This document shows, piece after piece, positions 1-64,000 of a stretch of DNA of 64,000 bases (positions within the stretch are counted from its first letter, which is position 1; every line of letters begins with the position of its first letter). A program made the position numbers and the translations under genes. Source of the stretch: Nitrospirota bacterium (GTDB lineage Bacteria; Nitrospirota; UBA9217); NCBI GenBank assembly GCA_035516965.1, contig DATIZR010000040.1, positions 62,001-126,000 of the forward strand. Reading direction: 5' to 3'. The notes beneath the pieces were generated by a model. The model was not told the origin of the DNA. It saw only the letters and a list, made by a program, of their open reading frames with translations, and searched no databases.

Positions 1-13
1 AAGGAGGCTACTC

Positions 14-388
14 ATGATAACGATTTCAGAAATAGCAGCCGACAAAATTAAAGACATTCTCAAGGTGGAGGGCGTGCCGAACCATGCGCTGCGGGTGACC
101 GCCGGCGGCGGGGGTTGCTGCGGTCCTTCCTACGAGATCATGATCGATGACAAGGCAGGCGACGGAGACATCATCGTGGAAATGCATGGCGCAAGGGTGT
201 TCCTTGACGAGGCTACCTCGAAAAAGCTCGACGGCGCCGAGCTCGGCTTCATCCGCGACGAGCGGGGAGAGGGGTTCGTGCTCGGGTTCCCGAACGGCGC
301 GCCGGCCGGCGGAAGCTGCGGCTGCGGAGGCGAGGAGGCAAAGCCGAGCCATGGAGGGTGCGGTTCCGGCGGCTGCGGGTGTGGATAG
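14..388 (+). CDS. A-type iron-sulfur carrier (HesB/IscA/ErpA family)
   Basis: Small protein of 124 residues that should bind and hand on Fe-S clusters or iron in the cytoplasm. The three family cysteines are visible: Cys35 in a GGGCCG turn, then Cys102 and Cys104 in an SCGCGG motif. A second cysteine, Cys36, follows the first. The protein then extends beyond the usual family end with a Gly/Cys tail holding three more cysteines (116, 121, 123), which is unusual. The ATG is chosen because a perfect AAGGAGG lies at bases 1-7, six bases upstream. hemB follows after a 211-base gap. The family is clear; which subtype (IscA, ErpA or an anaerobic variant) is not. Confidence 0.88.
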   Translation: MITISEIAADKIKDILKVEGVPNHALRVTAGGGGCCGPSYEIMIDDKAGDGDIIVEMHGARVFLDEATSKKLDGAELGFIRDERGEGFVLGFPNGAPAGGSCGCGGEEAKPSHGGCGSGGCGCG

Positions 389-599
389 CATTCTGAACGC
401 GAATACCAGGACAACGGCGAAATCATTTAAGATCCAGTAGCCGGAGTGTTCAGCTACATTATCTCGAACGAGGTTTTTTTAAAAAGATCTGACGTCTCAG
501 GGCGTTTCGCGGGGCTCGTATTCGCGGCCAATCGCAGCACTGTTCGTTATTCTCATCTAACCGCGTTCATCCGCGGTTAAATACTTTTCAGGAGATCCC

Positions 600-1574
600 A
601 TGTTCCAACCGATGTACCGGCCGAGGCGTCTGCGGGCAAACGAGAACATACGGCGTATGGTCCGGGAGACGAAGCTTTCACCCGACGATTTCATCTATCC
701 GCTCTTCGTTACGCACGGCACGGGAGTGAAGAAAGAGATCGGCTCCATGCCCGGGAATTTTCAGCAGTCCATCGAGAACATCGTGAAGGACTGCGACGAG
801 GTCAAGGCTCTGGGCATCCCCGCGGTCATTCTCTTTGGGATTCCGGAGCACAAGGACGAGGAGGGCACCGAAGCCTATTCCGATGAAGGCATCATCCAGC
901 ATGCCATCAAGGCCATCAAGAACAGGCATCCCGAACTCATCGTGATCACCGACGTGTGCCTCTGCGAATATACGAGCCACGGCCACTGCGGCGTCATCAA
1001 AAACGGCGTTGTCCAGAACGACGCGACGCTCGAACTGCTTTCAAAGGAAGCCCTGTCCCACGCAAGGGCGGGCGCGGACATGGTCGCCCCGTCGGACATG
1101 ATGGACGGCCGCGTGGCCGCCATCCGGCAGACGCTCGACAGCGACGGCTTTTACGACATCCCGATCATGTCCTATGCTGCGAAGTATGCATCAGGCTTTT
1201 ACGGACCGTTCCGCGAGGCGGCCGAATCGACGCCCCAGTTCGGAGACCGCCGGTCCTATCAGATGGATGCTCCGAACAGCAGGGAAGCCCTGCGCGAGGT
1301 CGCCCTGGATATTGACGAGGGCGCTGACATTGTGATGGTCAAGCCCGCACTTGCCTACCTTGACATCATTTACCAGGTCAGGCAGCAGTTCAACCTTCCG
1401 GTGGCGGCCTACAACGTAAGCGGCGAGTTTTCCATGGTCAAGGCAGCGGCGCAGCTGGGATGGGTAGATGGCGAACGGGTTATGATGGAGTCGCTCATCG
1501 CAATGAAGCGGGCAGGGGCCGATATGATCCTCACCTATTTCGCAAAAGAAGCTGCGGCCCTGCTGAACAAATAG
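600..1574 (+). CDS. hemB: Porphobilinogen synthase (delta-aminolevulinic acid dehydratase)
   Basis: Joins two 5-aminolevulinate molecules into porphobilinogen, an early step of tetrapyrrole (heme) synthesis in the cytoplasm. The 324-residue length is typical. The two active-site lysines are present: Lys195 in [15 protein letters not shown] and the Schiff-base Lys248 in [10 protein letters not shown]. The metal site [14 protein letters not shown] keeps three cysteines (120, 122, 130), which marks the zinc-dependent type rather than the Mg/K type. Start is the ATG preceded by a CAGGAG ribosome site. A terminator follows, so the gene is probably transcribed alone or with the upstream Fe-S carrier. 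The heme-related hemW lies about 27 kb downstream. Confidence 0.97.
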
Positions 1575-1604
1575 CATCCGCTATCCGCTGGCGAGGGATG
1601 AGGC

Positions 1605-1640
1605 AACGGCAATCCGGGCTGATATCGGGTTGCCGTTTTT
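1605..1640 (+). terminator. Rho-independent terminator of hemB
   Basis: Stem CGGCAATCC (1607-1615) pairs with GGGTTGCCG (1627-1635) with one G-U pair, extended by A-T pairs at the base, and is followed by TTTTT. It sits 30 bases after the hemB stop and before the convergent PilZ gene. Confidence 0.8.
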
Positions 1641-1669
1641 GTTGTCTGCGCGGCATAGGGCCGGTCCCT

Positions 1670-2083
1670 TTAACTGATGGTTCCCGGTTTAATGTCTTTC
1701 AGGAGCGTTTCGAGGATCTTTTCGGGGTCACGGAGGGCCTTGTGGTGCGGGGAAAGGCTGAGCTGGTTCAAAATGTATTGTTCATGAGGGTGCGAAAGAG
1801 TGACAAAGCTTATGCCGGCCCTGTATCTGTCGCCATTCTGTCTGCACCAGGCCACAACACCGAACCGGTGGCCGCTTACCGGCTCGTCGAAACAGGCGAG
1901 GCCAGGCTCGATTGGATCGGGTGATTCAATCCCGACACCGATTATGCTGAGATCTGCAATTCGTACGGTATGTCCGGAGCAGGTCAGTTGATCGAAGGGG
2001 ATCACTTGGACCGACGCCGTGCGGTGGGATGCGACGAAATAGCGCTGAACCCCGCGCGTTCGTTTGTCTGCATCTTCGGTCAT
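1670..2083 (-). CDS. PilZ domain protein (probable c-di-GMP binding)
   Basis: Protein of 137 residues. Both PilZ ligand motifs can be read: RxxxR as R10-GVQ-R14 near the N-terminus, and DxSxxG as D44-LSII-G49. A typical strand, YRAGISFV, closes the barrel near residue 90. The 40-residue C-terminal part is a probable helix with no recognised domain. PilZ domains bind cyclic di-GMP and act as output modules for motility, polysaccharide or transcription; no target can be named here. It is divergent from the PAS protein at 2203 and convergent with hemB, so it is probably monocistronic. An intact motif pair suggests real c-di-GMP binding. Confidence 0.75.
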   Translation of the reverse strand: MTEDADKRTRGVQRYFVASHRTASVQVIPFDQLTCSGHTVRIADLSIIGVGIESPDPIEPGLACFDEPVSGHRFGVVAWCRQNGDRYRAGISFVTLSHPHEQYILNQLSLSPHHKALRDPEKILETLLKDIKPGTIS

Positions 2084-2202
2084 AAATACTAATGTAGCAG
2101 AAAAAAATATTAATGTGAAAAAAAGTGGTTGTTATTGTATATAATATAGTAATTCTAAAGTATTATACATGTTCCTGCTTACGATGAACAGGGGAGAAAT
2201 TG
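2084..2202. promoter_or_regulatory. AT-rich divergent promoter region
   Basis: The 119 bases between the PilZ gene and the PAS gene are far richer in A/T than their surroundings. On the plus strand a perfect TATAAT lies at 2140-2145, inside TGTATATAATATAG, but no good -35 hexamer is seen at 17 bases. The region probably drives both genes. Exact start points cannot be read. Confidence 0.4.
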
Positions 2203-2754
2203 ATGAAAGTGGTTTGCGCATGGTGTGCGCGAGAGATTGGAAAGGCTAAAAACAGCGGCCTTCCGGACACGGAAATATCGCATGGTATCTGCGAGCAATG
2301 TGCGGACAACCTGTCTTTTCAGAAAGGCGTGCCCATTCAGTCTTACCTCGACAGCATGATGCTGCCGGTCATGATGGTAGGTGTATATGCGGACCAGTAT
2401 TTGATCGTTAAAATAGCCAACAAGGCCGCCTGCACACTGCTCGGCAAGGAGCCCCGGGACATGGTGCAGCATCTCCTCGGGAACGTCTTCGAGTGCTCCC
2501 ATGCACGGCTGCCGGAAGGCTGCGGCAGAACAATCCATTGTTCCGGGTGCACGATCAGGCGTGCGGTCATGAAGACTTACACTTCGGGAGAGACGCAGTC
2601 CCGGGTCCCGGCCACCCTGAAGCGGTTCAACGCCGTGCAAGCGTCGTCCTCGTCGTCCATCTCTTTGTACGTCACCACGACGATGGGCGAGGACATGGTT
2701 GCACTCCGGATTGACTGGTTGGGTACCGAGCCTCCGTCAGCCGCGCCCGACTGA
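2203..2754 (+). CDS. Small PAS-type sensor protein with two cysteine clusters
   Basis: Protein of 183 residues without an output domain. The N-terminus carries a zinc-ribbon-like pattern, Cys5-x2-Cys8 and Cys30-x2-Cys33. The rest resembles a PAS fold (about residues 48-170) with a second cluster, FECSHARLPEGCGRTIHCSGC (Cys98, 107, 113, 116). As I recall, PAS proteins with this CGxxxHCxxC signature occur in Geobacter and relatives; the ligand is not known to me. The cysteines could bind a metal or an Fe-S cluster or act as a thiol switch. Start is the second of two adjacent ATGs, because GGGGAG lies six bases before it and only three before the first. Signal output must come from a partner not visible here. 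Confidence 0.65.
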   Translation: MKVVCAWCAREIGKAKNSGLPDTEISHGICEQCADNLSFQKGVPIQSYLDSMMLPVMMVGVYADQYLIVKIANKAACTLLGKEPRDMVQHLLGNVFECSHARLPEGCGRTIHCSGCTIRRAVMKTYTSGETQSRVPATLKRFNAVQASSSSSISLYVTTTMGEDMVALRIDWLGTEPPSAAPD

Positions 2755-3457
2755 TTTGTGCTCCCGCGGTTGTCATGAAAAGGCCGTCCTCTCCGCCGGG
2801 GGCAGCACGTGGTAGATTCCTTTGGGATTACAATATGTTCCAGGACAGGTTGTGGCCCTCGTGCTCCTTTCGATGCAGCTCTCGCCCGTAATAGAGGTCA
2901 GGATCAGGGGCACGAAAAAATGCGCTCCTGTCGCGCGCCTTAATCTGCTCTTCAAAGAGTTTGACTTCACACCCTTCTCTTTATATAATCATAGCCGTTC
3001 ATGCCGCGGAGAGGCTCAAGCGTCTGAGACAGGAACAGGTCCCCCTCCTCAGAAGCTGCAATCATGTCCGGATGTCCGGAGAAGTTATGCATACGCCGAC
3101 AAACCCACCGAGTTGAATGAACTGATCTTTGACCTCATGCTCCTGCGGGAGACGATCCGGATTGGTCGCGCCGCTTTTTTCCTGGCCGGTTCACACCCGG
3201 TGCGGCAGCAATCCCGGTAAGGCGTGCGGTCAGCGGGAAGTTCATCGCGACCTGCAGCGGAGACGAAAGGTCCCGCTACGCCGTGGAGACCGCATTGAAG
3301 GCCTCCACGTGTCATTGCGGTCTTCCAGAGGGCCAAAGTCGTCAAGAGGCTTGTCAGTATGGGCGTTCCCGCGGAGCGGATCGCCGGATTCTGCGATACC
3401 GTCAGGCTCGACGATGACACCTGTTGCAGTGACCAGGAATAGAGTGAGGAGAAAGAC
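2755..3457. other. 703-base gap without an intact gene
   Basis: No frame gives a convincing full-length protein. The only long plus-strand frame (about 2822-3220) has an implausible composition and no recognisable motif. The second half, from about 2995, holds protein-like fragments in different frames and is listed separately as a possible decayed gene. No tRNA, clear terminator or strong promoter was seen. Confidence 0.5.
2995..3442 (+). pseudogene. Possible decayed gene with frameshifts, function unknown
   Basis: Protein-like text continues only if the frame changes. One frame ends PTELNELIFDLMLLRETIRIG and stops at 3220. A second gives AVSGKFIATCSGDERSRY then AVETALKAS up to about 3300. 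A third continues VIAVFQRAKVVKRLVSMG then VPAERIAGFCDTVRLDDD and stops at 3442. The pieces are in order and have normal amino-acid composition, as expected for a gene of about 130-150 codons with two or more frameshifts. I do not recognise the family. Sequencing error or chance are alternatives. Confidence 0.3.
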
Positions 3458-3952
3458 ATGAAGCAGATAGATCGGGCGCTGCTCGATTCCCTCGCGGCAA
3501 AAGCGAAGAGCTCCCCGCGGAAACGCGCTCACTTCAATCTCCATCCCGAGTTGAACGACCCGGTGCAGCGCCTCTGCATCGCCATGGAGCCGGAAACCTA
3601 TGTTCGGCCCCACCGTCATTCCGACCCTGAAACGTGGGAGATACTGCTCATCCTTCGCGGGTCCTTGGCCCTGAATATCTTTGATGAGCAGGGTACGGTG
3701 GTCCGGCGTACCGTACTGAGTGCCCGCGGCCCGGTGACCGCGGTCGAGTTCGGAAGGAACACCTGGCATGCGCCGGCATCGCTCGAACCGGGCACGGTCG
3801 TGTTCGAGATCAAGCAGGGGCCGTACAGGCCGATCGAAGAGGCCAACCATGCTCCGTGGGCGCCCCGTGAGGACGAACCCGCCGCGGCTCAGTTCCTCGA
3901 TTGGTACCGGATCGCGAAAGTAGGGGATGTGCCGCCGAGGATCGAGAAATAA
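3458..3952 (+). CDS. WbuC-family cupin metalloprotein
   Basis: Protein of 164 residues matching the small cupin group named after WbuC, often found beside O-antigen genes. The N-terminal signature RKRAHFNLHPELNDPVQRL is followed by the metal motif of the first cupin box, with His52 and His54 in RPHRHSDPETWE and a nearby acidic residue. A second His sits in NTWHAP near residue 103. The biochemical role of WbuC proteins is unknown to me; metal binding and a sugar-linked role are inferences from the family. A good site, GTGAGGAGAAAGAC, precedes the ATG. It faces the large kinase gene, with only 45 bases between the stop codons. Confidence 0.75.
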   Translation: MKQIDRALLDSLAAKAKSSPRKRAHFNLHPELNDPVQRLCIAMEPETYVRPHRHSDPETWEILLILRGSLALNIFDEQGTVVRRTVLSARGPVTAVEFGRNTWHAPASLEPGTVVFEIKQGPYRPIEEANHAPWAPREDEPAAAQFLDWYRIAKVGDVPPRIEK

Positions 3953-3997
3953 AGAAGTACGCAGTCCCTGTTCAATGAGACCGCTGCAAGGAACGGT

Positions 3998-6900
3998 TTA
4001 TGAGTGCGATATTCGTGACAGCGGTATTTCCAGGGAGATGCACATGCCTTCCGCCGCGGTGATCGTGACGGAGCCCCCGAGCTCCGAAGCCCGTCTTTTC
4101 ATATTGTTCACACCGCGGCCTTTTCCGACGATAGCTGCCTCATCACACCCCTGACCGTTGTCTTGGACTGCGAGAACGAGACGCTCTTGATCAACGCGGA
4201 GGCGTACCGTGACCCTCGTCGCTCTTGCATGCTTTATGACGTTCGTGAGCGCCTCCCGATAGATCCTGAATAGATGTAAAAACAAGAGACCCCCCGGCTC
4301 AGCAGCGGTGTTCTCAATCTCCGTGATCATCTCGAACGCTATCGCATGAGGTTGAAATGTTTTCGCCCCATGGCTGTTCATCTCCGCTGCGAGCGAGCGC
4401 CAGCTGTGGTCCCTGCTGTCAAGGCTGAACATGAGGCTCCTGATTTCCGTAGTGCCTTCGCGCGCAAGGCTCGAGATCGTGTCGAGCGAATTCTTGATGT
4501 CGCCGCGGGAGAGCGCTTTTCGGGCGACCTCGGACAGCAGTCCGATGTTGGTTGTTATACCTCCGATGCCGTCATGAATATCCATAAGGATGTTTTCTTT
4601 TTCCCGCTGATGACGCTGTTCTTCATCGATCTTTTCCCGGTAGTGCCGTACGTTTTCTTCATGCAGGCGCAACTGTTCCTGTTCAGCTTTCTTCTGATCT
4701 GTGACGTCAAGGAGGGTTGCGATCATTGCCTTTTCCCTGCCGTACTCGATCCGTCGGGCCGTCGCCAGCACCCATCGATCTTCGCCATCCTTTCTGACGA
4801 TCTTGAACTCGTACTGCTCCGGAAGGGGCCTCCCTGCAAGTCGGTCAGCGGCACGCTCACGCACCAAATCCAGGTAGTCGGGATGGATAATGCTGCTGAA
4901 ATCCATTGCCGGAAATTCATCGCGGCTATAGCCCGTGATGGACTCCGTTGCCGGATTGACGTAGAGAAATGCATCCTCCCGGTAGATGACGATCCCCGAC
5001 CTCATGGTCTCGGCGAGGGTCCGGAATTTTTGTTCGCTCTCCTGAAGCGATTCCTTTGCGCTCCGGGACTCCTCGTACAGCGTGGCATTTTCCAGAGAAA
5101 TGGCAATCTGGGAGGAAAGGGCGTCAAGGATTTCCACCCTGCTTGGAGTGAAGGCATGGGACGTAAGATCGTTTTCGAGGTAGAGGATGCCGGTGAGCCG
5201 TCTCTTGTTGATGATGGGAGTGCAAAGGATTGACTTGGATGCTTGGTCTATGATGTAAGGGTCATGAGTGAACATGCCTTCATTCTCCGCATCGTTCAGA
5301 ACCACGGCCTCGAGCGTTCTTGCCGTATAATGGACGACGGATTCGGCCAACACCCTGCTGCCTTCCACGGGCAGGGACCGGAGAACGAAGAAGGCGCCAT
5401 TCTCAGCCCTCCCTTCAGCTTCCAGATAGAGTCGGCCGTCCCGCTCCAGGATCAGTAGACCTCTCCTGGCCCCGGCATTTTCCATCACGATCTTCATCAG
5501 TTCCCGCAGCAGCCTGTCCAGGGAGATCTCACGGGAGATCGCCTGGGAAGATTTCAAGACCGCCGTAAGATCGAGGGCAGAAGAACCCGTCGGAGGAAGC
5601 TGCTCTGAGCGTTCTGCGCTTATGGTCCTGACAGAGACCGGATTGGAGAAGAGTTGAGCTGTGCTCGCGAACAGCGTGGCATATTTATCTTCAAGCTGCT
5701 TAACCTTAGCCGTTGCTCCCCATTTTTCATAGCAGGAGAGGGCTTCCATCAAATAGGCCCTAGCGACGTGCTCCCGCGCCCGCGTAAGATGGAACCGGGC
5801 CGCCAGCTCGTTGGCGATCGCCTCTTCCTGCACGAACTCATTTTCTCGTGCCAATTTGATTGCCTGATCGTACAGATCCTCTGCCTGCTGATATTTACCC
5901 TTGAGACGTGCCATTTCAGCTGCGACAAGCGAGTATTTATGGAGGTAGTTTGCGTGACAGTTGTTAGCCCATGTTTTCATCGTCTTTTGATTTTTTTTCA
6001 GCCTATTCCAGTATGAGCGTTTATCCCTGGAATCTCCTGTGGGATATAATGCCGTCAGCGTGAGAGAATAGTAAAAATTGTGATGGGGGAGATAGTACAT
6101 GCCGAGCAGGTGGTCCCTGTCTTTCTGCAGCTCTTCGGACATCTCGAGAGCGCTGGCAAAATCGTCGAACAGGAACAACAGGGGGAGCTTCAAAATACGG
6201 TATATGCTCAGCACAAACTGCCGGTCATAGGTATTTAATTTACGGACGAGTTCCCCCTCATCGAAATGATCGCTGTCAAAGGTCGTGGGCCCCTTAGTCA
6301 GGCCGCGCAGCGCTTGGATGGTCCGATGAAAAGCAGTTACCGACAGGAGCATGTCCTCGTTCTGGATCTGTTCCAGAACTTCGAGGTAGCTCTCCGCCAG
6401 TTGCTGAACGTCCTTCAGGTGATCGCCTTTGACGAGGCTCGTGAAGGTGTGTACGCCGGCGCAGTACCCGGCATATACGAAATTGCCCGATTCCAGCCCG
6501 GAAATATGGCCGTCGATGAAAAGGCCGACACTGGTGCTTAGATGCCGCACCCAGTGATTTACAAATCCGGCCAGGATGAAATCACATTGCGACCGCAGGG
6601 ACAGGTCGTGCTGCTGATTGCTCAAATGTACGGCAAGGTCTGCCAGTTCGTATCCGCGTTGGTACTTGCCAAGGACAGCGCTGAGGATCAGGCCGTACGT
6701 GGCATACCCCAGGGGAGCTGCGTTCGTGCGCCCGTACCTGAGCGTGATTGTGAATACTTTGAGCATGATCAGGCTTAACAAGTTTTTATCGGAGAAGTAA
6801 GCCGCCGGAGCCATGCTGATCAGGATCTGGGTGATCACCTGCCGGGCCGGGTCCCGCATCTCCGGTAGCAGGACCAGATCATCAGCTTTTCGCCTTCTGA

Positions 6901-9487
6901 TATACCACTTGATCTTGAGGATCTCTGCGAACTGTATCAGACTGCCCGGGTGGGCAGGCAGGTTGAGGCCGAGCAGTTTCAAGCCCTCACTGCCGTATTC
7001 CAGCGCTTCTGCAGACCTGCCCCTGTTCTGCGACAGGGCGGTCTTGATGCTATACGCCTCCGCTTTTTCCCGGTTCGTTCTAACATTCTTCAGGATCACA
7101 TCAAAGAGTTTCTCTGCTCCCTCGAAATTACAGTTGAGATACCGGCACTCCGAACACTCCATGAACAGATCAAGGGTCAATGCATATTGCTCCCGCCAGC
7201 TGTCCAAGGCAAGGAGATCGATCCCTTTTGACAGATACCTTTCCGCCGCCGCATAGGCGGTCGACGCTTTTGCCTTTTTCCCGGCCATGAGATTCAGTGC
7301 CGCAAGTTCGTACTTTTCAGCCTGATCGGTTATCAGCTCGGCCCCTGCGTTCAATTGGTCGGCTATATAAAAAACTTTTGCATGTACGTTTTCTTTTTTT
7401 GTTTGCCGCAAGACGAGATAGCCGATCTTATAGTGGATATTCTTTTTCTCTTCGCCGGGGATCAGGGAGTAGGCAGCTTCCTGGATCCGGTCGTGGAAAA
7501 ACAGGAAGTTCTCATTTGCGGGTATGACGAGCCCCTCCCGTAGGGCTTGGTTGAGGTCCGCCAATGCCTGGTCGGATGATTTGTCATACACAATCGCCAG
7601 GGTTTCCAGATCAAACCGGTTCCCGATACATGAAGCCAGCTTTAGTATTTCCTGGGTCGCGGTCGAAAGCTTGCTGATTTTTCCCACCAGGAGATCGACC
7701 ACATTATCGGTAACGTTGAGATGACTGATTTCATCAATGCTCCATCTCCAGCCATGCATGGCTTCGTAGACGAGCATCTTTTCCTCATAGAAGACCTTCA
7801 ACATCTGGCTCACAAAGAAGGGACTTCCTCCCGTTTTTTGATAGACGATCCGGGCCAAGGGTTCGGACTGTCCAGGGGAGCACCTGAGCGTATCAACGAT
7901 CAATTGATTCACATGCTCAACGGTTAAGGAGGGCAGGTTAATGCTCGTAACGTTCACGCCTCCCGCTGAGAGTTCGTCGAACAGGAGCAGCAACGGATGG
8001 CCGGCTTTGACTTCATTATCACGATAGGCCCCGATGACAAAGAAATGTTTAATGTTAGGATCGGTGATCAGGATCTTTATCAGGTTTAGACTGGCCAGAT
8101 CAACCCACTGCAGATCATCCAGGAAGAGGACCAGGGGATGCCCTTTCTCTGCAAATGCTCCGACAAATCTCTGAATGACCCTGTTAAACCGGTTCAGCGC
8201 TTCGGTGGGCCCCGCGTGGGACAGCGCCGGCTGCTTGCCGATGATGAGCTCAACCTCGGGGATCACATCAACGATTATCTGCCCATTGACACCGAGGGCT
8301 TGCGTGAGCCGTTCTTTCCAGAGGTGGACCCGTTCTTCACTCTCGGTCAGTATCTGCCTGATAAGAGTCTTGACGGCCAGAATGACGGCACTGTACGGCA
8401 CGTTTTTCTTCAGTTGATCATATTTGCCCGAAATGAAATAGCCTCTCTGCGCAAGGATCGGCTTGTGGATCTCATTGATCAGGGCTGTTTTGCCTATGCC
8501 CGCATGGCCGGTCACGAGCAGGAGCTCGGTGGTTCCCTGCCGTATCCGATCAAACGCAGCCATCAGGCTCTCAATCTGGCGCTCCCGGCCGTACAACTTC
8601 TGGGACAGAGTGAACGTCTGAGGGATGTCACGGGTGCCGAGTTCAAAGCGTTCGACCCGGCCGTCATTGTTCAACTGGGCCAGACAGGTTTGAAGGTCTG
8701 CCTCCAAACCGTATCCGCTCTGGTACCGGTCCTCGGCGTTCTTCGCAATGAGCTTCATGACGATGTCTGAGACAGCCGAAGGAATACCGGTCTTGACCTT
8801 GCTCGGATATTCCGGCTCCATGGCAATATGGCTGTGAATAAGCGCCAGGGCGTCGGTCGCTTTGAAAGGGAGTTCCCCGGTCAACAGTTGATAGAACACT
8901 ACACCCAGGGAATAAAAATCCGTCCGGTAATCAACGGACCGATTCATGCGGCCTGTTTGTTCGGGAGACATGTAGGCGAGGCTGCCGCCTGACAGGTCAG
9001 GGCGGTGCTCCTGCCCGAGCAAGGACGACATGCTGAAGTTGGTGATCTTGACCTGTCCGGTGTCCGGATTGACGATGATGTTGGAGGGCCTGATATTTTT
9101 GTGAATAATCTGGCTTTGATGCAGTTCGCTCAGTATCTTCGAGACCCGGATTGCCAGGTCTAGAAAAACCTGCAGTGGTGCCCCTCTTTGATTGAGGAGG
9201 CTTTTCAGTGATACGCCGCCGAAATCTTCGAGGATCAACACCGGACCGCAGTCTGAGGCAACCATTCCGTAGGGTCTGACAATGCCTTCCAGTCCCAGGG
9301 ACTTCGATAACTCATATTCGTGCCGGAGCGCCTCGATGTTTTCAGCGGTCAGTTGTTCGGGCCGAAGCGTCTTAATGGTGACCGGCTTCTTTTCGTCAAC
9401 GTTCCATCCATGGTAAACGATCGCTCGGTTACCTTCGTAGAGCTGGCGTAAGACCTTGTATCCAGGGATCGTGATCATATGTTGCAT
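3998..9487 (-). CDS. Trifunctional Ser/Thr kinase-like / AAA ATPase / sensor histidine kinase
   Basis: A 1829-residue signalling protein. Order: kinase-like domain (about 9-275), Orc1/AAA-type ATPase with Walker A GHAGIGKT (327-334) and Walker B LFLDD (454-458), a long helical TPR-like region (about 650-1200), GAF (about 1260-1420), PAS (about 1450-1570), coiled coil, HisKA_3-type dimerisation helix with His near 1638 in MDIHDGIGG, and HATPase with N-box REALTNVIKHA and G-box DNGQG. The kinase keeps Lys39 of VAIK but reads HKN (Asn131) where HRD has the catalytic Asp and NFS (150-152) where DFG stands, so it may be a pseudokinase. The histidine kinase half belongs to the NarL/DegS type, yet no response regulator is adjacent. 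No membrane segment is evident; a cytoplasmic sensor is likely. Base composition is lower in GC than its neighbours. Confidence 0.93.
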   Translation of the reverse strand: MQHMITIPGYKVLRQLYEGNRAIVYHGWNVDEKKPVTIKTLRPEQLTAENIEALRHEYELSKSLGLEGIVRPYGMVASDCGPVLILEDFGGVSLKSLLNQRGAPLQVFLDLAIRVSKILSELHQSQIIHKNIRPSNIIVNPDTGQVKITNFSMSSLLGQEHRPDLSGGSLAYMSPEQTGRMNRSVDYRTDFYSLGVVFYQLLTGELPFKATDALALIHSHIAMEPEYPSKVKTGIPSAVSDIVMKLIAKNAEDRYQSGYGLEADLQTCLAQLNNDGRVERFELGTRDIPQTFTLSQKLYGRERQIESLMAAFDRIRQGTTELLLVTGHAGIGKTALINEIHKPILAQRGYFISGKYDQLKKNVPYSAVILAVKTLIRQILTESEERVHLWKERLTQALGVNGQIIVDVIPEVELIIGKQPALSHAGPTEALNRFNRVIQRFVGAFAEKGHPLVLFLDDLQWVDLASLNLIKILITDPNIKHFFVIGAYRDNEVKAGHPLLLLFDELSAGGVNVTSINLPSLTVEHVNQLIVDTLRCSPGQSEPLARIVYQKTGGSPFFVSQMLKVFYEEKMLVYEAMHGWRWSIDEISHLNVTDNVVDLLVGKISKLSTATQEILKLASCIGNRFDLETLAIVYDKSSDQALADLNQALREGLVIPANENFLFFHDRIQEAAYSLIPGEEKKNIHYKIGYLVLRQTKKENVHAKVFYIADQLNAGAELITDQAEKYELAALNLMAGKKAKASTAYAAAERYLSKGIDLLALDSWREQYALTLDLFMECSECRYLNCNFEGAEKLFDVILKNVRTNREKAEAYSIKTALSQNRGRSAEALEYGSEGLKLLGLNLPAHPGSLIQFAEILKIKWYIRRRKADDLVLLPEMRDPARQVITQILISMAPAAYFSDKNLLSLIMLKVFTITLRYGRTNAAPLGYATYGLILSAVLGKYQRGYELADLAVHLSNQQHDLSLRSQCDFILAGFVNHWVRHLSTSVGLFIDGHISGLESGNFVYAGYCAGVHTFTSLVKGDHLKDVQQLAESYLEVLEQIQNEDMLLSVTAFHRTIQALRGLTKGPTTFDSDHFDEGELVRKLNTYDRQFVLSIYRILKLPLLFLFDDFASALEMSEELQKDRDHLLGMYYLPHHNFYYSLTLTALYPTGDSRDKRSYWNRLKKNQKTMKTWANNCHANYLHKYSLVAAEMARLKGKYQQAEDLYDQAIKLARENEFVQEEAIANELAARFHLTRAREHVARAYLMEALSCYEKWGATAKVKQLEDKYATLFASTAQLFSNPVSVRTISAERSEQLPPTGSSALDLTAVLKSSQAISREISLDRLLRELMKIVMENAGARRGLLILERDGRLYLEAEGRAENGAFFVLRSLPVEGSRVLAESVVHYTARTLEAVVLNDAENEGMFTHDPYIIDQASKSILCTPIINKRRLTGILYLENDLTSHAFTPSRVEILDALSSQIAISLENATLYEESRSAKESLQESEQKFRTLAETMRSGIVIYREDAFLYVNPATESITGYSRDEFPAMDFSSIIHPDYLDLVRERAADRLAGRPLPEQYEFKIVRKDGEDRWVLATARRIEYGREKAMIATLLDVTDQKKAEQEQLRLHEENVRHYREKIDEEQRHQREKENILMDIHDGIGGITTNIGLLSEVARKALSRGDIKNSLDTISSLAREGTTEIRSLMFSLDSRDHSWRSLAAEMNSHGAKTFQPHAIAFEMITEIENTAAEPGGLLFLHLFRIYREALTNVIKHARATRVTVRLRVDQERLVLAVQDNGQGCDEAAIVGKGRGVNNMKRRASELGGSVTITAAEGMCISLEIPLSRISHS

Positions 9488-9588
9488 CCCTCTTCTTCCG
9501 CTCGGCCTGGCGGGTAGGAGACGATGTCGCTCTCAGCGAGTTCATAAGGAGAATAGGCTGGAATAACCAAAATATCGCAATGTACGCA

Positions 9589-9616
9589 GTATTACAAACT
9601 GGTTTTCTACTGTCAA
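9589..9616 (-). promoter_or_regulatory. Candidate sigma70 promoter of the sensor kinase gene
   Basis: On the minus strand a consensus TTGACA (complement of 9611-9616) is followed after 16 bases by TAATAC (complement of 9589-9594). The -35 is perfect, the -10 weak. It would give a leader of about 95 bases. Confidence 0.4.
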
Positions 9617-9730
9617 GTCAAATAAGTGTTCCGGACCTTCTCGTTTCCACTGAAGACCTCGCACCAGCGGCCCAATGCAGCCTGATTTGATCGTTTGCAT
9701 CACTTTTCCCTTGCTTTCCTCTTCCTGCTG

Positions 9731-9745
9731 TGTTACAAAGTAACA
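9731..9745. repeat. Short perfect palindrome TGTTACAAAGTAACA
   Basis: Two six-base arms around AAA, lying 20 bases before the hairpin that precedes rimP. It has the size of a dimeric repressor site; no regulator can be named. Confidence 0.4.
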
Positions 9746-9765
9746 ACACTCTCGGAAATCTCGTG

Positions 9766-9796
9766 AAGAGTGGGCATCTTTTGCCCACTCTTTTTA
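9766..9796 (+). terminator. Terminator-like hairpin immediately before rimP (possible attenuator)
   Basis: Perfect ten-base stem AAGAGTGGGC (9766-9775) and GCCCACTCTT (9783-9792), seven-base loop, then a T-tract to 9795. The rimP ribosome site GGGGGA begins five bases later. No gene ends just upstream on this strand, since the neighbour is divergent, so the hairpin looks like a leader attenuator rather than the end of an operon. Confidence 0.75.
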
Positions 9797-9809
9797 TTTG
9801 GGGGAAACA

Positions 9810-10274
9810 ATGTCCGATGCCGAGGACCGGATACGGCAGGTGCTCGACCCGATACTGCGGTCGCTGGGGCTGGACCTCTGGGAACTGGAGTTCCAGAAAT
9901 CCGGGCCCAAGTGGCTTCTCCGGGTCTACATCGACCGGGAGATAGGCGGTGGCGTGACGCTGGGCGACTGCGAGGCGGTGAGCAGGGACCTGGGCACGGC
10001 GCTCGATGTGGAGGACTTCATCCAGCATGCATACACACTCGAGGTGTCGTCGCCCGGGCTTGACCGTACGCTGACGAAACCGGAGCACTTCATCCGCTTC
10101 ACCGGCCTGGCGGTCAAGATAAAGACCTATCAGCCGATCGACAAGGAAAAGGTGTTCAAAGGAAAGCTGCGGGGCATTCTTGATACCTTCGTGAGAGTGG
10201 AGGTCGCAGAGGGAGAGATCCTGGCGATACCACTCAGCAATATCGCGAAGGCCTCGCTCGAGGTTGAGTTTTAG
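9810..10274 (+). CDS. rimP: Ribosome maturation factor RimP
   Basis: Needed for assembly of the 30S subunit. Protein of 154 residues with the N-terminal RimP domain (LGLDLWELEFQ ... WLLRVYIDRE ... LEVSSPGLDRTL) and the C-terminal SH3-like barrel ending in IPLSNIAKASLEVEF. The SSPGLDRPL-type motif is the family hallmark and is clear. Start: the ATG at 9810 has GGGGGA five bases before it; an in-frame TTG at 9798 would lie inside the hairpin's T-tract region and is less likely. It opens the rimP-nusA-infB operon as in most bacteria. Confidence 0.95.
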   Translation: MSDAEDRIRQVLDPILRSLGLDLWELEFQKSGPKWLLRVYIDREIGGGVTLGDCEAVSRDLGTALDVEDFIQHAYTLEVSSPGLDRTLTKPEHFIRFTGLAVKIKTYQPIDKEKVFKGKLRGILDTFVRVEVAEGEILAIPLSNIAKASLEVEF

Positions 10275-10420
10275 CGAGACAGTTGGGGCGCAGATTGATG
10301 CAGTTAAAGGCGGATTAACCGGACAGGACGCATATCGTGTCTGAGAAAAAATCTTAATTCATCCGCGTGTATCCGCGCAGTGTTTTTTGATTTTGTGTAT
10401 TCATTTTCAGGAGGAAAGCA

Positions 10421-11749
10421 ATGAGCCAGGAATTGATCCAGGTGATCGATCAGATCAGCAAGGAGAAGGGAATCTCGAAGGAGATGGTGGTCGAGGCCGT
10501 CGAATCGGCGCTCGTGAGCGCGGCCAAGAAGAAGTACGGAACGCAGCGGATCGCGGTCCAGATCGACCCGAAGCGCGGTGATATCATCATGTACGCCTAC
10601 AAGAAGGTGGTCCCCGAGGTCGCCAACGCCGAGGAGGAGATCACGCTGGCGGAGGCGATCGAGCTCTTCCCCGAGGCCCAGTTGGACGGCGAGGTCCCGC
10701 TCCAGGTGCAGTTCGAGGGGTTCGGCCGCATTGCGGCCCAGACCGCGCGCCAGGTGATCGTGCAGAAGGTGCGTGAGGCCGAGCGCGACGTGATCCTGAA
10801 GGAATTCAACGACAAGATCGGCCAGTTGGTCAACGGCATCGTGCTGCGCCATGAGAAGGGCGCCTACTATATCGACCTGGGAAAGACCGAAGCCGTGCTG
10901 CCCGCGCGCGAGCAGGTGCCCCGAGAGAGCTACCGCAGAGGAGACCGGGTCAGGGCCTTTGTGCTTGAAGTGCGGGACACCTCCAAGGGACCGCAGGTCG
11001 TGCTTTCCCGGGCAAATCCCGACTTCGTCTCCCGGCTCTTCGAGATGGAAGTGCCGGAGATCTATGAGAACATCGTCGAGGTCAAGGGCGTCGTCCGTGA
11101 AGCGGGGGACCGAACGAAGATCGCCGTGGTATCCAAGGACTCCCAGGTGGACCCGGTGGGCGCGTGCGTCGGCATGAAGGGTTCGCGGGTGCAGGCCGTC
11201 GTGCGCGAGCTCCGTGGCGAGAAGATCGATATCATCCCGTGGTCCGAGGACCCGCGCATCTACATTGCGAAGGCGCTCAGCCCGGCCGTGGTCGAGAAGG
11301 TCGGTGTGACCGAGGAGGACCGGTCGGCGCTTGCCGTGGTCGCCGACAGTCAGCTGTCGCTCGCGATCGGTAAGAAGGGCCAGAACGTCAGGCTCGCGGC
11401 GAAGCTGACGGGCTGGAAGATCGACATCCTGAGCGAGTCCGAATACGACCAGGAGCGCCAGAAAGAACGCGAACAGGAGATCGAGGCGGCCATCGTCGAG
11501 GAGACGCGCAAGATGGCCGAGGAGACCGAGGCTGCCGAGACCCTCGAGGCCGAAGCGGCAGCCGCCGACGAACTGACCGCGATCGAGGGCGTGGGGCCCA
11601 AGACCGCCCAGGCCCTCCGTGAGGCCGGTTACGATACCATTGCGAAGGTGGCGGCCATGGCTGACGAGGAGATCCTTGCCGTGCCGGGGATCGGTGAAAA
11701 GACGGCACAGAAGATTCTCGATGCCGCGCGCGCCCATGTGAAGAAGTAA
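10421..11749 (+). CDS. nusA: Transcription termination/antitermination factor NusA
   Basis: Binds RNA polymerase and nascent RNA to control pausing, termination and antitermination. Protein of 442 residues. N-terminal polymerase-binding domain (1-125), S1 domain (about 135-200), KH1 with GMKG near 251, KH2 with GKKG near 315, and a C-terminal helix-hairpin-helix region (about 385-442, IEGVGPKTAQ and VPGIGEKTAQ) in place of the two acidic repeats of E. coli. Start ATG follows CAGGAGG. A 146-base spacer separates it from rimP and holds a degenerate CATCCGCG repeat also seen before hemB. Confidence 0.97.
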   Translation: MSQELIQVIDQISKEKGISKEMVVEAVESALVSAAKKKYGTQRIAVQIDPKRGDIIMYAYKKVVPEVANAEEEITLAEAIELFPEAQLDGEVPLQVQFEGFGRIAAQTARQVIVQKVREAERDVILKEFNDKIGQLVNGIVLRHEKGAYYIDLGKTEAVLPAREQVPRESYRRGDRVRAFVLEVRDTSKGPQVVLSRANPDFVSRLFEMEVPEIYENIVEVKGVVREAGDRTKIAVVSKDSQVDPVGACVGMKGSRVQAVVRELRGEKIDIIPWSEDPRIYIAKALSPAVVEKVGVTEEDRSALAVVADSQLSLAIGKKGQNVRLAAKLTGWKIDILSESEYDQERQKEREQEIEAAIVEETRKMAEETEAAETLEAEAAAADELTAIEGVGPKTAQALREAGYDTIAKVAAMADEEILAVPGIGEKTAQKILDAARAHVKK

Positions 11750-11773
11750 AACGCGGCGGAGGGCCGGATTGAT

Positions 11774-12358
11774 ATGAAACACGGACCGGAGCGGACCTGC
11801 ATAGGGTGCAGGGGCGTCTTCCCGAAGGATGAGGTCGTGAGGATCGTGGCAGGTTCAGACGGCACGGTTGTCCTGGACTACCGCGAAAAGCTGCCCGGTC
11901 GTGCAGTCTATGTCTGTCCCAAGCGGGCATGCATCGAGGGCGCGATGAGCAAGGAGGCCCTGTCGCGGTCGCTTAAGCTCAGGATCAAGTCGCCGTCGGC
12001 GTCAGAATTCACGGCGATGCTCGTTTCGGCCATTAACGGCAAAGTCAGAGCTCTCATTTTCATGTCGGCCAAGTCGGGGAAATTGGCGGCAGGGTATTCA
12101 GCGGTGCAGGACGCTCTGGAAAAAGGCCGAATCGAAATGCTGATCTGGGCCCAAGATCTGTCGGACGGCACGAGGGAAAAGCTCCAGCAGGCGGGGGCAG
12201 CGTCCCTCCGCCAGGCAACGATGCTGAGCCGTGACGACATGGGGGAGATGCTGGGCCGGGAGCTGGTCGGGGTCATTGCCCTGCTTGACCGGGGCCTTGC
12301 AAATGCTGTCTGGAACGAGGCCGGGAGATTAAATAGCTTGATAAATAACGGTGAGTAG
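11774..12358 (+). CDS. YlxR (DUF448) fused to an L7Ae/YlxQ-like RNA-binding domain
   Basis: Protein of 194 residues. The N-terminal 90 residues are a YlxR domain: RTCIGCRG with Cys9 and Cys12, PGRAVYVCPKRAC, and KEALSRSLK. The C-terminal half (about 95-175) resembles L7Ae-type proteins, which bind kink-turn RNA: SAKSGKLAAGYSAV ... EMLIWAQDLS ... MGEMLGRELVGVIAL. In Firmicutes YlxR and YlxQ are separate adjacent genes in this same nusA-infB interval; here they form one chain. YlxR has been linked to RNase P and tRNA processing in some bacteria; the role here is inferred from position only. Confidence 0.88.
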   Translation: MKHGPERTCIGCRGVFPKDEVVRIVAGSDGTVVLDYREKLPGRAVYVCPKRACIEGAMSKEALSRSLKLRIKSPSASEFTAMLVSAINGKVRALIFMSAKSGKLAAGYSAVQDALEKGRIEMLIWAQDLSDGTREKLQQAGAASLRQATMLSRDDMGEMLGRELVGVIALLDRGLANAVWNEAGRLNSLINNGE

Positions 12359-12399
12359 AGTAATATACTTTCGCTTAACTTGTTGGGGGTACGAGATTA

Positions 12400-14979
<2,580 letters not shown>

Positions 14980-15017
14980 AAGTGCGTCGTCGCGGCATCG
15001 TCCGGTTGACAGAGATC

Positions 15018-15299
15018 ATGTTTATCGGTGTTTGTACTTTTGAACTGCATGTGCCCGACAGCGGCTCGCTCAAGACGAAGAGACAGTCGCTTCGCAGCCT
15101 GAAGGACAGGATCCGGAACAGGTTCAATGTCTCCGTTGCGGAAGTCGGAGACAACGACTTGTGGCAGAAAGCGTCCCTCGCAGTCGCGGCCGTGAGTAAC
15201 GATAGATCCCACCTCAATCAGACGATGGACCATGTCATGAACCTGGTCCGCGCCGTTCCCGAACTGAGCCTCCTGGACTATCATATAGAGATTTTTTAA
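15018..15299 (+). CDS. ylxP: YlxP-like protein (DUF503)
   Basis: Protein of 93 residues in the usual YlxP position between infB and rbfA. It begins MFIGVCTFELHVPDSGSLK and contains KRQSLRSLKDRIRNRFNVSVAEV, the family signature. The function is unknown; conserved linkage suggests a ribosome-biogenesis role. I placed the start at this ATG because the conserved family sequence begins there; an upstream in-frame GTG at 14982 would add twelve Arg-rich residues without a better ribosome site. Confidence 0.9.
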   Translation: MFIGVCTFELHVPDSGSLKTKRQSLRSLKDRIRNRFNVSVAEVGDNDLWQKASLAVAAVSNDRSHLNQTMDHVMNLVRAVPELSLLDYHIEIF

Positions 15300-15381
15300 G
15301 AGAACAGAGCAGAAGGCAGAGCGCAGAGAACGGGCAAGCATCTGCGGCTTTTCGTCTGTCCTCTGGGTTTCGACCATTCCT

Positions 15382-15759
15382 ATGTCAAAACCGTCATTTA
15401 AAAGAGCCGACCGGGTGGGCGATCAGGTCAAGCATGAGATCGCCGACATCCTGATGCGCAAGATCAAGGACCCGAGGATCGGTTTCGTCACCGTTACGGA
15501 CGTTGACGTTGCCGACGACCTCAGGAACGCGACGGTCTACGTGAGCATTTACGGCAGCGATGCCGAAAAACAGGAATCACTCAAGGGATTGCGGAGCGCG
15601 GCAGCGTTCATCCGGTCGGAGTTGGGCAGGCGGATGAGGATGCGGTACGTGCCCGAGCTGTCGATCCGCTTCGACGCCACGGTGGAGCGCGGTGCGCATA
15701 TCATGGAGCTCCTGCGCCAGATCGAGGAAAAAGAAAAGAAAGACCACGGGGATGAGTAG
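15382..15759 (+). CDS. rbfA: Ribosome-binding factor A
   Basis: Helps late 30S maturation, binding near the 5' end of 16S rRNA. Protein of 125 residues with the KH-like RbfA fold: RVGDQVKHEIADILMRKIKDPRIGFV, then VTVTDVDVADDLRNATVYVS and LRMRYVPEL-type core followed by HIMELLRQIEEKEKK. Start is the ATG after an 82-base spacer rich in purines and CAGAG repeats. It overlaps nrnA by eight bases, so the two are translationally coupled. Confidence 0.96.
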   Translation: MSKPSFKRADRVGDQVKHEIADILMRKIKDPRIGFVTVTDVDVADDLRNATVYVSIYGSDAEKQESLKGLRSAAAFIRSELGRRMRMRYVPELSIRFDATVERGAHIMELLRQIEEKEKKDHGDE

Positions 15760-16753
15760 CGTGTCCGACATCGCAGCTGCGCTGCGACGCGCAAACAGCA
15801 TACTCCTGTCGGTGCACAAGAGCCCCGATGGGGACGCGCTCGGTTCGCAGCTCGCGCTGAAACTCGCCCTCGAGAAGCTGGGAAAGTCGGTGACTGCCCA
15901 GAACATAGACCCCGTACCCGAGATCTACCGCTTCCTGCCGGCTTCGGAGACGATTCTGACGGGAGGCCGCATCGAGGGCAGGTACGATGCCATCGTAGTG
16001 CTTGATTGCGATCCGCCCCGCACGGGACTGTTCGACAGCGGGTGCCCGGCGGATGTGCTTATCAACATCGATCACCATGTTACGAATCCGGATGAGTGGA
16101 TGCTGAGCCTGATCGATCCCCACGCTGCAGCCACGGGAGAAATGGTCCATGCGGTCATTGTGGAGCTCGGCGTTCCGATCGATCGCGACATGGCCCTCTG
16201 CCTGTATACGTCTATCTTCACGGATACCGGGTCATTCCGGTATACGAATACGAGCGCCAAGAGCATGCGCATCGCCGCGGACATGATTGAAGCGGGTGCC
16301 GATCCGTGGCTGGTGACCGAGAATGTGTACGAGTCCTTCGCCTACCGCAGACTGAAGCTGCTCGGCACGGTCCTTGCCGGCATGGAGCGAAGCGAGGACG
16401 GCCGTATCGCCTGGGTTGTGGTCACCGAGGAGCTGTTCCGCTCGAACGGTGCGACGGCGGAAGACACGGAGAATTTCGTGAATTTCGTCCGTTCCACGAA
16501 GGGAGTGGAGGTAGCGGTCCTGTTCCGCCAGACTGCTGAGGCGCAATACAAGATAAGCCTGCGATCAAAAGGCCGCATTGACCTCTCGACGCTTGCCCGT
16601 GCGCTCGGCGGGGGGGGGCATGCGAACGCCGCCGGGGCCGTTTTGGACGGCACCCTTGGCGAGGTCCGGAAAACGGTCATCGATGAAGTTGCCGCCGCCA
16701 TCAGTGCGCAGCTCGGCAGCGGGAACGCGGTTGAACATGGAAGGCATTCTTAA
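15752..16753 (+). CDS. nrnA: DHH-family bifunctional oligoribonuclease / PAP phosphatase (NrnA)
   Basis: Degrades very short RNAs (nanoRNA) and dephosphorylates 3'-phosphoadenosine 5'-phosphate in characterised relatives. Protein of 333 residues. Metal-binding motifs are complete: HKSPDGDALGSQ (Asp26, Asp28), VLDCDPP (Asp85), and the name-giving Asp107-His108-His109 in NIDHHV. The DHHA1 substrate domain ends with GGGGHANAAG. The start ATG overlaps the rbfA stop; GTG at 15761 is an alternative. It overlaps truB by 17 bases. Gene order rbfA-nrnA-truB is widespread. Confidence 0.94.
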   Translation: MSSVSDIAAALRRANSILLSVHKSPDGDALGSQLALKLALEKLGKSVTAQNIDPVPEIYRFLPASETILTGGRIEGRYDAIVVLDCDPPRTGLFDSGCPADVLINIDHHVTNPDEWMLSLIDPHAAATGEMVHAVIVELGVPIDRDMALCLYTSIFTDTGSFRYTNTSAKSMRIAADMIEAGADPWLVTENVYESFAYRRLKLLGTVLAGMERSEDGRIAWVVVTEELFRSNGATAEDTENFVNFVRSTKGVEVAVLFRQTAEAQYKISLRSKGRIDLSTLARALGGGGHANAAGAVLDGTLGEVRKTVIDEVAAAISAQLGSGNAVEHGRHS

Positions 16754-17615
16754 CGTCCATAAACCGTCAGGCATCACCTCGCACGACGTGGTTCAGCGCG
16801 TGCGACGGATGCTCGGGGAGCGCCGCGTGGGCCACACGGGAACACTGGATCCTGCAGCAACGGGCGTTCTGGTGCTTTGCATCGGCAAGGCGACCCGGAT
16901 CGCGCAGTACCTCGAGGCGGGCGAGAAGGAGTATCAGGCGGTCATGCGCCTGGGGGTGACGACGGATACCTTTGATGCGGACGGCCGCGTAGTCGAAACG
17001 CGAGGGTATGCGCCGCCGGATCGTTCGAGCCTGCTGCAGGCGCTGAAGGGTTTTGTCGGATCGGCCCTGCAGACGCCGCCGGCGTATTCCGCGGTAAAGG
17101 TGGGAGGAGTCCCGTCGTACAAGCTGGCGCGACAGGGGAAAGCACTGCCGCTCACTCCGCGGCAGGTGACCATTCGGGGCATCGAGCTTGTGGCCTACAA
17201 CGATCCGCTCCTGACCGTCACGGTCACCTGTTCGAAGGGCGTCTATATCAGGACGCTCTGCTCGGACCTCGGCAAACAGCTGGGCATGGGAGCGCACCTG
17301 CTGAAGCTCGTCAGGACACGGTCAGGCGGTTTTCTGATCTCCGACGCGCTCACTCTTGACCAGCTTGACGGACTCTGCCGTGAGGGCGGGGCTGAGGCCG
17401 TGATTATTCCCATGGAAAGGGCGCTTTCGGATGTTCCGGCCCTCACGGTGAGCGATGATGATGCGGACAGGATCACGCACGGGAATGGGATTTCCCGGCC
17501 TGTAGCCTTCTCCGGGGAAGGCGTTCTGGTTCGCGTCCACGATCAGCCAGGCAGATTTCTGGCCCTGGCGAGGGTGCGGGGCGGAGAGATAAGGCCGGAG
17601 ACCGTTTTTGCCTGA
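16737..17615 (+). CDS. truB: tRNA pseudouridine-55 synthase TruB
   Basis: Makes pseudouridine 55 in the T-arm of tRNAs. Protein of 292 residues, beginning MEGILNVHKPSGITSHDVV. The catalytic Asp38 lies in GHTGTLDPAATGVL; the KEYQAVMRLG motif and the YIRTLCSDLG segment follow. A C-terminal PUA-like region (about 235-290) is present. The ATG lies inside the end of nrnA, which gives translational coupling. rpsO follows after 120 bases, with its own probable promoter. Confidence 0.97.
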   Translation: MEGILNVHKPSGITSHDVVQRVRRMLGERRVGHTGTLDPAATGVLVLCIGKATRIAQYLEAGEKEYQAVMRLGVTTDTFDADGRVVETRGYAPPDRSSLLQALKGFVGSALQTPPAYSAVKVGGVPSYKLARQGKALPLTPRQVTIRGIELVAYNDPLLTVTVTCSKGVYIRTLCSDLGKQLGMGAHLLKLVRTRSGGFLISDALTLDQLDGLCREGGAEAVIIPMERALSDVPALTVSDDDADRITHGNGISRPVAFSGEGVLVRVHDQPGRFLALARVRGGEIRPETVFA

Positions 17616-17669
17616 GGGAGCAGCGAGCGTGCATGGGGATTATTCTTTTCGCGGGTTCCAACAAAATGC

Positions 17670-17700
17670 TTTACAATACACGGAAAATATGATATTTTCC
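17670..17700 (+). promoter_or_regulatory. Probable rpsO promoter overlapped by a 19-base perfect palindrome
   Basis: TTTACA (17670-17675) and TATTTT (17693-17698) are spaced by 17 bases. The sequence GGAAAATATGATATTTTCC (17682-17700) is a perfect palindrome with nine-base arms around a single G, covering the spacer and -10. It could be an operator or, in RNA, a weak hairpin at the start of the rpsO leader. Confidence 0.5.
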
Positions 17701-17735
17701 TGCTTTAAAACTCACGGAAAGGAGGGTACGGTTGA

Positions 17736-17999
17736 ATGGATAAAGAACAGAAAACCAGTCTGATCAATACGTATCGCAGGCACGGCTCGGATACCGGTTC
17801 TCCGGAAGTGCAAATTGCGCTTCTGAGCGGCAGGATCAGCCATCTGACGGAGCACCTGCAGGCGCACAAGCAGGACCACCATTCACGGAGAGGTCTCCTG
17901 AAGATGGTCGGTCAGCGTCGGCGCCATCTGGATTATCTCAAAAAGAACGACCTGGAGCGGTACCGTCAGGTGATCGACCAGCTCGGCATACGCAAATAG
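17736..17999 (+). CDS. rpsO: 30S ribosomal protein S15
   Basis: Binds the central domain of 16S rRNA early in 30S assembly. Protein of 87 residues with the full family signature: [20 protein letters not shown]-type segment at 15-34, [20 protein letters not shown], ending QLGIRK. Start ATG has AAAGGAGGG upstream. It is directly followed by pnp, the conserved rpsO-pnp pair; in E. coli S15 represses its own translation and pnp lies downstream in the same transcript. Confidence 0.98.
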
Positions 18000-18028
18000 C
18001 ACAGGCAGCTATGGAAAAGTGAGGTTTC

Positions 18029-20125
18029 ATGGTAACAACAGTAGAAACAGAAATAGGCGGCAGGCGGCTCGTTTTGGAAACGGGCCTGATGGCCAAGCAG
18101 GCGGGAGGCGCCGTCGTTGCTCGATATGGCGACACGGTCGTCCTGTCGACAGCGGTCGCGTCGAAGGTAGAGCGGGAGAATGTCGATTTCCTCCCGCTGA
18201 CCGTCGACTATCAGGAGAAGGCATATGCCGCGGGAAGGATCCCCGGCGGATTCTTCAAACGCGAGGGGAGGCAGACCGAAAAAGAGATCCTGTCCTCGAG
18301 GCTCATCGACCGCCCGATCAGGCCGCTGTTCCCCGACGGGTATTATTTCGACACGCAGATCATCGCGTCGGTTCTGTCCATCGGTGATGAAAGCTCGACG
18401 GATCTTATGGGCATGATAGCCTCTTCGGCCGCTCTCGCCGTTTCCGACATTCCCTTCAAGGGTCCCATCGGCTCCGTGCGGGTCGGGTTTATTGACGGGA
18501 AGTTCGTCATCAACCCCGGCCTCAAGGAACTGGAGGCTTCGAACCTCAACCTCGTGGTTGCGGGCACGGCCGACGCCATCATGATGGTCGAAGGCGGTGC
18601 GAAGGAGCTTACTGAAGACCAGATGCTCGAGGCCCTGGAGACCGCACACCGCGAGATAAAAAAGATCGTAGCACTCCAGAATGAACTTGTTGCGAAGATC
18701 GGGAAACCGAAGCGGACCGTCAAGGTCGTGGCGATCGACAAGGAGCTTGCCAAGGAGGTCGTTGCGCTTGCGATGGATCGTTTGCTGACCGCCATCGTCA
18801 TTCCGAACAAGCTGGAGCGTCAGAAGACCCTCGATGTCCTGCTCGACGAGATCAAGCAGAAACTGAAGAAGGAAGACGACCCCACGAGGAGCCGCCAGAT
18901 ATCGGCGATCTTCGTCGATCTGGAAAAGGATGAGGTCAGGAAGATCATCCTCGAAAAGAACATCCGGGCCGACGGCAGGATGCCGGATGAGATCAGACCG
19001 ATCACCTCGGTGGTCGGGCTGCTTCCGCGGACCCACGGTTCGGCACTCTTTACCCGCGGAGAGACCCAGGCTCTCGTGGTCGCGACGCTCGGAACGTCCG
19101 AGGACGAACAGCGGATCGACTCGCTCGAGGGTGAATACTTCAAGACCTTCATGCTCCATTACAATTTCCCGCCCTTCAGCGTCGGCGAGACAAAACCGCT
19201 CCGCGGGCCGGGCAGGCGGGAGGTCGGCCACGGTGCGCTTGCGGAACGGGCGCTCAAAGCGATGGTCCCGACCAAGCTGGAGTTCCCCTATACGATCAGG
19301 ATCGTGTCCGACATCCTCGAGTCCAACGGGTCTTCGTCGATGGCCACGGTTTGCGGCGGGACTCTGGCACTGATGGACGCCGGCGTGCCGATCAAGGCTC
19401 CGGTTGCCGGAATCGCGATGGGCCTGATCAAGGAGGCCGACAAGGTCGTCGTGCTCTCCGACATTCTGGGCCTCGAGGATCATCTCGGCGACATGGACTT
19501 CAAGGTAACCGGTACGAGCCAGGGGATCACCGCGCTCCAGATGGACATGAAGATCGAAGGCATCACCATCGACGTGATGCGCAGCGCGCTGCAGCAGGCA
19601 AGAGAGGGAAGGCTTCATATCCTCGGCAAGATGCTCGATACGCTTCCCGCTCCCCGCAAGAACCTGAACCCCTTTGCACCGAGAATCATCACGATGCAGA
19701 TCAATCCCGACAAGATCAAGGATGTGATCGGGAGCGGGGGCAAGGTCATTCGCAGCATCGTGGAGCAGACGGGAGCCAAGATCGACATCGAGGACAGCGG
19801 CGTGATCAATATCGCGTCTTCGGACGAGGCCGCCGCAAACAAGGTAAAAGAGATCATCCGCGGCATTGTACAGGAAGCAGAGGTCGGGAAGCTGTATATG
19901 GGCAAGGTACGGAAGATCATGGACTTCGGAGCATTCGTCGAAATATTCCCGGGCACTGACGGTCTCCTTCACATATCTCAGATATCGGAAAAGAGGCTTG
20001 AAAAGGTGACCGACGAGCTGAAGGAAGGCGATGAAGTGCTCGTGAAGGTGCTCGAGATCGACCGGCAAGGGAAGATCCGGCTCTCACGGAAAGAAGCGAT
20101 GCGGGAGAAGGCCAAAACGCACTAA
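18029..20125 (+). CDS. pnp: Polyribonucleotide nucleotidyltransferase (PNPase)
   Basis: Phosphorolytic 3'-5' exoribonuclease of the RNA degradation machinery. Protein of 698 residues. Two RNase PH domains (about 10-140 and 320-460) around a helical linker, then KH with [12 protein letters not shown] near 565-577 and S1 with [15 protein letters not shown] near 630. The conserved first-domain motif GGFFKREGR is present. Start ATG follows GTGAGG. The gene ends the operon: a very strong terminator lies 32 bases after the stop. Confidence 0.98.
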
Positions 20126-20157
20126 CAATATCTAACTCTGATTATGAACGCTATGGG

Positions 20158-20201
20158 AAAGGAAATAGGGGACTCGGCGAGACGACCTATTTCCTTTTTT
20201 T
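20158..20201 (+). terminator. Rho-independent terminator after pnp
   Basis: Twelve-base perfect stem AAAGGAAATAGG (20158-20169) with CCTATTTCCTTT (20186-20197), 16-base loop, T-tract to 20201. Confidence 0.92.
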
Positions 20202-20327
20202 ATTTCAGGTGAAACGCCGTGCACCGCATGAATGCGCGGCTGTCGTTTCGGGAGCGGTACAATTCAGGCCATCCTGCGCAGGACCCTGTACCGGTCCAGG
20301 GATGTTTTCGAAAAGACGGGGGCTGTC

Positions 20328-21554
20328 GTGCCGAAATATGATCTAGTCGTGGTCGGCGCCGGGCTGGGTGGACTTGCAGCAGCGGCGCTCGCCGCACGCA
20401 TGAACAGAAGCGTGATCGTGCTCGAGCCCGGTGACACGGCCGGCGGCGCCCTGGCGCCGTACCGGAACAACGGCTTTCTGTTTTCACCCGGCCCCATCCT
20501 TTCCTTCGGGTTCGAACGGGGAGGCATATTTCAGCGGCTCAATGAGCGCCTGGGGATCGTCCAGAGTTCCTCGCTCCGGTCTCCCTGCTACCAGGTTGCC
20601 CTTCCTGACCGGCGCATCACCGTTTTTTCGGGGCAGACCGACACCCTTCGTGAGCTTGACCGCGAGTTCCCGCGCGAGAAAGACAGGATACGAAAATTTT
20701 ACGAGACGCTGAGCAAACAGTCCGTACAGAATTCCAAAAGCCGGTTTTCATCCTTCATTTCCAGGAACAGGCGGGCCGCCCGGCTCATTCTGGGTTACGG
20801 GTTCAGCCGTGAATTCTGCGCATTCCTGGACATCCAATCCCGTTCCTTTTTCGGTGTGCCAGCCGGAAGCCTTTCCGTGGGCTCCCTGATCACCCTGTTT
20901 GACTCATCCCCCCTCTTGGTCCCGGGCGGATTCCAGAACATGATCGATCAGATGGTCAACGTGATACTCAAGAACGGCGGCGAGATAAAATACCAGGTGC
21001 CGACCGGCGATATCGGGATCAGCTCCCGATCGGTCACGACACCGCTGGGAGTGATCGATGCCAGAGCCGTTCTGCTGAATATGGAGCAGCAGCAGGCAGG
21101 ACAGGCGCTGTTCATGGGTATCCGGGAAGAAGTTCTTCCCGTGGGGATGGTCGAGGAAGTGCTTTTCATCCCTGTCTATGAGCATCCTGAGCGCTTCATC
21201 CGTATTTCAGTGAGCTCCGGGGATGATGAAACCGCGGCGCCCCGTGGGATGCGGACGCTGACGGCTACGTTCCAGGACCGGGACGGAGCGGGGTCTGTCG
21301 CCGAGCGGATACAGCAGGTCAGTGATCTGATCCCCTTTCTAACGGAATTCACTGTGTTCACCGGCGAGTACCCACATGAGCGGAGAACCACACCCTTGCC
21401 CGGAACCCTGTCATTGAAATCGGTCCGTACCAAAGATCAATCAGGAATTCTGAACCGTACCCTGATCAAGGGGGTATTCGTTCTTTTCGACGGCCGCGGG
21501 GCACCCGCACAGTCCGTAGCAGCAGCGCAACTGTTCATGAAATATATCGAGTGA
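20328..21554 (+). CDS. FAD-dependent oxidoreductase of the phytoene desaturase/CrtI-like family
   Basis: Protein of 408 residues. It starts with a dinucleotide-binding strand YDLVVVGAGLGGLAAAALA (GxGxxG at 10-15) and EPGDTAGGALAPYRNNGFLFSPGP, as in CrtI and retinol-saturase relatives. The middle has the SLSVGSLITLFDSSPLLVPGG ... MVNVILKNGGEIKY pattern in which family members build the FAD-distal active site. It is shorter than typical CrtI (about 490) and the C-terminus lacks the usual FAD-closing LATGWGTGG-type motif I would expect, so the substrate is open. No carotenoid gene is adjacent. I chose GTG at 20328, which has GGGGG seven bases before it; an ATG at 20232 would add 32 unconserved residues. 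Confidence 0.75.
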   Translation: MPKYDLVVVGAGLGGLAAAALAARMNRSVIVLEPGDTAGGALAPYRNNGFLFSPGPILSFGFERGGIFQRLNERLGIVQSSSLRSPCYQVALPDRRITVFSGQTDTLRELDREFPREKDRIRKFYETLSKQSVQNSKSRFSSFISRNRRAARLILGYGFSREFCAFLDIQSRSFFGVPAGSLSVGSLITLFDSSPLLVPGGFQNMIDQMVNVILKNGGEIKYQVPTGDIGISSRSVTTPLGVIDARAVLLNMEQQQAGQALFMGIREEVLPVGMVEEVLFIPVYEHPERFIRISVSSGDDETAAPRGMRTLTATFQDRDGAGSVAERIQQVSDLIPFLTEFTVFTGEYPHERRTTPLPGTLSLKSVRTKDQSGILNRTLIKGVFVLFDGRGAPAQSVAAAQLFMKYIE

Positions 21555-21627
21555 TACTGCAGCGACCAGATTCAAAAGAGCGACAGCACCATCGTGAGGA
21601 ATCGGGAAAGGCAGGGGAGGGTGAGAT

Positions 21628-22785
21628 ATGAATATCTCTAGCGGCTGTTCCGCTGTCAGGCGGCTGGTCCTCGCATTCTTCTGGGTCGCACTGGCATCCG
21701 GCACTGCGGGGACTGATTCAAATGCTGCAGAATTGCAACTGACCGTCAATGGCATTTATCTCCTTGCGCCACCAACCGATTATAAGGTGTTTGAAGAGCG
21801 TGTCATCGTCTATAGGAAAGCAGGGGCCGATACCCTGATCATCAGGCCCGTCACGGACAGGGGTGGCGTGAACCGGCAGCTGCTGGCGAAGGCCGTTTTT
21901 TTTGCACATCATGCAGGTATGAGGCTTTTCGTCGTTCTCCCGACGAGGAGCATGAGCGCACTGATCGAACAGCATCCGGACTGGGAGGATATGTACTATG
22001 ATCCCCGCAGCGGCACCGTCGAGCCATCAGGCACCCTTGACCTGTTCAACCCCTATGTCACGGTTTACCTGTCGGACCTTTTCCGGGATATCGCCGGTTA
22101 CTCCGTCGACGGCATCATCCTGGATGAAGATTTTAGCTACAGCGACACGGAAGGGATGAGCGACCTCGCATTGGACCGCTACCGGAAGAAATACGGGTCA
22201 TCGCTTTCGGTACGATCGGCCTTTGGGATGCTGCCGGGAATCCGGGATCAGAAAACCCATTCGCTTGAGCTGTACGGGGAGGGTTTCTGGAACCTTGCTG
22301 AAATGAAAAAAAATGCGCTGCTGGTCCTTCTGAGGAACATCATGCAGGCTTCACGGGCCGTGAACAAACAGGTGACGTTCGGCATCGCGCTGCACGTCCC
22401 CGGATTATTCCTGAAAGACAGGGAACTGCTTGCCTGGTACGGTCACGACCTGGAGACGCTCAAAAAAATGGATATCAATTATTACTGGCTCGCCATACCA
22501 CACCGCGAAGACAGGACACAGCAGGATAGCACTGATAAGATGGCCATTGAAACCGCTTCCCGCACGGTCATATCCTGGCTTGCACTCGTGAATGAGCCCG
22601 GAAGGATCATTATCGCAATCCAGACATTCTCGAGTTCGGGCAAGATCCTGCCCTTGAGCGAGATCGAAGAGGTTGCCATGCAGGTGAAGAAAACGGGAAA
22701 TCCCGGCCTGGCTTTCATGGTCGAACAGGAAACCGAACTTCCTCCGGAATTGACCAGGAAGATTTTCCGGTATCACCCGGAGTGA
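21628..22785 (+). CDS. Exported PgaB-like (GHL13) glycoside hydrolase-type protein
   Basis: Protein of 385 residues with an N-terminal signal sequence (Arg-Arg, then LVLAFFWVALASGTAG). The body resembles the C-terminal GHL13 TIM-barrel domain of PgaB: a barrel start with LTVNGIYLL, GMRLFVVLPTRSM, LDLFNPYVTVYLSDLFRDI, then the acidic motif DGIILDEDFSYSDTEG that corresponds to the catalytic DGILFHDD of PgaB. The N-terminal deacetylase domain of PgaB is absent. In PgaB this domain binds and cuts poly-N-acetylglucosamine; here the sugar is unknown. AGGGTGAGAT precedes the ATG. No pga genes are in the window. Confidence 0.6.
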   Translation: MNISSGCSAVRRLVLAFFWVALASGTAGTDSNAAELQLTVNGIYLLAPPTDYKVFEERVIVYRKAGADTLIIRPVTDRGGVNRQLLAKAVFFAHHAGMRLFVVLPTRSMSALIEQHPDWEDMYYDPRSGTVEPSGTLDLFNPYVTVYLSDLFRDIAGYSVDGIILDEDFSYSDTEGMSDLALDRYRKKYGSSLSVRSAFGMLPGIRDQKTHSLELYGEGFWNLAEMKKNALLVLLRNIMQASRAVNKQVTFGIALHVPGLFLKDRELLAWYGHDLETLKKMDINYYWLAIPHREDRTQQDSTDKMAIETASRTVISWLALVNEPGRIIIAIQTFSSSGKILPLSEIEEVAMQVKKTGNPGLAFMVEQETELPPELTRKIFRYHPE

Positions 22786-22794
22786 GCAGGGAAC

Positions 22795-22826
22795 AAAAAA
22801 GCCCCCGACATTTGCAGTCGGGGGCT
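22795..22826 (-). terminator. Rho-independent terminator of clpC
   Basis: Stem GCCCCCGAC (22801-22809) and GTCGGGGGC (22817-22825). The run AAAAAA at 22795-22800 becomes a T-tract on the minus strand, so it terminates clpC. The plus-strand side lacks T's. Confidence 0.85.
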
Positions 22827-22844
22827 CCATAACTTTCAGGGTAT

Positions 22845-25286
22845 TTATACTTTTGCGAGCAGGTTCGCCTCTTCTTCCTGGAATTCCACGACGCCGTCTC
22901 TGAGCGTCACCATCACTTTGTGAACATCCTTGAACCTGCCTCTCAGGATATGCTCGGAGAGCGGGTCCGCGATGTATTTCTGGACCGCCCTTCTCATTGG
23001 TCGCGCACCATAGGTCGGCTGGTAGTTCTCCTGAATCAGCCACTCCTTGACATCCCGCGTAACAGTCAATTCGATGCTTCGGTCGCTCATCATCTGAATA
23101 TTCAGCTCTCCCACCAGGATGTCGACGATTTTGATCAGGTGTTCCTGCGTCAGCGGATGGAAAACGACCACTTCATCGATCCGGTTCAGAAACTCGGGAT
23201 TGAAGGCCCGCTTCAACTCGGATGTGACGTTGTCCTTCATTTTTTCATATTGCGTCGCAGAACTGTCCTTCTGGAACCCGAGGCTCGTGTCCTTGTCGAT
23301 CATCCGCGCGCCGAGGTTCGACGTCATGATTATGACCGTGTTCCGGAAGTCCACCTTCCTGCCGAAACTGTCGGTCATGAAGCCGTCATCAAGTACCTGG
23401 AGCAACATGTTGAAGATGTCGGGATGGGCCTTTTCGATCTCATCAAAAAGGACCACCGAATAGGGCCTTCGGCGTATCTTTTCCGTCAACTGCCCGCCGT
23501 CGTCATATCCCACGTAGCCCGGAGGTGAACCGACCAGGCGCGAAGAACTGAACTTTTCCATATATTCGGACATGTCGACCCGGATCAGGGCGTCCTCGCT
23601 GTCGAACAGGAACGACGCAAGCGTCCGGGCGAGTTCGGTCTTTCCCACGCCCGTCGGTCCAAGGAAGATAAAGGACCCGATGGGTTGCTTCCGCGTTTTG
23701 AGACCGACTCGCGATCTCCGGATCGCCCGCGAAACGGCTTCAATGGCTGGATCCTGCCCGACAATCCGTTTGTGCAGTTCCTCCTCCATGCGGAGGAGAC
23801 GGGAAACCTCTTTTTCCTCCAGCCGGGAGAGAGGAATGCCCGTGATGTGCGATACGACCGCCGCCACGTCCTCCTCACCCACGACGGGGACGTTCTTTTC
23901 CTGGTTGTCCTTCCAGTCCTTGTGGATGCCGTCCAGGGTCTCCCGCAGCCGGTCCTCTTCGTCGTGGATCGACTCTACCCGCACGTAGTCCTTGATGCGG
24001 GAGAAGAGGTTCTTTTCCTGCTCCAGCTTTTTGAGCTTTTTCTCTATCGACTTCATCTCGGCAGGATAGGTGTAGCGGTTGAGCTTAGCCTTGGCACCTG
24101 CTTCGTCGATGACGTCGATAGCCTTGTCCGGGAGATACCGGTCGGTGATATAGCGGTCGGACAGGCGCGATGCAGCCACGACCGCCTCGTCGGTGATCCT
24201 GATCTTGTGGTGCGACTCGTACCTGGGTCTAAGTCCCTTGATAATATTGATCGTTTCGTCAAGGCTCGGAGGTTGCACGTAGATGGGCTGGAACCGCCTC
24301 TTCAGGGCGCCGTCCTTCTCAATGTGTTTCCGGAACTCGTCCAGGGTCGTCGCACCGATGCACTGGATCTCGCCGCGGGACAGGGCGGGTTTGAGCATGC
24401 TCGAAGCGTCGATCGATCCCTCAGCCGCGCCTGCCCCGACCAGCGTGTGGAGCTCGTCGATGAACAGGATGATGTTGTCGGCCTGAACGATCTCCTTCAT
24501 GACGATCTTGAGCCGCTCCTCGAACTGGCCGCGGTACTTGGTGCCCGCGATAAGAGCACCCAGATCAAGGGAAACCACACGCCTGTTCAGGATGTTCTCC
24601 GGAACGTCGGCGTTGATGATCCTCTGGGCCAAGCCCTCGACAATGGCGGTCTTCCCGATGCCGGGCTCGCCGATGATAACGGGGTTGTTCTTCGTCCGGC
24701 GGGAAAGGATCTGGAGGACCCGGTCGATCTCGGAATCCCTGCCGATGACGGGGTCGAGCTTGCCGCTCTTCGCAAGGAGCGTGAGGTCCCGGCTGAATTC
24801 GTCCAGAGCCGGCGTCGGGCTTTTCTTCGCGCTGACCTGGGTTGCGGCCCTGCGGAGGTAATTGATGACCAGCTGGCGAGAACCGAGCAGGTTCACCCCG
24901 AAGCTGCGGAGGATCTTGCCGCCGATGCCCTCCTCTTCGCGAATGAGGCCGAGCAGCAGATGCTCGCTGCCGATATAGTTATGGCCCAGGAGCCTTGCTT
25001 CTTCGACTGCATATTCGAGGACTTTCTTTGCGCGGGGGGTAAAGGGGATGTCGCCGAAGGTGAGTGTGTTTCCGCTCGAGGGTAGGTTCCGTTCCACTTC
25101 CATCCGGATCTGGTCCACATCGATCCCCATCTTGCGGAGCACGGCAACCGGGATGCCGTCTTCCTCCCGAAGCGTTCCGAGCAGGATGTGCTCCGTGCCG
25201 AGGTAATCGTTCTGGAGCCGCTCGGCCTCTTCCCGGGCATAGACTATGACTTTTCTTCCTCGTTCAGTAAATTTCTCAAACATCAT
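22845..25286 (-). CDS. clpC: ATP-dependent Clp protease ATP-binding subunit ClpC
   Basis: Hexameric AAA+ unfoldase that feeds proteins to ClpP. Protein of 813 residues. Double Clp_N repeat ([16 protein letters not shown] and [16 protein letters not shown]), first AAA with GEPGIGKTA (about 206-214), a middle coiled-coil region (about 405-480) of the ClpC M-domain size rather than the longer ClpB one, second AAA with GPTGVGKTE near 543, and a D2-small C-terminal domain. The start may be the first or second ATG of MMFEKF. It has a good promoter and terminator. The usual Gram-positive ctsR-mcsA-mcsB partners are absent, so regulation differs from Bacillus. Confidence 0.96.
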
Positions 25287-25348
25287 ACGATAACCGCCTT
25301 CATTATGATCATTCAGGCCACAATTACCTTTCCTTATACCTTAGTTAA

Positions 25349-25378
25349 AATATACTCCAATCCCGCGCGTAAAGTCAA
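25349..25378 (-). promoter_or_regulatory. Sigma70 promoter of clpC
   Basis: On the minus strand TTGACT (complement of 25373-25378), 18-base spacer, TATATT (complement of 25349-25354). The start point would be about 57 bases before the clpC ATG. No heat-shock repressor palindrome was seen. Confidence 0.65.
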
Positions 25379-25487
25379 GAGCGCGTTTGTTAATACGATT
25401 ATAACATCATTCACGATGAAGCAGTGTGTTTTCTCGGCTGGTGATCAAGAAACCATCCGTACTTGTCTTTGTCACGCGATGCTCTTA

Positions 25488-27389
25488 TTACCATGGCGAA
25501 CCCGTTGGGGAACTGATGATCCCTCCTCCCTCCATGGCTGCCACGAATTCCGTGCCTGTCCATGATACGCTGGTCAGGTTGTTACCTGTATTTGATGTTT
25601 GCTGCGTCCATGTTGCTCCATCAGAAGAGGTGATGATGACTCCACCGTTACCGACAGCCGCAAAGAGCAGTGACGTGTCGGACCATGCGATGCTGTTGAG
25701 CTTAACCCCGGTTGTTCCCGAGTTCCGGAGTGTCCAGGTTGTCGAGCCGGTGGGCTGAGTTATGACCGTGTCAAGGTCTCCCACTGCGACAAACTTATCC
25801 CCGGACCAGGCAATGCCGTTTAAATTATTCGTTGTGTTCGTAGTGCTCGAAGTCTGGGTTGCCCAACTTACGGTTTCACCCTGAGGTGAAGTGACAACTA
25901 CTCCGCCTTCGCCGACGGCGGTGAACTGTATTCCCGAGGAGGCAACGCTGTTTAGATTTACCGACGGGGCCGCATTCGCGATCGTCCAAATCGAACCCGT
26001 CACCGACGTCATCAAATTGCCACTGTCACCTACTGCCGCATATTCAATTTCTGACTTGTTCAAACTGTTCAAGTTGATAATTGTCGAAGACGTTTGGCGT
26101 GTCCATGTCACCCCTTCGGGGGAAGTCAGTATTGTGCCATTGAGACCGACAGCCACGAATTGGTTCACGAACCAGGCGATGCTCCAGAGGGAATTAGACG
26201 TACCGGACGACCTGGAAGTCCAGTTTATTCCATCAGGAGAGGTTAGAATGGTGCCGCCTGTCCCGACCGCTACGAAGAGACCGTTATTGTTATTTTGGTC
26301 CGGGGGGGCCCAGGTAACGCGCAGAAGGGAATACGCTGCTGCTGAACTTTCCGGCGTCCAACTGGATCCATCATTCGAGGAGAGGATGGCTCCACCTGAT
26401 CCAACGGCAACGAATAAACTGCCGTTGGAGACAACATCCATTAAGTAACTCGTCGTCAATGTACTGGAAACCTGCGACCAGATTGCTCCATCAGTGGTGG
26501 TGAGGATGGTCCCGCTGTCGCCTACTGCAACTGCGACCTTATATGTCGGCGAAGCGGCAACACCGTTTATATTCAGATTGTTAAAGTTCGTCATTGTCGG
26601 TGTCGTCCATAGAGTTCCTGAAGGAAAGGTCAGGATTGTGCCTCCTGAACCTACGGCGATGAACTCTGGTGGTGTCGCATTTCCGAACCATGCTACACTC
26701 CATAGCTGGTTGTTTGTGCCCGAATCCTGAGCAGTCCATGTTGCTCCAGTTGGCGAGGTAAGAATGACTCCGGAATCTCCTACTGCAACGAACTCCCTTG
26801 GCGTATTCGATGGTGTGTCCGACCAGGCCACGTCCCACAAATAGTTCTGCGTTGGCAACGGCTGAACACTCCATGTTATGGAATTAGAAGTGCTCGTGGG
26901 AGCGGTCATGATGATTCCCTGTCCTACAGTGACGAGTTGTGGTCCTGACGATGAAAGCCCGAGAAGGGCATTGTCGATATCAACAGTCCAATTATTAGCT
27001 TGTGAAGGCGTTACGACCAGGTTAGTGCTGCCGGATACGACCCCGAACGGCGTGGAATAAGATGCTGTGACCGCTGTCGTTCCCGTCGATAGCGACGTGA
27101 GCAGTCCCATGTTGTTCGCGTTATTGCCGATCGTTGCCGTGGGAGCACTTAATACTCCCCAGGTCACCAGCCCGGTGAGGTCGGTGATGGTGCCGTTTGA
27201 GTAGATGCCCGTCGCCATGAACTGCAAAGCCTGCCCGGTCCCGATCACGGGGGCTGATGGCGTTACCGAGATCGTTGTCAGCAGCGTGATCGCTACGGGT
27301 GTTCCCCCTCCTTTGCTCCGGCAGGAGGGGAGCGCGATGATAATGAGTGTCAGCAGGAACAGAATCGAAAGGCTTGAAAACTTCTTCAT
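25488..27389 (-). CDS. Lipoprotein with one Ig-like domain and eleven propeller-type repeats
   Basis: Protein of 633 residues. Signal sequence with lipobox IALPSC (Cys23) predicts an outer-membrane or surface lipoprotein. Residues about 38-130 are a Big2-type Ig-like domain (TTISVTPSAPVIGTGQALQF). From about 180 to the end there are eleven repeats of roughly 40 residues with the pattern LxSVAW-x-FVAVGxxGTILTSxDGxxWT, the last one partial. This pattern resembles the YCF48/BNR class of beta-propeller repeats, though the ligand is unknown. The Thr/Ser/Asn-rich composition and lower GC set it apart from nearby genes. It lies 98 bases after another Ig-like lipoprotein and probably shares its transcript. 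Confidence 0.85.
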   Translation of the reverse strand: MKKFSSLSILFLLTLIIIALPSCRSKGGGTPVAITLLTTISVTPSAPVIGTGQALQFMATGIYSNGTITDLTGLVTWGVLSAPTATIGNNANNMGLLTSLSTGTTAVTASYSTPFGVVSGSTNLVVTPSQANNWTVDIDNALLGLSSSGPQLVTVGQGIIMTAPTSTSNSITWSVQPLPTQNYLWDVAWSDTPSNTPREFVAVGDSGVILTSPTGATWTAQDSGTNNQLWSVAWFGNATPPEFIAVGSGGTILTFPSGTLWTTPTMTNFNNLNINGVAASPTYKVAVAVGDSGTILTTTDGAIWSQVSSTLTTSYLMDVVSNGSLFVAVGSGGAILSSNDGSSWTPESSAAAYSLLRVTWAPPDQNNNNGLFVAVGTGGTILTSPDGINWTSRSSGTSNSLWSIAWFVNQFVAVGLNGTILTSPEGVTWTRQTSSTIINLNSLNKSEIEYAAVGDSGNLMTSVTGSIWTIANAAPSVNLNSVASSGIQFTAVGEGGVVVTSPQGETVSWATQTSSTTNTTNNLNGIAWSGDKFVAVGDLDTVITQPTGSTTWTLRNSGTTGVKLNSIAWSDTSLLFAAVGNGGVIITSSDGATWTQQTSNTGNNLTSVSWTGTEFVAAMEGGGIISSPTGSPW

Positions 27390-27412
27390 GACAATGACCT
27401 CCAGATATCTTG

Positions 27413-27465
27413 AAGGGGCTGTCTCCGTGGAGCGGGCCGGGAAATTCGGAGAGACAGCGCCCCTT
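27413..27465. repeat. Imperfect inverted repeat between the two Ig-like lipoprotein genes
   Basis: AAGGGGCTGTCTCC (27413-27426) faces its complement at 27448-27465 with two two-base bulges. It lies between the genes without a T-tract on the minus strand. It could stabilise or attenuate the intercistronic RNA. Confidence 0.45.
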
Positions 27466-27487
27466 CGGGCAAGAAATAAAAGGATCT

Positions 27488-28153
27488 CTATTGTACGTTC
27501 ACTATGGTGAACCCTGAAATATTCGTTCCTGAATCAATGGCGGTTATGATGGCGCTCCCTGCTCCGATTGCCGTGACGATTCCCTGCGACCCGCTCGAGT
27601 CGCTCACAGTCGCCACAGCCGGATTCGAAGAGCTCCAGGATACTAAATCCGTAAGGTCATGCTGTTCACTGCTGTCTGCATAAACCCCCGTCGCGGTGAA
27701 CTGCTTTGTGGTCCCGGTGGGCAGGATTGCTAAGATGGGTAGTGCCTGCTGGACAGTGATTGCGATAAGCGGGGTATGAGTGACGATCAAGGTAGCAGAT
27801 CCGGATACGTTGTTAACCACGTCTATCGCTTGGATCGTGATGAAGCCGGTCGTGAACGATGTCGCCGTTACGAGACCAAATGTTCCTATGACGTTTCCAA
27901 CCGTGGCAACACTCGGATCGGACGAGACCCACGTTGCGGCCGAGGTCCAGTTCAGAGATGAGCCATCGGTGAATATGGCTGTTGCTAAAAGTTGTTGAGT
28001 GGCGCCTTCGGTCATGCGGGTCTCCGATGGAGTCACCTCGATGACCGCGAGCTTACCGCTATGCCCGACGCAGCTGAATGCGGCTGCCACGATGGCAATC
28101 AGAGCGAGGGCGATTCTAATATTCTTCAGGGTTCCCATCCTTCTTTTCCTCAT
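27488..28153 (-). CDS. Lipoprotein with two Ig-like (Big2) domains
   Basis: Protein of 221 residues. Positively charged N-terminus, hydrophobic stretch and lipobox AAFSC (Cys28). Two Big2-type domains follow: the first from VIEVTPSETRMTEGATQQL, the second from ITVQQALPILAILPTGTTKQF with SWSSSNPAVATVSDS, the typical WxSSNPxVATV motif. Such domains serve in adhesion or as spacers on the cell surface; binding partner unknown. The gene directly precedes the repeat lipoprotein at 25488-27389, which has a related Ig-like domain, so they likely form an operon. A start at the ATG ending at 28138 (five residues shorter) is equally possible. Confidence 0.82.
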   Translation of the reverse strand: MRKRRMGTLKNIRIALALIAIVAAAFSCVGHSGKLAVIEVTPSETRMTEGATQQLLATAIFTDGSSLNWTSAATWVSSDPSVATVGNVIGTFGLVTATSFTTGFITIQAIDVVNNVSGSATLIVTHTPLIAITVQQALPILAILPTGTTKQFTATGVYADSSEQHDLTDLVSWSSSNPAVATVSDSSGSQGIVTAIGAGSAIITAIDSGTNISGFTIVNVQ

Positions 28154-28293
28154 CCTCAGGGCACATCATCTTAGCGACGCATCTTAACAGAAAGGATTTC
28201 GATTATCAATAGCAAAGCGGGAAAAAGCCCGCGCCACGCCGGAGATTCCGTTTTTTATTGACTTTGAACGTTCTCCTATAGTAGTTTCTGTGT

Positions 28294-28749
28294 ATGATTC
28301 GTAAAGCGAAACTCGCTGATGTGAAGACGATCCAGTCGCTCGTGAACCGATACGCGGATTCGGGCCAGATGCTGCCGCGCTCGCTCAATGAGCTGTACGA
28401 GGATTTGCGGGATTTTCATGTTTATGAGGAAAACAGAGACATCGTCGGGGTCTGCGCGCTCCATGTAAGCTGGGACGGCCTTGCGGAGATCCGTTCGCTC
28501 GTCGTTCGCGAGGACAGGAAGAAGAACGGCATCGGATCAATGCTCGTGCGGCAATGCCTCGACGAGGCAAAGGAACTCCAGGTCAGGCAGGTTTTCGTGC
28601 TCACCTATCAGTCCGGCTTCTTCAAGAAGCTGGGTTTCCACGATATCGACAAGAAAGAGCTGCCCCACAAGATATGGACCGACTGCCTCAACTGCGTCAA
28701 ATTTCCTGACTGCGATGAATCGGCCCTCGTCATCACGGTCCCGGGATAA
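28294..28749 (+). CDS. argA: GNAT acetyltransferase, short-form N-acetylglutamate synthase
   Basis: Protein of 151 residues with a GNAT fold: MIRKAKLADVKTIQSLVN, acetyl-CoA loop EDRKKNGIGSMLV, and YQSGFFKKLGFHDI. The segment SGQMLPRSLNELYEDLRDFHVYEE and the C-terminal DKKELPHKIWTDCLNCVKFPDCDE are typical of stand-alone N-acetylglutamate synthases that make N-acetylglutamate for arginine synthesis. The amino-acid kinase domain of E. coli ArgA is missing, which is normal for this short type. No arginine gene is adjacent, so the assignment rests on family resemblance. It is divergent from the lipoprotein gene at 28153 and followed by hemW. Confidence 0.72.
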   Translation: MIRKAKLADVKTIQSLVNRYADSGQMLPRSLNELYEDLRDFHVYEENRDIVGVCALHVSWDGLAEIRSLVVREDRKKNGIGSMLVRQCLDEAKELQVRQVFVLTYQSGFFKKLGFHDIDKKELPHKIWTDCLNCVKFPDCDESALVITVPG

Positions 28750-28844
28750 GCATCATCGCCCGGCCGAATGGCACAGCAGTTGCAATTCTCACACCTGCGT
28801 CTGAATCTCATCACGGCCGTAAAATATTTAATCAATAAATCAAC

Positions 28845-29975
28845 ATGCTAACTCTCTATATACACATCCCATTCTGTGTCAGAAAGTGCCATTACTGTGG
28901 TTTTTATTCAACAGAATACACGCGTGAAAATGCCGATGCATATCTTTCGGCGTTGAACCGTGAGGCAGAAGCGAACCGGCCGCTGGTCGGCACTCAGACG
29001 ATCAGGAGCATCTATATTGGCGGGGGCACGCCAACTGTTCTTGCCGGCAATCATCTGCAGAGCGTGCTCGCGCTTCCCCGGAAACATTTTCCTGTCGCAC
29101 CCGGCGCTGAGTTTACCGTTGAAGCAAACCCCGGATCGCTGACCCGGGAGTGCGTCCAACTCATGCTTCAACAGGGTGTGAACCGGCTGAGCCTCGGGAT
29201 CCAGTCCTTTTCGGACGAACTGCTCGCTTTTCTGGGAAGGCCGCACTCGACGAAAGAGGCGCTGGATGCCTACGCACTTGCCCGGACCGAGGGCCTCGGC
29301 AATATCGGCATTGATCTGATCTTTGGCATCCCGGGGCAGAGCATGCGACAGTGGGAGGAGACCCTGGACACCGCAATCGCGCTCAGGCCCGAACATATCT
29401 CCGCATACAGCCTTTCTCTCGATGAGGGGTCGAAGTTCATGCGCGCATCGGCATCGGGTGTCTTCACGCTGCCTGATGATGACGACGCGGCAGACCACTA
29501 CGCTTCCGCGTTGGAGAGCCTCGGCAGGGCCGGGTATGAGCATTATGAGATATCCAACTTTGCATTGCCCGGGTTCTCCTGCCGGCACAATCTCAACTAC
29601 TGGCAGCGGGGCCAATACCTTGGACTTGGCCCTGCCGCCTGGTCCTCTATCGGGAACAGGCGGTATCAAACCATTCCCGAACTCCATGAATACGCGAGGC
29701 GGATGAACTCCGGACAACCGGCAATCGCCGAGGAGGAAACGATCGATGACCACCAGGCCGCTCAGGAACGGGTCATGCTGTCGCTCAGAACGAGCCGGGG
29801 TCTGGACCTCAGTGCCTTCGGGGAAGCCTGCGGGGCAGGCGAAGTCCTCCGTATTAGAGGGAATGCCGAACCCCTGAAGCTTTCCGGACTGCTCGAGGAG
29901 GCAGGAGGCTGGTTGAGGCTCACGCGCAGCGGATTTTTACTCGCGAACGAGGTCATTTCGAGGCTCTCTCCATAG
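28845..29975 (+). CDS. hemW: Radical SAM heme chaperone HemW (HemN-like)
   Basis: Protein of 376 residues. Starts MLTLYIHIPFCVRKCHYCGF, with the radical SAM cluster motif Cys11-x3-Cys15-x2-Cys18. IYIGGGTPTVL and the NPGSLTRE and NRLSLGIQSF motifs are those of the HemN/HemW group, and the HemN_C-type winged domain (about 290-370) is present. The length, the lack of an N-terminal extension and the position of the cysteines point to HemW, a heme-binding chaperone, rather than true HemN coproporphyrinogen oxidase, although annotation as HemN is common. The start ATG has a weak ribosome site. Confidence 0.88.
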   Translation: MLTLYIHIPFCVRKCHYCGFYSTEYTRENADAYLSALNREAEANRPLVGTQTIRSIYIGGGTPTVLAGNHLQSVLALPRKHFPVAPGAEFTVEANPGSLTRECVQLMLQQGVNRLSLGIQSFSDELLAFLGRPHSTKEALDAYALARTEGLGNIGIDLIFGIPGQSMRQWEETLDTAIALRPEHISAYSLSLDEGSKFMRASASGVFTLPDDDDAADHYASALESLGRAGYEHYEISNFALPGFSCRHNLNYWQRGQYLGLGPAAWSSIGNRRYQTIPELHEYARRMNSGQPAIAEEETIDDHQAAQERVMLSLRTSRGLDLSAFGEACGAGEVLRIRGNAEPLKLSGLLEEAGGWLRLTRSGFLLANEVISRLSP

Positions 29976-29982
29976 ATTTTTG

Positions 29983-30011
29983 TTTACACATGTTGCGGTA
30001 AATGCTATAGT
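29983..30011 (+). promoter_or_regulatory. Sigma70 promoter of the bamA-lpx operon
   Basis: TTTACA (29983-29988), 17-base spacer, TATAGT (30006-30011). Five of six matches in each box. The predicted start is near 30018, about 34 bases before bamA. Confidence 0.75.
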
Positions 30012-30051
30012 ATTCCGTTCTTAGCGGGGATCTCGGGAGGTCGTCATCACG

Positions 30052-32421
30052 GTGGTGAAATATGCGGTTGCGGGAGCCCTGTGCATCCTGCTGCTAATCG
30101 GTCTTGCTGCTCACGCCGGCGCTGTGGAAGGGCCGAAAGTGACCATGGTCGAGGTCCAAGGCAACCGGAGAATCGAGACATCGACGATCCTCGCCAAGAT
30201 CAAGACCAGGGAAGGCGGTGTTTTTTCTCCCTCCCAGGTCAAGGAAGACATTAAAACCCTGTACCAGCTCGGTCATTTCGAGGACGTGCAGGTAAAGACA
30301 GAGGGCTTTGAGAACGGCCTGAAGGTGATCTTTATGGTCAGGGAAAAACCCCTGGTCAGGGAAATCACCTTCGAAGGCAATGAAGAGCTGACAACGGAAA
30401 AACTGAAGGAAGGGTTGACCCTGCTGCCGCGGACCGCGTTCAACATGCAGATCATCCAGGAGAACGCGGAGAAGATACGCCTGAAATATCAGGATGCCGG
30501 CTATTATGACGCGATCGTCGTTCCCGTGATCAGTGAACTCAAGGGCGGGGACCGCAACGTCGTATTTTTTATTGAGGAGGGTCGCAAGGTAAAGCTGAGC
30601 AACATCAGTATAACCGGGAACAAGGCCATCTCCAGCGACGAGATCAGGTCCCACCTTAAAAATCAGGAATACTGGCTCTTTTCATTCATGGGCCGGAGCG
30701 GCGTGTTGAGGACCGATGAACTCAAGGAAGATCTCGAGACGATCCGGAACCTGTACTACAACAAGGGGTATATCCAGGTGCAGGTGGACGAACCGGTCAT
30801 CAAGTTGAGAACGGAGACGACGAACCGCATCTGGCTGCCCGAGGAGGGACGCTTTGCGTCGGGTCCGACGCTGACCACGCCCATCCGGGACGAGCTCGAG
30901 GTGAGCATCACCATCAAGGAAGGCGACCAGTTCAAGGTCGATTCGATCGCGTTCAAGGGGAATGTCCTTCTTTCCGACAGCGAACTCGGCAGAGAGGTCA
31001 AACTCAAGAAGGGCGATGTCTTCAACCGGGACACGCTCAGGCAGGATGTGGCCAGGATCACGGACCGCTACGACGGGATAGCGCGGCCCTTTGCGAATGT
31101 GATCCCGCTTTTTAACATCAACCAGGACAAAAAGGCCGTTGCCATCACCATCGAGATCGAGGAGGGCGGAGAGGTCCACATCGGCAGGATCAGCATCACG
31201 GGAAACTCCAAGTCCAGGGACAAGGTCATCAGGCGGGAAATGCGCCTGAACGAGGGGGATGAGTACAGCAAGAAGGCGCTCAAGAGAAGCTATGAACGCG
31301 TCAACAACCTGAACTTTTTCGAGACCGTTGATATCGTACCCGAACGGCGTGCGCAGGAGCCGGTCATGGACCTGAAGGTGAAGGTCAAGGAAAAGATGAC
31401 CGGCACGCTGAGCGTGGGCGGCGGGTACAGCTCCGTGGACAAGCTCGTCGGCATCGCGGAAGTCACCCAGGGAAACCTCGGCGGGCGGGGCCAACTGATA
31501 AAGTTCAAAACGCAGTGGGGCGGCACGCACCGTATCCTGCAGCTCAGCTTCATGGAACCCTATCTCTTCGACGAGCCGATCTGGGGCAGGGTCGACGCAT
31601 ACCGCACGTCGCAGGACTATACCGGGTATAAAATCTACTCCAACGGCGTTGCGCTGAGTGTTGGAAAGAGCTTCAACGAGTATTTGTCCGCTTCCATTCG
31701 GTACAGCTATGACCAGTCCAACGTGAGGGACGTAACTGATATCATCATACCCTACGTATTGCAGCAGCAGCTCGAATTCTACGGCACGACGATCTCGACG
31801 AGCGCCGTGACCGTGAGTGTGTCCCGCGACTCCCGGGATTTCTACCTGGATCCGAAAACAGGGTCCCGAAACACGATGTTTGTGGAATATGCCGGCGGCC
31901 CGCTGGGTGGCGACCCCGAGTTCATCAAGTCCGTGGCGGATTCGGCCTGGTATTTCCCGCTTTACTGGGACACGGTGTTCATGCTTCGGGGCAGGATCGG
32001 GATGGTAGGATCATTGATTGACAAGCCCGTCCCGATCAGCGAACGCTTTTTCGTGGGCGGCTCGGGCACGGTGCGCGGGTTCCGCTACGGTACGGCCGGG
32101 CCGGTGGACCCGGCCGGCAACATCGTAGGCGGCAACAAGGAACTGATCTTTAATTTTGAATATAACTTTCCGGTCGTTCCTGCCGCGCACCTGAAGGGCA
32201 TCGTCTTTTATGATATGGGTCGCGGCTTTGACGATGGAACCGCCCGGAAGATAGGGGAGCCCGACCGCATCAATTTTCGTGATCTCAAACGCGCCTGGGG
32301 GTGGGGTTTCTGGTGGCTGTCGCCGATGGGGCCGCTCCGCTTCGAGTGGGGCTACATTATCAACCGGAAGCCGGAGGATCAGGCGAGCGAGTTTGAATTC
32401 AATATTGGGACGCTTTTTTAG
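30052..32421 (+). CDS. bamA: Outer membrane protein assembly factor BamA
   Basis: Core of the machine that inserts beta-barrel proteins into the outer membrane. Protein of 789 residues. Signal peptide (VAGALCILLLIGLAAHAGA), five POTRA domains (from VTMVEVQGNRRIETSTI to about 440), and a 16-strand barrel with the conserved loop-6 motif VRGFRYGTAG near 680. It ends in FEFNIGTLF with a terminal Phe as barrel substrates do. The start is GTG, GTG at 30055 being the alternative; GGGAGG is about 12 bases upstream. First gene of the envelope operon. Confidence 0.97.
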   Translation: MVKYAVAGALCILLLIGLAAHAGAVEGPKVTMVEVQGNRRIETSTILAKIKTREGGVFSPSQVKEDIKTLYQLGHFEDVQVKTEGFENGLKVIFMVREKPLVREITFEGNEELTTEKLKEGLTLLPRTAFNMQIIQENAEKIRLKYQDAGYYDAIVVPVISELKGGDRNVVFFIEEGRKVKLSNISITGNKAISSDEIRSHLKNQEYWLFSFMGRSGVLRTDELKEDLETIRNLYYNKGYIQVQVDEPVIKLRTETTNRIWLPEEGRFASGPTLTTPIRDELEVSITIKEGDQFKVDSIAFKGNVLLSDSELGREVKLKKGDVFNRDTLRQDVARITDRYDGIARPFANVIPLFNINQDKKAVAITIEIEEGGEVHIGRISITGNSKSRDKVIRREMRLNEGDEYSKKALKRSYERVNNLNFFETVDIVPERRAQEPVMDLKVKVKEKMTGTLSVGGGYSSVDKLVGIAEVTQGNLGGRGQLIKFKTQWGGTHRILQLSFMEPYLFDEPIWGRVDAYRTSQDYTGYKIYSNGVALSVGKSFNEYLSASIRYSYDQSNVRDVTDIIIPYVLQQQLEFYGTTISTSAVTVSVSRDSRDFYLDPKTGSRNTMFVEYAGGPLGGDPEFIKSVADSAWYFPLYWDTVFMLRGRIGMVGSLIDKPVPISERFFVGGSGTVRGFRYGTAGPVDPAGNIVGGNKELIFNFEYNFPVVPAAHLKGIVFYDMGRGFDDGTARKIGEPDRINFRDLKRAWGWGFWWLSPMGPLRFEWGYIINRKPEDQASEFEFNIGTLF

Positions 32422-32465
32422 CGGTAAATGCACGTGATCATAAAAATAGCGAGGAGGCTTTAAAC

Positions 32466-33020
32466 ATGAAGAGGATTCTGTTGGCAGTAGCGGCATTCAG
32501 CCTGATAGTGGCCACGAGCGCAACGGCCGCGGGCGGAAAGATTGCCTATGTTGATACCCAGGTGGTCTTTGACAAGACAAAACTGGGGAAAAAATATCAG
32601 GGCATCGTACGCGAGTATTACGAGAGCCGCAAGAAGATACTCGATATTGATGCCGATGAGATCCAGAAACTGCAGGAGGATTACACCAAGCAGAAACAGG
32701 CAAAGCTGCTGAATGAGAAGGCGCAGAAGGAGAAGGAAGAGTCCATCAGCCGGAAGATCAACGATTTCGAGAAAAAGCGCAACGAGTTCAGCGGCGAGAT
32801 CGGGAAAAAGAACGAGGACCTGTCGCACGAGTTCAACGAGCAGATGATGGTCGTGCTGAAGGACATTGCCAAGCGAGAGAAGGTTTCGGTCGTCCTGAAC
32901 AAGACGCTGAATATCATGCAGAAGGCTGAGGTCCCGTCCGTCCTGTACGCCGATGAGGACCTGGACCTGACCGAGAAGGTCATCGTCGAGATGGATAAGA
33001 AGGACGATACGAAGAAATAG
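32466..33020 (+). CDS. OmpH/Skp-family periplasmic chaperone
   Basis: Protein of 184 residues with a cleavable signal (KRILLAVAAFSLIVATSATAA) and then GGKIAYVDTQVVFDKTKLGKK, the start of the Skp fold. Residues about 55-140 are a long Lys/Glu-rich coiled coil that forms the tentacles of the trimer. Skp holds unfolded outer-membrane proteins for BamA, and the order bamA-ompH-lpxD is conserved in many diderms. GAGGAGG-type ribosome site (GCGAGGAGGC) is present 45 bases after bamA. Confidence 0.93.
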   Translation: MKRILLAVAAFSLIVATSATAAGGKIAYVDTQVVFDKTKLGKKYQGIVREYYESRKKILDIDADEIQKLQEDYTKQKQAKLLNEKAQKEKEESISRKINDFEKKRNEFSGEIGKKNEDLSHEFNEQMMVVLKDIAKREKVSVVLNKTLNIMQKAEVPSVLYADEDLDLTEKVIVEMDKKDDTKK

Positions 33021-33048
33021 CGGAGCCCTGTCAAAGGTTAGGCGAGAC

Positions 33049-34080
33049 ATGAAACTGAACAGGCTGGCGGAATTGCTGGGCGCGGAGTTTTCCGGGCCGG
33101 CCGACCTCGAGATCACCGGTGCCGCGGGCATCGGGGAGGCCGGAGCGGGACAGCTCACGTTTGTCGCGGGACCGCAGTATCTGAAAGAACTGCAGGCTTC
33201 CCGGGCCTCGGCCGCGCTTGTGTCCCTGGATATGCCCGCCGTGCCTCTGGCTGTACTGCGGGTGAAGAATCCGAAGCTGGCGTTCGCCCGCGTGCTGGAG
33301 CTTTTCTATGTCATGCCCTACCGTTCGTCGGGGATCAGCGACAGGGCGGTCGTGGGAAGGGACGTTACGATCGGCGCGGAGTGCTCGATCCATGCCTGCG
33401 CGGTGCTCGGCGACCGGGTGACGATCGGCGACCGGGTCGTGCTCTATCCGGGCGCCTATGTAGGCGATGACTCAGTCATTGATGATGATTCGGTGATCAA
33501 CGCCAATGTCACCATCGGGCATGCTACCCGTATCGGCAAGCGAGTAATCGTGCATGCCGGCACCGTGATCGGCAGCGACGGTTTCGGGTTCGTGACCGAT
33601 GGCGGCCGCCACCACAAGATACCGCAGGTGGGCGGCGTGATCATCGAGGACGACGTGGAGATCGGCGGCAACTGCACTATCGACCGCGCCACGCTCGGGA
33701 ACACGCTGATCCGGAAAGGCACCAAGCTCGACAATCAGGTGCATGTTGCCCACAATGTGACCATCGGGGAGCATTGCCTCCTTGCCGGACAATCGGGCAT
33801 CGCGGGCAGCAGTACCCTCGGGAACTATGTTGTCCTGGGCGGCCAGGCAGGGGTTTCGGACCACACCAACGTGGGAGACCGTGTCATGGCCGGCGGCAAG
33901 GCGGTCATCGCGAAGGACGTTGAGGCGGGACAGATCATTGCCGGGTACAATGCAATGCCTATCCGGGACTGGCTCAAGGTTCAGGCTGTCCTGCCGAAGC
34001 TGCCGGAACTCAAGAAAACCGTAGCCCGGCTGGAAAGACAGGTTAAGGAACTGCAAGATAAGATTCGTGAGACTGAATAA
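33049..34080 (+). CDS. lpxD: UDP-3-O-acylglucosamine N-acyltransferase LpxD
   Basis: Third step of lipid A synthesis: adds an acyl chain to the 2-amino group of UDP-3-O-acyl-sugar. Protein of 343 residues. An N-terminal uridine-binding domain (1-100, LAELLGAEFSGPADLEITGA) is followed by hexapeptide repeats forming a left-handed beta helix, with the conserved GSDGFGFVTDGGRHHKIPQ segment holding the catalytic His, then a C-terminal helix region. Motifs and length are typical. It is the third gene of the operon, and its end is close to fabZ. Confidence 0.97.
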   Translation: MKLNRLAELLGAEFSGPADLEITGAAGIGEAGAGQLTFVAGPQYLKELQASRASAALVSLDMPAVPLAVLRVKNPKLAFARVLELFYVMPYRSSGISDRAVVGRDVTIGAECSIHACAVLGDRVTIGDRVVLYPGAYVGDDSVIDDDSVINANVTIGHATRIGKRVIVHAGTVIGSDGFGFVTDGGRHHKIPQVGGVIIEDDVEIGGNCTIDRATLGNTLIRKGTKLDNQVHVAHNVTIGEHCLLAGQSGIAGSSTLGNYVVLGGQAGVSDHTNVGDRVMAGGKAVIAKDVEAGQIIAGYNAMPIRDWLKVQAVLPKLPELKKTVARLERQVKELQDKIRETE

Positions 34081-34093
34081 AGGGGGAAATGCT

Positions 34094-34531
34094 ATGATCG
34101 GCATACAAGAAGTCATGGACTTGCTTCCTCACCGGTATCCTTTTCTGCTCATTGACCGGATCCTCGAATTTGAAATGAACAAAAGGATCGTTGGCCTGAA
34201 GAATGTGACCATCAATGAGCCGTTCTTTCAGGGTCATTTTCCCGGCCACCCGATCATGCCGGGCGTGCTGCTGCTCGAAGCGATGGCGCAATCGGGCGGC
34301 GTGATGGCGCTGAAGTCCATCCCGGCTGAAGACGTCAAAAAGAAGGTGCTCTATTTCATGAGCATCGACAAGGCCAAATTCCGCAAACCCGTGGTTCCCG
34401 GCGACCAGGTGCGGTTCGAGCTGGAATTGATCAGGCAGCGCGGGCCGGTGATGAGCTTCAAAGCTGTAGCTATCGTGGACGGCGGCGTGGTCGCCGAAGC
34501 AGAGATGATGGCCATGATCGTGGATAAATGA
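34094..34531 (+). CDS. fabZ: 3-hydroxyacyl-ACP dehydratase FabZ
   Basis: Dehydrates 3-hydroxyacyl-ACP in fatty-acid elongation, competing with LpxA for the same acyl-ACP. Protein of 145 residues. It begins MIGIQEVMDLLPHRYPFLLIDR; the catalytic His is in GHFPGHPIMPGVL and the Glu in the following LLLEAMAQSGG helix. Start at this ATG because AGGGGGAAA precedes it and the family sequence begins here; an upstream in-frame start within lpxD is less likely. Its TGA overlaps the lpxA ATG by four bases. Confidence 0.97.
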   Translation: MIGIQEVMDLLPHRYPFLLIDRILEFEMNKRIVGLKNVTINEPFFQGHFPGHPIMPGVLLLEAMAQSGGVMALKSIPAEDVKKKVLYFMSIDKAKFRKPVVPGDQVRFELELIRQRGPVMSFKAVAIVDGGVVAEAEMMAMIVDK

Positions 34532-35325
34532 TGATATCGGGAGCGCAGGAAGTGAGCATTCATCCCACAGCTATCGTGCATCCGAATGCGCGCATCGCGG
34601 AAGGCGTGGAGATCGGCCCCTATTCCGTCATCGGCGAGCACGTGAGCATCGGCAAGGGCACGAAGGTTGCCTCCCATGTTCTGATCGAAGGCTGGACCAC
34701 GATCGGGGAGCGCAACCGCATATTTTCTTTTTCCAGCATCGGCACGCCCCCGCAGGACATCGGATACCGGAACGAAGAGACCTACCTTGTCATCGGGAAC
34801 GATAACGTGATCCGTGAGTGTGCCACCGTGCACCGCGCCACGACCAAGGCGGACCGCAGGACCGAGATCGGGCACGGGAACTACCTCATGGCCTATTCTC
34901 ACGTTGCCCATGATTGCAAGCTCCGGAACAACATCATCATGGCGAACTCGGCGGGCCTGGCCGGCCACATCGTGATCGAGGACCACGCGATCCTTGGCGG
35001 CATCGTCGGCGTGCACCAGCATGTTCGCATCGGCGCCTACGCCATGATCGGGGGACAGTCGGCGATCGTCCAGGACATCCCTCCCTACGTTAGCGCCGCC
35101 GGCAACCGGGCCCAGCTGTACGGCTTGAACACGATCGGCCTGAAACGGCGGGGTTTCAGCGACGAGACGATCAATCATCTGAAGAAGGCCTACAAGATCA
35201 TCTTCCGGTCGGGGATGACCATCGAAGAGGCAATCAATAAGGTGGTTGAGGAATTCCCGGATTCACGAGAGGTCAATTACTTCGTGGATTTCATGCGCCA
35301 TTCGAAACGGGGCGTGACTCGGTAA
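34528..35325 (+). CDS. lpxA: UDP-N-acetylglucosamine acyltransferase LpxA
   Basis: First lipid A enzyme: transfers a 3-hydroxyacyl chain from ACP to the 3-position of the UDP-sugar. Protein of 265 residues. Hexapeptide repeats (HPTAIVHPNARIAEGVEIG), the catalytic His in YSHVAHDC, and a C-terminal helical domain starting LKRRGFS. By eye the acyl-chain ruler position, Gly173 in E. coli, is also Gly here (AMIGGQSA), which would fit a long chain. If the adjacent gnnAB-type genes work as predicted, its acceptor would be UDP-GlcNAc3N, giving an amide. The four-base ATGA overlap with fabZ shows coupling. Confidence 0.97.
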   Translation: MMISGAQEVSIHPTAIVHPNARIAEGVEIGPYSVIGEHVSIGKGTKVASHVLIEGWTTIGERNRIFSFSSIGTPPQDIGYRNEETYLVIGNDNVIRECATVHRATTKADRRTEIGHGNYLMAYSHVAHDCKLRNNIIMANSAGLAGHIVIEDHAILGGIVGVHQHVRIGAYAMIGGQSAIVQDIPPYVSAAGNRAQLYGLNTIGLKRRGFSDETINHLKKAYKIIFRSGMTIEEAINKVVEEFPDSREVNYFVDFMRHSKRGVTR

Positions 35326-35346
35326 CGCGGGAGAGAAAAAAGTCGA

Positions 35347-36159
35347 GTGCCACCAGCGATGCGGAAGATCGGATTAATAGCCGGGAACGGAAATTTCCCT
35401 CTTGCCTTTGCCCGTGCGGCGAAAGAGAAGGGGCTGCAGGTCATCGCGGTCGCTCACGAAGGGGAAACTCTGCCGGAGCTCGCGGAACTCGTGGACGGGA
35501 TCTTCTGGGTGAAGGTCGGTCAGCTCGGCAAACTCATCAAGATATTCAAGGACCAGGACGTCTCCGATGTCCTGATGGCGGGCGGCATCAAGAAAACGCG
35601 CCTCTTCGGAGGCGGACTGCCGGATATGCGGGGCATGACCGTGCTTGCGCGGATGATCCACAAGAAGGACGATTCCCTTTTGCGCGCCGTAGCCACGGAG
35701 CTCGAATCAGAGGGCATTACCGTCCGGGAGTCAACGCTGTATCTCGACAACCTGCTTGCGCAGGCGGGCGTTCTCACGAAAAGAAAACCGACGAAGGACG
35801 AGCTTCAGGACATCGAGTTCGGATGGCATCTGGCGAAGGAGATCGGCAAGCTGGATATCGGCCAGACGGTGGTCGTGAAGGACCAGGCCGTGCTCGCAGT
35901 GGAGGCGATCGAAGGGACCGATGAGGCCATCCGGCGCGGCGGACGCCTGTGCCGGGAGGGAGCGGTCGTGGTCAAGACGTGCAAGCCGCAGCAGGACCTC
36001 CGGTTCGACCTCCCCGCCATAGGAATACAGACCATGCAGACCATGCGGGAGGTGAACGCCTCCTGTCTGGCTGTTGAAGCTGGCAAAACAATCATCCTGG
36101 ACCGGCAAGCGGTCGTGCTCGAAGCCGACCGCGCCGGCATCTCGATCATAGCGCGGTGA
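35347..36159 (+). CDS. lpxI: UDP-2,3-diacylglucosamine pyrophosphatase LpxI
   Basis: Cleaves UDP-2,3-diacylglucosamine to lipid X and UMP; it replaces LpxH in many bacteria that lack the gammaproteobacterial enzyme. Protein of 270 residues. Family signatures: KIGLIAGNGNFPLAFARAAKEKG, VSDVLMAGGIKKTRLFG, VVVKDQAVLAVEAIEGTDE and the final VLEADRAGISIIAR. No lpxH is in the window. The start is GTG at 35347 (nearer to GGGAGAG); ATG at 35359 matches the usual family start and is equally possible. Confidence 0.95.
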   Translation: MPPAMRKIGLIAGNGNFPLAFARAAKEKGLQVIAVAHEGETLPELAELVDGIFWVKVGQLGKLIKIFKDQDVSDVLMAGGIKKTRLFGGGLPDMRGMTVLARMIHKKDDSLLRAVATELESEGITVRESTLYLDNLLAQAGVLTKRKPTKDELQDIEFGWHLAKEIGKLDIGQTVVVKDQAVLAVEAIEGTDEAIRRGGRLCREGAVVVKTCKPQQDLRFDLPAIGIQTMQTMREVNASCLAVEAGKTIILDRQAVVLEADRAGISIIAR

Positions 36160-36202
36160 TGCGCGGTTCCCGTCATCCCGGACAGGCAAAGGCCGGCAGA
36201 CA

Positions 36203-37153
36203 ATGCAAAAGGTAAAGGTAGGCGTAATCGGCGTAGGCTACCTCGGGCAGTTTCATGCCGAGAAGTATGCGGTCATGCCGGGTGTTGAACTGGTCGGCGT
36301 CGTTGACACCGATGCCGTCCGAGGCGGCTTTATTGCCCGGAAATTGAACACACAATGGTTTCCCGAGCCGTCGCGACTGCAGGGGCTCGTCGATGCGGTA
36401 AGCATTGTCGTGCCCACGGCCCTGCATCACCGCGTGGCCCTGCCGTTTCTCGACCGGGGGGTCCATGTGCTTCTGGAGAAGCCGATCACGGCCACGCTGG
36501 AAGAGGCCGATGAACTGATCGCCTTGGCCGGGAAGAAAAAGGCCGTCTTCCAGATCGGCCACATCGAACGGTTCAACCCTGCCGTGGGTGCAATCAGGCC
36601 ACTCCTTGCGTCACCCCGCTACCTGACGGCGGAACGGGCTGCTCCCTTTACGGTCCGTTGCACCGATGTGAACGTGGTGCTCGACCTGATGATCCATGAC
36701 CTCGATATCGTGACCGATCTCGCCGGTTCGGAGCCGGACGCGGTAAGCGCGGCGGGGGCATCGGTCATCACCCGGGAGGTCGATGTGGCCATGGCGCGCA
36801 TCCTGTTCCGGAACGGCTGCGTGGCCGATGTCACGGCGAGCAGGGTATCAGATGAGAAAAAAAGAATTCTCCGCGTCTTCGACGGTGAGAGCGTCTACAC
36901 GGGGGACTACCAGTCGCAGAAAGCAACGGTTGCGAGGAAGAACGGCAACGAAGTGCCGGAGCTGAGAGTGGCCGATATCCCGACCGAACGGCGGGACACG
37001 CTGAACGACGAGATCACGGAATTCGTACGCTGCGTCCGGACCGGGAGCAGCCCCCTCGTATCGGGCCGGGAGGGCAGGAGGGCGCTTGCCCTTGCAAGCC
37101 TCATCACGGATTCCATCGCCCGGGGGATCAGCGGGTTTGTCGGGGTCTCCTGA
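36203..37153 (+). CDS. gnnA: Gfo/Idh/MocA oxidoreductase, probable UDP-GlcNAc 3-dehydrogenase (GnnA)
   Basis: Protein of 316 residues with an N-terminal NAD-binding Rossmann fold (GVIGVGYLGQFH, GxGxxG at 10-15) and the EKP motif (Glu92-Lys93-Pro94), then the C-terminal catalytic half with MIHDLDIV. It lies between lpxI and lpxB and is followed by a DegT-type aminotransferase. In Acidithiobacillus ferrooxidans, GnnA (same family) oxidises the 3-OH of UDP-GlcNAc and GnnB aminates it, with genes located near lpxA and lpxB. The function here is inferred from family and position, not from residue-level proof. The family also includes other sugar dehydrogenases. Confidence 0.72.
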   Translation: MQKVKVGVIGVGYLGQFHAEKYAVMPGVELVGVVDTDAVRGGFIARKLNTQWFPEPSRLQGLVDAVSIVVPTALHHRVALPFLDRGVHVLLEKPITATLEEADELIALAGKKKAVFQIGHIERFNPAVGAIRPLLASPRYLTAERAAPFTVRCTDVNVVLDLMIHDLDIVTDLAGSEPDAVSAAGASVITREVDVAMARILFRNGCVADVTASRVSDEKKRILRVFDGESVYTGDYQSQKATVARKNGNEVPELRVADIPTERRDTLNDEITEFVRCVRTGSSPLVSGREGRRALALASLITDSIARGISGFVGVS

Positions 37154-37195
37154 AGAGGCGGAATCAAAAAATCCTGTATTGAGGGGCGGTTGAGC

Positions 37196-38296
37196 ATGTC
37201 GGTACCTATGGTGGACCTGAAGGTCCAATATGAAGCGATCAAAGACGAGATCAACAACGCCGTGCTCGGCGTCTTCGAGAGCACCCATTTCATTCTCGGT
37301 CAGCACGGCAGGGCGCTTGAAGAGGCTGTAGCCGCCTATCACGGCGTCAGGCACGCCGTGGCCGTCGCTTCGGGCACCGATGCGCTCCATCTCGCCCTGA
37401 TCGCCGCAGGCATCCAGCGTGGCGACGAGGTGATCACGACGCCGTTCACGTTCATCGCGACCGCCGAAGCGATCTCCTATATCGGCGCCGTCCCGGTCTT
37501 CGTCGATATCGATCCCGTGACCTACAACTTGGACGTTACGAAGCTCGAAGCCGCGGTAACGCGCAGGACCCGGGCAATCATACCCGTTCATCTCTACGGA
37601 CAGTCCGTGGACATGGATCCGCTCATGGCAGTCGCGAAGAAGCACGGCCTCCGCGTCGTCGAGGACTGTGCGCAGTCCTTTGGTGCGGACTACAGGGGCA
37701 GGAAAACGGGGTCCGTGGGCGACATTGGTTGTTTCAGTTTTTTCCCGAGCAAGAACCTGGGTTGCTACGGCGACGGAGGCATGGTGGTCACCGATGACGC
37801 GGGGCTGGCGGAACGCATGATGAGCCTCCGGAACCACGGGAGTCACGTCCGTTACTATCACGACGAGATCGGCTACAACAGCAGGCTCGACGAGGTCCAG
37901 GCGGCGATACTCCGGGTCAAGTTCAGGCATATCGATGCGTACAACGCAAATCGCAGGAACAACGCACAGCTGTACAACCGGCATCTAGCCGGCGCGGACA
38001 TCAGGACGCCGTCCGAGCAGAAGGGCTCCACGCATGTGTACCACCAGTACACGGTCCGGGTACGCAACCGGGACGCCGTGAAACAGAAACTGGACGAAGG
38101 GAACGTGACGTCCTCGATGATCTACTACCCTGTCCCCCTGCATTTGCAGGCCGCATACAGGGAACTCGGCGTGAAGCAGGGGAGCCTGCCCGGATCGGAA
38201 CTGGCGGCTCAGGAGGTCCTCTCGCTTCCCATGTACCCCGAACTGACCGAGGCGCAGATACAGACAGTTGCCGCCGCGGTCAAAAAAGCGCTCTAG
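37196..38296 (+). CDS. gnnB: DegT/DnrJ/EryC1 aminotransferase, probable GnnB
   Basis: PLP-dependent sugar aminotransferase of 366 residues. It begins MVDLKVQYEAIKDEI; the PLP phosphate and ring contacts ASGTDALHLAL and VEDCAQSFGA, and the Schiff-base Lys186 in FFPSKNLGCYGDGG, are intact. Directly after the Gfo/Idh oxidoreductase, it would convert the 3-keto sugar to UDP-2-acetamido-3-amino-2,3-dideoxyglucose, the precursor of 2,3-diamino lipid A. ATG 37196 has GAGGGG nine bases upstream; the in-frame TTG at 37190 is less likely. Other sugar targets, such as O-antigen amino sugars, remain possible. Confidence 0.72.
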   Translation: MSVPMVDLKVQYEAIKDEINNAVLGVFESTHFILGQHGRALEEAVAAYHGVRHAVAVASGTDALHLALIAAGIQRGDEVITTPFTFIATAEAISYIGAVPVFVDIDPVTYNLDVTKLEAAVTRRTRAIIPVHLYGQSVDMDPLMAVAKKHGLRVVEDCAQSFGADYRGRKTGSVGDIGCFSFFPSKNLGCYGDGGMVVTDDAGLAERMMSLRNHGSHVRYYHDEIGYNSRLDEVQAAILRVKFRHIDAYNANRRNNAQLYNRHLAGADIRTPSEQKGSTHVYHQYTVRVRNRDAVKQKLDEGNVTSSMIYYPVPLHLQAAYRELGVKQGSLPGSELAAQEVLSLPMYPELTEAQIQTVAAAVKKAL

Positions 38297-38329
38297 AGGG
38301 CTTGCGCCCGATGCAGGCGGGTTTCCCCG

Positions 38330-39490
38330 ATGAAAAAAATCATGATCATGTCCGGAGAGGCCTCCGGCGATCTGCACGGCGCAAATCTCGCGAGGGAGAT
38401 CAGGAAAAAAGACCCGTCCATCGCGTTGTACGGCGTGGGCAGCAGGCGCATGCAGGAAGCCGGCGTGGCTATGCTGGCCGATGCCTCGCAGATATCGGTC
38501 GTGGGCATAACGGAGGTCATCACTCATCTCGGCACGATCTACGGCGTTCTTTCGCGGCTTAAACGGTTTCTGAAGCAGGATCGACCCGACCTCCTCATCC
38601 TGATCGATTTCCCAGACTTCAATATCATGCTTGGCAAGGCAGCACGGAAGCTGGGGATCCCGGTCCTGTATTATGTGAGCCCGCAGGTCTGGGTATGGCG
38701 GAAAGGACGGATCAAGACGATCGCGCGCCTGGTAAAGGCCATGATCGTGGTCTTCCCCTTCGAAGTGCCGCTGTACCAACAGGCCGGCGTGGACGTCCGG
38801 TTCGTCGGACATCCCTTGACGGACGTGGTGGGATCCGGTCTCTCGCAAGAGCAGGCGAAGGCCCTTTTCGGAATGGATCCGAAGCGCCGCACGATCGCCC
38901 TGCTGCCGGGCAGCAGGAGAACGGAGATAGCAAACCTCCTGCCGGACATGCTGCGCGCGGCGGAGATGCTGCTGACGCGCTTCCCGGACCTGCAGTTCGT
39001 GCTTCCCGTCGCACCGACGCTGGACCGGGAAATCATCGCGACAGCCGTCTCAGAGAGCGGGGTGCCGGTGTCCGTGACTGACGGCCGGGTGTACGACGTG
39101 CTCAGAGCTGCCGATGCGGCCATCGTGACGTCCGGCACGGCAACCCTCGAGACGGGATTGATGGGCGTGCCGATGGTGATCGTGTACCGGATTTCCCGGC
39201 TCACCCATGCCGTCATCTCCCGGCTCGTGAGCGGAGTGAAGCATGTCGGCCTCGTCAATATCGTGGCAGACAGACGCCTGGTCCCGGAGTTCATTCAGGA
39301 AGAGGCGAACCCGGCGAACATGGCGGATGCCGTGTCGAAGATGCTGCTCGACCGGAGCTATGCCGACGAAATTCGCGAGGGCCTGGACGAAGTCCGCAAA
39401 CGCCTGGGGGACAAGGGGACGTCGGCGCGGGCCGCGGCTGTCGTGATGGAAATTCTGCAGGGGTCATCTCAGGGTCATGGAAATCTATAA
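38330..39490 (+). CDS. lpxB: Lipid A disaccharide synthase LpxB
   Basis: Glycosyltransferase that joins lipid X and UDP-diacylglucosamine into the beta-1,6 lipid A disaccharide. Protein of 386 residues. Starts KKIMIMSGEASGDLHGANL; the SPQVWVWRKGR, KTIAR and GHPLTDV motifs and the C-terminal TSGTATLETGLMGVPMVIVYR donor-binding segment are typical. The gene follows the aminotransferase by 33 bases and overlaps msbA by 14 bases, so expression is coupled. Confidence 0.97.
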   Translation: MKKIMIMSGEASGDLHGANLAREIRKKDPSIALYGVGSRRMQEAGVAMLADASQISVVGITEVITHLGTIYGVLSRLKRFLKQDRPDLLILIDFPDFNIMLGKAARKLGIPVLYYVSPQVWVWRKGRIKTIARLVKAMIVVFPFEVPLYQQAGVDVRFVGHPLTDVVGSGLSQEQAKALFGMDPKRRTIALLPGSRRTEIANLLPDMLRAAEMLLTRFPDLQFVLPVAPTLDREIIATAVSESGVPVSVTDGRVYDVLRAADAAIVTSGTATLETGLMGVPMVIVYRISRLTHAVISRLVSGVKHVGLVNIVADRRLVPEFIQEEANPANMADAVSKMLLDRSYADEIREGLDEVRKRLGDKGTSARAAAVVMEILQGSSQGHGNL

Positions 39491-41219
39491 GAGACTCTTA
39501 ATCTATCTCAAGCCATACCGCACGCGGCTTCTCCTCGCTGGGGTCTTCATGCTGCTCACGAGCGGAATGATCGCCGCTCAGACATACCTGGTGAAGCCCG
39601 CTTTCGATAGAGTGCTGCTGAACAGGGACCTGAGGCTGCTGTTTTTTCTGCCGCCGGCGATTATTATCGTCAGTATCTTGAAGGGCGTGACGTCCTATGC
39701 GCGCGATTACTTCATGGGCTATGTGGGGCAGAAGGTCGTCAACGACATCCGGGACCAGTTGTATTCGCATGCCACATCGCTTTCCTTTTCCTATTTTACG
39801 AAGACTCCGACGGGCGTCATTATCTCAAGGATCATCAACGACGTGAACCTTGTGCAGGGCGCGCTGACCCGGGCGCCGTCGAGCCTGGTCCAGGGCCTGA
39901 CCACGATGCTTGCCCTCACCGGGTATATCCTCTATTTGAACTGGCGCCTCGCGGTATTCTCCATCGTTGTGCTGCCCCTCGCGGGGTTTGCGCTGTCGAA
40001 ATTCAGCAGGCGATTCAGAAAGATAAGCACCCAGATGCAGGAACAGGTCGGAGGCCTGACCATCCATCTCCATGAAACGATCTCCGGCGTCCGCATCGTC
40101 AAGGCGTTCGGTATGGAATCGTATGAAAACCGGCGCTTTGCCGAACGCAATAAGAACCTCTTCAACTCGCTCATGCGCTCGCTGAAAACATCGGCAATAT
40201 CGCATCCGGTCATGGAAGTCATTTCCATGCTGGGAACCTCCCTCGTCATCCTCTTTGGCGGCTACTGGATCATCCGGGGGAGCATGACCGTCGGCGAATT
40301 TCTCTCGTTCATGACCGCATTGGTGTTTTTTTACCGGCCCCTCAAGGACCTGAACGGCATCAATAACACCTTGCAGGACGGGATTGCCGCCGCGCAGCGC
40401 ATCTTTGACGTTGTCGACACGGAACCGGAGATTAGGAACAGGCCCGGGGCTAGCGAAGTACCGCGCAATTTTCGCGTTATTTCCTTTCGTGACATCTCGT
40501 TCAAATACGACGATGTCGCTGTGCTGAAACATATCAATCTTGACGTTCACGCGGGCGAGACCATCGCGATCGTCGGAAAAAGCGGCGGCGGAAAGACGAC
40601 GCTTGTAAACCTCATTCCGAGGTTTTATGATGTTTCGGAGGGGGCGATCCTGATCGACGGACTGGATATCCGCAATGCCACCCTGGAATCCCTCAGGGCC
40701 TGCACGGCCATTGTTACCCAGCAGACGATCCTCTTTAATGATACGGTCCGGGACAATATCGCCTACGGCAGGGCCGCGGTGTCCGACAACGATGTGGTCC
40801 GGGCCGCACGTGCCGCGTACGCAGACGAGTTCATCAGGGCGCTGCCGCAGGGATACGACACGGTGATCGGGGAGTCGGGAGTCAAGCTTTCAGGCGGCCA
40901 GCGGCAGCGCGTCGCCATCGCTCGCGCCATCCTGAAGGACGCTCCGATTCTGATCCTGGATGAGGCCACGTCATCGCTGGACACGGAGTCGGAACGCGAA
41001 GTGCAGAAGGCCCTCGACGTCCTCATGAAGGGCAGGACGAGCTTCGTCATCGCTCACCGGCTGTCGACGATCATGAATGCCGACAGGATCATCGTGCTGA
41101 AAGACGGCATCATCGTGGAACAGGGCGGGCACGAGGAGCTTCTGGCACGGGGCGGCGAATACAAGAACCTTTATGACCAACAGTTCCGGGATGAACCGGC
41201 GGCACGGGTCGCGGAATGA
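39477..41219 (+). CDS. msbA: Lipid A export ABC transporter MsbA
   Basis: Half-transporter that flips core-lipid A across the inner membrane. Protein of 580 residues. Six membrane segments (about 15-290) and a nucleotide-binding domain with Walker A GKSGGGKTT, signature LSGGQRQRVAIARA, and Walker B ILILDEATSSLD. The order lpxB-msbA-acyltransferase-waaA-lpxK is that of Desulfobacterota-like genomes. The ATG is inside the end of lpxB. The substrate is assigned by context; sequence alone gives only the heterodimer/homodimer lipid-exporter family. Confidence 0.93.
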   Translation: MEIYKRLLIYLKPYRTRLLLAGVFMLLTSGMIAAQTYLVKPAFDRVLLNRDLRLLFFLPPAIIIVSILKGVTSYARDYFMGYVGQKVVNDIRDQLYSHATSLSFSYFTKTPTGVIISRIINDVNLVQGALTRAPSSLVQGLTTMLALTGYILYLNWRLAVFSIVVLPLAGFALSKFSRRFRKISTQMQEQVGGLTIHLHETISGVRIVKAFGMESYENRRFAERNKNLFNSLMRSLKTSAISHPVMEVISMLGTSLVILFGGYWIIRGSMTVGEFLSFMTALVFFYRPLKDLNGINNTLQDGIAAAQRIFDVVDTEPEIRNRPGASEVPRNFRVISFRDISFKYDDVAVLKHINLDVHAGETIAIVGKSGGGKTTLVNLIPRFYDVSEGAILIDGLDIRNATLESLRACTAIVTQQTILFNDTVRDNIAYGRAAVSDNDVVRAARAAYADEFIRALPQGYDTVIGESGVKLSGGQRQRVAIARAILKDAPILILDEATSSLDTESEREVQKALDVLMKGRTSFVIAHRLSTIMNADRIIVLKDGIIVEQGGHEELLARGGEYKNLYDQQFRDEPAARVAE

Positions 41220-41866
41220 TGCGGGCCAGACTGCTGTCTTCGATCGGCTGGCTCCTGATCTCTTTCTGGAGCAGATCGGTACGGATCCGGTTCGTGAACA
41301 GAAGCGTGCCGGACCGTCTCAAGGCGGAAGGGAAAAATTTTATTTATGCGTTCTGGCATGGACGGCAGTTCCTGCTTTTTCACAATCACCGCGATTCAGG
41401 CGTTGTCATTCCGGCCAGCGAAAGCAGGGATGGTGAAATCCAAGCCGGGATCCTAAAACGGTTCGGGTTCGACGTGGTGCGCGGTTCCAGTAAACGGAAG
41501 GGCGACCGGGCGCTCCTCGGGCTGGTGGAGGGACTGAGGGCGGGAAAGAACATCGCCCTTGCGGTGGATGGCCCCCGCGGTCCGATCTATGAGGTGAAGC
41601 CCGGCGTGACCTATCTAGCCGGCAAACTCGGCAAGGTCATCGTACCCGTCGCGGCCAGCGCGAAACGGTTCTGGATCCTGGAAAAGATCTGGGACAAGTA
41701 CCTGCTTCCCCTGCCGTTCACCCGCGGCGTGATCGTCTACGGGGAACCGGTCGTCGTGAAGGGGATCGGCGAAGAAGAGCTGGAAGCCACGCGGCACACG
41801 CTGACCGATGCGCTGAACAAGGTGATGAACCAGGCGGACGCGTGTTTTCAGAAAAAGGGCTCCTGA
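41216..41866 (+). CDS. DUF374 acyltransferase, LpxJ-like late lipid A acyltransferase
   Basis: Protein of 216 residues of the lysophospholipid acyltransferase superfamily. Motifs: AFWHGRQFLLFH (putative catalytic His), then DGEIQAGILKRFGFDVVRGSSKRKG and AVDGPRGPIYEVKPGV, the DUF374 hallmark. LpxJ of Helicobacter and related bacteria is a DUF374 protein that adds a secondary acyl chain to lipid A; there is no lpxL/htrB homologue in this window. Location between msbA and waaA supports the same role. One N-terminal membrane helix is likely. It overlaps msbA by four bases (ATGA). Confidence 0.8.
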   Translation: MMRARLLSSIGWLLISFWSRSVRIRFVNRSVPDRLKAEGKNFIYAFWHGRQFLLFHNHRDSGVVIPASESRDGEIQAGILKRFGFDVVRGSSKRKGDRALLGLVEGLRAGKNIALAVDGPRGPIYEVKPGVTYLAGKLGKVIVPVAASAKRFWILEKIWDKYLLPLPFTRGVIVYGEPVVVKGIGEEELEATRHTLTDALNKVMNQADACFQKKGS

Positions 41867-41876
41867 CAAGGTGATC

Positions 41877-43142
41877 ATGTACCTCCTGTACAACATATTT
41901 CTGGTCCTGCTGACCATCCTGATGTTCCCGGTCATCCTGTTCAAGCTCGCGTCGGCCCCTAAATACCGTGGCGGAATAACGCAGAAACTGGGGCGTGTCC
42001 GAAAACGCGTCAAGAGGGTCATCGGCAGAACCCGGCCGATCTGGGTGCATGCCGTGTCCGTCGGAGAGGTCATGGCAGCCCATCCCCTGATCCGGGAGCT
42101 CAAAAAAAAATATCCCGGAAGGAAGCTCATCCTGTCGACCGTTACGGTAACCGGAAACTACACGGCACGGCAGCGTGTCCCGGAAGCGGATGCCGTCTTC
42201 TTCTTCCCCTTCGACTATCCGTGGATCGTGCGCAGGGTCATCCACAGGATCAATCCCGCCATCGTCCTCATCGCGGAGACCGAACTCTGGCCCAATTTTT
42301 TCCGAGAACTGAACCGGATGGGTATCCCGTCAGCGGTGATCAACGGCAGGATATCGCCGCGCTCCTACCGGAACTACCTGAAGTTCAGGAAATTTTTCTC
42401 CGCTGTGTTCAGCAACGTGACCCTGTTCTGCATGCAGTCCGCGTCGGACGCGGAGCGCGTCAGGGAAATCGGGGCACCGGAAGACCGCGTGACGGTGACG
42501 GGCAACCTCAAGTTCGACCAGAAGATGCCGCCGGCCGTGTCCAACCCCGTGACGTTGCCCGCGGGGAGCCGCGTCATAACAGCGGGCAGCACGCACCGGG
42601 GGGAGGAAACAGTGCTGCTTGACGTGTTCCGGCGGCTGCGGGAAAAATTCCCCGAACTCATCCTGATCATCGCGCCCCGCCATCCCGAGCGCTTCGACGA
42701 GGTGGCAGGCATCGTCAATCGTGCGGGCTATGAGTGTCAGCGCAGGACCCGCCTCAGCAGGGACATCAAGGATGTCCTCCTCCTGGACACCATCGGCGAG
42801 CTGAGGTCGTTCTATGGGATTTGCGACATTGCCTTTGTAGGCGGCAGCCTGGTCAAGGTCGGCGGTCACAATCTGCTGGAGCCGGCCATGATGAAGAAGC
42901 CGGTGATCTTCAGCCGATACATGTTCAACTTCAAAGAGATTTCCGAGGCGCTCATCTCCGCCGGGGGCGGGATCCTCGTCAAGGACAAAGAGGAATTCTA
43001 TCTGCAGTGCGAGAAGCTTCTTTCGGACCGGGACCTCGCGCGAAGCATCGGATCCAGGGCGTTCTCGGTGATCGAGGCCAATTCGGGATCCGCCGCGAGA
43101 ACGATCGACGCGATCAGCAGGCTCATCGGTGACAGCCGCTAG
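41877..43142 (+). CDS. waaA: 3-deoxy-D-manno-octulosonic acid (Kdo) transferase
   Basis: Adds Kdo residues from CMP-Kdo to lipid IVA at the inner membrane. Protein of 421 residues. N-terminal membrane anchor (YLLYNIFLVLLTILMFPVILF), then IWVHAVSVGEVMAAHPL and the GT-B fold with INGRISPRSYRNY and VGGSLVKVGGHNLLEPA near the C-terminus. ATG 41877 is chosen because AAGG lies five bases upstream; GTG 41871 is an alternative. Whether it adds one or more Kdo units cannot be seen. Confidence 0.95.
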   Translation: MYLLYNIFLVLLTILMFPVILFKLASAPKYRGGITQKLGRVRKRVKRVIGRTRPIWVHAVSVGEVMAAHPLIRELKKKYPGRKLILSTVTVTGNYTARQRVPEADAVFFFPFDYPWIVRRVIHRINPAIVLIAETELWPNFFRELNRMGIPSAVINGRISPRSYRNYLKFRKFFSAVFSNVTLFCMQSASDAERVREIGAPEDRVTVTGNLKFDQKMPPAVSNPVTLPAGSRVITAGSTHRGEETVLLDVFRRLREKFPELILIIAPRHPERFDEVAGIVNRAGYECQRRTRLSRDIKDVLLLDTIGELRSFYGICDIAFVGGSLVKVGGHNLLEPAMMKKPVIFSRYMFNFKEISEALISAGGGILVKDKEEFYLQCEKLLSDRDLARSIGSRAFSVIEANSGSAARTIDAISRLIGDSR

Positions 43143-44205
43143 GGAATATATCGAAGACGTCATGTATGGAAGGCGGAAGTCCCCGGTCGTCGAGGCCTTC
43201 CTGAGGCTGTTGTCCCTCGTCTACGGTCTTTTAATCCGGCTACGCCATGGCCTAGTCGCCGCAGGCGTGCTGAAGCGGAGAAGACTTTCACAGCGGGTCA
43301 TCTCCGTGGGCAATGTCACCCTCGGGGGAACCGGAAAAACTCCGGCCGTGATGGCGCTTGCCGTACTGCTGGAACAGCATGATCAGAAGCCCGTCGTCGT
43401 GAGCAGGGGGTACGGGCGGAGCGACGAGTCCCGCATCCTCGTCGTTTCCGACGGAAGCAGGCTGCTTGCCGACACTACAGCAGGAGGCGATGAGCCTGTC
43501 CTGATCGGTTCGAGGCTGAAGCGCGTCCCCGTTGTCGTCGGCAGCGACCGTTTCGAGGCGGCACGGTTCGCCTGCGGGCAGTTCGGCAGCGATACGGTCG
43601 TGCTGGACGACGGATTTCAGCATGTCCGGCTGAGAAGAGATCTCGATATCGTACTGATCGACGCCGTCGACCCCTTCGGCAACGGCAGGCTGTTTCCGGC
43701 AGGCATCCTGCGTGAGCCCCTGTCGGCGCTCCGCCGGGCCCAGGTCGTGCTGATCACCGGCGCAGACCGCACGCCCGACGTGGAGCCGTTGAAGCAGGCG
43801 ATCAGGCGGTGGACGGCCGCGCAGATATTCACGTCCCGGCACATGCCCACAGCCCTCGTGAATATCCTGACCGGCGATCCGAAACCCCTGGCGGCGCTCA
43901 GGGGGACCCGTGTACTGGCGTTCGCCGGCATTGCGCGTCCGCAATCGTTCATCGCGACGCTCGGTTCTCTGGAGGCGGACGTCAGGGTGGAGCGGACTTT
44001 TGCCGACCATTATCACTATGGGGCATCCGATCTTGCCGGCATCTATCAGGCGGCGGCCGATCACGGGATCGCCATGATCGTGACAACCGAAAAAGACGGG
44101 GTGAGATTGAAAAGCCTGAGGCCGGAAGGTATCTGGTTGCTCAGGATAGAACTGGCCGTCACTGAGAAGGAAGCATGGGAAACGGCGGTACTCGGCAGGC
44201 GATGA
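43129..44205 (+). CDS. lpxK: Tetraacyldisaccharide 4'-kinase LpxK
   Basis: Phosphorylates the 4' position of the lipid A disaccharide. Protein of 358 residues. The membrane-interacting N-terminus (IEDVMYGRRKSP ... LLSLVYGLLIRLR) is followed by the P-loop in SVGNVTLGGTGKTPAV, the DDGFQHVRLRRDLDIVLID motif, and the C-terminal LAFAGIARPQSF and TTEKDGVRL motifs. The GTG start is needed to include the conserved IEDVMYG segment; ATG 43162 would truncate it. It overlaps waaA by 14 bases and gmhB by four. Confidence 0.96.
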   Translation: MTAAREYIEDVMYGRRKSPVVEAFLRLLSLVYGLLIRLRHGLVAAGVLKRRRLSQRVISVGNVTLGGTGKTPAVMALAVLLEQHDQKPVVVSRGYGRSDESRILVVSDGSRLLADTTAGGDEPVLIGSRLKRVPVVVGSDRFEAARFACGQFGSDTVVLDDGFQHVRLRRDLDIVLIDAVDPFGNGRLFPAGILREPLSALRRAQVVLITGADRTPDVEPLKQAIRRWTAAQIFTSRHMPTALVNILTGDPKPLAALRGTRVLAFAGIARPQSFIATLGSLEADVRVERTFADHYHYGASDLAGIYQAAADHGIAMIVTTEKDGVRLKSLRPEGIWLLRIELAVTEKEAWETAVLGRR

Positions 44206-44801
44206 GCAAAGCGGTCTTCCTCGATCGGGATGGCACCGTGAACGAAGAGGTCGGTTACCTCAGGGATCTGGCGCACCTGCGGCTGATACCCGGCGCCGGC
44301 CTCGCGGTGCGGAGACTGAATGAAACGGGCTTCGCGGTCATTCTCGTGACGAACCAGTCGGGCGTGGCCCGGGGCTATTTCCCGGAATCCCTTGTCCATG
44401 ATGCGCATAGCCGCCTCGACGAGTTGCTGAAGCTCGACGGGGCGAGAATCGACGCTGTGTATTATTGCCCCCATCATCCGACCGCCGGCAACTCATCCTA
44501 TACCGTGGAGTGCGATTGCCGGAAGCCAAGGACCGGCCTGATCGACCGGGCCGTCAGGGATCTGAGCATAGATCGCGCGCGGTCCTGCATGGTGGGCGAC
44601 AAGTGGAGCGATGTCGAACTCGCGCAGCGCGCCGGCCTGTGCAGCATCCTGGTCATGAGCGGATTCGCGCCCGACGATCCGGGCAATGAGAGGCCCGACC
44701 GGGTGAAGGACCCCGACTTTATCGCCCGCAGTCTCCTTGAGGCGGCGGACTGGATCATCAGCCGGGACCGGCACGCGCCGGGTCGCGGGGAAAAGGGCTG
44801 A
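44202..44801 (+). CDS. gmhB: D,D-heptose 1,7-bisphosphate 7-phosphatase GmhB
   Basis: HAD-superfamily phosphatase of ADP-heptose synthesis, 199 residues. Nucleophile and acid are in AVFLDRDGTVNEEV; threonine in VTNQSGVARGYF; zinc ligands in YYCPHHP and ECDCRKP; Mg site in MVGDKWSDVELA. Histidinol-phosphatase relatives share this fold, but the LPS context supports the heptose role. The ATG overlaps the lpxK stop by four bases. It implies a heptose-containing inner core. Confidence 0.9.
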   Translation: MSKAVFLDRDGTVNEEVGYLRDLAHLRLIPGAGLAVRRLNETGFAVILVTNQSGVARGYFPESLVHDAHSRLDELLKLDGARIDAVYYCPHHPTAGNSSYTVECDCRKPRTGLIDRAVRDLSIDRARSCMVGDKWSDVELAQRAGLCSILVMSGFAPDDPGNERPDRVKDPDFIARSLLEAADWIISRDRHAPGRGEKG

Positions 44802-44817
44802 TTCAAGGCAGGATGGC

Positions 44818-45981
44818 ATGAAGAAGAACGTCAAAGTCGACAGGAATTCCCTTCTGGGGGAAAAAAGCCGCATCGTGCTGAAAGTGGGAAGCGCTGTCCT
44901 GGCGTCGACGGGCAGAGGGCTCGACCAGAACCGGATCGAACGCCTCGCCGCTGAGATCTCCGAGATCCTCGGTGAGGGCCATGAAGTGATCCTGGTTTCG
45001 TCCGGCGCGATAGCGGCGGGACTCATGAAGCTCGGCCTGATGAAGAAGAAGGAAATGCCCCTTTCGCTCAAGCAGGCCGCCGCTGCGGTGGGCCAGTCCG
45101 AGCTCATGTGGTTGTACGAAAAAACATTCAGCGGACACGGACGCAAGGTGGCCCAGGTACTGCTGACGCGGGAGGACCTGTCCAACCGGACACGGTTCCT
45201 GAACGCGCGGAACACCCTCCAGACCCTGCTGGATTATGGCGTAATTCCGGTCATCAACGAGAACGATACGGTCTCGGTGGATGAGATCAAGTTCGGCGAC
45301 AACGACAACCTTTCCGGCATGGTAACGCATCTTGCCGACGCCGACCTGCTCGTGATCCTGTCCGACATCGACGGGTTGTACACGGCCGACCCCAAGCTGG
45401 ATCCTTCGGCACAACTGATCCCGCTTGTCGAGAAGATCACTCCTGAACTCGAGCGGGGCGCCGGCGGTGCCCAGTCTACGGTCGGTACGGGCGGGATGCG
45501 GTCCAAGATCATGACGGCAAAGAAGGTGGGTGCCTACGGCGTGCCGATGGTGATCATTAACGGGAAGAAGCCCGGCGTGCTCCCGGCCCTGTTCGAAGGC
45601 AAAGACGTGGGTACGCTGTTCCTGCCCCGGACTGAAAAGCAGGACAGCAGAAAGCACTGGATCGCATATACCATGAGCGCTTCCGGCAAGCTGGTCGTGG
45701 ACGATGGCGGACGCGAAGCGCTGGTGCACAAGGGAAGGAGCCTGCTCCCGGGAGGCATTCTCAAGGTCGAGGGATCCTTCAGGCCAGGCGCATGCGTCAC
45801 CTGCGTGGACCGGAGCGGGCGGGCCTTTGCCCGTGGTCTGGTCAAGTATTCTTCGGAAGACCTGGACCGGATCAAAGGGCTCAAAACCTCCCAGATCGTT
45901 TCCGTGATTGGCCACAAGGATTATGACGAGGTCATCCACCGCGACGACCTTGTATTGCTCGATGAGCGGGGGAATCCATGA
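44818..45981 (+). CDS. proB: Glutamate 5-kinase ProB
   Basis: First step of proline synthesis: phosphorylates glutamate. Protein of 387 residues. Amino-acid kinase domain with RIVLKVGSAVLAS, VSSGAIAAGLMKLGL, INENDTVSVDEIKFGDND and GTGGMRSKIMTAKKV, then a C-terminal PUA domain (about 290-370) as in E. coli ProB. ATG 44818 has AAGGCAGG upstream and matches the family start; the frame is open further upstream to about 44737. Its TGA overlaps the ATG of the thioredoxin-like gene. Confidence 0.97.
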   Translation: MKKNVKVDRNSLLGEKSRIVLKVGSAVLASTGRGLDQNRIERLAAEISEILGEGHEVILVSSGAIAAGLMKLGLMKKKEMPLSLKQAAAAVGQSELMWLYEKTFSGHGRKVAQVLLTREDLSNRTRFLNARNTLQTLLDYGVIPVINENDTVSVDEIKFGDNDNLSGMVTHLADADLLVILSDIDGLYTADPKLDPSAQLIPLVEKITPELERGAGGAQSTVGTGGMRSKIMTAKKVGAYGVPMVIINGKKPGVLPALFEGKDVGTLFLPRTEKQDSRKHWIAYTMSASGKLVVDDGGREALVHKGRSLLPGGILKVEGSFRPGACVTCVDRSGRAFARGLVKYSSEDLDRIKGLKTSQIVSVIGHKDYDEVIHRDDLVLLDERGNP

Positions 45982-46484
45982 AAAAGATTCTGCTGGTGAC
46001 CCTTATTGCGCTGCTGCCGTATCATGCGGTTGCAGCCCTGAAGACGAGCGAATCCGCCCCCGTTTTTTCCCTGCAGGATCTCGGGAATAAGGAGTTCTCC
46101 CTTGACAATTTTGTCGGCCCGGCACGCAGGGGGAAGAGCAGGGGAGTGGTACTGAGTTTCTTCGCATCCTGGTGTCTGCCCTGCCGCATCGAGTTGCCGA
46201 TGCTCGACGCCCGCGTCGATGAACTGGCCGGCAAGGGGATCCGGGTCGTGCTCGTGGGCGTGCGGGAAGATCGGGCTAAGATCGAAGCGCTGATGACGGA
46301 GCTCAAGGTGAGCAAACCGACGGTCCTGAGCGACAGCGCCGGAAAGGTCTCCGGGATGTACCAGGTGCGATTTCTTCCGACCACATTTTTTATCGGGTCC
46401 GATGGGCAGGTGAAGGACATCATCTTCGGCGAGATAAGGGACGAAGCCGAGTTACGGGCGAGCATCGAAAAGCTGTTGAAATAA
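45978..46484 (+). CDS. TlpA/ResA-like exported thioredoxin
   Basis: Protein of 168 residues. Signal sequence (KKILLVTLIALLPYHAVAA), then the thioredoxin fold with FFASWCLPCRIELP, active-site Cys66 and Cys69. It ends FIGSDGQVKDIIFGE, as TlpA/ResA members do. It should reduce disulfides in the periplasm, for instance in cytochrome c maturation. It is coupled to proB (ATGA overlap) and lies 15 bases before proA, an odd position inside the proline operon. No cytochrome gene is adjacent, so its partner is unknown. Confidence 0.9.
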   Translation: MKKILLVTLIALLPYHAVAALKTSESAPVFSLQDLGNKEFSLDNFVGPARRGKSRGVVLSFFASWCLPCRIELPMLDARVDELAGKGIRVVLVGVREDRAKIEALMTELKVSKPTVLSDSAGKVSGMYQVRFLPTTFFIGSDGQVKDIIFGEIRDEAELRASIEKLLK

Positions 46485-46499
46485 GGACAGGAGGCACCG

Positions 46500-47756
46500 G
46501 TGGACGTCAAACAGTATGTGTCCGACAAGGCCAGGAAGGCCAAGGCGTCGTCGCGCAGGCTTGCGAACCTGTCGACAGAGATCAAGAACAACGCCCTGTT
46601 TAAAATGGCGGCGGGACTCGAGCAGGGTGCCCAGAAACTGATCAAGGAAAACAAAAAAGACCTGATCGCTGCGGAGACGAAGGGACTGTCCAAGGCCATG
46701 ATCGACCGGCTGACGCTGAATCCGGACCGGATCCGGACCATGGCTGAAGGCCTGCGCGAGGTTGCGGCCCTGCCCGACCCCGTGGGCGAAGTCACGAGGA
46801 TGTGGCGCAGGCCGAATGGCATGCAGGTGGGCAGGATGCGCGTGCCGATCGGCCTCATCGGGATCATCTATGAATCAAGGCCCAATGTGACCGCTGATTC
46901 GGCGGCGCTCTGCATGAAGTCGGGGAACGGCGTGCTGCTCCGGGGCGGTACGGAGGCCGTTCACTCCAACACGGCGATCGTCGAGGTACTGTCCCGGGCA
47001 GGGGCCGAAGCTGGGATTCCCGACGGCGCGGTCTCGTTCATCGAGAACCCCGACCGCACCTGCGTCATGGAAATGCTGAAGCTGAACGGCGTTGTGGATC
47101 TCATCATCCCGCGCGGCGGGGAAGGCCTCATCCGCATGGTCTCCGAGAACTCTACCATTCCCGTGATCAAACACGACAAGGGCATCTGTCATGTGTACGT
47201 CGATTGCAAGGCCGACCCGGAGATGGCGAGCGAGATCTGCTTCAATGCCAAGGTCCAGCGGCCGGGAACGTGCAACGCCATGGAGACCATGCTTGTGCAC
47301 AAGGACCTGTCCTCATCCTTTCTGCCGGCGATGCTCGACCGTTTCATGAAGGCCGGCGTCGAGATCAGAGGCTGCGAGCGAACCAGGGCTCTCGTGCCTG
47401 CCGTCAAGGCCGCCACCGACAGGGACTGGGACACCGAGTACAACGATCTGGTGCTCAACGTGAAGGTCGTGGACGGCATGGACGATGCCATGGAACACAT
47501 CGCTGCCCACGGCTCGCAGCACTCCGAAGCGATCGTGACCGACGACTATGCGAGCGCAATGCGGTTCCAACGGGAAGTGGATGCTTCGGCCGTGTTCGTG
47601 AACGCCTCCACCCGGCTGAACGACGGCTTCGAGTTCGGCCTGGGGGCCGAAATCGGCATCTCCACGACCAGGATCCATGCCCGGGGACCGATGGGCCTGG
47701 AGGAGCTCACGTCCACCAAGTTCATCGTGTTCGGGAACGGACAGATCAGAAGATAA
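46500..47756 (+). CDS. proA: Glutamate-5-semialdehyde dehydrogenase ProA
   Basis: Second step of proline synthesis: NADPH-dependent reduction of glutamyl phosphate. Protein of 418 residues with the aldehyde dehydrogenase fold: RVPIGLIGIIYESRPNVT, LLRGGTEAVHSN, and the catalytic Cys in the KVQRPGTCNAMETMLVH segment. GTG start with GACAGGAGG nine bases upstream. ProB and ProA usually work as a complex; only the thioredoxin-like gene separates them here. Confidence 0.97.
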   Translation: MDVKQYVSDKARKAKASSRRLANLSTEIKNNALFKMAAGLEQGAQKLIKENKKDLIAAETKGLSKAMIDRLTLNPDRIRTMAEGLREVAALPDPVGEVTRMWRRPNGMQVGRMRVPIGLIGIIYESRPNVTADSAALCMKSGNGVLLRGGTEAVHSNTAIVEVLSRAGAEAGIPDGAVSFIENPDRTCVMEMLKLNGVVDLIIPRGGEGLIRMVSENSTIPVIKHDKGICHVYVDCKADPEMASEICFNAKVQRPGTCNAMETMLVHKDLSSSFLPAMLDRFMKAGVEIRGCERTRALVPAVKAATDRDWDTEYNDLVLNVKVVDGMDDAMEHIAAHGSQHSEAIVTDDYASAMRFQREVDASAVFVNASTRLNDGFEFGLGAEIGISTTRIHARGPMGLEELTSTKFIVFGNGQIRR

Positions 47757-47844
47757 AGCGCGGCGCGGTTCCCGGCATACGGCATCGGAACGATCCCGAT
47801 TCCTGGCGGATGATGTTCAACGGACCGGACTTTGCGGAGGCAGT

Positions 47845-48501
47845 TTGCAGCAGCGTATCGGTATTCTCGGCGGGACCTTCAATCCAATCCATTACGGTCA
47901 TCTCGCAGCGGCCGAGGAAGTGCGGGAGAGGCTGAGCCTCGATTCCATCCTGTTCATTCCTACCGCGCTTCCTCCTCACAAACAGGAAGCGATGCCCGAT
48001 GCCGCGCATCGCATGGAGATGGTCCGTCTCGCGATCTCCGGCAATCCCCCCTTCGAGCTTTCCGACATCGAGGTCAAACGGGGCGGCAGGTCCTATACGA
48101 TCGACACCATCGACGCGCTCCGTTCTTCCCTGCCCGGCGCTGAACTTTATTTTCTTACCGGCGTGGATTCTTTTCATGAAATCAAGTCGTGGCACCAATG
48201 GGAACGCCTGCTTGGACGGTGTGCGTTCGTCATCCTGTCGAGGCCCGGCTACCCCTTTTCGGAACTTGCCGCAATCGATTTCATGAAGCATGCCGCCAAG
48301 GATCTTGACCGGCTGGACCGTGGAGAGATGCGCGAGATTACGATGAGGACGGCAACCGCGTGCCTGTATCTGGAAAAGATCCCGCACTACGACATTTCCT
48401 CAACGGACATCCGGGAGCGGATCAGGGATGGCCGTTCGGTCAAATACCTCTTGCCTGAACCCGTTGAACGCTATATAATTACCAACACATTATATGCTTA
48501 A
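47845..48501 (+). CDS. nadD: Nicotinate-nucleotide adenylyltransferase NadD
   Basis: Makes deamido-NAD from nicotinate mononucleotide and ATP. Protein of 218 residues. RIGILGGTFNPIHYGHLAAAEEV carries the HxGH nucleotidyl-transfer motif, and ISSTDIRERIRDGRS near the C-terminus is the second ATP motif. The conserved start requires TTG at 47845, which has GCGGAGG five bases upstream; no in-frame ATG fits. The end overlaps rsfS by eight bases. Confidence 0.95.
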   Translation: MQQRIGILGGTFNPIHYGHLAAAEEVRERLSLDSILFIPTALPPHKQEAMPDAAHRMEMVRLAISGNPPFELSDIEVKRGGRSYTIDTIDALRSSLPGAELYFLTGVDSFHEIKSWHQWERLLGRCAFVILSRPGYPFSELAAIDFMKHAAKDLDRLDRGEMREITMRTATACLYLEKIPHYDISSTDIRERIRDGRSVKYLLPEPVERYIITNTLYA

Positions 48502-48871
48502 TTCATGGGAAACGGCACAACAGTGCGCAGAGGCGGCTGACAGCAAGAAAGCATTCGACATCATCATTCTGGACCTGCGCAAGCTTACATCCATCGCCGA
48601 CTATTTCGTGATCTGCTCCGGGGGCAGCACCACGCAGGTATCGGCCGTCTCCGAGGCAATCGGCCAGGTCCTGGCCGGGTCCGGGATACATCCCTCCCAC
48701 GTGGAGGGGCAGGCAGGATCCAGCTGGGTGCTGATGGACTACGGTGATGTCGTCGTCCATGTCTTCGATGAGCAAACGCGTCTGTACTATTCGCTGGAAA
48801 AGCTCTGGGGTGACGCTGTCCGTGTGTCTGCTGGCATCCGGGTCGCAGGAATCGGGCACGCCGCTCCATGA
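48494..48871 (+). CDS. rsfS: Ribosome silencing factor RsfS (Iojap-related)
   Basis: Protein of 125 residues that binds ribosomal protein L14 and prevents subunit joining when nutrients are low. Typical core: KAFDIIILDLRKLTSIADYFVICSGGSTTQVSAVSEAI and WVLMDYGDVVVHVFDEQTRLYYSLEKLWGD. It overlaps nadD by eight bases and rlmH by four, an order conserved over many phyla. Confidence 0.97.
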   Translation: MLNSWETAQQCAEAADSKKAFDIIILDLRKLTSIADYFVICSGGSTTQVSAVSEAIGQVLAGSGIHPSHVEGQAGSSWVLMDYGDVVVHVFDEQTRLYYSLEKLWGDAVRVSAGIRVAGIGHAAP

Positions 48872-49338
48872 AACTGACCGTGCTCTGTATGGGCAAGACC
48901 CGCGAGCGGTTCATTCGGGACGGCATGGAGAAGTTCGTTCGGTTCCTGGGACACTATGCGGACCTGGAGGTCCGAGAGCTCAAAGAGGAGAAGATCCAGG
49001 ACCTGAAAGAGGCCCCGAGGATACGGAAACGGGAAGCCGAACGGATCGGCAAGGCGATCGCCGCCGGCGCCTTCACGGTGAGCCTCGACGAGCGTGGTGA
49101 AGAATTCACGTCCCATGAATTTGCCGCATTCTTAAACGGAGTGAGAGAATCGGGCGTCCGGGAGATCGTTTTCATTCTGGGCGGCGCGCTGGGACTGGAT
49201 GAGCGGGTGACGACAGGCTCGAACAGGACCGTGTCCCTGTCTCGGTTGACGTTCACCCACGAGATGGCGAGACTGGTCCTTCTCGAACAGCTCTATCGCG
49301 CCTTCACGATCGTGACGGGAAAGACCTACCACTACTGA
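48868..49338 (+). CDS. rlmH: 23S rRNA (pseudouridine1915-N3)-methyltransferase RlmH
   Basis: Protein of 156 residues of the SPOUT (knotted) family. VFILGGALGLDERV is the SAM-binding knot, and LSLSRLTFTHEMARLVLLEQLYRAFTI-type C-terminal helix (about 128-155) closes the active site, ending TYHY. It methylates helix 69 of 23S rRNA. Start ATG overlaps the rsfS TGA. Confidence 0.97.
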   Translation: MKLTVLCMGKTRERFIRDGMEKFVRFLGHYADLEVRELKEEKIQDLKEAPRIRKREAERIGKAIAAGAFTVSLDERGEEFTSHEFAAFLNGVRESGVREIVFILGGALGLDERVTTGSNRTVSLSRLTFTHEMARLVLLEQLYRAFTIVTGKTYHY

Positions 49339-49393
49339 TGCCCGGATCTGTCTGCATACGCGTGCGGTGATCTTCTGGCGAGAAAGGATGAGG

Positions 49394-50701
49394 ATGAGAT
49401 TCTTCGTTACATTGATGTTGTTTGCGGCGGTCCTGATTGTCGTGGCGTTGCGCGAGTTCAACCCGGGAATGATCACGGTCAATCTCCTCCCGTCCCGATC
49501 TTATGAGGTATCCAAATCGGTCTTTTTCCTTGTTTCGCTCTCTTTCGGCGCCGGAGTCGTCTTCCTCGTCTATTTTCTTCGCGACGTGAAGCGGTTCCTC
49601 CGCGGACTCCGGGTCCAGCGGGAGCAGAAGAAGCGTTCCCGGATCCAGGAACTGTACACCAAGGGCCTCAACGCCCTGCTCGCGAAGCGCAATCCCGAGG
49701 CCACGAGCTTCTTCCAGAAAGTGCTTGCGATCGATCCGAATCATGTGGATACGCTGCTCCGGATGGGCATCAGCCAACTGCGCGAGAAGAACCCGCAGGA
49801 GGCGATCCTGCTGCATCAGCGGGCGCTGAACCTTGACCCCGATAATCAGGAAGTGATGTTCTCCCTGGCGGCAGACTATGAGGAGGCCAAGCGGTACGAT
49901 GATGCCCTGAAGGTCTACCAGCAGATCATTGCTAAGGATTCCTCCAACCTGACGGCACTGATCAGGATGAGAGACCTCTACCAGCGGCTCAATCAATGGG
50001 AAGAGCTCTATGAGTCCCAGCGCCGCCTGCTTGCCAATCCCATATCGCCGGCGGAGCAGGAGGTCGAACACCGCCGGCTCGTCGGTTTTAAGTATGAATT
50101 CGGGCGGTCACTCCTGGAAGCGGGGGACAATGAACGCGCGAAAAAGATATTCCGGGGCGTGATCAAGCTCGACAAGGACTTCATCCCGGCCTACCTGGGG
50201 CTGGGAGAGGTGTATTTCGAAGAGAACAAGACGAAGGATGCGGCAGAACTCTGGGGAAAGGCCTATAAGATGACATCGTCGATCCTGCTGCTGCACCGGC
50301 TCGAGGACCTCACCCTGAAGCAGGGTGAGCCGGGCCAGGCCATCGAGATTTATAAGCAGGCGCTGTCCTGGAAGCCGCAGGACATCCAGCTCAAGTTCTT
50401 CCTCGGCAAGCTGTATTACCGGCTCGAAATGATCGACGAGGCTTTCGACATCCTCTCCTCTGTGGATTGGGGAGACAGGGAGTTTCCCGATGTGCACAAG
50501 CTGCTTGGCAACATCTACCTGCGCAGAGGTTCCCTGGGACTCGCGGCGTCGGAATTCAAGAAGGCCCTCGGATTCCGGAAGCAGATCATCATTCCCTATG
50601 TCTGTTCGAGCTGCGGATTCCGGACGACGGACTGGTCGGGACGTTGTCCGAACTGCGGCAAGTGGAACACCTTCGGAGTGAATCTCGAGAAAACCTGCTA
50701 G
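49394..50701 (+). CDS. LapA-LapB fusion: membrane-anchored TPR protein with rubredoxin-like end
   Basis: Protein of 435 residues. The first ~85 residues look like LapA (DUF1049): two membrane helices (MLFAAVLIVVALREFNPG ... SVFFLVSLSFGAGVVFLVYFLRDV) followed by a basic stretch. The rest resembles LapB (YciM): about nine TPR units and a C-terminal metal site CSSC-x12-CPNC. In E. coli LapA and LapB are separate neighbours, and LapB steers LpxC to FtsH to balance LPS with phospholipid. Here both lie in one chain. ATG 49394 is chosen because AAAGG lies six bases upstream; GTG 49367 or ATG 49388 are alternatives. Proximity to lpx genes fits. Confidence 0.82.
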   Translation: MRFFVTLMLFAAVLIVVALREFNPGMITVNLLPSRSYEVSKSVFFLVSLSFGAGVVFLVYFLRDVKRFLRGLRVQREQKKRSRIQELYTKGLNALLAKRNPEATSFFQKVLAIDPNHVDTLLRMGISQLREKNPQEAILLHQRALNLDPDNQEVMFSLAADYEEAKRYDDALKVYQQIIAKDSSNLTALIRMRDLYQRLNQWEELYESQRRLLANPISPAEQEVEHRRLVGFKYEFGRSLLEAGDNERAKKIFRGVIKLDKDFIPAYLGLGEVYFEENKTKDAAELWGKAYKMTSSILLLHRLEDLTLKQGEPGQAIEIYKQALSWKPQDIQLKFFLGKLYYRLEMIDEAFDILSSVDWGDREFPDVHKLLGNIYLRRGSLGLAASEFKKALGFRKQIIIPYVCSSCGFRTTDWSGRCPNCGKWNTFGVNLEKTC

Positions 50702-50846
50702 GACAAGCACCCGTCATTACATTCCCAAGAAGCCACGAGCGCCAATCCCGTGCAGCCACAGCACGTTTCGAAGTCCGAAAAGTGCCGGTGGGAGTTATTT
50801 GAGATCCGGCGATTCGAATTTGAACTGGTTAGACAGGGGAGCACCG

Positions 50847-52385
50847 ATGGCCGCCAAAGCAGTAATACTGATCGTCCTCGATGGATGGGGCATCAACAGC
50901 AGGAAAGAGGGAAATGCCATCGCATCGGCCGATACCCCGGTCTACTCGGCGCTCCTGCGTGAATGGCCCCACGCGGAGCTGAATGCGGCGGGGGAGGCGG
51001 TAGGCCTCCCGGACGGCCAGATGGGGAACTCCGAGGTCGGTCATTTGAATCTGGGAGCGGGCAGAATCGTGTATCAGGATTCAACGCGCATCAGCAAGTC
51101 CATCCGGGACGGCGACTTTTTTAAAAACCCCGTGCTCCTGTCAGCCCTGAATGGTGTCAAGCAAGCGGGGGGGCGGCTTCATCTCATGGGGCTCCTTTCG
51201 GACGGGGGTGTGCACAGCCGCATGGATCACATTACCGCCCTCTTCGACCTGGTCAAACAACAGGGCATCTCCCAGGTTTTTTTTCACGCTTTCCTCGACG
51301 GAAGGGATACGCCGCCCAAGAGCGCTCTGGACTACATTGCACGGCTAGAAAGCCAACTTGCAGCCATCGGCATAGGCCGGATCGCCACCGTCTCGGGCCG
51401 CTACTACGCAATGGACCGCGACAAGCGCTGGGACCGCGTGCAGAAGGCGTACGAGGCGCTCGTCCAGGGAGAGGGAATCAGGAAATATTCGGCCGTCGAA
51501 GCCGTTCAGCAGAGCTACGAACACAACAGGACCGATGAGTTCCTGCTCCCGACGATCATCATGGGTCCGAGGACGAACCGGGCTGTAGCTACGATCAGCG
51601 ACAACGATGCCGTCATCTTCTGCAATTTCCGGTCCGACCGCGCCCGTGAGATAACGCAGGCATTGACCGACCCCGCGTTCCAGGGGTTCAGCCGGAAGCG
51701 CCTTCCGAACCTGTCGTCTTTTGTCTGCCTCACGACCTATGACGAGACCTTCAATCTGCCCGTCGCCTTTGCTCCGGTCCGTCTTACGAACATCCTGGGC
51801 GAGGTGCTGAGCGCGCGCGGGTTGAGTCAGTTCCGCATCGCCGAGACGGAAAAGTACGCCCACGTCACGTTCTTTTTCAATGGGGGGGAAGAGCTCCCGT
51901 TCCCGCTCGAGGACCGGGTGCTGGTCCCATCGCCGCGGGATGTGGCCACGTACGACAAGAAGCCGGAGATGAGCGCACGGGAGATCACGGAAAAGCTGGT
52001 TGGCGCCATTCACAAGCGCCGGTATGGTTTCATCCTTACGAACTACGCCAACCCCGACATGGTAGGCCATACGGGCGTGCTCCCTGCAGCGATCGCCGCC
52101 GTTGAGGTGCTCGACGAGTGTCTGGGTCGTGTCGTTCGCGCAGCGCAGGAAACAGGCGCCCGCGTGCTCATCACCGCCGACCACGGCAACCTCGAGATGA
52201 TGGCCGACCCTGCGACGGGACAACCCCATACGGCCCATACGACCGATCCGGTTCCCTTCATCCTCGTGGGAGAAAAGGCCGGCTTGAGAGAACGCGGAAT
52301 CCTTGCCGATGTCGCTCCCACGGTCCTTGAACTGCTCGAGATCGAGAAGCCGGCTGACATGACGGGGAGCAGCCTCATCGCATAG
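50847..52385 (+). CDS. gpmI: 2,3-bisphosphoglycerate-independent phosphoglycerate mutase
   Basis: Interconverts 3- and 2-phosphoglycerate in glycolysis, Mn-dependent. Protein of 512 residues. ILIVLDGWGINSRKEGNAI starts the alkaline-phosphatase-like domain; the phosphoserine is Ser62 in GQMGNSEVGHLNLGAGR; ADHGNLEMMADPATGQPHTAHT near the C-terminus supplies metal ligands. ATG 50847 has CAGGGGAG upstream. An unremarkable 145-base spacer separates it from the LapAB fusion gene. Confidence 0.97.
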   Translation: MAAKAVILIVLDGWGINSRKEGNAIASADTPVYSALLREWPHAELNAAGEAVGLPDGQMGNSEVGHLNLGAGRIVYQDSTRISKSIRDGDFFKNPVLLSALNGVKQAGGRLHLMGLLSDGGVHSRMDHITALFDLVKQQGISQVFFHAFLDGRDTPPKSALDYIARLESQLAAIGIGRIATVSGRYYAMDRDKRWDRVQKAYEALVQGEGIRKYSAVEAVQQSYEHNRTDEFLLPTIIMGPRTNRAVATISDNDAVIFCNFRSDRAREITQALTDPAFQGFSRKRLPNLSSFVCLTTYDETFNLPVAFAPVRLTNILGEVLSARGLSQFRIAETEKYAHVTFFFNGGEELPFPLEDRVLVPSPRDVATYDKKPEMSAREITEKLVGAIHKRRYGFILTNYANPDMVGHTGVLPAAIAAVEVLDECLGRVVRAAQETGARVLITADHGNLEMMADPATGQPHTAHTTDPVPFILVGEKAGLRERGILADVAPTVLELLEIEKPADMTGSSLIA

Positions 52386-52455
52386 GCGAATCGTCAGGGG
52401 GTCCGCAGAACGCCAGTCTGCCGCGATATTCCAAAAGGGATAGGAGCGCGTTCCC

Positions 52456-53178
52456 ATGCACGTCCTGCGCCGAATCCTCGATATCCTGATGCCGACCGCC
52501 TGCTCCTACTGCTCCTCTTCGGTCGGCGATTCGGCCGTTCCCTTTTTCTGCTCTGCCTGCTGGAACGATTTCGCCGTCATGAGCGGCCCGCTCTGCCCCT
52601 CCTGTGGAAGGCAATTTGAGTCTTCCGAAGCGCTGCGGCACAGTCCCGACCACTGCTGTCTCGACTGCCGGAAGCAGACTCCCTTCTTTGATCAAGCGGT
52701 GTCCATCGGCTATTTCGAAGGACCGCTTCGCGAGGCGATCCATCAGTTCAAGTACCGCCCGTGCAGGTCGCTGGGCGTGCCGCTGGGGCGCTGGATGGCA
52801 GAAAACCTCGGCGCTGTCCGCGCCCTCGACCTGGTCATTCCCGTACCACTTCACAGCAGCCGTCTTAGACAGCGGGGATTCAACCAGGCGCTCCTCCTCG
52901 CGAACCAGGTGGCCGATTCCTTTTCCCTTCCCCTCTGCTATGACAATCTGGTCCGTCTCAAGCGCACAAAGCCGCAGGTCGAGCTGTCCCCCGAGGAACG
53001 GCTCCAGAACGTCAAGAACGCATTCTCGCTGCTCGTCCCCGACCGGATGATCGGGAAATCGGTCCTCATCGTCGATGATGTGTACACGACCGGCGCAACG
53101 ATGAATGAGTGCTCGCGGATTCTCAAGGAAGCGGGAGCTGTTCGCGTGAGCGCCCTCACCATTGCACGCGCTGTCTGA
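52456..53178 (+). CDS. ComF-family phosphoribosyltransferase-like protein
   Basis: Protein of 240 residues. N-terminal double zinc ribbon (Cys16/19, Cys32/35, Cys47/50 and a DHCCLDC segment), then a PRTase domain with VIPVPLHSSRLRQRGFNQALLLA and the PRPP loop VLIVDDVYTTGATMNE. In naturally competent bacteria ComF helps DNA uptake; outside those species its role is uncertain. The pair gpmI-comF follows rlmH, as in Geobacter-like genomes. It ends the block; a strong promoter for the next operon lies 70 bases later. Confidence 0.9.
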   Translation: MHVLRRILDILMPTACSYCSSSVGDSAVPFFCSACWNDFAVMSGPLCPSCGRQFESSEALRHSPDHCCLDCRKQTPFFDQAVSIGYFEGPLREAIHQFKYRPCRSLGVPLGRWMAENLGAVRALDLVIPVPLHSSRLRQRGFNQALLLANQVADSFSLPLCYDNLVRLKRTKPQVELSPEERLQNVKNAFSLLVPDRMIGKSVLIVDDVYTTGATMNECSRILKEAGAVRVSALTIARAV

Positions 53179-53513
53179 CGATTTCGGGAGGGGGCGATCG
53201 CGGGGAACACTTCTCGCTGAGCTGGCCAACGCAGTCATTGCTGTCTTACTTGACAAGAGATGGAGCATTCTGTATAGTCACCTATGCCTTTTCGGGGGAT
53301 GCATTCTCCACGCTCCCGTGCTGCAGCGATGAGACCAGACATGTCCCTTCTTTCCAGAGGTGTCCTTCCCCGGGGTGAATAGTACCTTGACTCTGAAATT
53401 CCGGTATGAAATAGTAGCGTCGAGTTTTCGCGCGCAGCCGCACCGCGGGAAGAAGCGCGCAGGCTGATCGCGGATTTTGATCCCATTCTTGAGAGAGCGC
53501 AGGGAGGTATACT
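53179..53513 (+). other. 335-base gap: strong promoter and long 5' leader
   Basis: Contains the promoter at 53250-53278 and a predicted leader of about 229 bases to the ATG at 53514. A hairpin with GCGCGC arms lies near 53440-53470. A second weaker promoter-like pair, TTGACT near 53388 with AATAGT 17 bases on, is also seen. No riboswitch that I know could be matched. Confidence 0.55.
53250..53278 (+). promoter_or_regulatory. Near-consensus sigma70 promoter of the envelope operon
   Basis: TTGACA (53250-53255), exactly 17 bases, TATAGT (53273-53278): eleven of twelve consensus positions. The predicted start is near 53285. Confidence 0.82.
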
Positions 53514-54374
53514 ATGTTCCGGTCTGTAGCAGCTTTTCTGGTGATGATCACGGCCGTCGTTTTTATCGTACCGGCGGGCGCATCTGCACAACTGGTCGGT
53601 AGTGTCAAGGATGTCGTGGACTCTGTGGGAAGCACAGGCAAGGTCGATTGGACCACGAGCGTTATCACGGCAGTCGGCATCGGCGCACCGCCTGCTCAGC
53701 CTGCGAACCCGGCGCAGGCGCGGGCTATGGCGGAGCGTGCGGCGCAGGTCGTGGCGCTCCGCAACCTGCTTGAAGCCGTGAAGGGAGTCCGGGTAGATTC
53801 TGCGACCACCGTTGAGAACTTCATCGTGACGAGCGACGTCGTCAAGACCCAGGTAAACGGCATCGTCCAGGGAGCTACGATCATGGACAAGAAGTACATG
53901 TCTGACGGTTCGGTGGAAGTAACCGTCGGCATGAAGCTGACGGGCGCACTCGCCGATGCGCTGATTCCGAAAACGCCGAACGCGGCGCCGGGCGCTGCAC
54001 CGGCGATGCCGGCACCCGGTGTCCAGGGGCAGCTCTACACGGGGCTGGTCGTCGATGCACGGGGGCTGGGGGTGAGGCCTGCCATGGCGCCGAAGATATT
54101 GAACGAGGACGGCAGGGAGGTCTACGGATCGGCACAGATCAACCGGGACTGGGCGGTCAGAGAGGGTATGGCCGGATATCTCAAGGGCGATCCCGCCTCG
54201 GTCCAAACCAACCCCCGGGTGGCGGATAAGCCGCTTGTCGTGAAGGCAATCAAGGCCTCGGGAGAGGGCAGGACCGACCTGGTGATTTCCAACGCCGATG
54301 CGGCCGCCCTGCAGGGCGCGTCCCAGAATCTGAGCATGCTCGAAAAGTGCAGGGTGATCATCCTGGTAGATTAG
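53514..54374 (+). CDS. Exported LPP20/FlgT_N-like protein, paralogue 1
   Basis: Protein of 286 residues with a cleavable signal (cut after AGASA, about 25). Residues about 38-148 have the pattern ARAMAERAAQVVALRNLLEAV ... VNGIVQGATIMDKKYMSDGSVEVTVGM, which resembles the LPP20 / FlgT N-terminal domain found in FlgP and FlgT. A Pro/Ala linker (about 150-170) leads to a C-terminal domain (about 175-286) starting YTGLVVDARGLGVRPAMAPKIL and ending KCRVIILVD, shared with the paralogue at 57072 and not recognised by me. There is no lipobox. First gene of the operon; GGGAGG sits before the ATG. Confidence 0.78.
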   Translation: MFRSVAAFLVMITAVVFIVPAGASAQLVGSVKDVVDSVGSTGKVDWTTSVITAVGIGAPPAQPANPAQARAMAERAAQVVALRNLLEAVKGVRVDSATTVENFIVTSDVVKTQVNGIVQGATIMDKKYMSDGSVEVTVGMKLTGALADALIPKTPNAAPGAAPAMPAPGVQGQLYTGLVVDARGLGVRPAMAPKILNEDGREVYGSAQINRDWAVREGMAGYLKGDPASVQTNPRVADKPLVVKAIKASGEGRTDLVISNADAAALQGASQNLSMLEKCRVIILVD

Positions 54375-54433
54375 CCGGCCGCTTTTTCTGAAAAAGAAAT
54401 CAATGAATGAACCTGGAGACTACGGAGGCAGGA

Positions 54434-55591
54434 ATGACTATCCATCTGAAGCGGATCATGCTGTTTGCGGCGGTCCTGGCCGTTCTGGCGGCCGGGTGCG
54501 GGACCAAGACTGTTCCCCCCACGTCGGTGCTGGATACTCCCGATTACCATTACCGGAACGGTCTTAAATACCTTGACAGCAACCAGATCGATGAAGCCAT
54601 GAAATCCTTTGATCGTGCCGTGGCGATTGCTCCGAAATCTCCTCTCGGCTACATCGGCAAGGGCTTGGCATTTGGGAAGAAGGGCGATTTCAAGGCCGCT
54701 TTCGAGAACATGGATAAGGCGAGGGGCTATGACGAAAAAGGTGTCGAATCCCGGATCGGCATGATACGCCTCCTCAGCATGCAGCGGGGCGAGGATTGGC
54801 TGAAAAAGACCGAGAAGGAGTTTAAATCTGCTCAGGACAAGGATCCCGGCAGCGCGCCCCTTCATTACTACATGGGCCTGGCCTACAAGGTATCCTTTGA
54901 CTTTGATAAGGCCGCGAACATGTTCCGCCGGGTGATCGAGCTGAACAAGGAGTTCACCGCCGAGGCGAACGCCGAATGGGCCACGATCCAGAAGATCCAG
55001 CGCGCCGCACCAGGCTCGGTGATCGGCAAGCAGATCGCGCTTATTGACAGGCTCGACCGCGCTGATATCGCCGCGCTGTTCGTGCAGGAGATGGACCTGG
55101 AAAAGCTCTTCACGAAGCGCGGCGCCAAGACCTATGACACGACCTTCAAGGCGCCGGAAGAAGCCACGGCGTCGGCGATGACGACCGAAACCGTCGTCAA
55201 GATGGAAGCGGCCACCGACATCAAGGACAATTGGCTGAAGCCGAGCATCGACACCGTGCTCAAACTGCACGTGCGCGGGCTGGAGGCGGGCCCCAACCAT
55301 ACCTTCGAGCCGGACAAACTCATAACCAGGGCAGAATTTGCACTGATGCTGGAGGATGTCCTCGTCCGGGTGAGCGGCGATGAAAAGCTGGCCACGAAAT
55401 ACGTCGGTTCCGCGTCCCTGTTCCCCGATGTGCGGAGCGACCACTACGCGTTCAACGCGATTATGGTCGTGACGTCCCGAGGTTTCATCGAGGCTGACAA
55501 GGCTACCGGCGAGTTCAGGCCGGGAGACCCCGTATCCGGGGCGGATGCGCTTCTCGCCATCCGTGAATTCAAGAACCAGTTGAAGTTCTAG
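54434..55591 (+). CDS. TPR lipoprotein with SLH-type C-terminus
   Basis: Protein of 385 residues. Lipobox VLAAGC (Cys22). TPR units (about 38-180), for example YHYRNGLKYLDSNQIDEAMKSF and APLHYYMGLAYKVSFDFDKAANMF. The C-terminal ~120 residues look like SLH repeats (ITRAEFALMLEDVLVRV ... FPDVRSDHYAFNAIMVVTSRGFIE ... GEFRPGDPVSGADALLAI), which bind the cell wall or pyruvylated sugars. Together they suggest an outer-membrane protein that reaches peptidoglycan. ATG 54434 has ACGGAGGCAGG upstream. An intrinsic terminator lies nine bases past the stop. Confidence 0.82.
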   Translation: MTIHLKRIMLFAAVLAVLAAGCGTKTVPPTSVLDTPDYHYRNGLKYLDSNQIDEAMKSFDRAVAIAPKSPLGYIGKGLAFGKKGDFKAAFENMDKARGYDEKGVESRIGMIRLLSMQRGEDWLKKTEKEFKSAQDKDPGSAPLHYYMGLAYKVSFDFDKAANMFRRVIELNKEFTAEANAEWATIQKIQRAAPGSVIGKQIALIDRLDRADIAALFVQEMDLEKLFTKRGAKTYDTTFKAPEEATASAMTTETVVKMEAATDIKDNWLKPSIDTVLKLHVRGLEAGPNHTFEPDKLITRAEFALMLEDVLVRVSGDEKLATKYVGSASLFPDVRSDHYAFNAIMVVTSRGFIEADKATGEFRPGDPVSGADALLAIREFKNQLKF

Positions 55592-55599
55592 CTGCCGTG

Positions 55600-55626
55600 C
55601 CCGCCCCGGTCAGGGGCGGGTTTTTT
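55600..55626 (+). terminator. Rho-independent terminator inside the envelope operon
   Basis: Perfect stem CCCGCCCC (55600-55607) and GGGGCGGG (55613-55620), five-base loop, TTTTTT to 55626. It is six bases before the next ATG, so it may let only part of the transcripts through. Confidence 0.85.
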
Positions 55627-55632
55627 AATACC

Positions 55633-57021
55633 ATGCGAATTGGACCGCTGACGCCATCCCTCATTGCCGTACTGTGCCTCCTTCTTTCCGCCGGCAAGGC
55701 CGGCGCCCACCTCAAGATTCTGGACGGCGAGCACACGGTCGTTTATGATATCGTAAACCCCCGCGGCGTAGCCTTCATTCCCGACTACACGAATGAGTCC
55801 TTTGAGCAGAGGGTCATCAGCCAGGACGAGTTCAGCAAGCGAGTGCAGGTCACGTCGCGCATGCACGCCATGAAAACACGTGTGTCCTATCCCGTTGCGC
55901 CCGGTGTGCTGCCGCAGTCGATTTCGCAGTATCTGACGCCCGAGGCGGACCGGCAGTCAGGCGACCCGGCGCTAGTGAAGATTGCCAGGGACGTGACCCG
56001 TGAAAGCCGTTACGTACACGAGGCTGCAAATGCGATCCTCTCCTGGATCGCAGACAACCTGACCTTTGATACCAGCATCACGGTTCCGACCGATGCGCTT
56101 TCGGCATTGCGCACGAGGAAAGCCTACTGCGTGGGATATTCGAACCTGTCCGTCGCCCTGCTGCGTGCCGCCGGTATCCCTGCTCGCGTCGTCCACGGTT
56201 ATCTGCCCCCCGGGTATGAATGGGGGTTCTCAAAAGAATACTGGGGCGTCAAGGTGAACGACGGCGGGTACCATGCGTACCTTGAGATCTATTATCCTGA
56301 TACGGGGTGGGTCTTCTCGGATGCCGAACACTCGCACAATTTCGTCGATCCTTTTCACATCATTCTGCGCATCGATGGCATGGATATGCCGGGGGCCGTG
56401 CGCGGAGGATTCCTTGACGTGGACAAGGCGACGTTTTATACCATTTTCCAGGAGACGGACAAAACGGCCGTGGTGGATGAACTGCCCATGCCGAGGGAAC
56501 AACGACTCGGCAGGAGGATGGACACCGTTCAGCATTCCGCCCTGGTCACGGGCAAGGTCAGCGACAAAAACGGCAGGCCTGTTCCGAAGGGCAGTGTTGT
56601 CCTCTGGAAAGAAGGCAGGGGAACGCCCTCTCCCTTCACTGACGGCCGCTATGTCACGGCTCTGGCTGGTCCGGGAACGTATCGTGTTGAGGTGAGAGGG
56701 CCGGGATTCACAAAATCATCCCGTGAAGTGCGGGTCGAGCAGGGGCAGGTCTATGCCCTGGACTTTACGCTCCAACCGGGAGGCGTGATCAGGGGCAAAG
56801 TAGTCGACGCATCTGGAAAACCGGTTTCGGACGGCGATGTCTTTTACCGGGAGGGGAGCACCAGCTTCGGAGTCCCTATTGACAAGGACGGGACCTACCG
56901 GATAGACGGGCTGGCTCCCGGACAGTACCGGGTTTCGGTCTTAAACGGTGACAAAGAAACAGCCGGGACGGCTGAAGCCGCTGCCGGCAGGGAAACGGTG
57001 CTCGATTTTGTGATAAAATAG
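55633..57021 (+). CDS. Exported transglutaminase-like protein with two carboxypeptidase-regulatory-like domains
   Basis: Protein of 462 residues with a signal peptide (LTPSLIAVLCLLLSAGKAGA). The papain-like transglutaminase domain (about 120-235) has the triad Cys166 in RKAYCVGYSN, His214 in GGYHAYLEIY, and Asp230 in WVFSDAEH. Two Ig-like CarboxypepD_reg domains follow (ALVTGKVSDKNGRPVPKGSVVL and GVIRGKVVDASGKPVSDGDVFY). It could cross-link or cut isopeptide bonds in envelope proteins. ATG 55633 is the start because the signal peptide begins here; no ribosome site is seen in the T-rich gap, except the GGGCGGG arm of the terminator, 13 bases upstream. Confidence 0.85.
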   Translation: MRIGPLTPSLIAVLCLLLSAGKAGAHLKILDGEHTVVYDIVNPRGVAFIPDYTNESFEQRVISQDEFSKRVQVTSRMHAMKTRVSYPVAPGVLPQSISQYLTPEADRQSGDPALVKIARDVTRESRYVHEAANAILSWIADNLTFDTSITVPTDALSALRTRKAYCVGYSNLSVALLRAAGIPARVVHGYLPPGYEWGFSKEYWGVKVNDGGYHAYLEIYYPDTGWVFSDAEHSHNFVDPFHIILRIDGMDMPGAVRGGFLDVDKATFYTIFQETDKTAVVDELPMPREQRLGRRMDTVQHSALVTGKVSDKNGRPVPKGSVVLWKEGRGTPSPFTDGRYVTALAGPGTYRVEVRGPGFTKSSREVRVEQGQVYALDFTLQPGGVIRGKVVDASGKPVSDGDVFYREGSTSFGVPIDKDGTYRIDGLAPGQYRVSVLNGDKETAGTAEAAAGRETVLDFVIK

Positions 57022-57071
57022 GGTCATTTCGGGCAGTGAAAGGAAATCTTCTTCATCAGGAGCGAGAGATC

Positions 57072-58109
57072 ATGGACTCCATTCATTCAGGAATTATTGC
57101 TGCACTTCTGTCTGTTGTCCTGCCGTTCATCGCGGCAGCCCAGACACCCGGTCCTTCGGACGCGATTGAGTCGACCGTCAATGGGTCGATCAACTGGACC
57201 GTCGGCGAAGTGTATGCGAAGGGAACCGGCGCTCCACCGTCCCAGGCAGTCAACCCGGCCCAGGCCCGTGCCATGGCAGAACGCGCCGCCTTTGTTGTCG
57301 CCATCAGGAACCTGCTTGAGACCGTGAAAGGCGTTCGGGTGGATTCCGAAAGCGTGGTGGAGAACTTCATGGTGAAAAGCGATGTGATCAGGACCAGAGT
57401 GGACGGAATCGTTCAGGGGGCCCGCGTCGTGAGAACGCAATACCTTTCTGACGGTTCCGTTGAAGTGCTCGTCGGAATGAGCATGAAAGGCGCCTTCTTG
57501 AACGCGGTCGTGCCGGACAGTTTCGGACGATCAACGACGCCTGTTCCTCAGCCGCAGGGAAAGCCGCTGCAACCATCACCAGCAAAGCCGTCAACACCGG
57601 GAAAAAAACCGGAACCGGCGAGGCCGGCGCCTGTTCCTCCGGCGCCTCCTCTTCCGGAGGCAAAGCCGGAACCGGCCAAGCCTGCCCCTGCTCCGTCTGA
57701 GCCGAAGATGCCTCAAGTTCCGCAGCCTGCGCCCAATCCTCCAGCGGATGCGACCGTGGCATTCAAGGGCGGCGTCGCGACCGGTCTTGTGATTGACGGA
57801 AGAGGTCTCGGGTTAAGGCCGGCCCTGCTGCCGAAAATTGTCGACCAGAAGGGCCAGGAGGTCTACGTTGGCCAGGTGGTCACCAGGACCAATGCCGTCG
57901 AGCAGGGAGTCGCAGGATACGCCAAGGATGTGAACGCGGCTGCAAACAATTTCCGGGTCACCGACAATCCTGCCGTCATCAGGGGAATGCAGGCTTCAGG
58001 CGCAGCGAGAACCGACATCGTGATCGCGCAGCTCGATGCAGACGCTCTCCGCAAGCTTTCCGCAAAGGGTGATTTTCTGCAGTATTGCCGCGTCATCATT
58101 GTCTATTAG
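57072..58109 (+). CDS. Exported LPP20/FlgT_N-like protein, paralogue 2 with Pro-rich linker
   Basis: Protein of 345 residues, signal peptide cut near AAAQ (23). The N-terminal domain closely matches the first paralogue (NPAQARAMAERAAFVVAIRN, VKGVRVDSESVVENFMV, VDGIVQGARVVRTQYLSDGS). A long Pro/Lys/Glu-rich linker (about 163-225) is inserted before the shared C-terminal domain (ATGLVIDGRGLGLRPALLPKI ... CRVIIVY). Such linkers often cross the periplasm or peptidoglycan. Start ATG has CAGGAGCGAGAG upstream; GTG 57036 is less likely. Function unknown. Confidence 0.78.
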   Translation: MDSIHSGIIAALLSVVLPFIAAAQTPGPSDAIESTVNGSINWTVGEVYAKGTGAPPSQAVNPAQARAMAERAAFVVAIRNLLETVKGVRVDSESVVENFMVKSDVIRTRVDGIVQGARVVRTQYLSDGSVEVLVGMSMKGAFLNAVVPDSFGRSTTPVPQPQGKPLQPSPAKPSTPGKKPEPARPAPVPPAPPLPEAKPEPAKPAPAPSEPKMPQVPQPAPNPPADATVAFKGGVATGLVIDGRGLGLRPALLPKIVDQKGQEVYVGQVVTRTNAVEQGVAGYAKDVNAAANNFRVTDNPAVIRGMQASGAARTDIVIAQLDADALRKLSAKGDFLQYCRVIIVY

Positions 58110-58191
58110 TCGAACAACGAACAATCGGCATCTGCATCCGTCGCGATGAAGACAAACAGTGATCGTCAGGTGCAGGAAGGATAACGGACCA

Positions 58192-59574
58192 ATGAACAGA
58201 ATAGCAAGGCTGGTTGCAGCAGGAAGCGTGGTCCTCGCACTATCGGCCTGTGCGGTCCCACGTCCGGTCCCTCGCTATCATGATGCGAGCAACCCCTTGA
58301 AGCGGGTGGCGGTGCTGCCGATGAAAAACGATACCACCGATGTGGACGGCCCCGAGGTAGTCCGAAAAAAAATGATCGAGGCGCTGGAGGGCAAGTCGTA
58401 TGTCATCAGGGACGTGAAAGAAACGGACCAGATACTCCGGGACCAGATGGGGATCAATCTCGGCGGCCAGCTCTCCCTGACGACGCCGCAAAAGCTGGGC
58501 GAGGTGCTCGGCGTGGACGGCGTCCTGTATGGCACACTCATGGACTTCGATGAGACGACCACGGGATTGCTGGATGTCAGGAAGGTACGGGCAACATTCA
58601 GGCTTGTGAATACCCGCAACGGACAGGCTTTCTGGGAGCGGGGGCTCGGTGTCCGGACCGAGACCAGGATGTCCGGGAGGAGCGGCAGCGTTGCCTCTGC
58701 CGCGGCCCGCGCCGCAGACGCCAGGGAAAAGGATGTCCCGTGGGTGACGATCGAGAGCGTTGAGACCGGCGAACGCAACGTCGGCCAGGCATTTGCCTAC
58801 GGTCTGGGCGCGAAGCTGCTGACCAAGGCTGTCGGCATCCACCTCAACTATGAGGCGACAGAGATGGCGCGGCGGGTCACCGCAAACCTTCCTTGGGGTC
58901 CCGGCCCCGGCGCAGTTGCCGTTGTAAGCCCGCAGCCTCAGTCTGCGCCTCTTCGCGTGCAGCCGCCAGACGCCCCCGCGTTCGGCTACCTGGATTATGG
59001 AAAAAGGAACTTTTCTGCAGAGCTGGTATCAGTCACCCTTTACAAGGGCAGCGGAGAAAGAATGAAATTCACGATCCCGATTGCAAAAGCGGGTGAGCGG
59101 CTTCGCATGGACATTGACCTGGCGGCCATGGCAAACAACGCGGAGAGCATGCCGCAAACAATGAACAGGATTTCACTGCTCCAGCTCGGAGACAAAAGGC
59201 AGAACTATACACTGTACCCGAATGTGCGTAAATACATAGTCAACACTCCGGGTCAACAGGACAGCTTCGCTTTCGAAAAGCCAAAAATCGAGAAAACGAA
59301 CATCGGCAGCGAGGTGGTCGATGGACATCCCGCGGACAAGTACCGGGTGAGGATCACTTATCAGAATGGCAGGGTGGAGGAGGGATTCATCTGGAATGCG
59401 CGGGACCTTGATGCATTGACGATCAAGAGCGAGGTTGAGAACAGCGATGCGCAAACAACGACGGAGCTGAAAAACATTTCCCTGAGAACACCTCCGCCGT
59501 CGCTCTTTGAGATCCCATCGGATTACACCGAAGCGAAGGGGCTCTTGGACCTGATGAACGGGCCCACTAATTGA
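58192..59574 (+). CDS. DUF799/DUF4412 fusion lipoprotein
   Basis: Protein of 460 residues. Lipobox VLALSAC (Cys20). The first part (about 35-225) resembles the GNA1162/DUF799 lipoprotein family, itself related to LpoB/CsgG: LKRVAVLPMKNDTTDVDGPE ... GVDGVLYGTLMDFDE. The C-terminal part (about 320-460) resembles DUF4412: NYTLYPNVRKYIVN, DGHPADKYRVRITYQNG, EGFIWNARDLDAL and FEIPSDYTE, a LolA-like fold in some relatives. The fusion of the two is unusual to me. GCAGGAAGG precedes the ATG. Function unknown; an outer-membrane complex role is inferred from neighbours. Confidence 0.75.
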   Translation: MNRIARLVAAGSVVLALSACAVPRPVPRYHDASNPLKRVAVLPMKNDTTDVDGPEVVRKKMIEALEGKSYVIRDVKETDQILRDQMGINLGGQLSLTTPQKLGEVLGVDGVLYGTLMDFDETTTGLLDVRKVRATFRLVNTRNGQAFWERGLGVRTETRMSGRSGSVASAAARAADAREKDVPWVTIESVETGERNVGQAFAYGLGAKLLTKAVGIHLNYEATEMARRVTANLPWGPGPGAVAVVSPQPQSAPLRVQPPDAPAFGYLDYGKRNFSAELVSVTLYKGSGERMKFTIPIAKAGERLRMDIDLAAMANNAESMPQTMNRISLLQLGDKRQNYTLYPNVRKYIVNTPGQQDSFAFEKPKIEKTNIGSEVVDGHPADKYRVRITYQNGRVEEGFIWNARDLDALTIKSEVENSDAQTTTELKNISLRTPPPSLFEIPSDYTEAKGLLDLMNGPTN

Positions 59575-59602
59575 CCGAGACAGAGGAAAGAGGAGGAATG
59601 AC

Positions 59603-60583
59603 ATGGTAATCCTGAAACGCTTTCTGGTTATTACACTCTGCACCATTGCGGCCGTTTGTGCTGTCACGACAACGAGCGGCTGCGCTCCCCGCATGAAGGG
59701 ACAGACCAAAGACGACACCACACTGACCAAAACGTCAAAGGAACTGCCGCAGACGAGCGACGTCAACGAATACCGGGGGCCGAAGCTGCGGGTCGGCGTC
59801 GTGAACTTCCAGAACAAGACGCCCTCGAAGGTTCTCGGCATCGGCGAGGCGGCGGCAGACATCCTCGGCACGATCCTGCAGAAGACGGACCGCTTCATCG
59901 TGATCCCACAGCAGGACATGGATTCTATCCTGGCGCAGCAGCGCATGGGAGCGTCAGGCGCCATCAATCCCGATACGGCGGCCCAGATGGGACAGGTCCT
60001 GGGATTGAATGCTATCGTGACCGGGGCGGTCACTGCCTATTCCGAGGCTGAAGAGGGCTCTGATTATCTCGTAGCCAAAAGCAAGAAGCAGATCGCACGG
60101 GTTACCGTCGATTATCGCATTGTCGACACGACAACGGGCGTCCAGATCATGGCCGATTCGGGGGCAGGCATCTACTCAAAATCCGTAAGCAGGGTTCTTG
60201 GCATGGGGTCCAAGGCCGGCTATGACCCCGATCTTCGAGACGGGGCGCTCAGGGACGCCCTGACCAAGGCGATGGTCAACATGATGCAGAAACTCGGCAC
60301 CCGGAGGTGGACCGGCCGGATCGCCCAGGTTGACGGCGACAGTCTCTACATCAATGCCGGTCAGAAGTCCGGCCTGAACGTCGGAGACAAGCTGAAGATT
60401 TTCCGGGCGGGAAAGGACATCATTGATCCTGTCACGAAGGTGAAACTGGGCACCACGGAAAGTCCCATTGGCGAAGCCATTGTCCAGCAGAACGACCTCG
60501 GAGATTCGGCGGACCTGTCGATTGCCGCTCCAAGGTCCGGGACCGGATTCAGGCCGGGGGACATTGTCAAGCTGGCTAAATAG
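59603..60583 (+). CDS. CsgG-family lipoprotein with FlgT C-terminal-like domain
   Basis: Protein of 326 residues. Lipobox TTTSGC (Cys27). Residues about 60-225 are a CsgG-type domain (LRVGVVNFQNKTPSKVLGIGEA ... LNAIVTGAVTAYSEAEEG ... VDYRIVDTTTGVQIMADS). Residues about 235-322 match the FlgT C-terminal domain: GRIAQVDGDSLYINAGQKSGL, VGDKLKIFRAGKDIIDPVT, GTTESPIGEAIV. FlgT itself has a CsgG/TolB-like middle domain plus this C-terminal domain, so the protein looks like FlgT without its N-terminal domain. CsgG proper forms an export pore; whether this one does is unclear because the membrane-spanning loops could not be judged. Confidence 0.82.
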   Translation: MVILKRFLVITLCTIAAVCAVTTTSGCAPRMKGQTKDDTTLTKTSKELPQTSDVNEYRGPKLRVGVVNFQNKTPSKVLGIGEAAADILGTILQKTDRFIVIPQQDMDSILAQQRMGASGAINPDTAAQMGQVLGLNAIVTGAVTAYSEAEEGSDYLVAKSKKQIARVTVDYRIVDTTTGVQIMADSGAGIYSKSVSRVLGMGSKAGYDPDLRDGALRDALTKAMVNMMQKLGTRRWTGRIAQVDGDSLYINAGQKSGLNVGDKLKIFRAGKDIIDPVTKVKLGTTESPIGEAIVQQNDLGDSADLSIAAPRSGTGFRPGDIVKLAK

Positions 60584-60618
60584 GAAGATCAGCTGTTTTG
60601 CGCAGAAAGGATACGGGT

Positions 60619-61392
60619 ATGATGAAACGTCTCACGCATCGATTCCTTGTGTTCGCGGCGGTGTTTGCGCTGAGCAACGCGTTGGTTGCAACGGCTGCTG
60701 AACAGCCAGGAACCCGGAAGGAGGCAATCGTCACGGCCCTGGACGGGACCGCCCAGGTCTTTACGAAGGGCAGGCCGGGAGGCAGGGCGCTCAGGAAGGG
60801 CGATCGGCTCGGAAGTGAGCATGAGATCCGGGTAGGGGAGCGGTCGAGGATCGAGATCCGTTTCCCCGACGGGACGGTGATGAGGCTGTCGGAGAAGACA
60901 CACCTGGCGATGAGCGAGCTGAAGTACGACAGCAAGACCGAAAGCAAGAACGTTCAGGTGAGTCTTGCCGTAGGAAAGCTCTGGGCGAACGTGAGAAAGC
61001 TGATGACGCCGGATTCATCGGTGGAGGTCAAAACCAGCAACGCCGTTGCGGGCGTACGCGGGACGGTGTATCGCGTGAACGTGGAGGAAGACCAGAGTGC
61101 ACTGGTCAAGGTCTATGATGGTTCGGTCTCTGTTGCCAGCCCTCCGAAGGACGGCGCGAACAGGCAGCAGGTCCCCTATACCGCCCCGGTGCCGGTCCCC
61201 GGTCCGCACGAGGTGCCTCCGCCCATGCATGAGGTCACCCTGGAAGAATGGCATGTTATCGTGAAGGCCATGCAGCAGGTCTCCATTTCGTCCCAAGGTG
61301 TTGCATCAGAGCCGCAGGAGTTCGATCCCAAAGCTGATGCCGATGACTGGGTAAAATGGAACCAGGAGCGGGACCGGCAGATGAAGTTCTGA
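60619..61392 (+). CDS. Exported FecR-domain protein
   Basis: Protein of 257 residues with a cleavable signal (FLVFAAVFALSNALVATAA). The FecR domain (about 33-150) has DRLGSEHEIRVGERSRIEI, FPDGTVMRLSEKTHLAMSE and VEVKTSNAVAGVRGTVYRV. There is no cytoplasmic anti-sigma part, no inner-membrane helix other than the signal and no sigma factor nearby, so it is not a classical FecR regulator. The C-terminal ~70 residues (VPGPHEVPPPMHEVTLEEW) are not recognised. Such free FecR domains occur in envelope proteins. Start ATG 60619 follows AGAAAGG; last gene of the operon. Confidence 0.83.
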   Translation: MMKRLTHRFLVFAAVFALSNALVATAAEQPGTRKEAIVTALDGTAQVFTKGRPGGRALRKGDRLGSEHEIRVGERSRIEIRFPDGTVMRLSEKTHLAMSELKYDSKTESKNVQVSLAVGKLWANVRKLMTPDSSVEVKTSNAVAGVRGTVYRVNVEEDQSALVKVYDGSVSVASPPKDGANRQQVPYTAPVPVPGPHEVPPPMHEVTLEEWHVIVKAMQQVSISSQGVASEPQEFDPKADADDWVKWNQERDRQMKF

Positions 61393-61416
61393 TTACATGC
61401 GCTCCAACGGTTCGAG

Positions 61417-61447
61417 AGGCTCCTCCCGGCAGGGAGGGGCCTTTTTT
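61417..61447 (+). terminator. Rho-independent terminator of the envelope operon
   Basis: Eleven-base stem AGGCTCCTCCC (61417-61427) and GGGAGGGGCCT (61432-61442) with one G-U pair, four-base loop, T-tract to 61447. Confidence 0.9.
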
Positions 61448-61472
61448 ATGGTCCGGGAAAGAGGCAAAGTGC

Positions 61473-61501
61473 TTGACTCTGGCCCGGCGTCATGGTATAA
61501 C
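61473..61501 (+). promoter_or_regulatory. Sigma70 promoter of fur-feoB
   Basis: TTGACT (61473-61478), exactly 17 bases, TATAAC (61496-61501). The predicted start, near 61508, falls at the edge of the Fur-box-like palindrome. Confidence 0.78.
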
Positions 61502-61508
61502 CTCAAAG

Positions 61509-61525
61509 TTGAAAATGGTTTTCAA
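61509..61525 (+). promoter_or_regulatory. Probable Fur box (autoregulation)
   Basis: TTGAAAATGGTTTTCAA is a perfect palindrome with seven-base arms around TGG, close to the TTGAAAAT-type Fur sites I recall for Desulfobacterota. It covers the predicted transcription start, where bound Fur would block initiation. Confidence 0.7.
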
Positions 61526-61534
61526 TATCAGAAT

Positions 61535-61996
61535 ATGCACAAACGGGCATCGGAACAATTAGCGGCGTACCTCGCGGGCAAGGGGCTGAAGTCCACCCAT
61601 CAGCGCGACCGGATCCTCCGGATCTTCGTCGACGCGGGCAGGCACGTCAGCGCGGAAGAGCTGTATGCCCGGGTCAGGAAGGCTCAGCCGGGCATCGGGT
61701 ACGCCACGGTCTACCGAACGCTGCGGCTGCTCGCCGGGGCCGGGATGGCAGAGGAGCGCAGGTTCGAGGACGGCTTCACCCGGTACGAGTACAAGGCATC
61801 GGACGGCGGCCATCACGACCATCTCATCTGCACACGGTGCGGGGAGATCGTTGAGTTCGAGAACGGACGGATCGAAGCGCTGCAGGAGGATGTTGCCCGG
61901 AAACGGGGTTTTCAGGTTCAGAGCCATAAACTTGAGATTTACGGCCTGTGCAGGAGTTGCCAGGGAAGAAAACAGAAACAGCAGCCTGCGGGATGA
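61535..61996 (+). CDS. fur: Fur-family ferric uptake regulator
   Basis: Iron-responsive repressor of 153 residues. Winged helix with GLKSTHQRDRILRIFVDA and the recognition helix GIGYATVYRTLRLLAGAG; metal sites in ASDGGHHDHLICTRCGEIVEFEN; two CxxC pairs, CTRC and CRSC, for structural zinc. The HHDH pattern and adjacency to feoB favour iron over peroxide or zinc sensing, which remain possible. ATG 61535 lies ten bases after the Fur box; its ribosome site is weak. feoB follows after 27 bases. Confidence 0.92.
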   Translation: MHKRASEQLAAYLAGKGLKSTHQRDRILRIFVDAGRHVSAEELYARVRKAQPGIGYATVYRTLRLLAGAGMAEERRFEDGFTRYEYKASDGGHHDHLICTRCGEIVEFENGRIEALQEDVARKRGFQVQSHKLEIYGLCRSCQGRKQKQQPAG

Positions 61997-62023
61997 GCTT
62001 ACGTTCAAGGAGCGGTTTATTTC

Positions 62024-64000
62024 ATGCATGACCATGGTTCCCAGGAAAAAGAGCGGGATCGCGATTCGAGTCTTCACAAAATTCTTCTGATCGGCAACCC
62101 GAACGTGGGAAAAAGCGCGCTCTTCGGCCTCCTGACGGGAAGATATGTTACGGTGTCCAATTATCCGGGCACAACCGTGGAGGTGACGTACGGCAACGCT
62201 GTTCTCAATAAAACGCGGAGCCTCGTTATCGATACACCGGGCGTCAACAGCCTGGTGCCAATGTCCGAAGACGAGAAGGTAACGAGGGACATCCTCCTTA
62301 CCGACCGAGCCGGCGTTGTGGTGCAGGTTGCGGACACCAAGAACCTGCGCCGGGGCCTCCTGATCACCCTGCAACTCGCGGAAATGGGCATTCCGTTCAT
62401 TCTCGATCTTAATATGGACGACGAGGCAAAGAGCCGTGGTATCATGATCGACCAGGAAAAGCTTGCCCGTATTCTGGGCGTAGAGGTCGTCAAGACCGTT
62501 GCCATCAGGAGAAGCGGTATTGATAAGCTTTTGAAGGGCCTCCAGCATCCCAGACCGTCATCGATCTCTGTCCGGCACGAAGACGTCATTGAAGGCGGTA
62601 TCAGGGACGTTTCCGCACTTCTTCCCGAGGCGTACATATCCCGGCGCGCACTCGCACTCATGATCCTTGCCGGCGATGAAAGCCTCAAAGCGTGGCTCCA
62701 CGCGAACCTGCAGGACCATGTGATCGTTGAGATCGAGAAGATACGGCAGGATATCCAGTCGAAATACAACAACTCTCTCGGCTATCTCATCAATCAACGC
62801 CGCATGAAGAAGGCAGACGAGCTCCTCGCGCAGGTAACGACCCGCCACGAAGCGGGAAAAGGTTCGGCAATCGCATTTCATCTCGGCAGGCTGTCCATGC
62901 ATCCGTTCTATGGCCTGCCGGTTCTGCTCGGTGTACTTTATCTCGTATATCAATTCGTAGGCGTGCTCGGGGCGGGGACGGCTGTCAACTTTTTGGAAAA
63001 GACCGTTTTCGGAGATTATCTGAATCCCTGGGCCACGAAGATCGTCGATGTTGTGTTCCCGTTCAAGTTCGTGCAGGAATTGCTGGTTGGCGACTACGGT
63101 CTTATCACCATGGCGCTCACATATTCAGTTGCGATCGTGCTTCCCATCGTGGGGTTCTTCTTCATTGCCTTCGGTATTCTGGAAGATTCCGGATATCTGC
63201 CGAGACTCGCGGTCATGGTAAATAAAATATTCAAGATCATGGGTCTGAACGGGAAGGCGGTGCTCCCGATGGTCCTGGGCCTCGGTTGCGATACCATGGC
63301 GACGCTCACGACACGGATCCTCGAGACCAGAAAGGAGCGCATCCTCGTGACATTGCTCCTGGCGCTCGGGGTGCCCTGTTCTGCGCAGCTTGGCGTGGTG
63401 CTTGGTATGGTCTCCGGCATCTCCGGGTACGCCACTGCCATTTGGATCGGGACCGTGGTCCTGGTGATGCTGCTCGTAGGTTATCTTGCCGCGAGGGCAA
63501 TCCCGGGCGAACCGTCGGATTTCGTACTGGAACTGCCCCCGATCCGCGTGCCGCAGCTCACGAATATCCTGGTCAAGACCCTGGCCCGGGTGCAGTGGTA
63601 CCTCAAGGAAGCGGTACCGCTATTCATCCTCGGGACGTTCATCCTCTTCGTGGGGCATAAAGTTGGCGCCCTGGAATACATGCAGAAGCTGACGGATCCG
63701 ATCGTGGTCAATTTCCTGGGGTTGCCGAGCAAAGCCGCCGAGGCATTCGTTATCGGTTTTTTGCGCCGGGATTACGGAGCAGCAGGTCTCTTTGTATTGG
63801 CGAAGCAGGGAATGCTCGATCCGATCCAGATCGTCGTAAGTCTTGTCGTGATTACCCTGTTTGTTCCCTGCATCGCGAACTTTTTCATGATGGTCAAGGA
63901 GCAGGGGATGAGGGCCGCGCTGTATATGGTGGCGTTCATTTTCCCGTTTGCGTTCGCCGTGGGCGGCGCGCTGAACTGGCTGCTTAGGGCATTAAACGTA
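62024..64000 (+). CDS. feoB: Ferrous iron transporter FeoB (3' end outside the window)
   Basis: Inner-membrane Fe(II) transporter, 659 residues visible with no stop before the window edge. G protein domain: G1 GNPNVGKS (24-31), G3 DTPGVNS, G4 NMDD. Then a helical linker (about 180-285) and at least eight membrane segments, with the two gate-like regions; the first Cys motif is LGLGCDTMATLTTR ... GVPCSAQLG. The CDTM variant replaces the E. coli GCNVPA segment and marks a subgroup of FeoB. ATG 62024 has AAGGAG 11 bases upstream. No feoA is seen between fur and feoB; it may lie downstream or elsewhere. Confidence 0.95.
   Translation, partial: MHDHGSQEKERDRDSSLHKILLIGNPNVGKSALFGLLTGRYVTVSNYPGTTVEVTYGNAVLNKTRSLVIDTPGVNSLVPMSEDEKVTRDILLTDRAGVVVQVADTKNLRRGLLITLQLAEMGIPFILDLNMDDEAKSRGIMIDQEKLARILGVEVVKTVAIRRSGIDKLLKGLQHPRPSSISVRHEDVIEGGIRDVSALLPEAYISRRALALMILAGDESLKAWLHANLQDHVIVEIEKIRQDIQSKYNNSLGYLINQRRMKKADELLAQVTTRHEAGKGSAIAFHLGRLSMHPFYGLPVLLGVLYLVYQFVGVLGAGTAVNFLEKTVFGDYLNPWATKIVDVVFPFKFVQELLVGDYGLITMALTYSVAIVLPIVGFFFIAFGILEDSGYLPRLAVMVNKIFKIMGLNGKAVLPMVLGLGCDTMATLTTRILETRKERILVTLLLALGVPCSAQLGVVLGMVSGISGYATAIWIGTVVLVMLLVGYLAARAIPGEPSDFVLELPPIRVPQLTNILVKTLARVQWYLKEAVPLFILGTFILFVGHKVGALEYMQKLTDPIVVNFLGLPSKAAEAFVIGFLRRDYGAAGLFVLAKQGMLDPIQIVVSLVVITLFVPCIANFFMMVKEQGMRAALYMVAFIFPFAFAVGGALNWLLRALNV

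Follow-up and report, generated by a model that had tools for sequence, protein, structure and literature searches.

A gene cluster of Nitrospirota and Desulfobacterota encoding H-ring- and basal-disc-like envelope proteins outside flagellar loci

Proteins of H-rings and basal discs have so far been studied as embellishments of the flagellum, and FlgP is a protein of both structures. The H-ring cassette FlgO-FlgP-FlgT of the polar flagellum of Vibrio resembles the Nitrospirota locus described here in that FlgP-like and FlgT-like proteins and a lipoprotein of the CsgG/FlgO fold are encoded together, and in that FlgT is the best match of the structure model of gene 6. In contrast to the Vibrio cassette, the present cluster lies outside flagellar loci and occurs in genomes devoid of FlgI, the flagellar P-ring protein, its FlgP-like proteins are unlipidated and feature an extra C-terminal domain, and it comprises additional GNA1162-like, TPR-SLH, FecR and transglutaminase proteins. 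With the FlgP basal disc of Campylobacter the cluster shares the FlgP-type domain including the ring-linked insert, whereas linkage to a flagellar motor is lacking and a C-terminal domain is fused.

Three further systems show partial likeness. In genes 1 and 4, the C-terminal part corresponds to domain 2 of Treponema Tp0624, yet both genes lack an OmpA-like domain, and a separate SLH protein would bind the cell wall. The secretin-associated ring protein TsaP shares a FlgT_C-type domain with the C-terminus of gene 6, which differs from it by a CsgG-like core. Finally, the outer-membrane lipoproteins CsgG, PelC and GNA1162 have the fold of genes 5 and 6, though no curli or Pel genes were seen; together with FlgT, these proteins include several known ring formers. 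No description of the gene combination was found in a literature search that covered mainly open-access journals. A set of FlgP-, FlgT- and CsgG-type proteins co-conserved without FlgI in two phyla would mean that a ring toolkit exists independently of flagella. The origin of the H-ring thereby becomes testable through phylogeny and cryo-ET, and the cluster may reveal a new structure of the outer membrane and cell wall, possibly linked to lipid transport.

Layout and transcription signals

Seven open reading frames, all on the + strand, occupy positions 53514-61392 of the window, i.e., the whole 64,000-nt stretch of DNA analysed (Table 1). Pattern search and reading revealed export signals on all seven products, as an earlier note on this DNA had claimed, namely a lipobox in genes 2, 5 and 6 and ordinary signal peptides in genes 1, 3, 4 and 7. 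The start of gene 2 is preceded by the Shine-Dalgarno motif GGAGG, while gene 3 starts downstream of the longest-ORF start (55597), which falls at the hairpin that follows gene 2. The start given for gene 7 is the probable one.

Table 1. Features of the cluster and its flanks
Feature	Position	Strand	Basis
Promoter-like site TTGACA-17-TATAGT	53250..53278	+	11/12 consensus
Conserved upstream block GTGAATAKTACCTTGAC...	53377..53415	+	common to most family members, upstream alignment
Gene 1: periplasmic, FlgP-like (LPP20) domain and C-terminal Tp0624-D2-like domain	53514..54374	+	Pfam, profile matches, SPI signal peptide
Gene 2: lipoprotein, TPR and SLH repeats	54434..55591	+	Pfam TPR/SLH; lipobox
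Intrinsic terminator/attenuator between genes 2 and 3	55599..55627	+	9-bp GC-rich stem (55599-55621) and U tract
Gene 3: periplasmic, transglutaminase-like, two CarboxypepD_reg repeats	55633..57021	+	Pfam 84.6 bits
Gene 4: second FlgP-like and Tp0624-D2-like protein, Pro-rich linker	57072..58109	+	same two domains in alignment
Gene 5: lipoprotein, GNA1162-like (DUF799) and DUF4412-like domains	58192..59574	+	Pfam 46.0 and 23.4 bits; lipobox LSAC
Gene 6: lipoprotein, CsgG-like core and C-terminal TsaP/FlgT_C-type domain	59603..60583	+	Pfam, PDB profiles, Foldseek
Gene 7: periplasmic FecR-domain protein (probable start)	60619..61392	+	Pfam FecR 68.2 bits
Terminator 3' of gene 7	61420..61443	+	hairpin and U tract

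The near-consensus promoter-like site previously noticed upstream of gene 1 is present and kept in close relatives, where the same -35/-10 hexamers occur at a similar place (TATAGT form in loci L066, L036 and L058; TATATT form in L056 and L057). A second promoter-like site, TTGACT-17-AATAGT, coincides with the conserved upstream block (53377..53415, + strand). The operon had been read as one unit running from one promoter to one strong terminator; both ends of this unit stand, but it is interrupted by a strong, conserved terminator between genes 2 and 3. A hairpin lies directly 3' of gene 2 in all nine compared genomes of the window's family, and a single transcript for the seven genes is therefore rejected.

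Domain composition of the encoded proteins

Genes 1 and 4 are paralogues of 48% identity, which match Pfam LPP20 close to its cut-off of 25.9 bits (gene 1, 26.2; gene 4, 24.6 and thus slightly below). Searched against the PDB, their family profile matches FlgP (9hmf, E 2.3e-20; 8z5n, 7.9e-10) and, in its C-terminal part, domain 2 of Tp0624 (5jir, 4.8e-11), while structures of Lpp20 are not among its hits even at E values as high as 10. Hence, the two proteins are regarded as FlgP-like instead of simple LPP20 lipoproteins; of their former designation as FlgT_N/LPP20-like paralogues, the paralogy and the LPP20 match persist, whereas FlgT_N gives way to the more precise label. Ring formation in the FlgP family correlates with an insert between helix and strand (Nat Microbiol 2025, PMC12222027). 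In the alignment of genes 1 and 4 to FlgP, the helix-insert-strand stretch is ungapped. Both proteins are devoid of the lipid anchor that FlgP has. Structure models were built from sequences of the window and related loci only, resulting in shallow alignments, and the AF2 model of gene 1 from four sequences (pLDDT 39.5) was too poor to use.

Gene 6 was recognised from the outset as a CsgG-like plus FlgT_C unit at 59603, which agrees with a Pfam CsgG match of 77.5 bits, a sub-threshold FlgT_C match (23.2 versus 27) and PDB profile matches that place its C-terminal domain in the TsaP/FlgT_C type (TsaP 6ve2, 7.5e-13; TsaP 3jc8, 3.6e-10; CsgG, 7e-10; FlgT, 0.013). Its model, derived from an eight-sequence alignment, is of moderate confidence (pLDDT 62.6). 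Foldseek ranks FlgT of the Vibrio LPHT ring (8z5n, E 5e-15, TM 0.60) and FlgT 3w1e (7.8e-14) highest, followed by CsgG, GNA1162 and PelC, and the modelled fold resembles the middle and C domains of FlgT. The model contains one long hairpin, and the second membrane hairpin of CsgG is not evident in it.

These properties bear on two alternative functions. If the cluster encoded an export machine of the CsgG kind, the outer-membrane pore for a fibre or polymer would be made by gene 6 or by its paralogues, with the other proteins acting as gatekeepers and anchors. The CsgG family match, the resemblance of the gene 6 model to PelC and CsgG in fold, and the stronger CsgG matches and longer hairpin regions of the relatives at L047 and L161 are consistent with such a pore; nevertheless, the single hairpin and the better fit to FlgT speak against it, and neither CsgA/B/E/F-like nor polymer genes, nor any candidate substrate, were seen nearby, rendering export a long shot. 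Among the window genes, csgA, csgB, csgE and csgF were not recognised by reading, nor by Pfam on the operon and two neighbours. Alternatively, the proteins might surround a type IV pilus or another secretin in the manner of TsaP, whose domain is the nearest in sequence to the C-terminal one of gene 6; the combination of a lipoprotein with a cell-wall binder would follow a similar logic. On the contrary, no pilus or secretin gene was recognised beside the inspected clusters and Pfam detects no LysM domain in the seven products, so that this role is deemed highly improbable.

The DUF799 lipoprotein, the TPR-SLH lipoprotein, the transglutaminase and the FecR protein, proposed as partners in the earlier note, are each borne out by Pfam and export signals. 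One SLH copy of gene 2 carries the motif ITRAE, and the gene is conserved in seven Nitrospirota families as well as in Desulfobacterota. In gene 3, residues C166, H214 and D230 are invariant across 12 homologues.

A FlgT-like protein (FlgT_N and CsgG-like middle; 29.9 bits, cut-off 28.8) is encoded at another locus of the window genome (G000:C111), where the surrounding housekeeping genes provide no functional hint. The gene is unlinked to the cluster in the window's family, while FlgT_N proteins with up to 49.5 bits are encoded within the cluster in most relatives outside this family. The proposed link to FlgT is thus strengthened by these in-cluster proteins and by the best fold match of gene 6. 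The notion of a dissected FlgT, however, does not apply literally, because a complete FlgT-like protein also exists.

Conservation and relation to flagella

Judged from sequence comparison, the gene set is a real conserved system. A profile search over all raw ORFs of relatives found orthologues clustered in at least seven Nitrospirota families and in Desulfobacterota, so that co-occurrence elsewhere, on which the system claim had been made to depend, extends to many genomes of two phyla. Genes for FlgT-like, GNA1162-like, CsgG-FlgT_C, TPR-SLH and FlgP-like proteins are adjacent, sometimes joined by FecR or transglutaminase genes. Within the window's family the order is 1-2-3-4-[5-6 or another CsgG gene]-7, adjoining comF and fur, and genes 5-6 are located elsewhere in four genomes. 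Other Nitrospirota families feature FlgT-like/CsgG/TPR-SLH/FlgP-like/transglutaminase (L043-L049, L063-L064, L073), and Desulfobacterota (L158-L177) either FlgT-GNA1162-CsgG-TPR-SLH-FlgP-like or FlgP-like-TPR-SLH-FlgT-GNA1162-CsgG-FecR. Identities at L161-L163 and L173 amount to 45-47% for gene 1, 48-49% for gene 2, 40-47% for gene 6 and 36-41% for gene 7; most clusters of Desulfobacterota have neither the transglutaminase gene nor a second FlgP-like one.

Among 297 Desulfobacterota genomes, 90 encode the FlgT-like protein, 73 the FlgP-like-C protein and 63 both (Fisher p 5e-32, relatedness ignored), with the two genes lying within 8 kb of each other in 37. Since synteny is conserved, the association goes beyond chance. 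The seven genes might still encode separate envelope lipoproteins under common regulation, such as LpoB-like peptidoglycan-synthase activators, a wall tether and a protease, which do not form a single machine. Genes 5 and 6 have the LpoB/GNA1162 fold, the modules are found apart in some genomes and a terminator lies inside the seven-gene unit, all of which would suit this explanation, but the repeated adjacency of five families in two phyla, in differing gene orders, makes it very doubtful.

FlgI is absent from 11 of the 13 genomes of the window's family, including one of 100% completeness. Of the 37 Desulfobacterota genomes with a co-localised FlgT-like/FlgP-like pair, 20 likewise lack it. 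The system is therefore no flagellar accessory, and a flagellar H-ring proper (FlgO/FlgP/FlgT) is ruled out despite the FlgP-type domain and the FlgT-like protein. A small contig (C95) of the window genome itself does carry flagellar genes. The previous observation that no flagellar or curli gene is nearby stands, a pilus locus does not adjoin the operon either, and the clusters of the relatives lie outside flagellar loci. The system claim thereby also survives the second objection foreseen for it, namely that the genes might belong to described flagellar, curli or pilus loci of related genomes.

A candidate ring assembly and its possible roles

In all likelihood, the seven proteins form part of a structure, so far unrecognised, that lies between the outer membrane and the cell wall. 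We see an even chance that the operon encodes most of a flagellum-independent, H-ring- or basal-disc-like assembly tethered to both layers. Because the gene 6 model is moderate and the gene 1 model poor, the ring claim rests on homology. Domain identities, co-conservation, independence from FlgI and the conserved terminator are observed, whereas we infer ring formation, layer order, tethering, stoichiometry and physiological role. In the manner of the rings found on the outer-membrane side of certain flagellar motors (the H-ring of Vibrio, the basal disc of Campylobacter), the periplasmic FlgP-like proteins would oligomerise side by side via the FlgP-type insert into a ring or disc beneath the outer membrane, while lipoproteins 5 and 6, forming or seeding a ring at the inner leaflet, would serve as anchors of this FlgP-like layer. 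Attachment of the assembly to the cell wall would fall to the TPR-SLH lipoprotein, and the FlgT-like protein encoded elsewhere could bridge the layers, with transglutaminase and FecR protein as presumed accessories. The internal terminator would keep expression of genes 3-7 below that of genes 1-2, which fits the FlgP-like protein and the tether as high-copy parts.

Of the new outer-membrane ring, export or cross-linking machine hypothesised earlier, the conserved system and its H-ring-like parts remain. A CsgG-type export pore formed by gene 6 receives no support, as the model, of moderate to low confidence, has no second membrane hairpin, and cross-linking by the transglutaminase, whose gene is absent from many clusters, is speculative. 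The modules are separate in some genomes, and so the parts need not all belong to one complex.

The assembly might reinforce the envelope or provide the collar at which an MCE-type lipid transporter docks. An MCE (Mla-type) cassette as a frequent neighbour is a clue to function: MlaE-MlaF-MlaD-TPR genes are found near the cluster in the Nitrospirota families f11 (L043, L044, L064, L073) and f9 (L050), at a related f16 locus (L082) and at 7 of 20 Desulfobacterota loci (L160, L166-L170, L176), and a beta-barrel-like protein of 242 amino acids often adjoins the clusters. The proteins could accordingly be the outer-membrane docking part of Mla/Pqi-like lipid transport, with lipoproteins and FlgP-like proteins forming a collar or conduit from a MlaFED-type transporter to the outer membrane. 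This is considered unlikely, given that neither the window nor, in its family, the neighbourhood of the operon contains a MlaE/MlaD homologue, and that adjacency by itself does not prove joint function. More broadly, we tentatively propose, at somewhat less than even chances, a FlgP/FlgT/CsgG-type ring machine without a flagellum, which an SLH lipoprotein fastens to the wall and which, in many lineages, works with an MCE lipid transporter to which it is coupled. Such a machine could represent the kind of system that supplied flagella with their H-rings and basal discs, or else a sister use of this ring toolkit. Docking of an MCE transporter and formation of a ring are compatible with each other.

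Products of the operon

The seven same-strand reading frames were confirmed, with corrected starts for three of them, and the claim of the earlier note that all seven products are exported is borne out by signals in each, namely lipoboxes in three (genes 2, 5 and 6) and ordinary signal peptides in four (genes 1, 3, 4 and 7). Pfam assigns LPP20 to genes 1 and 4 (the latter slightly under the cut-off), TPR and SLH to gene 2, transglutaminase and CarboxypepD_reg to gene 3, which retains the invariant Cys-His-Asp set, GNA1162-like and DUF4412 to gene 5, CsgG and a sub-threshold FlgT_C to gene 6, and FecR to gene 7.

Positions of features in the window and in related loci
Feature	Position	Remark
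Operon, genes 1-7	53514-61392	
Promoter-like site	53250	11/12
Block GTGAATAKTACCTTGAC	53377-53394	5' of gene 1
Gene 2 start, corrected	54434	SD GGAGG
Hairpin and gene 3 ATG	55591-55635	
Gene 3 start, corrected	55633	
Gene 7 start, corrected	probably 60619	
1829-aa ORF	3998-9487	- strand
Putative envelope gene run	30052-44205	upstream of operon
Orphan FlgT-like gene	L083:9073-10245	G000:C111
MCE-type cassettes	L168:12743-17134; L043:579-3800; L050:134-3700	beside cluster
FlgT-like and LPP20-type genes	L052:12849-15800; L053:7197-11240	

In the family profile of genes 1 and 4, the N-terminal domain matches FlgP from Campylobacter (9hmf, E 2.3e-20) and from Vibrio (8z5n, 7.9e-10), and the C-terminal domain matches domain 2 of Tp0624 (5jir, 4.8e-11). 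According to a study of the Campylobacter motor, FlgP, Lpp20 and FlgT share a common fold, and an insert between helix and next strand correlates with ring formation in this family (PMC12222027). The alignment to 9hmf is gapless from the SHS2 helix across the following insert, and the helix-insert pattern also occurs in FlgT-like proteins. The gene-6 family profile matches TsaP in its C-terminal domain (6ve2, 7.5e-13), CsgG in its core (7e-10) and, weakly, FlgT (0.013), while the top fold match of the gene-6 AF2 model (pLDDT 62.6) is FlgT in the Vibrio LPHT ring (E 5e-15, TM 0.60), followed by FlgT 3w1e and then CsgG, GNA1162 and PelC. The cluster is recognisable neither as TsaP, LysM being absent, nor as curli, since no curli genes were seen and a second membrane hairpin is not evident.

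Away from the operon, among housekeeping genes, the window's genome encodes a complete FlgT-like protein of 390 aa with FlgT_N over the cut-off. This orphan gene, on contig C111, is kept in almost every genome of the window's family.

Transcription signals

The promoter-like site is also present in close relatives. The operon had been thought to run from one promoter to one terminator; this single-transcript claim fails because a strong intrinsic terminator separates genes 2 and 3. A GC-rich hairpin stands at exactly the same place 3' of gene 2 in 9/9 family genomes compared, kept amid diverged surrounding sequence. The terminator suggests that the FlgP-like protein and the tether are produced in excess of the remaining products. 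No Shine-Dalgarno sequence is apparent before the gene 3 ATG, which lies about 10 nt past the hairpin's U tract, and several family members share this arrangement; attenuation or unusual initiation is possible. Most family genomes share the conserved block upstream of gene 1, which could serve as a regulator site or a second promoter.

Conservation of the gene set

The operon genes form a system. In the window's family, which includes the close relative Nitrospirae bacterium GWC2_57_9, the genes are arranged as g1-g2-g3-g4-(g5-g6 or another CsgG gene)-g7, flanked by comF and fur; g5-g6 lie elsewhere in four members and therefore constitute a separable module. TPR-SLH and FlgP-like genes remain neighbours in six further Nitrospirota families (f5, f9, f11, f13, f15, f16), where FlgT_N and CsgG-FlgT_C proteins usually precede the pair and, in several, a transglutaminase is nearby. 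Families f20 and f21 have clusters of FlgT-like, LPP20-type and CsgG genes without TPR-SLH. At L052 and L053, a FlgT-like gene is followed by three LPP20-type genes, again without TPR-SLH and adjoined in L053 by CsgG-FlgT_C, a simpler variant resembling flgO-flgP-flgT.

Of 297 Desulfobacterota genomes sampled, 90 encode FlgT-like proteins, 73 encode proteins fusing a FlgP-type to a Tp0624-D2-like domain, and 63 encode both (odds ratio 46, Fisher p 5e-32, uncorrected for relatedness); the two genes lie <8 kb apart in 37, and 17 of the 20 co-localised clusters fetched also hold a TPR-SLH gene. The main orders are FlgT-GNA1162-CsgG-TPR-SLH-FlgP-like and FlgP-like-TPR-SLH-FlgT-GNA1162-CsgG-FecR, the third being FlgT-CsgG-TPR-SLH-FlgP-like-transglutaminase. 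Four loci (L161, L162, L163, L173) unite orthologues of genes 1, 2, 5, 6 and 7 and of the FlgT-like protein in a single same-strand cluster (33-49% identity to the window proteins), and a few Desulfobacterales records (L041, L042) keep FlgT-GNA1162-CsgG alone. A literature search of partial coverage found no published description of this gene set.

Flagellar linkage and proposed assembly

According to H-ring surveys, FlgO/P/T are flagellar and linked to stator type in Gammaproteobacteria (PMC6375700). In its parts the cluster resembles the H-ring and basal disc, but the flagellar linkage expected of a member was not found. As for the flagellum (INDEPENDENCE), FlgI (P-ring protein), the only marker used, is missing in 11/13 family genomes, one of these estimated 100% complete, and in the 100% complete, cluster-bearing f5 genome G017. 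In Desulfobacterota it is missing in 34/63 genomes with both proteins and in 20/37 with co-localised genes, the association being, if anything, slightly negative. A 10-kb contig of the window's genome (C95, L095) carries FlgI and rod/hook-type genes; therefore this one genome may be flagellated or slightly contaminated.

We infer, as the most economical reading, that the products build a ring or disc lying between the outer membrane and the wall. FlgP-like subunits would pack laterally, lipoproteins 5 and 6 (FlgT/CsgG/GNA1162 folds) would provide the outer-membrane anchor, TPR-SLH would clamp the structure to the wall and the FlgT-like protein would bridge the layers. A recurrent MCE cassette (MlaE, MlaF, MlaD, TPR), not found beside the window operon, adjoins the cluster in three families of Nitrospirota and 7/20 Desulfobacterota loci, and a barrel-like protein is also found beside the cluster; together they hint at the cluster's function. 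The tabulated cassettes, beside FlgT/CsgG/TPR-SLH/FlgP-like clusters, come from both phyla and have an MlaF-like ATPase; a 242-aa neighbour in L168 resembles an outer-membrane beta-barrel.

Elsewhere in the window, by reading of N-termini, the 1829-aa product appears to begin with a Ser/Thr kinase domain, and the putative envelope gene run resembles genes for BamA, Skp, LpxD, FabZ, LpxA, LpxB and MsbA, continuing with later putative lipid A genes.
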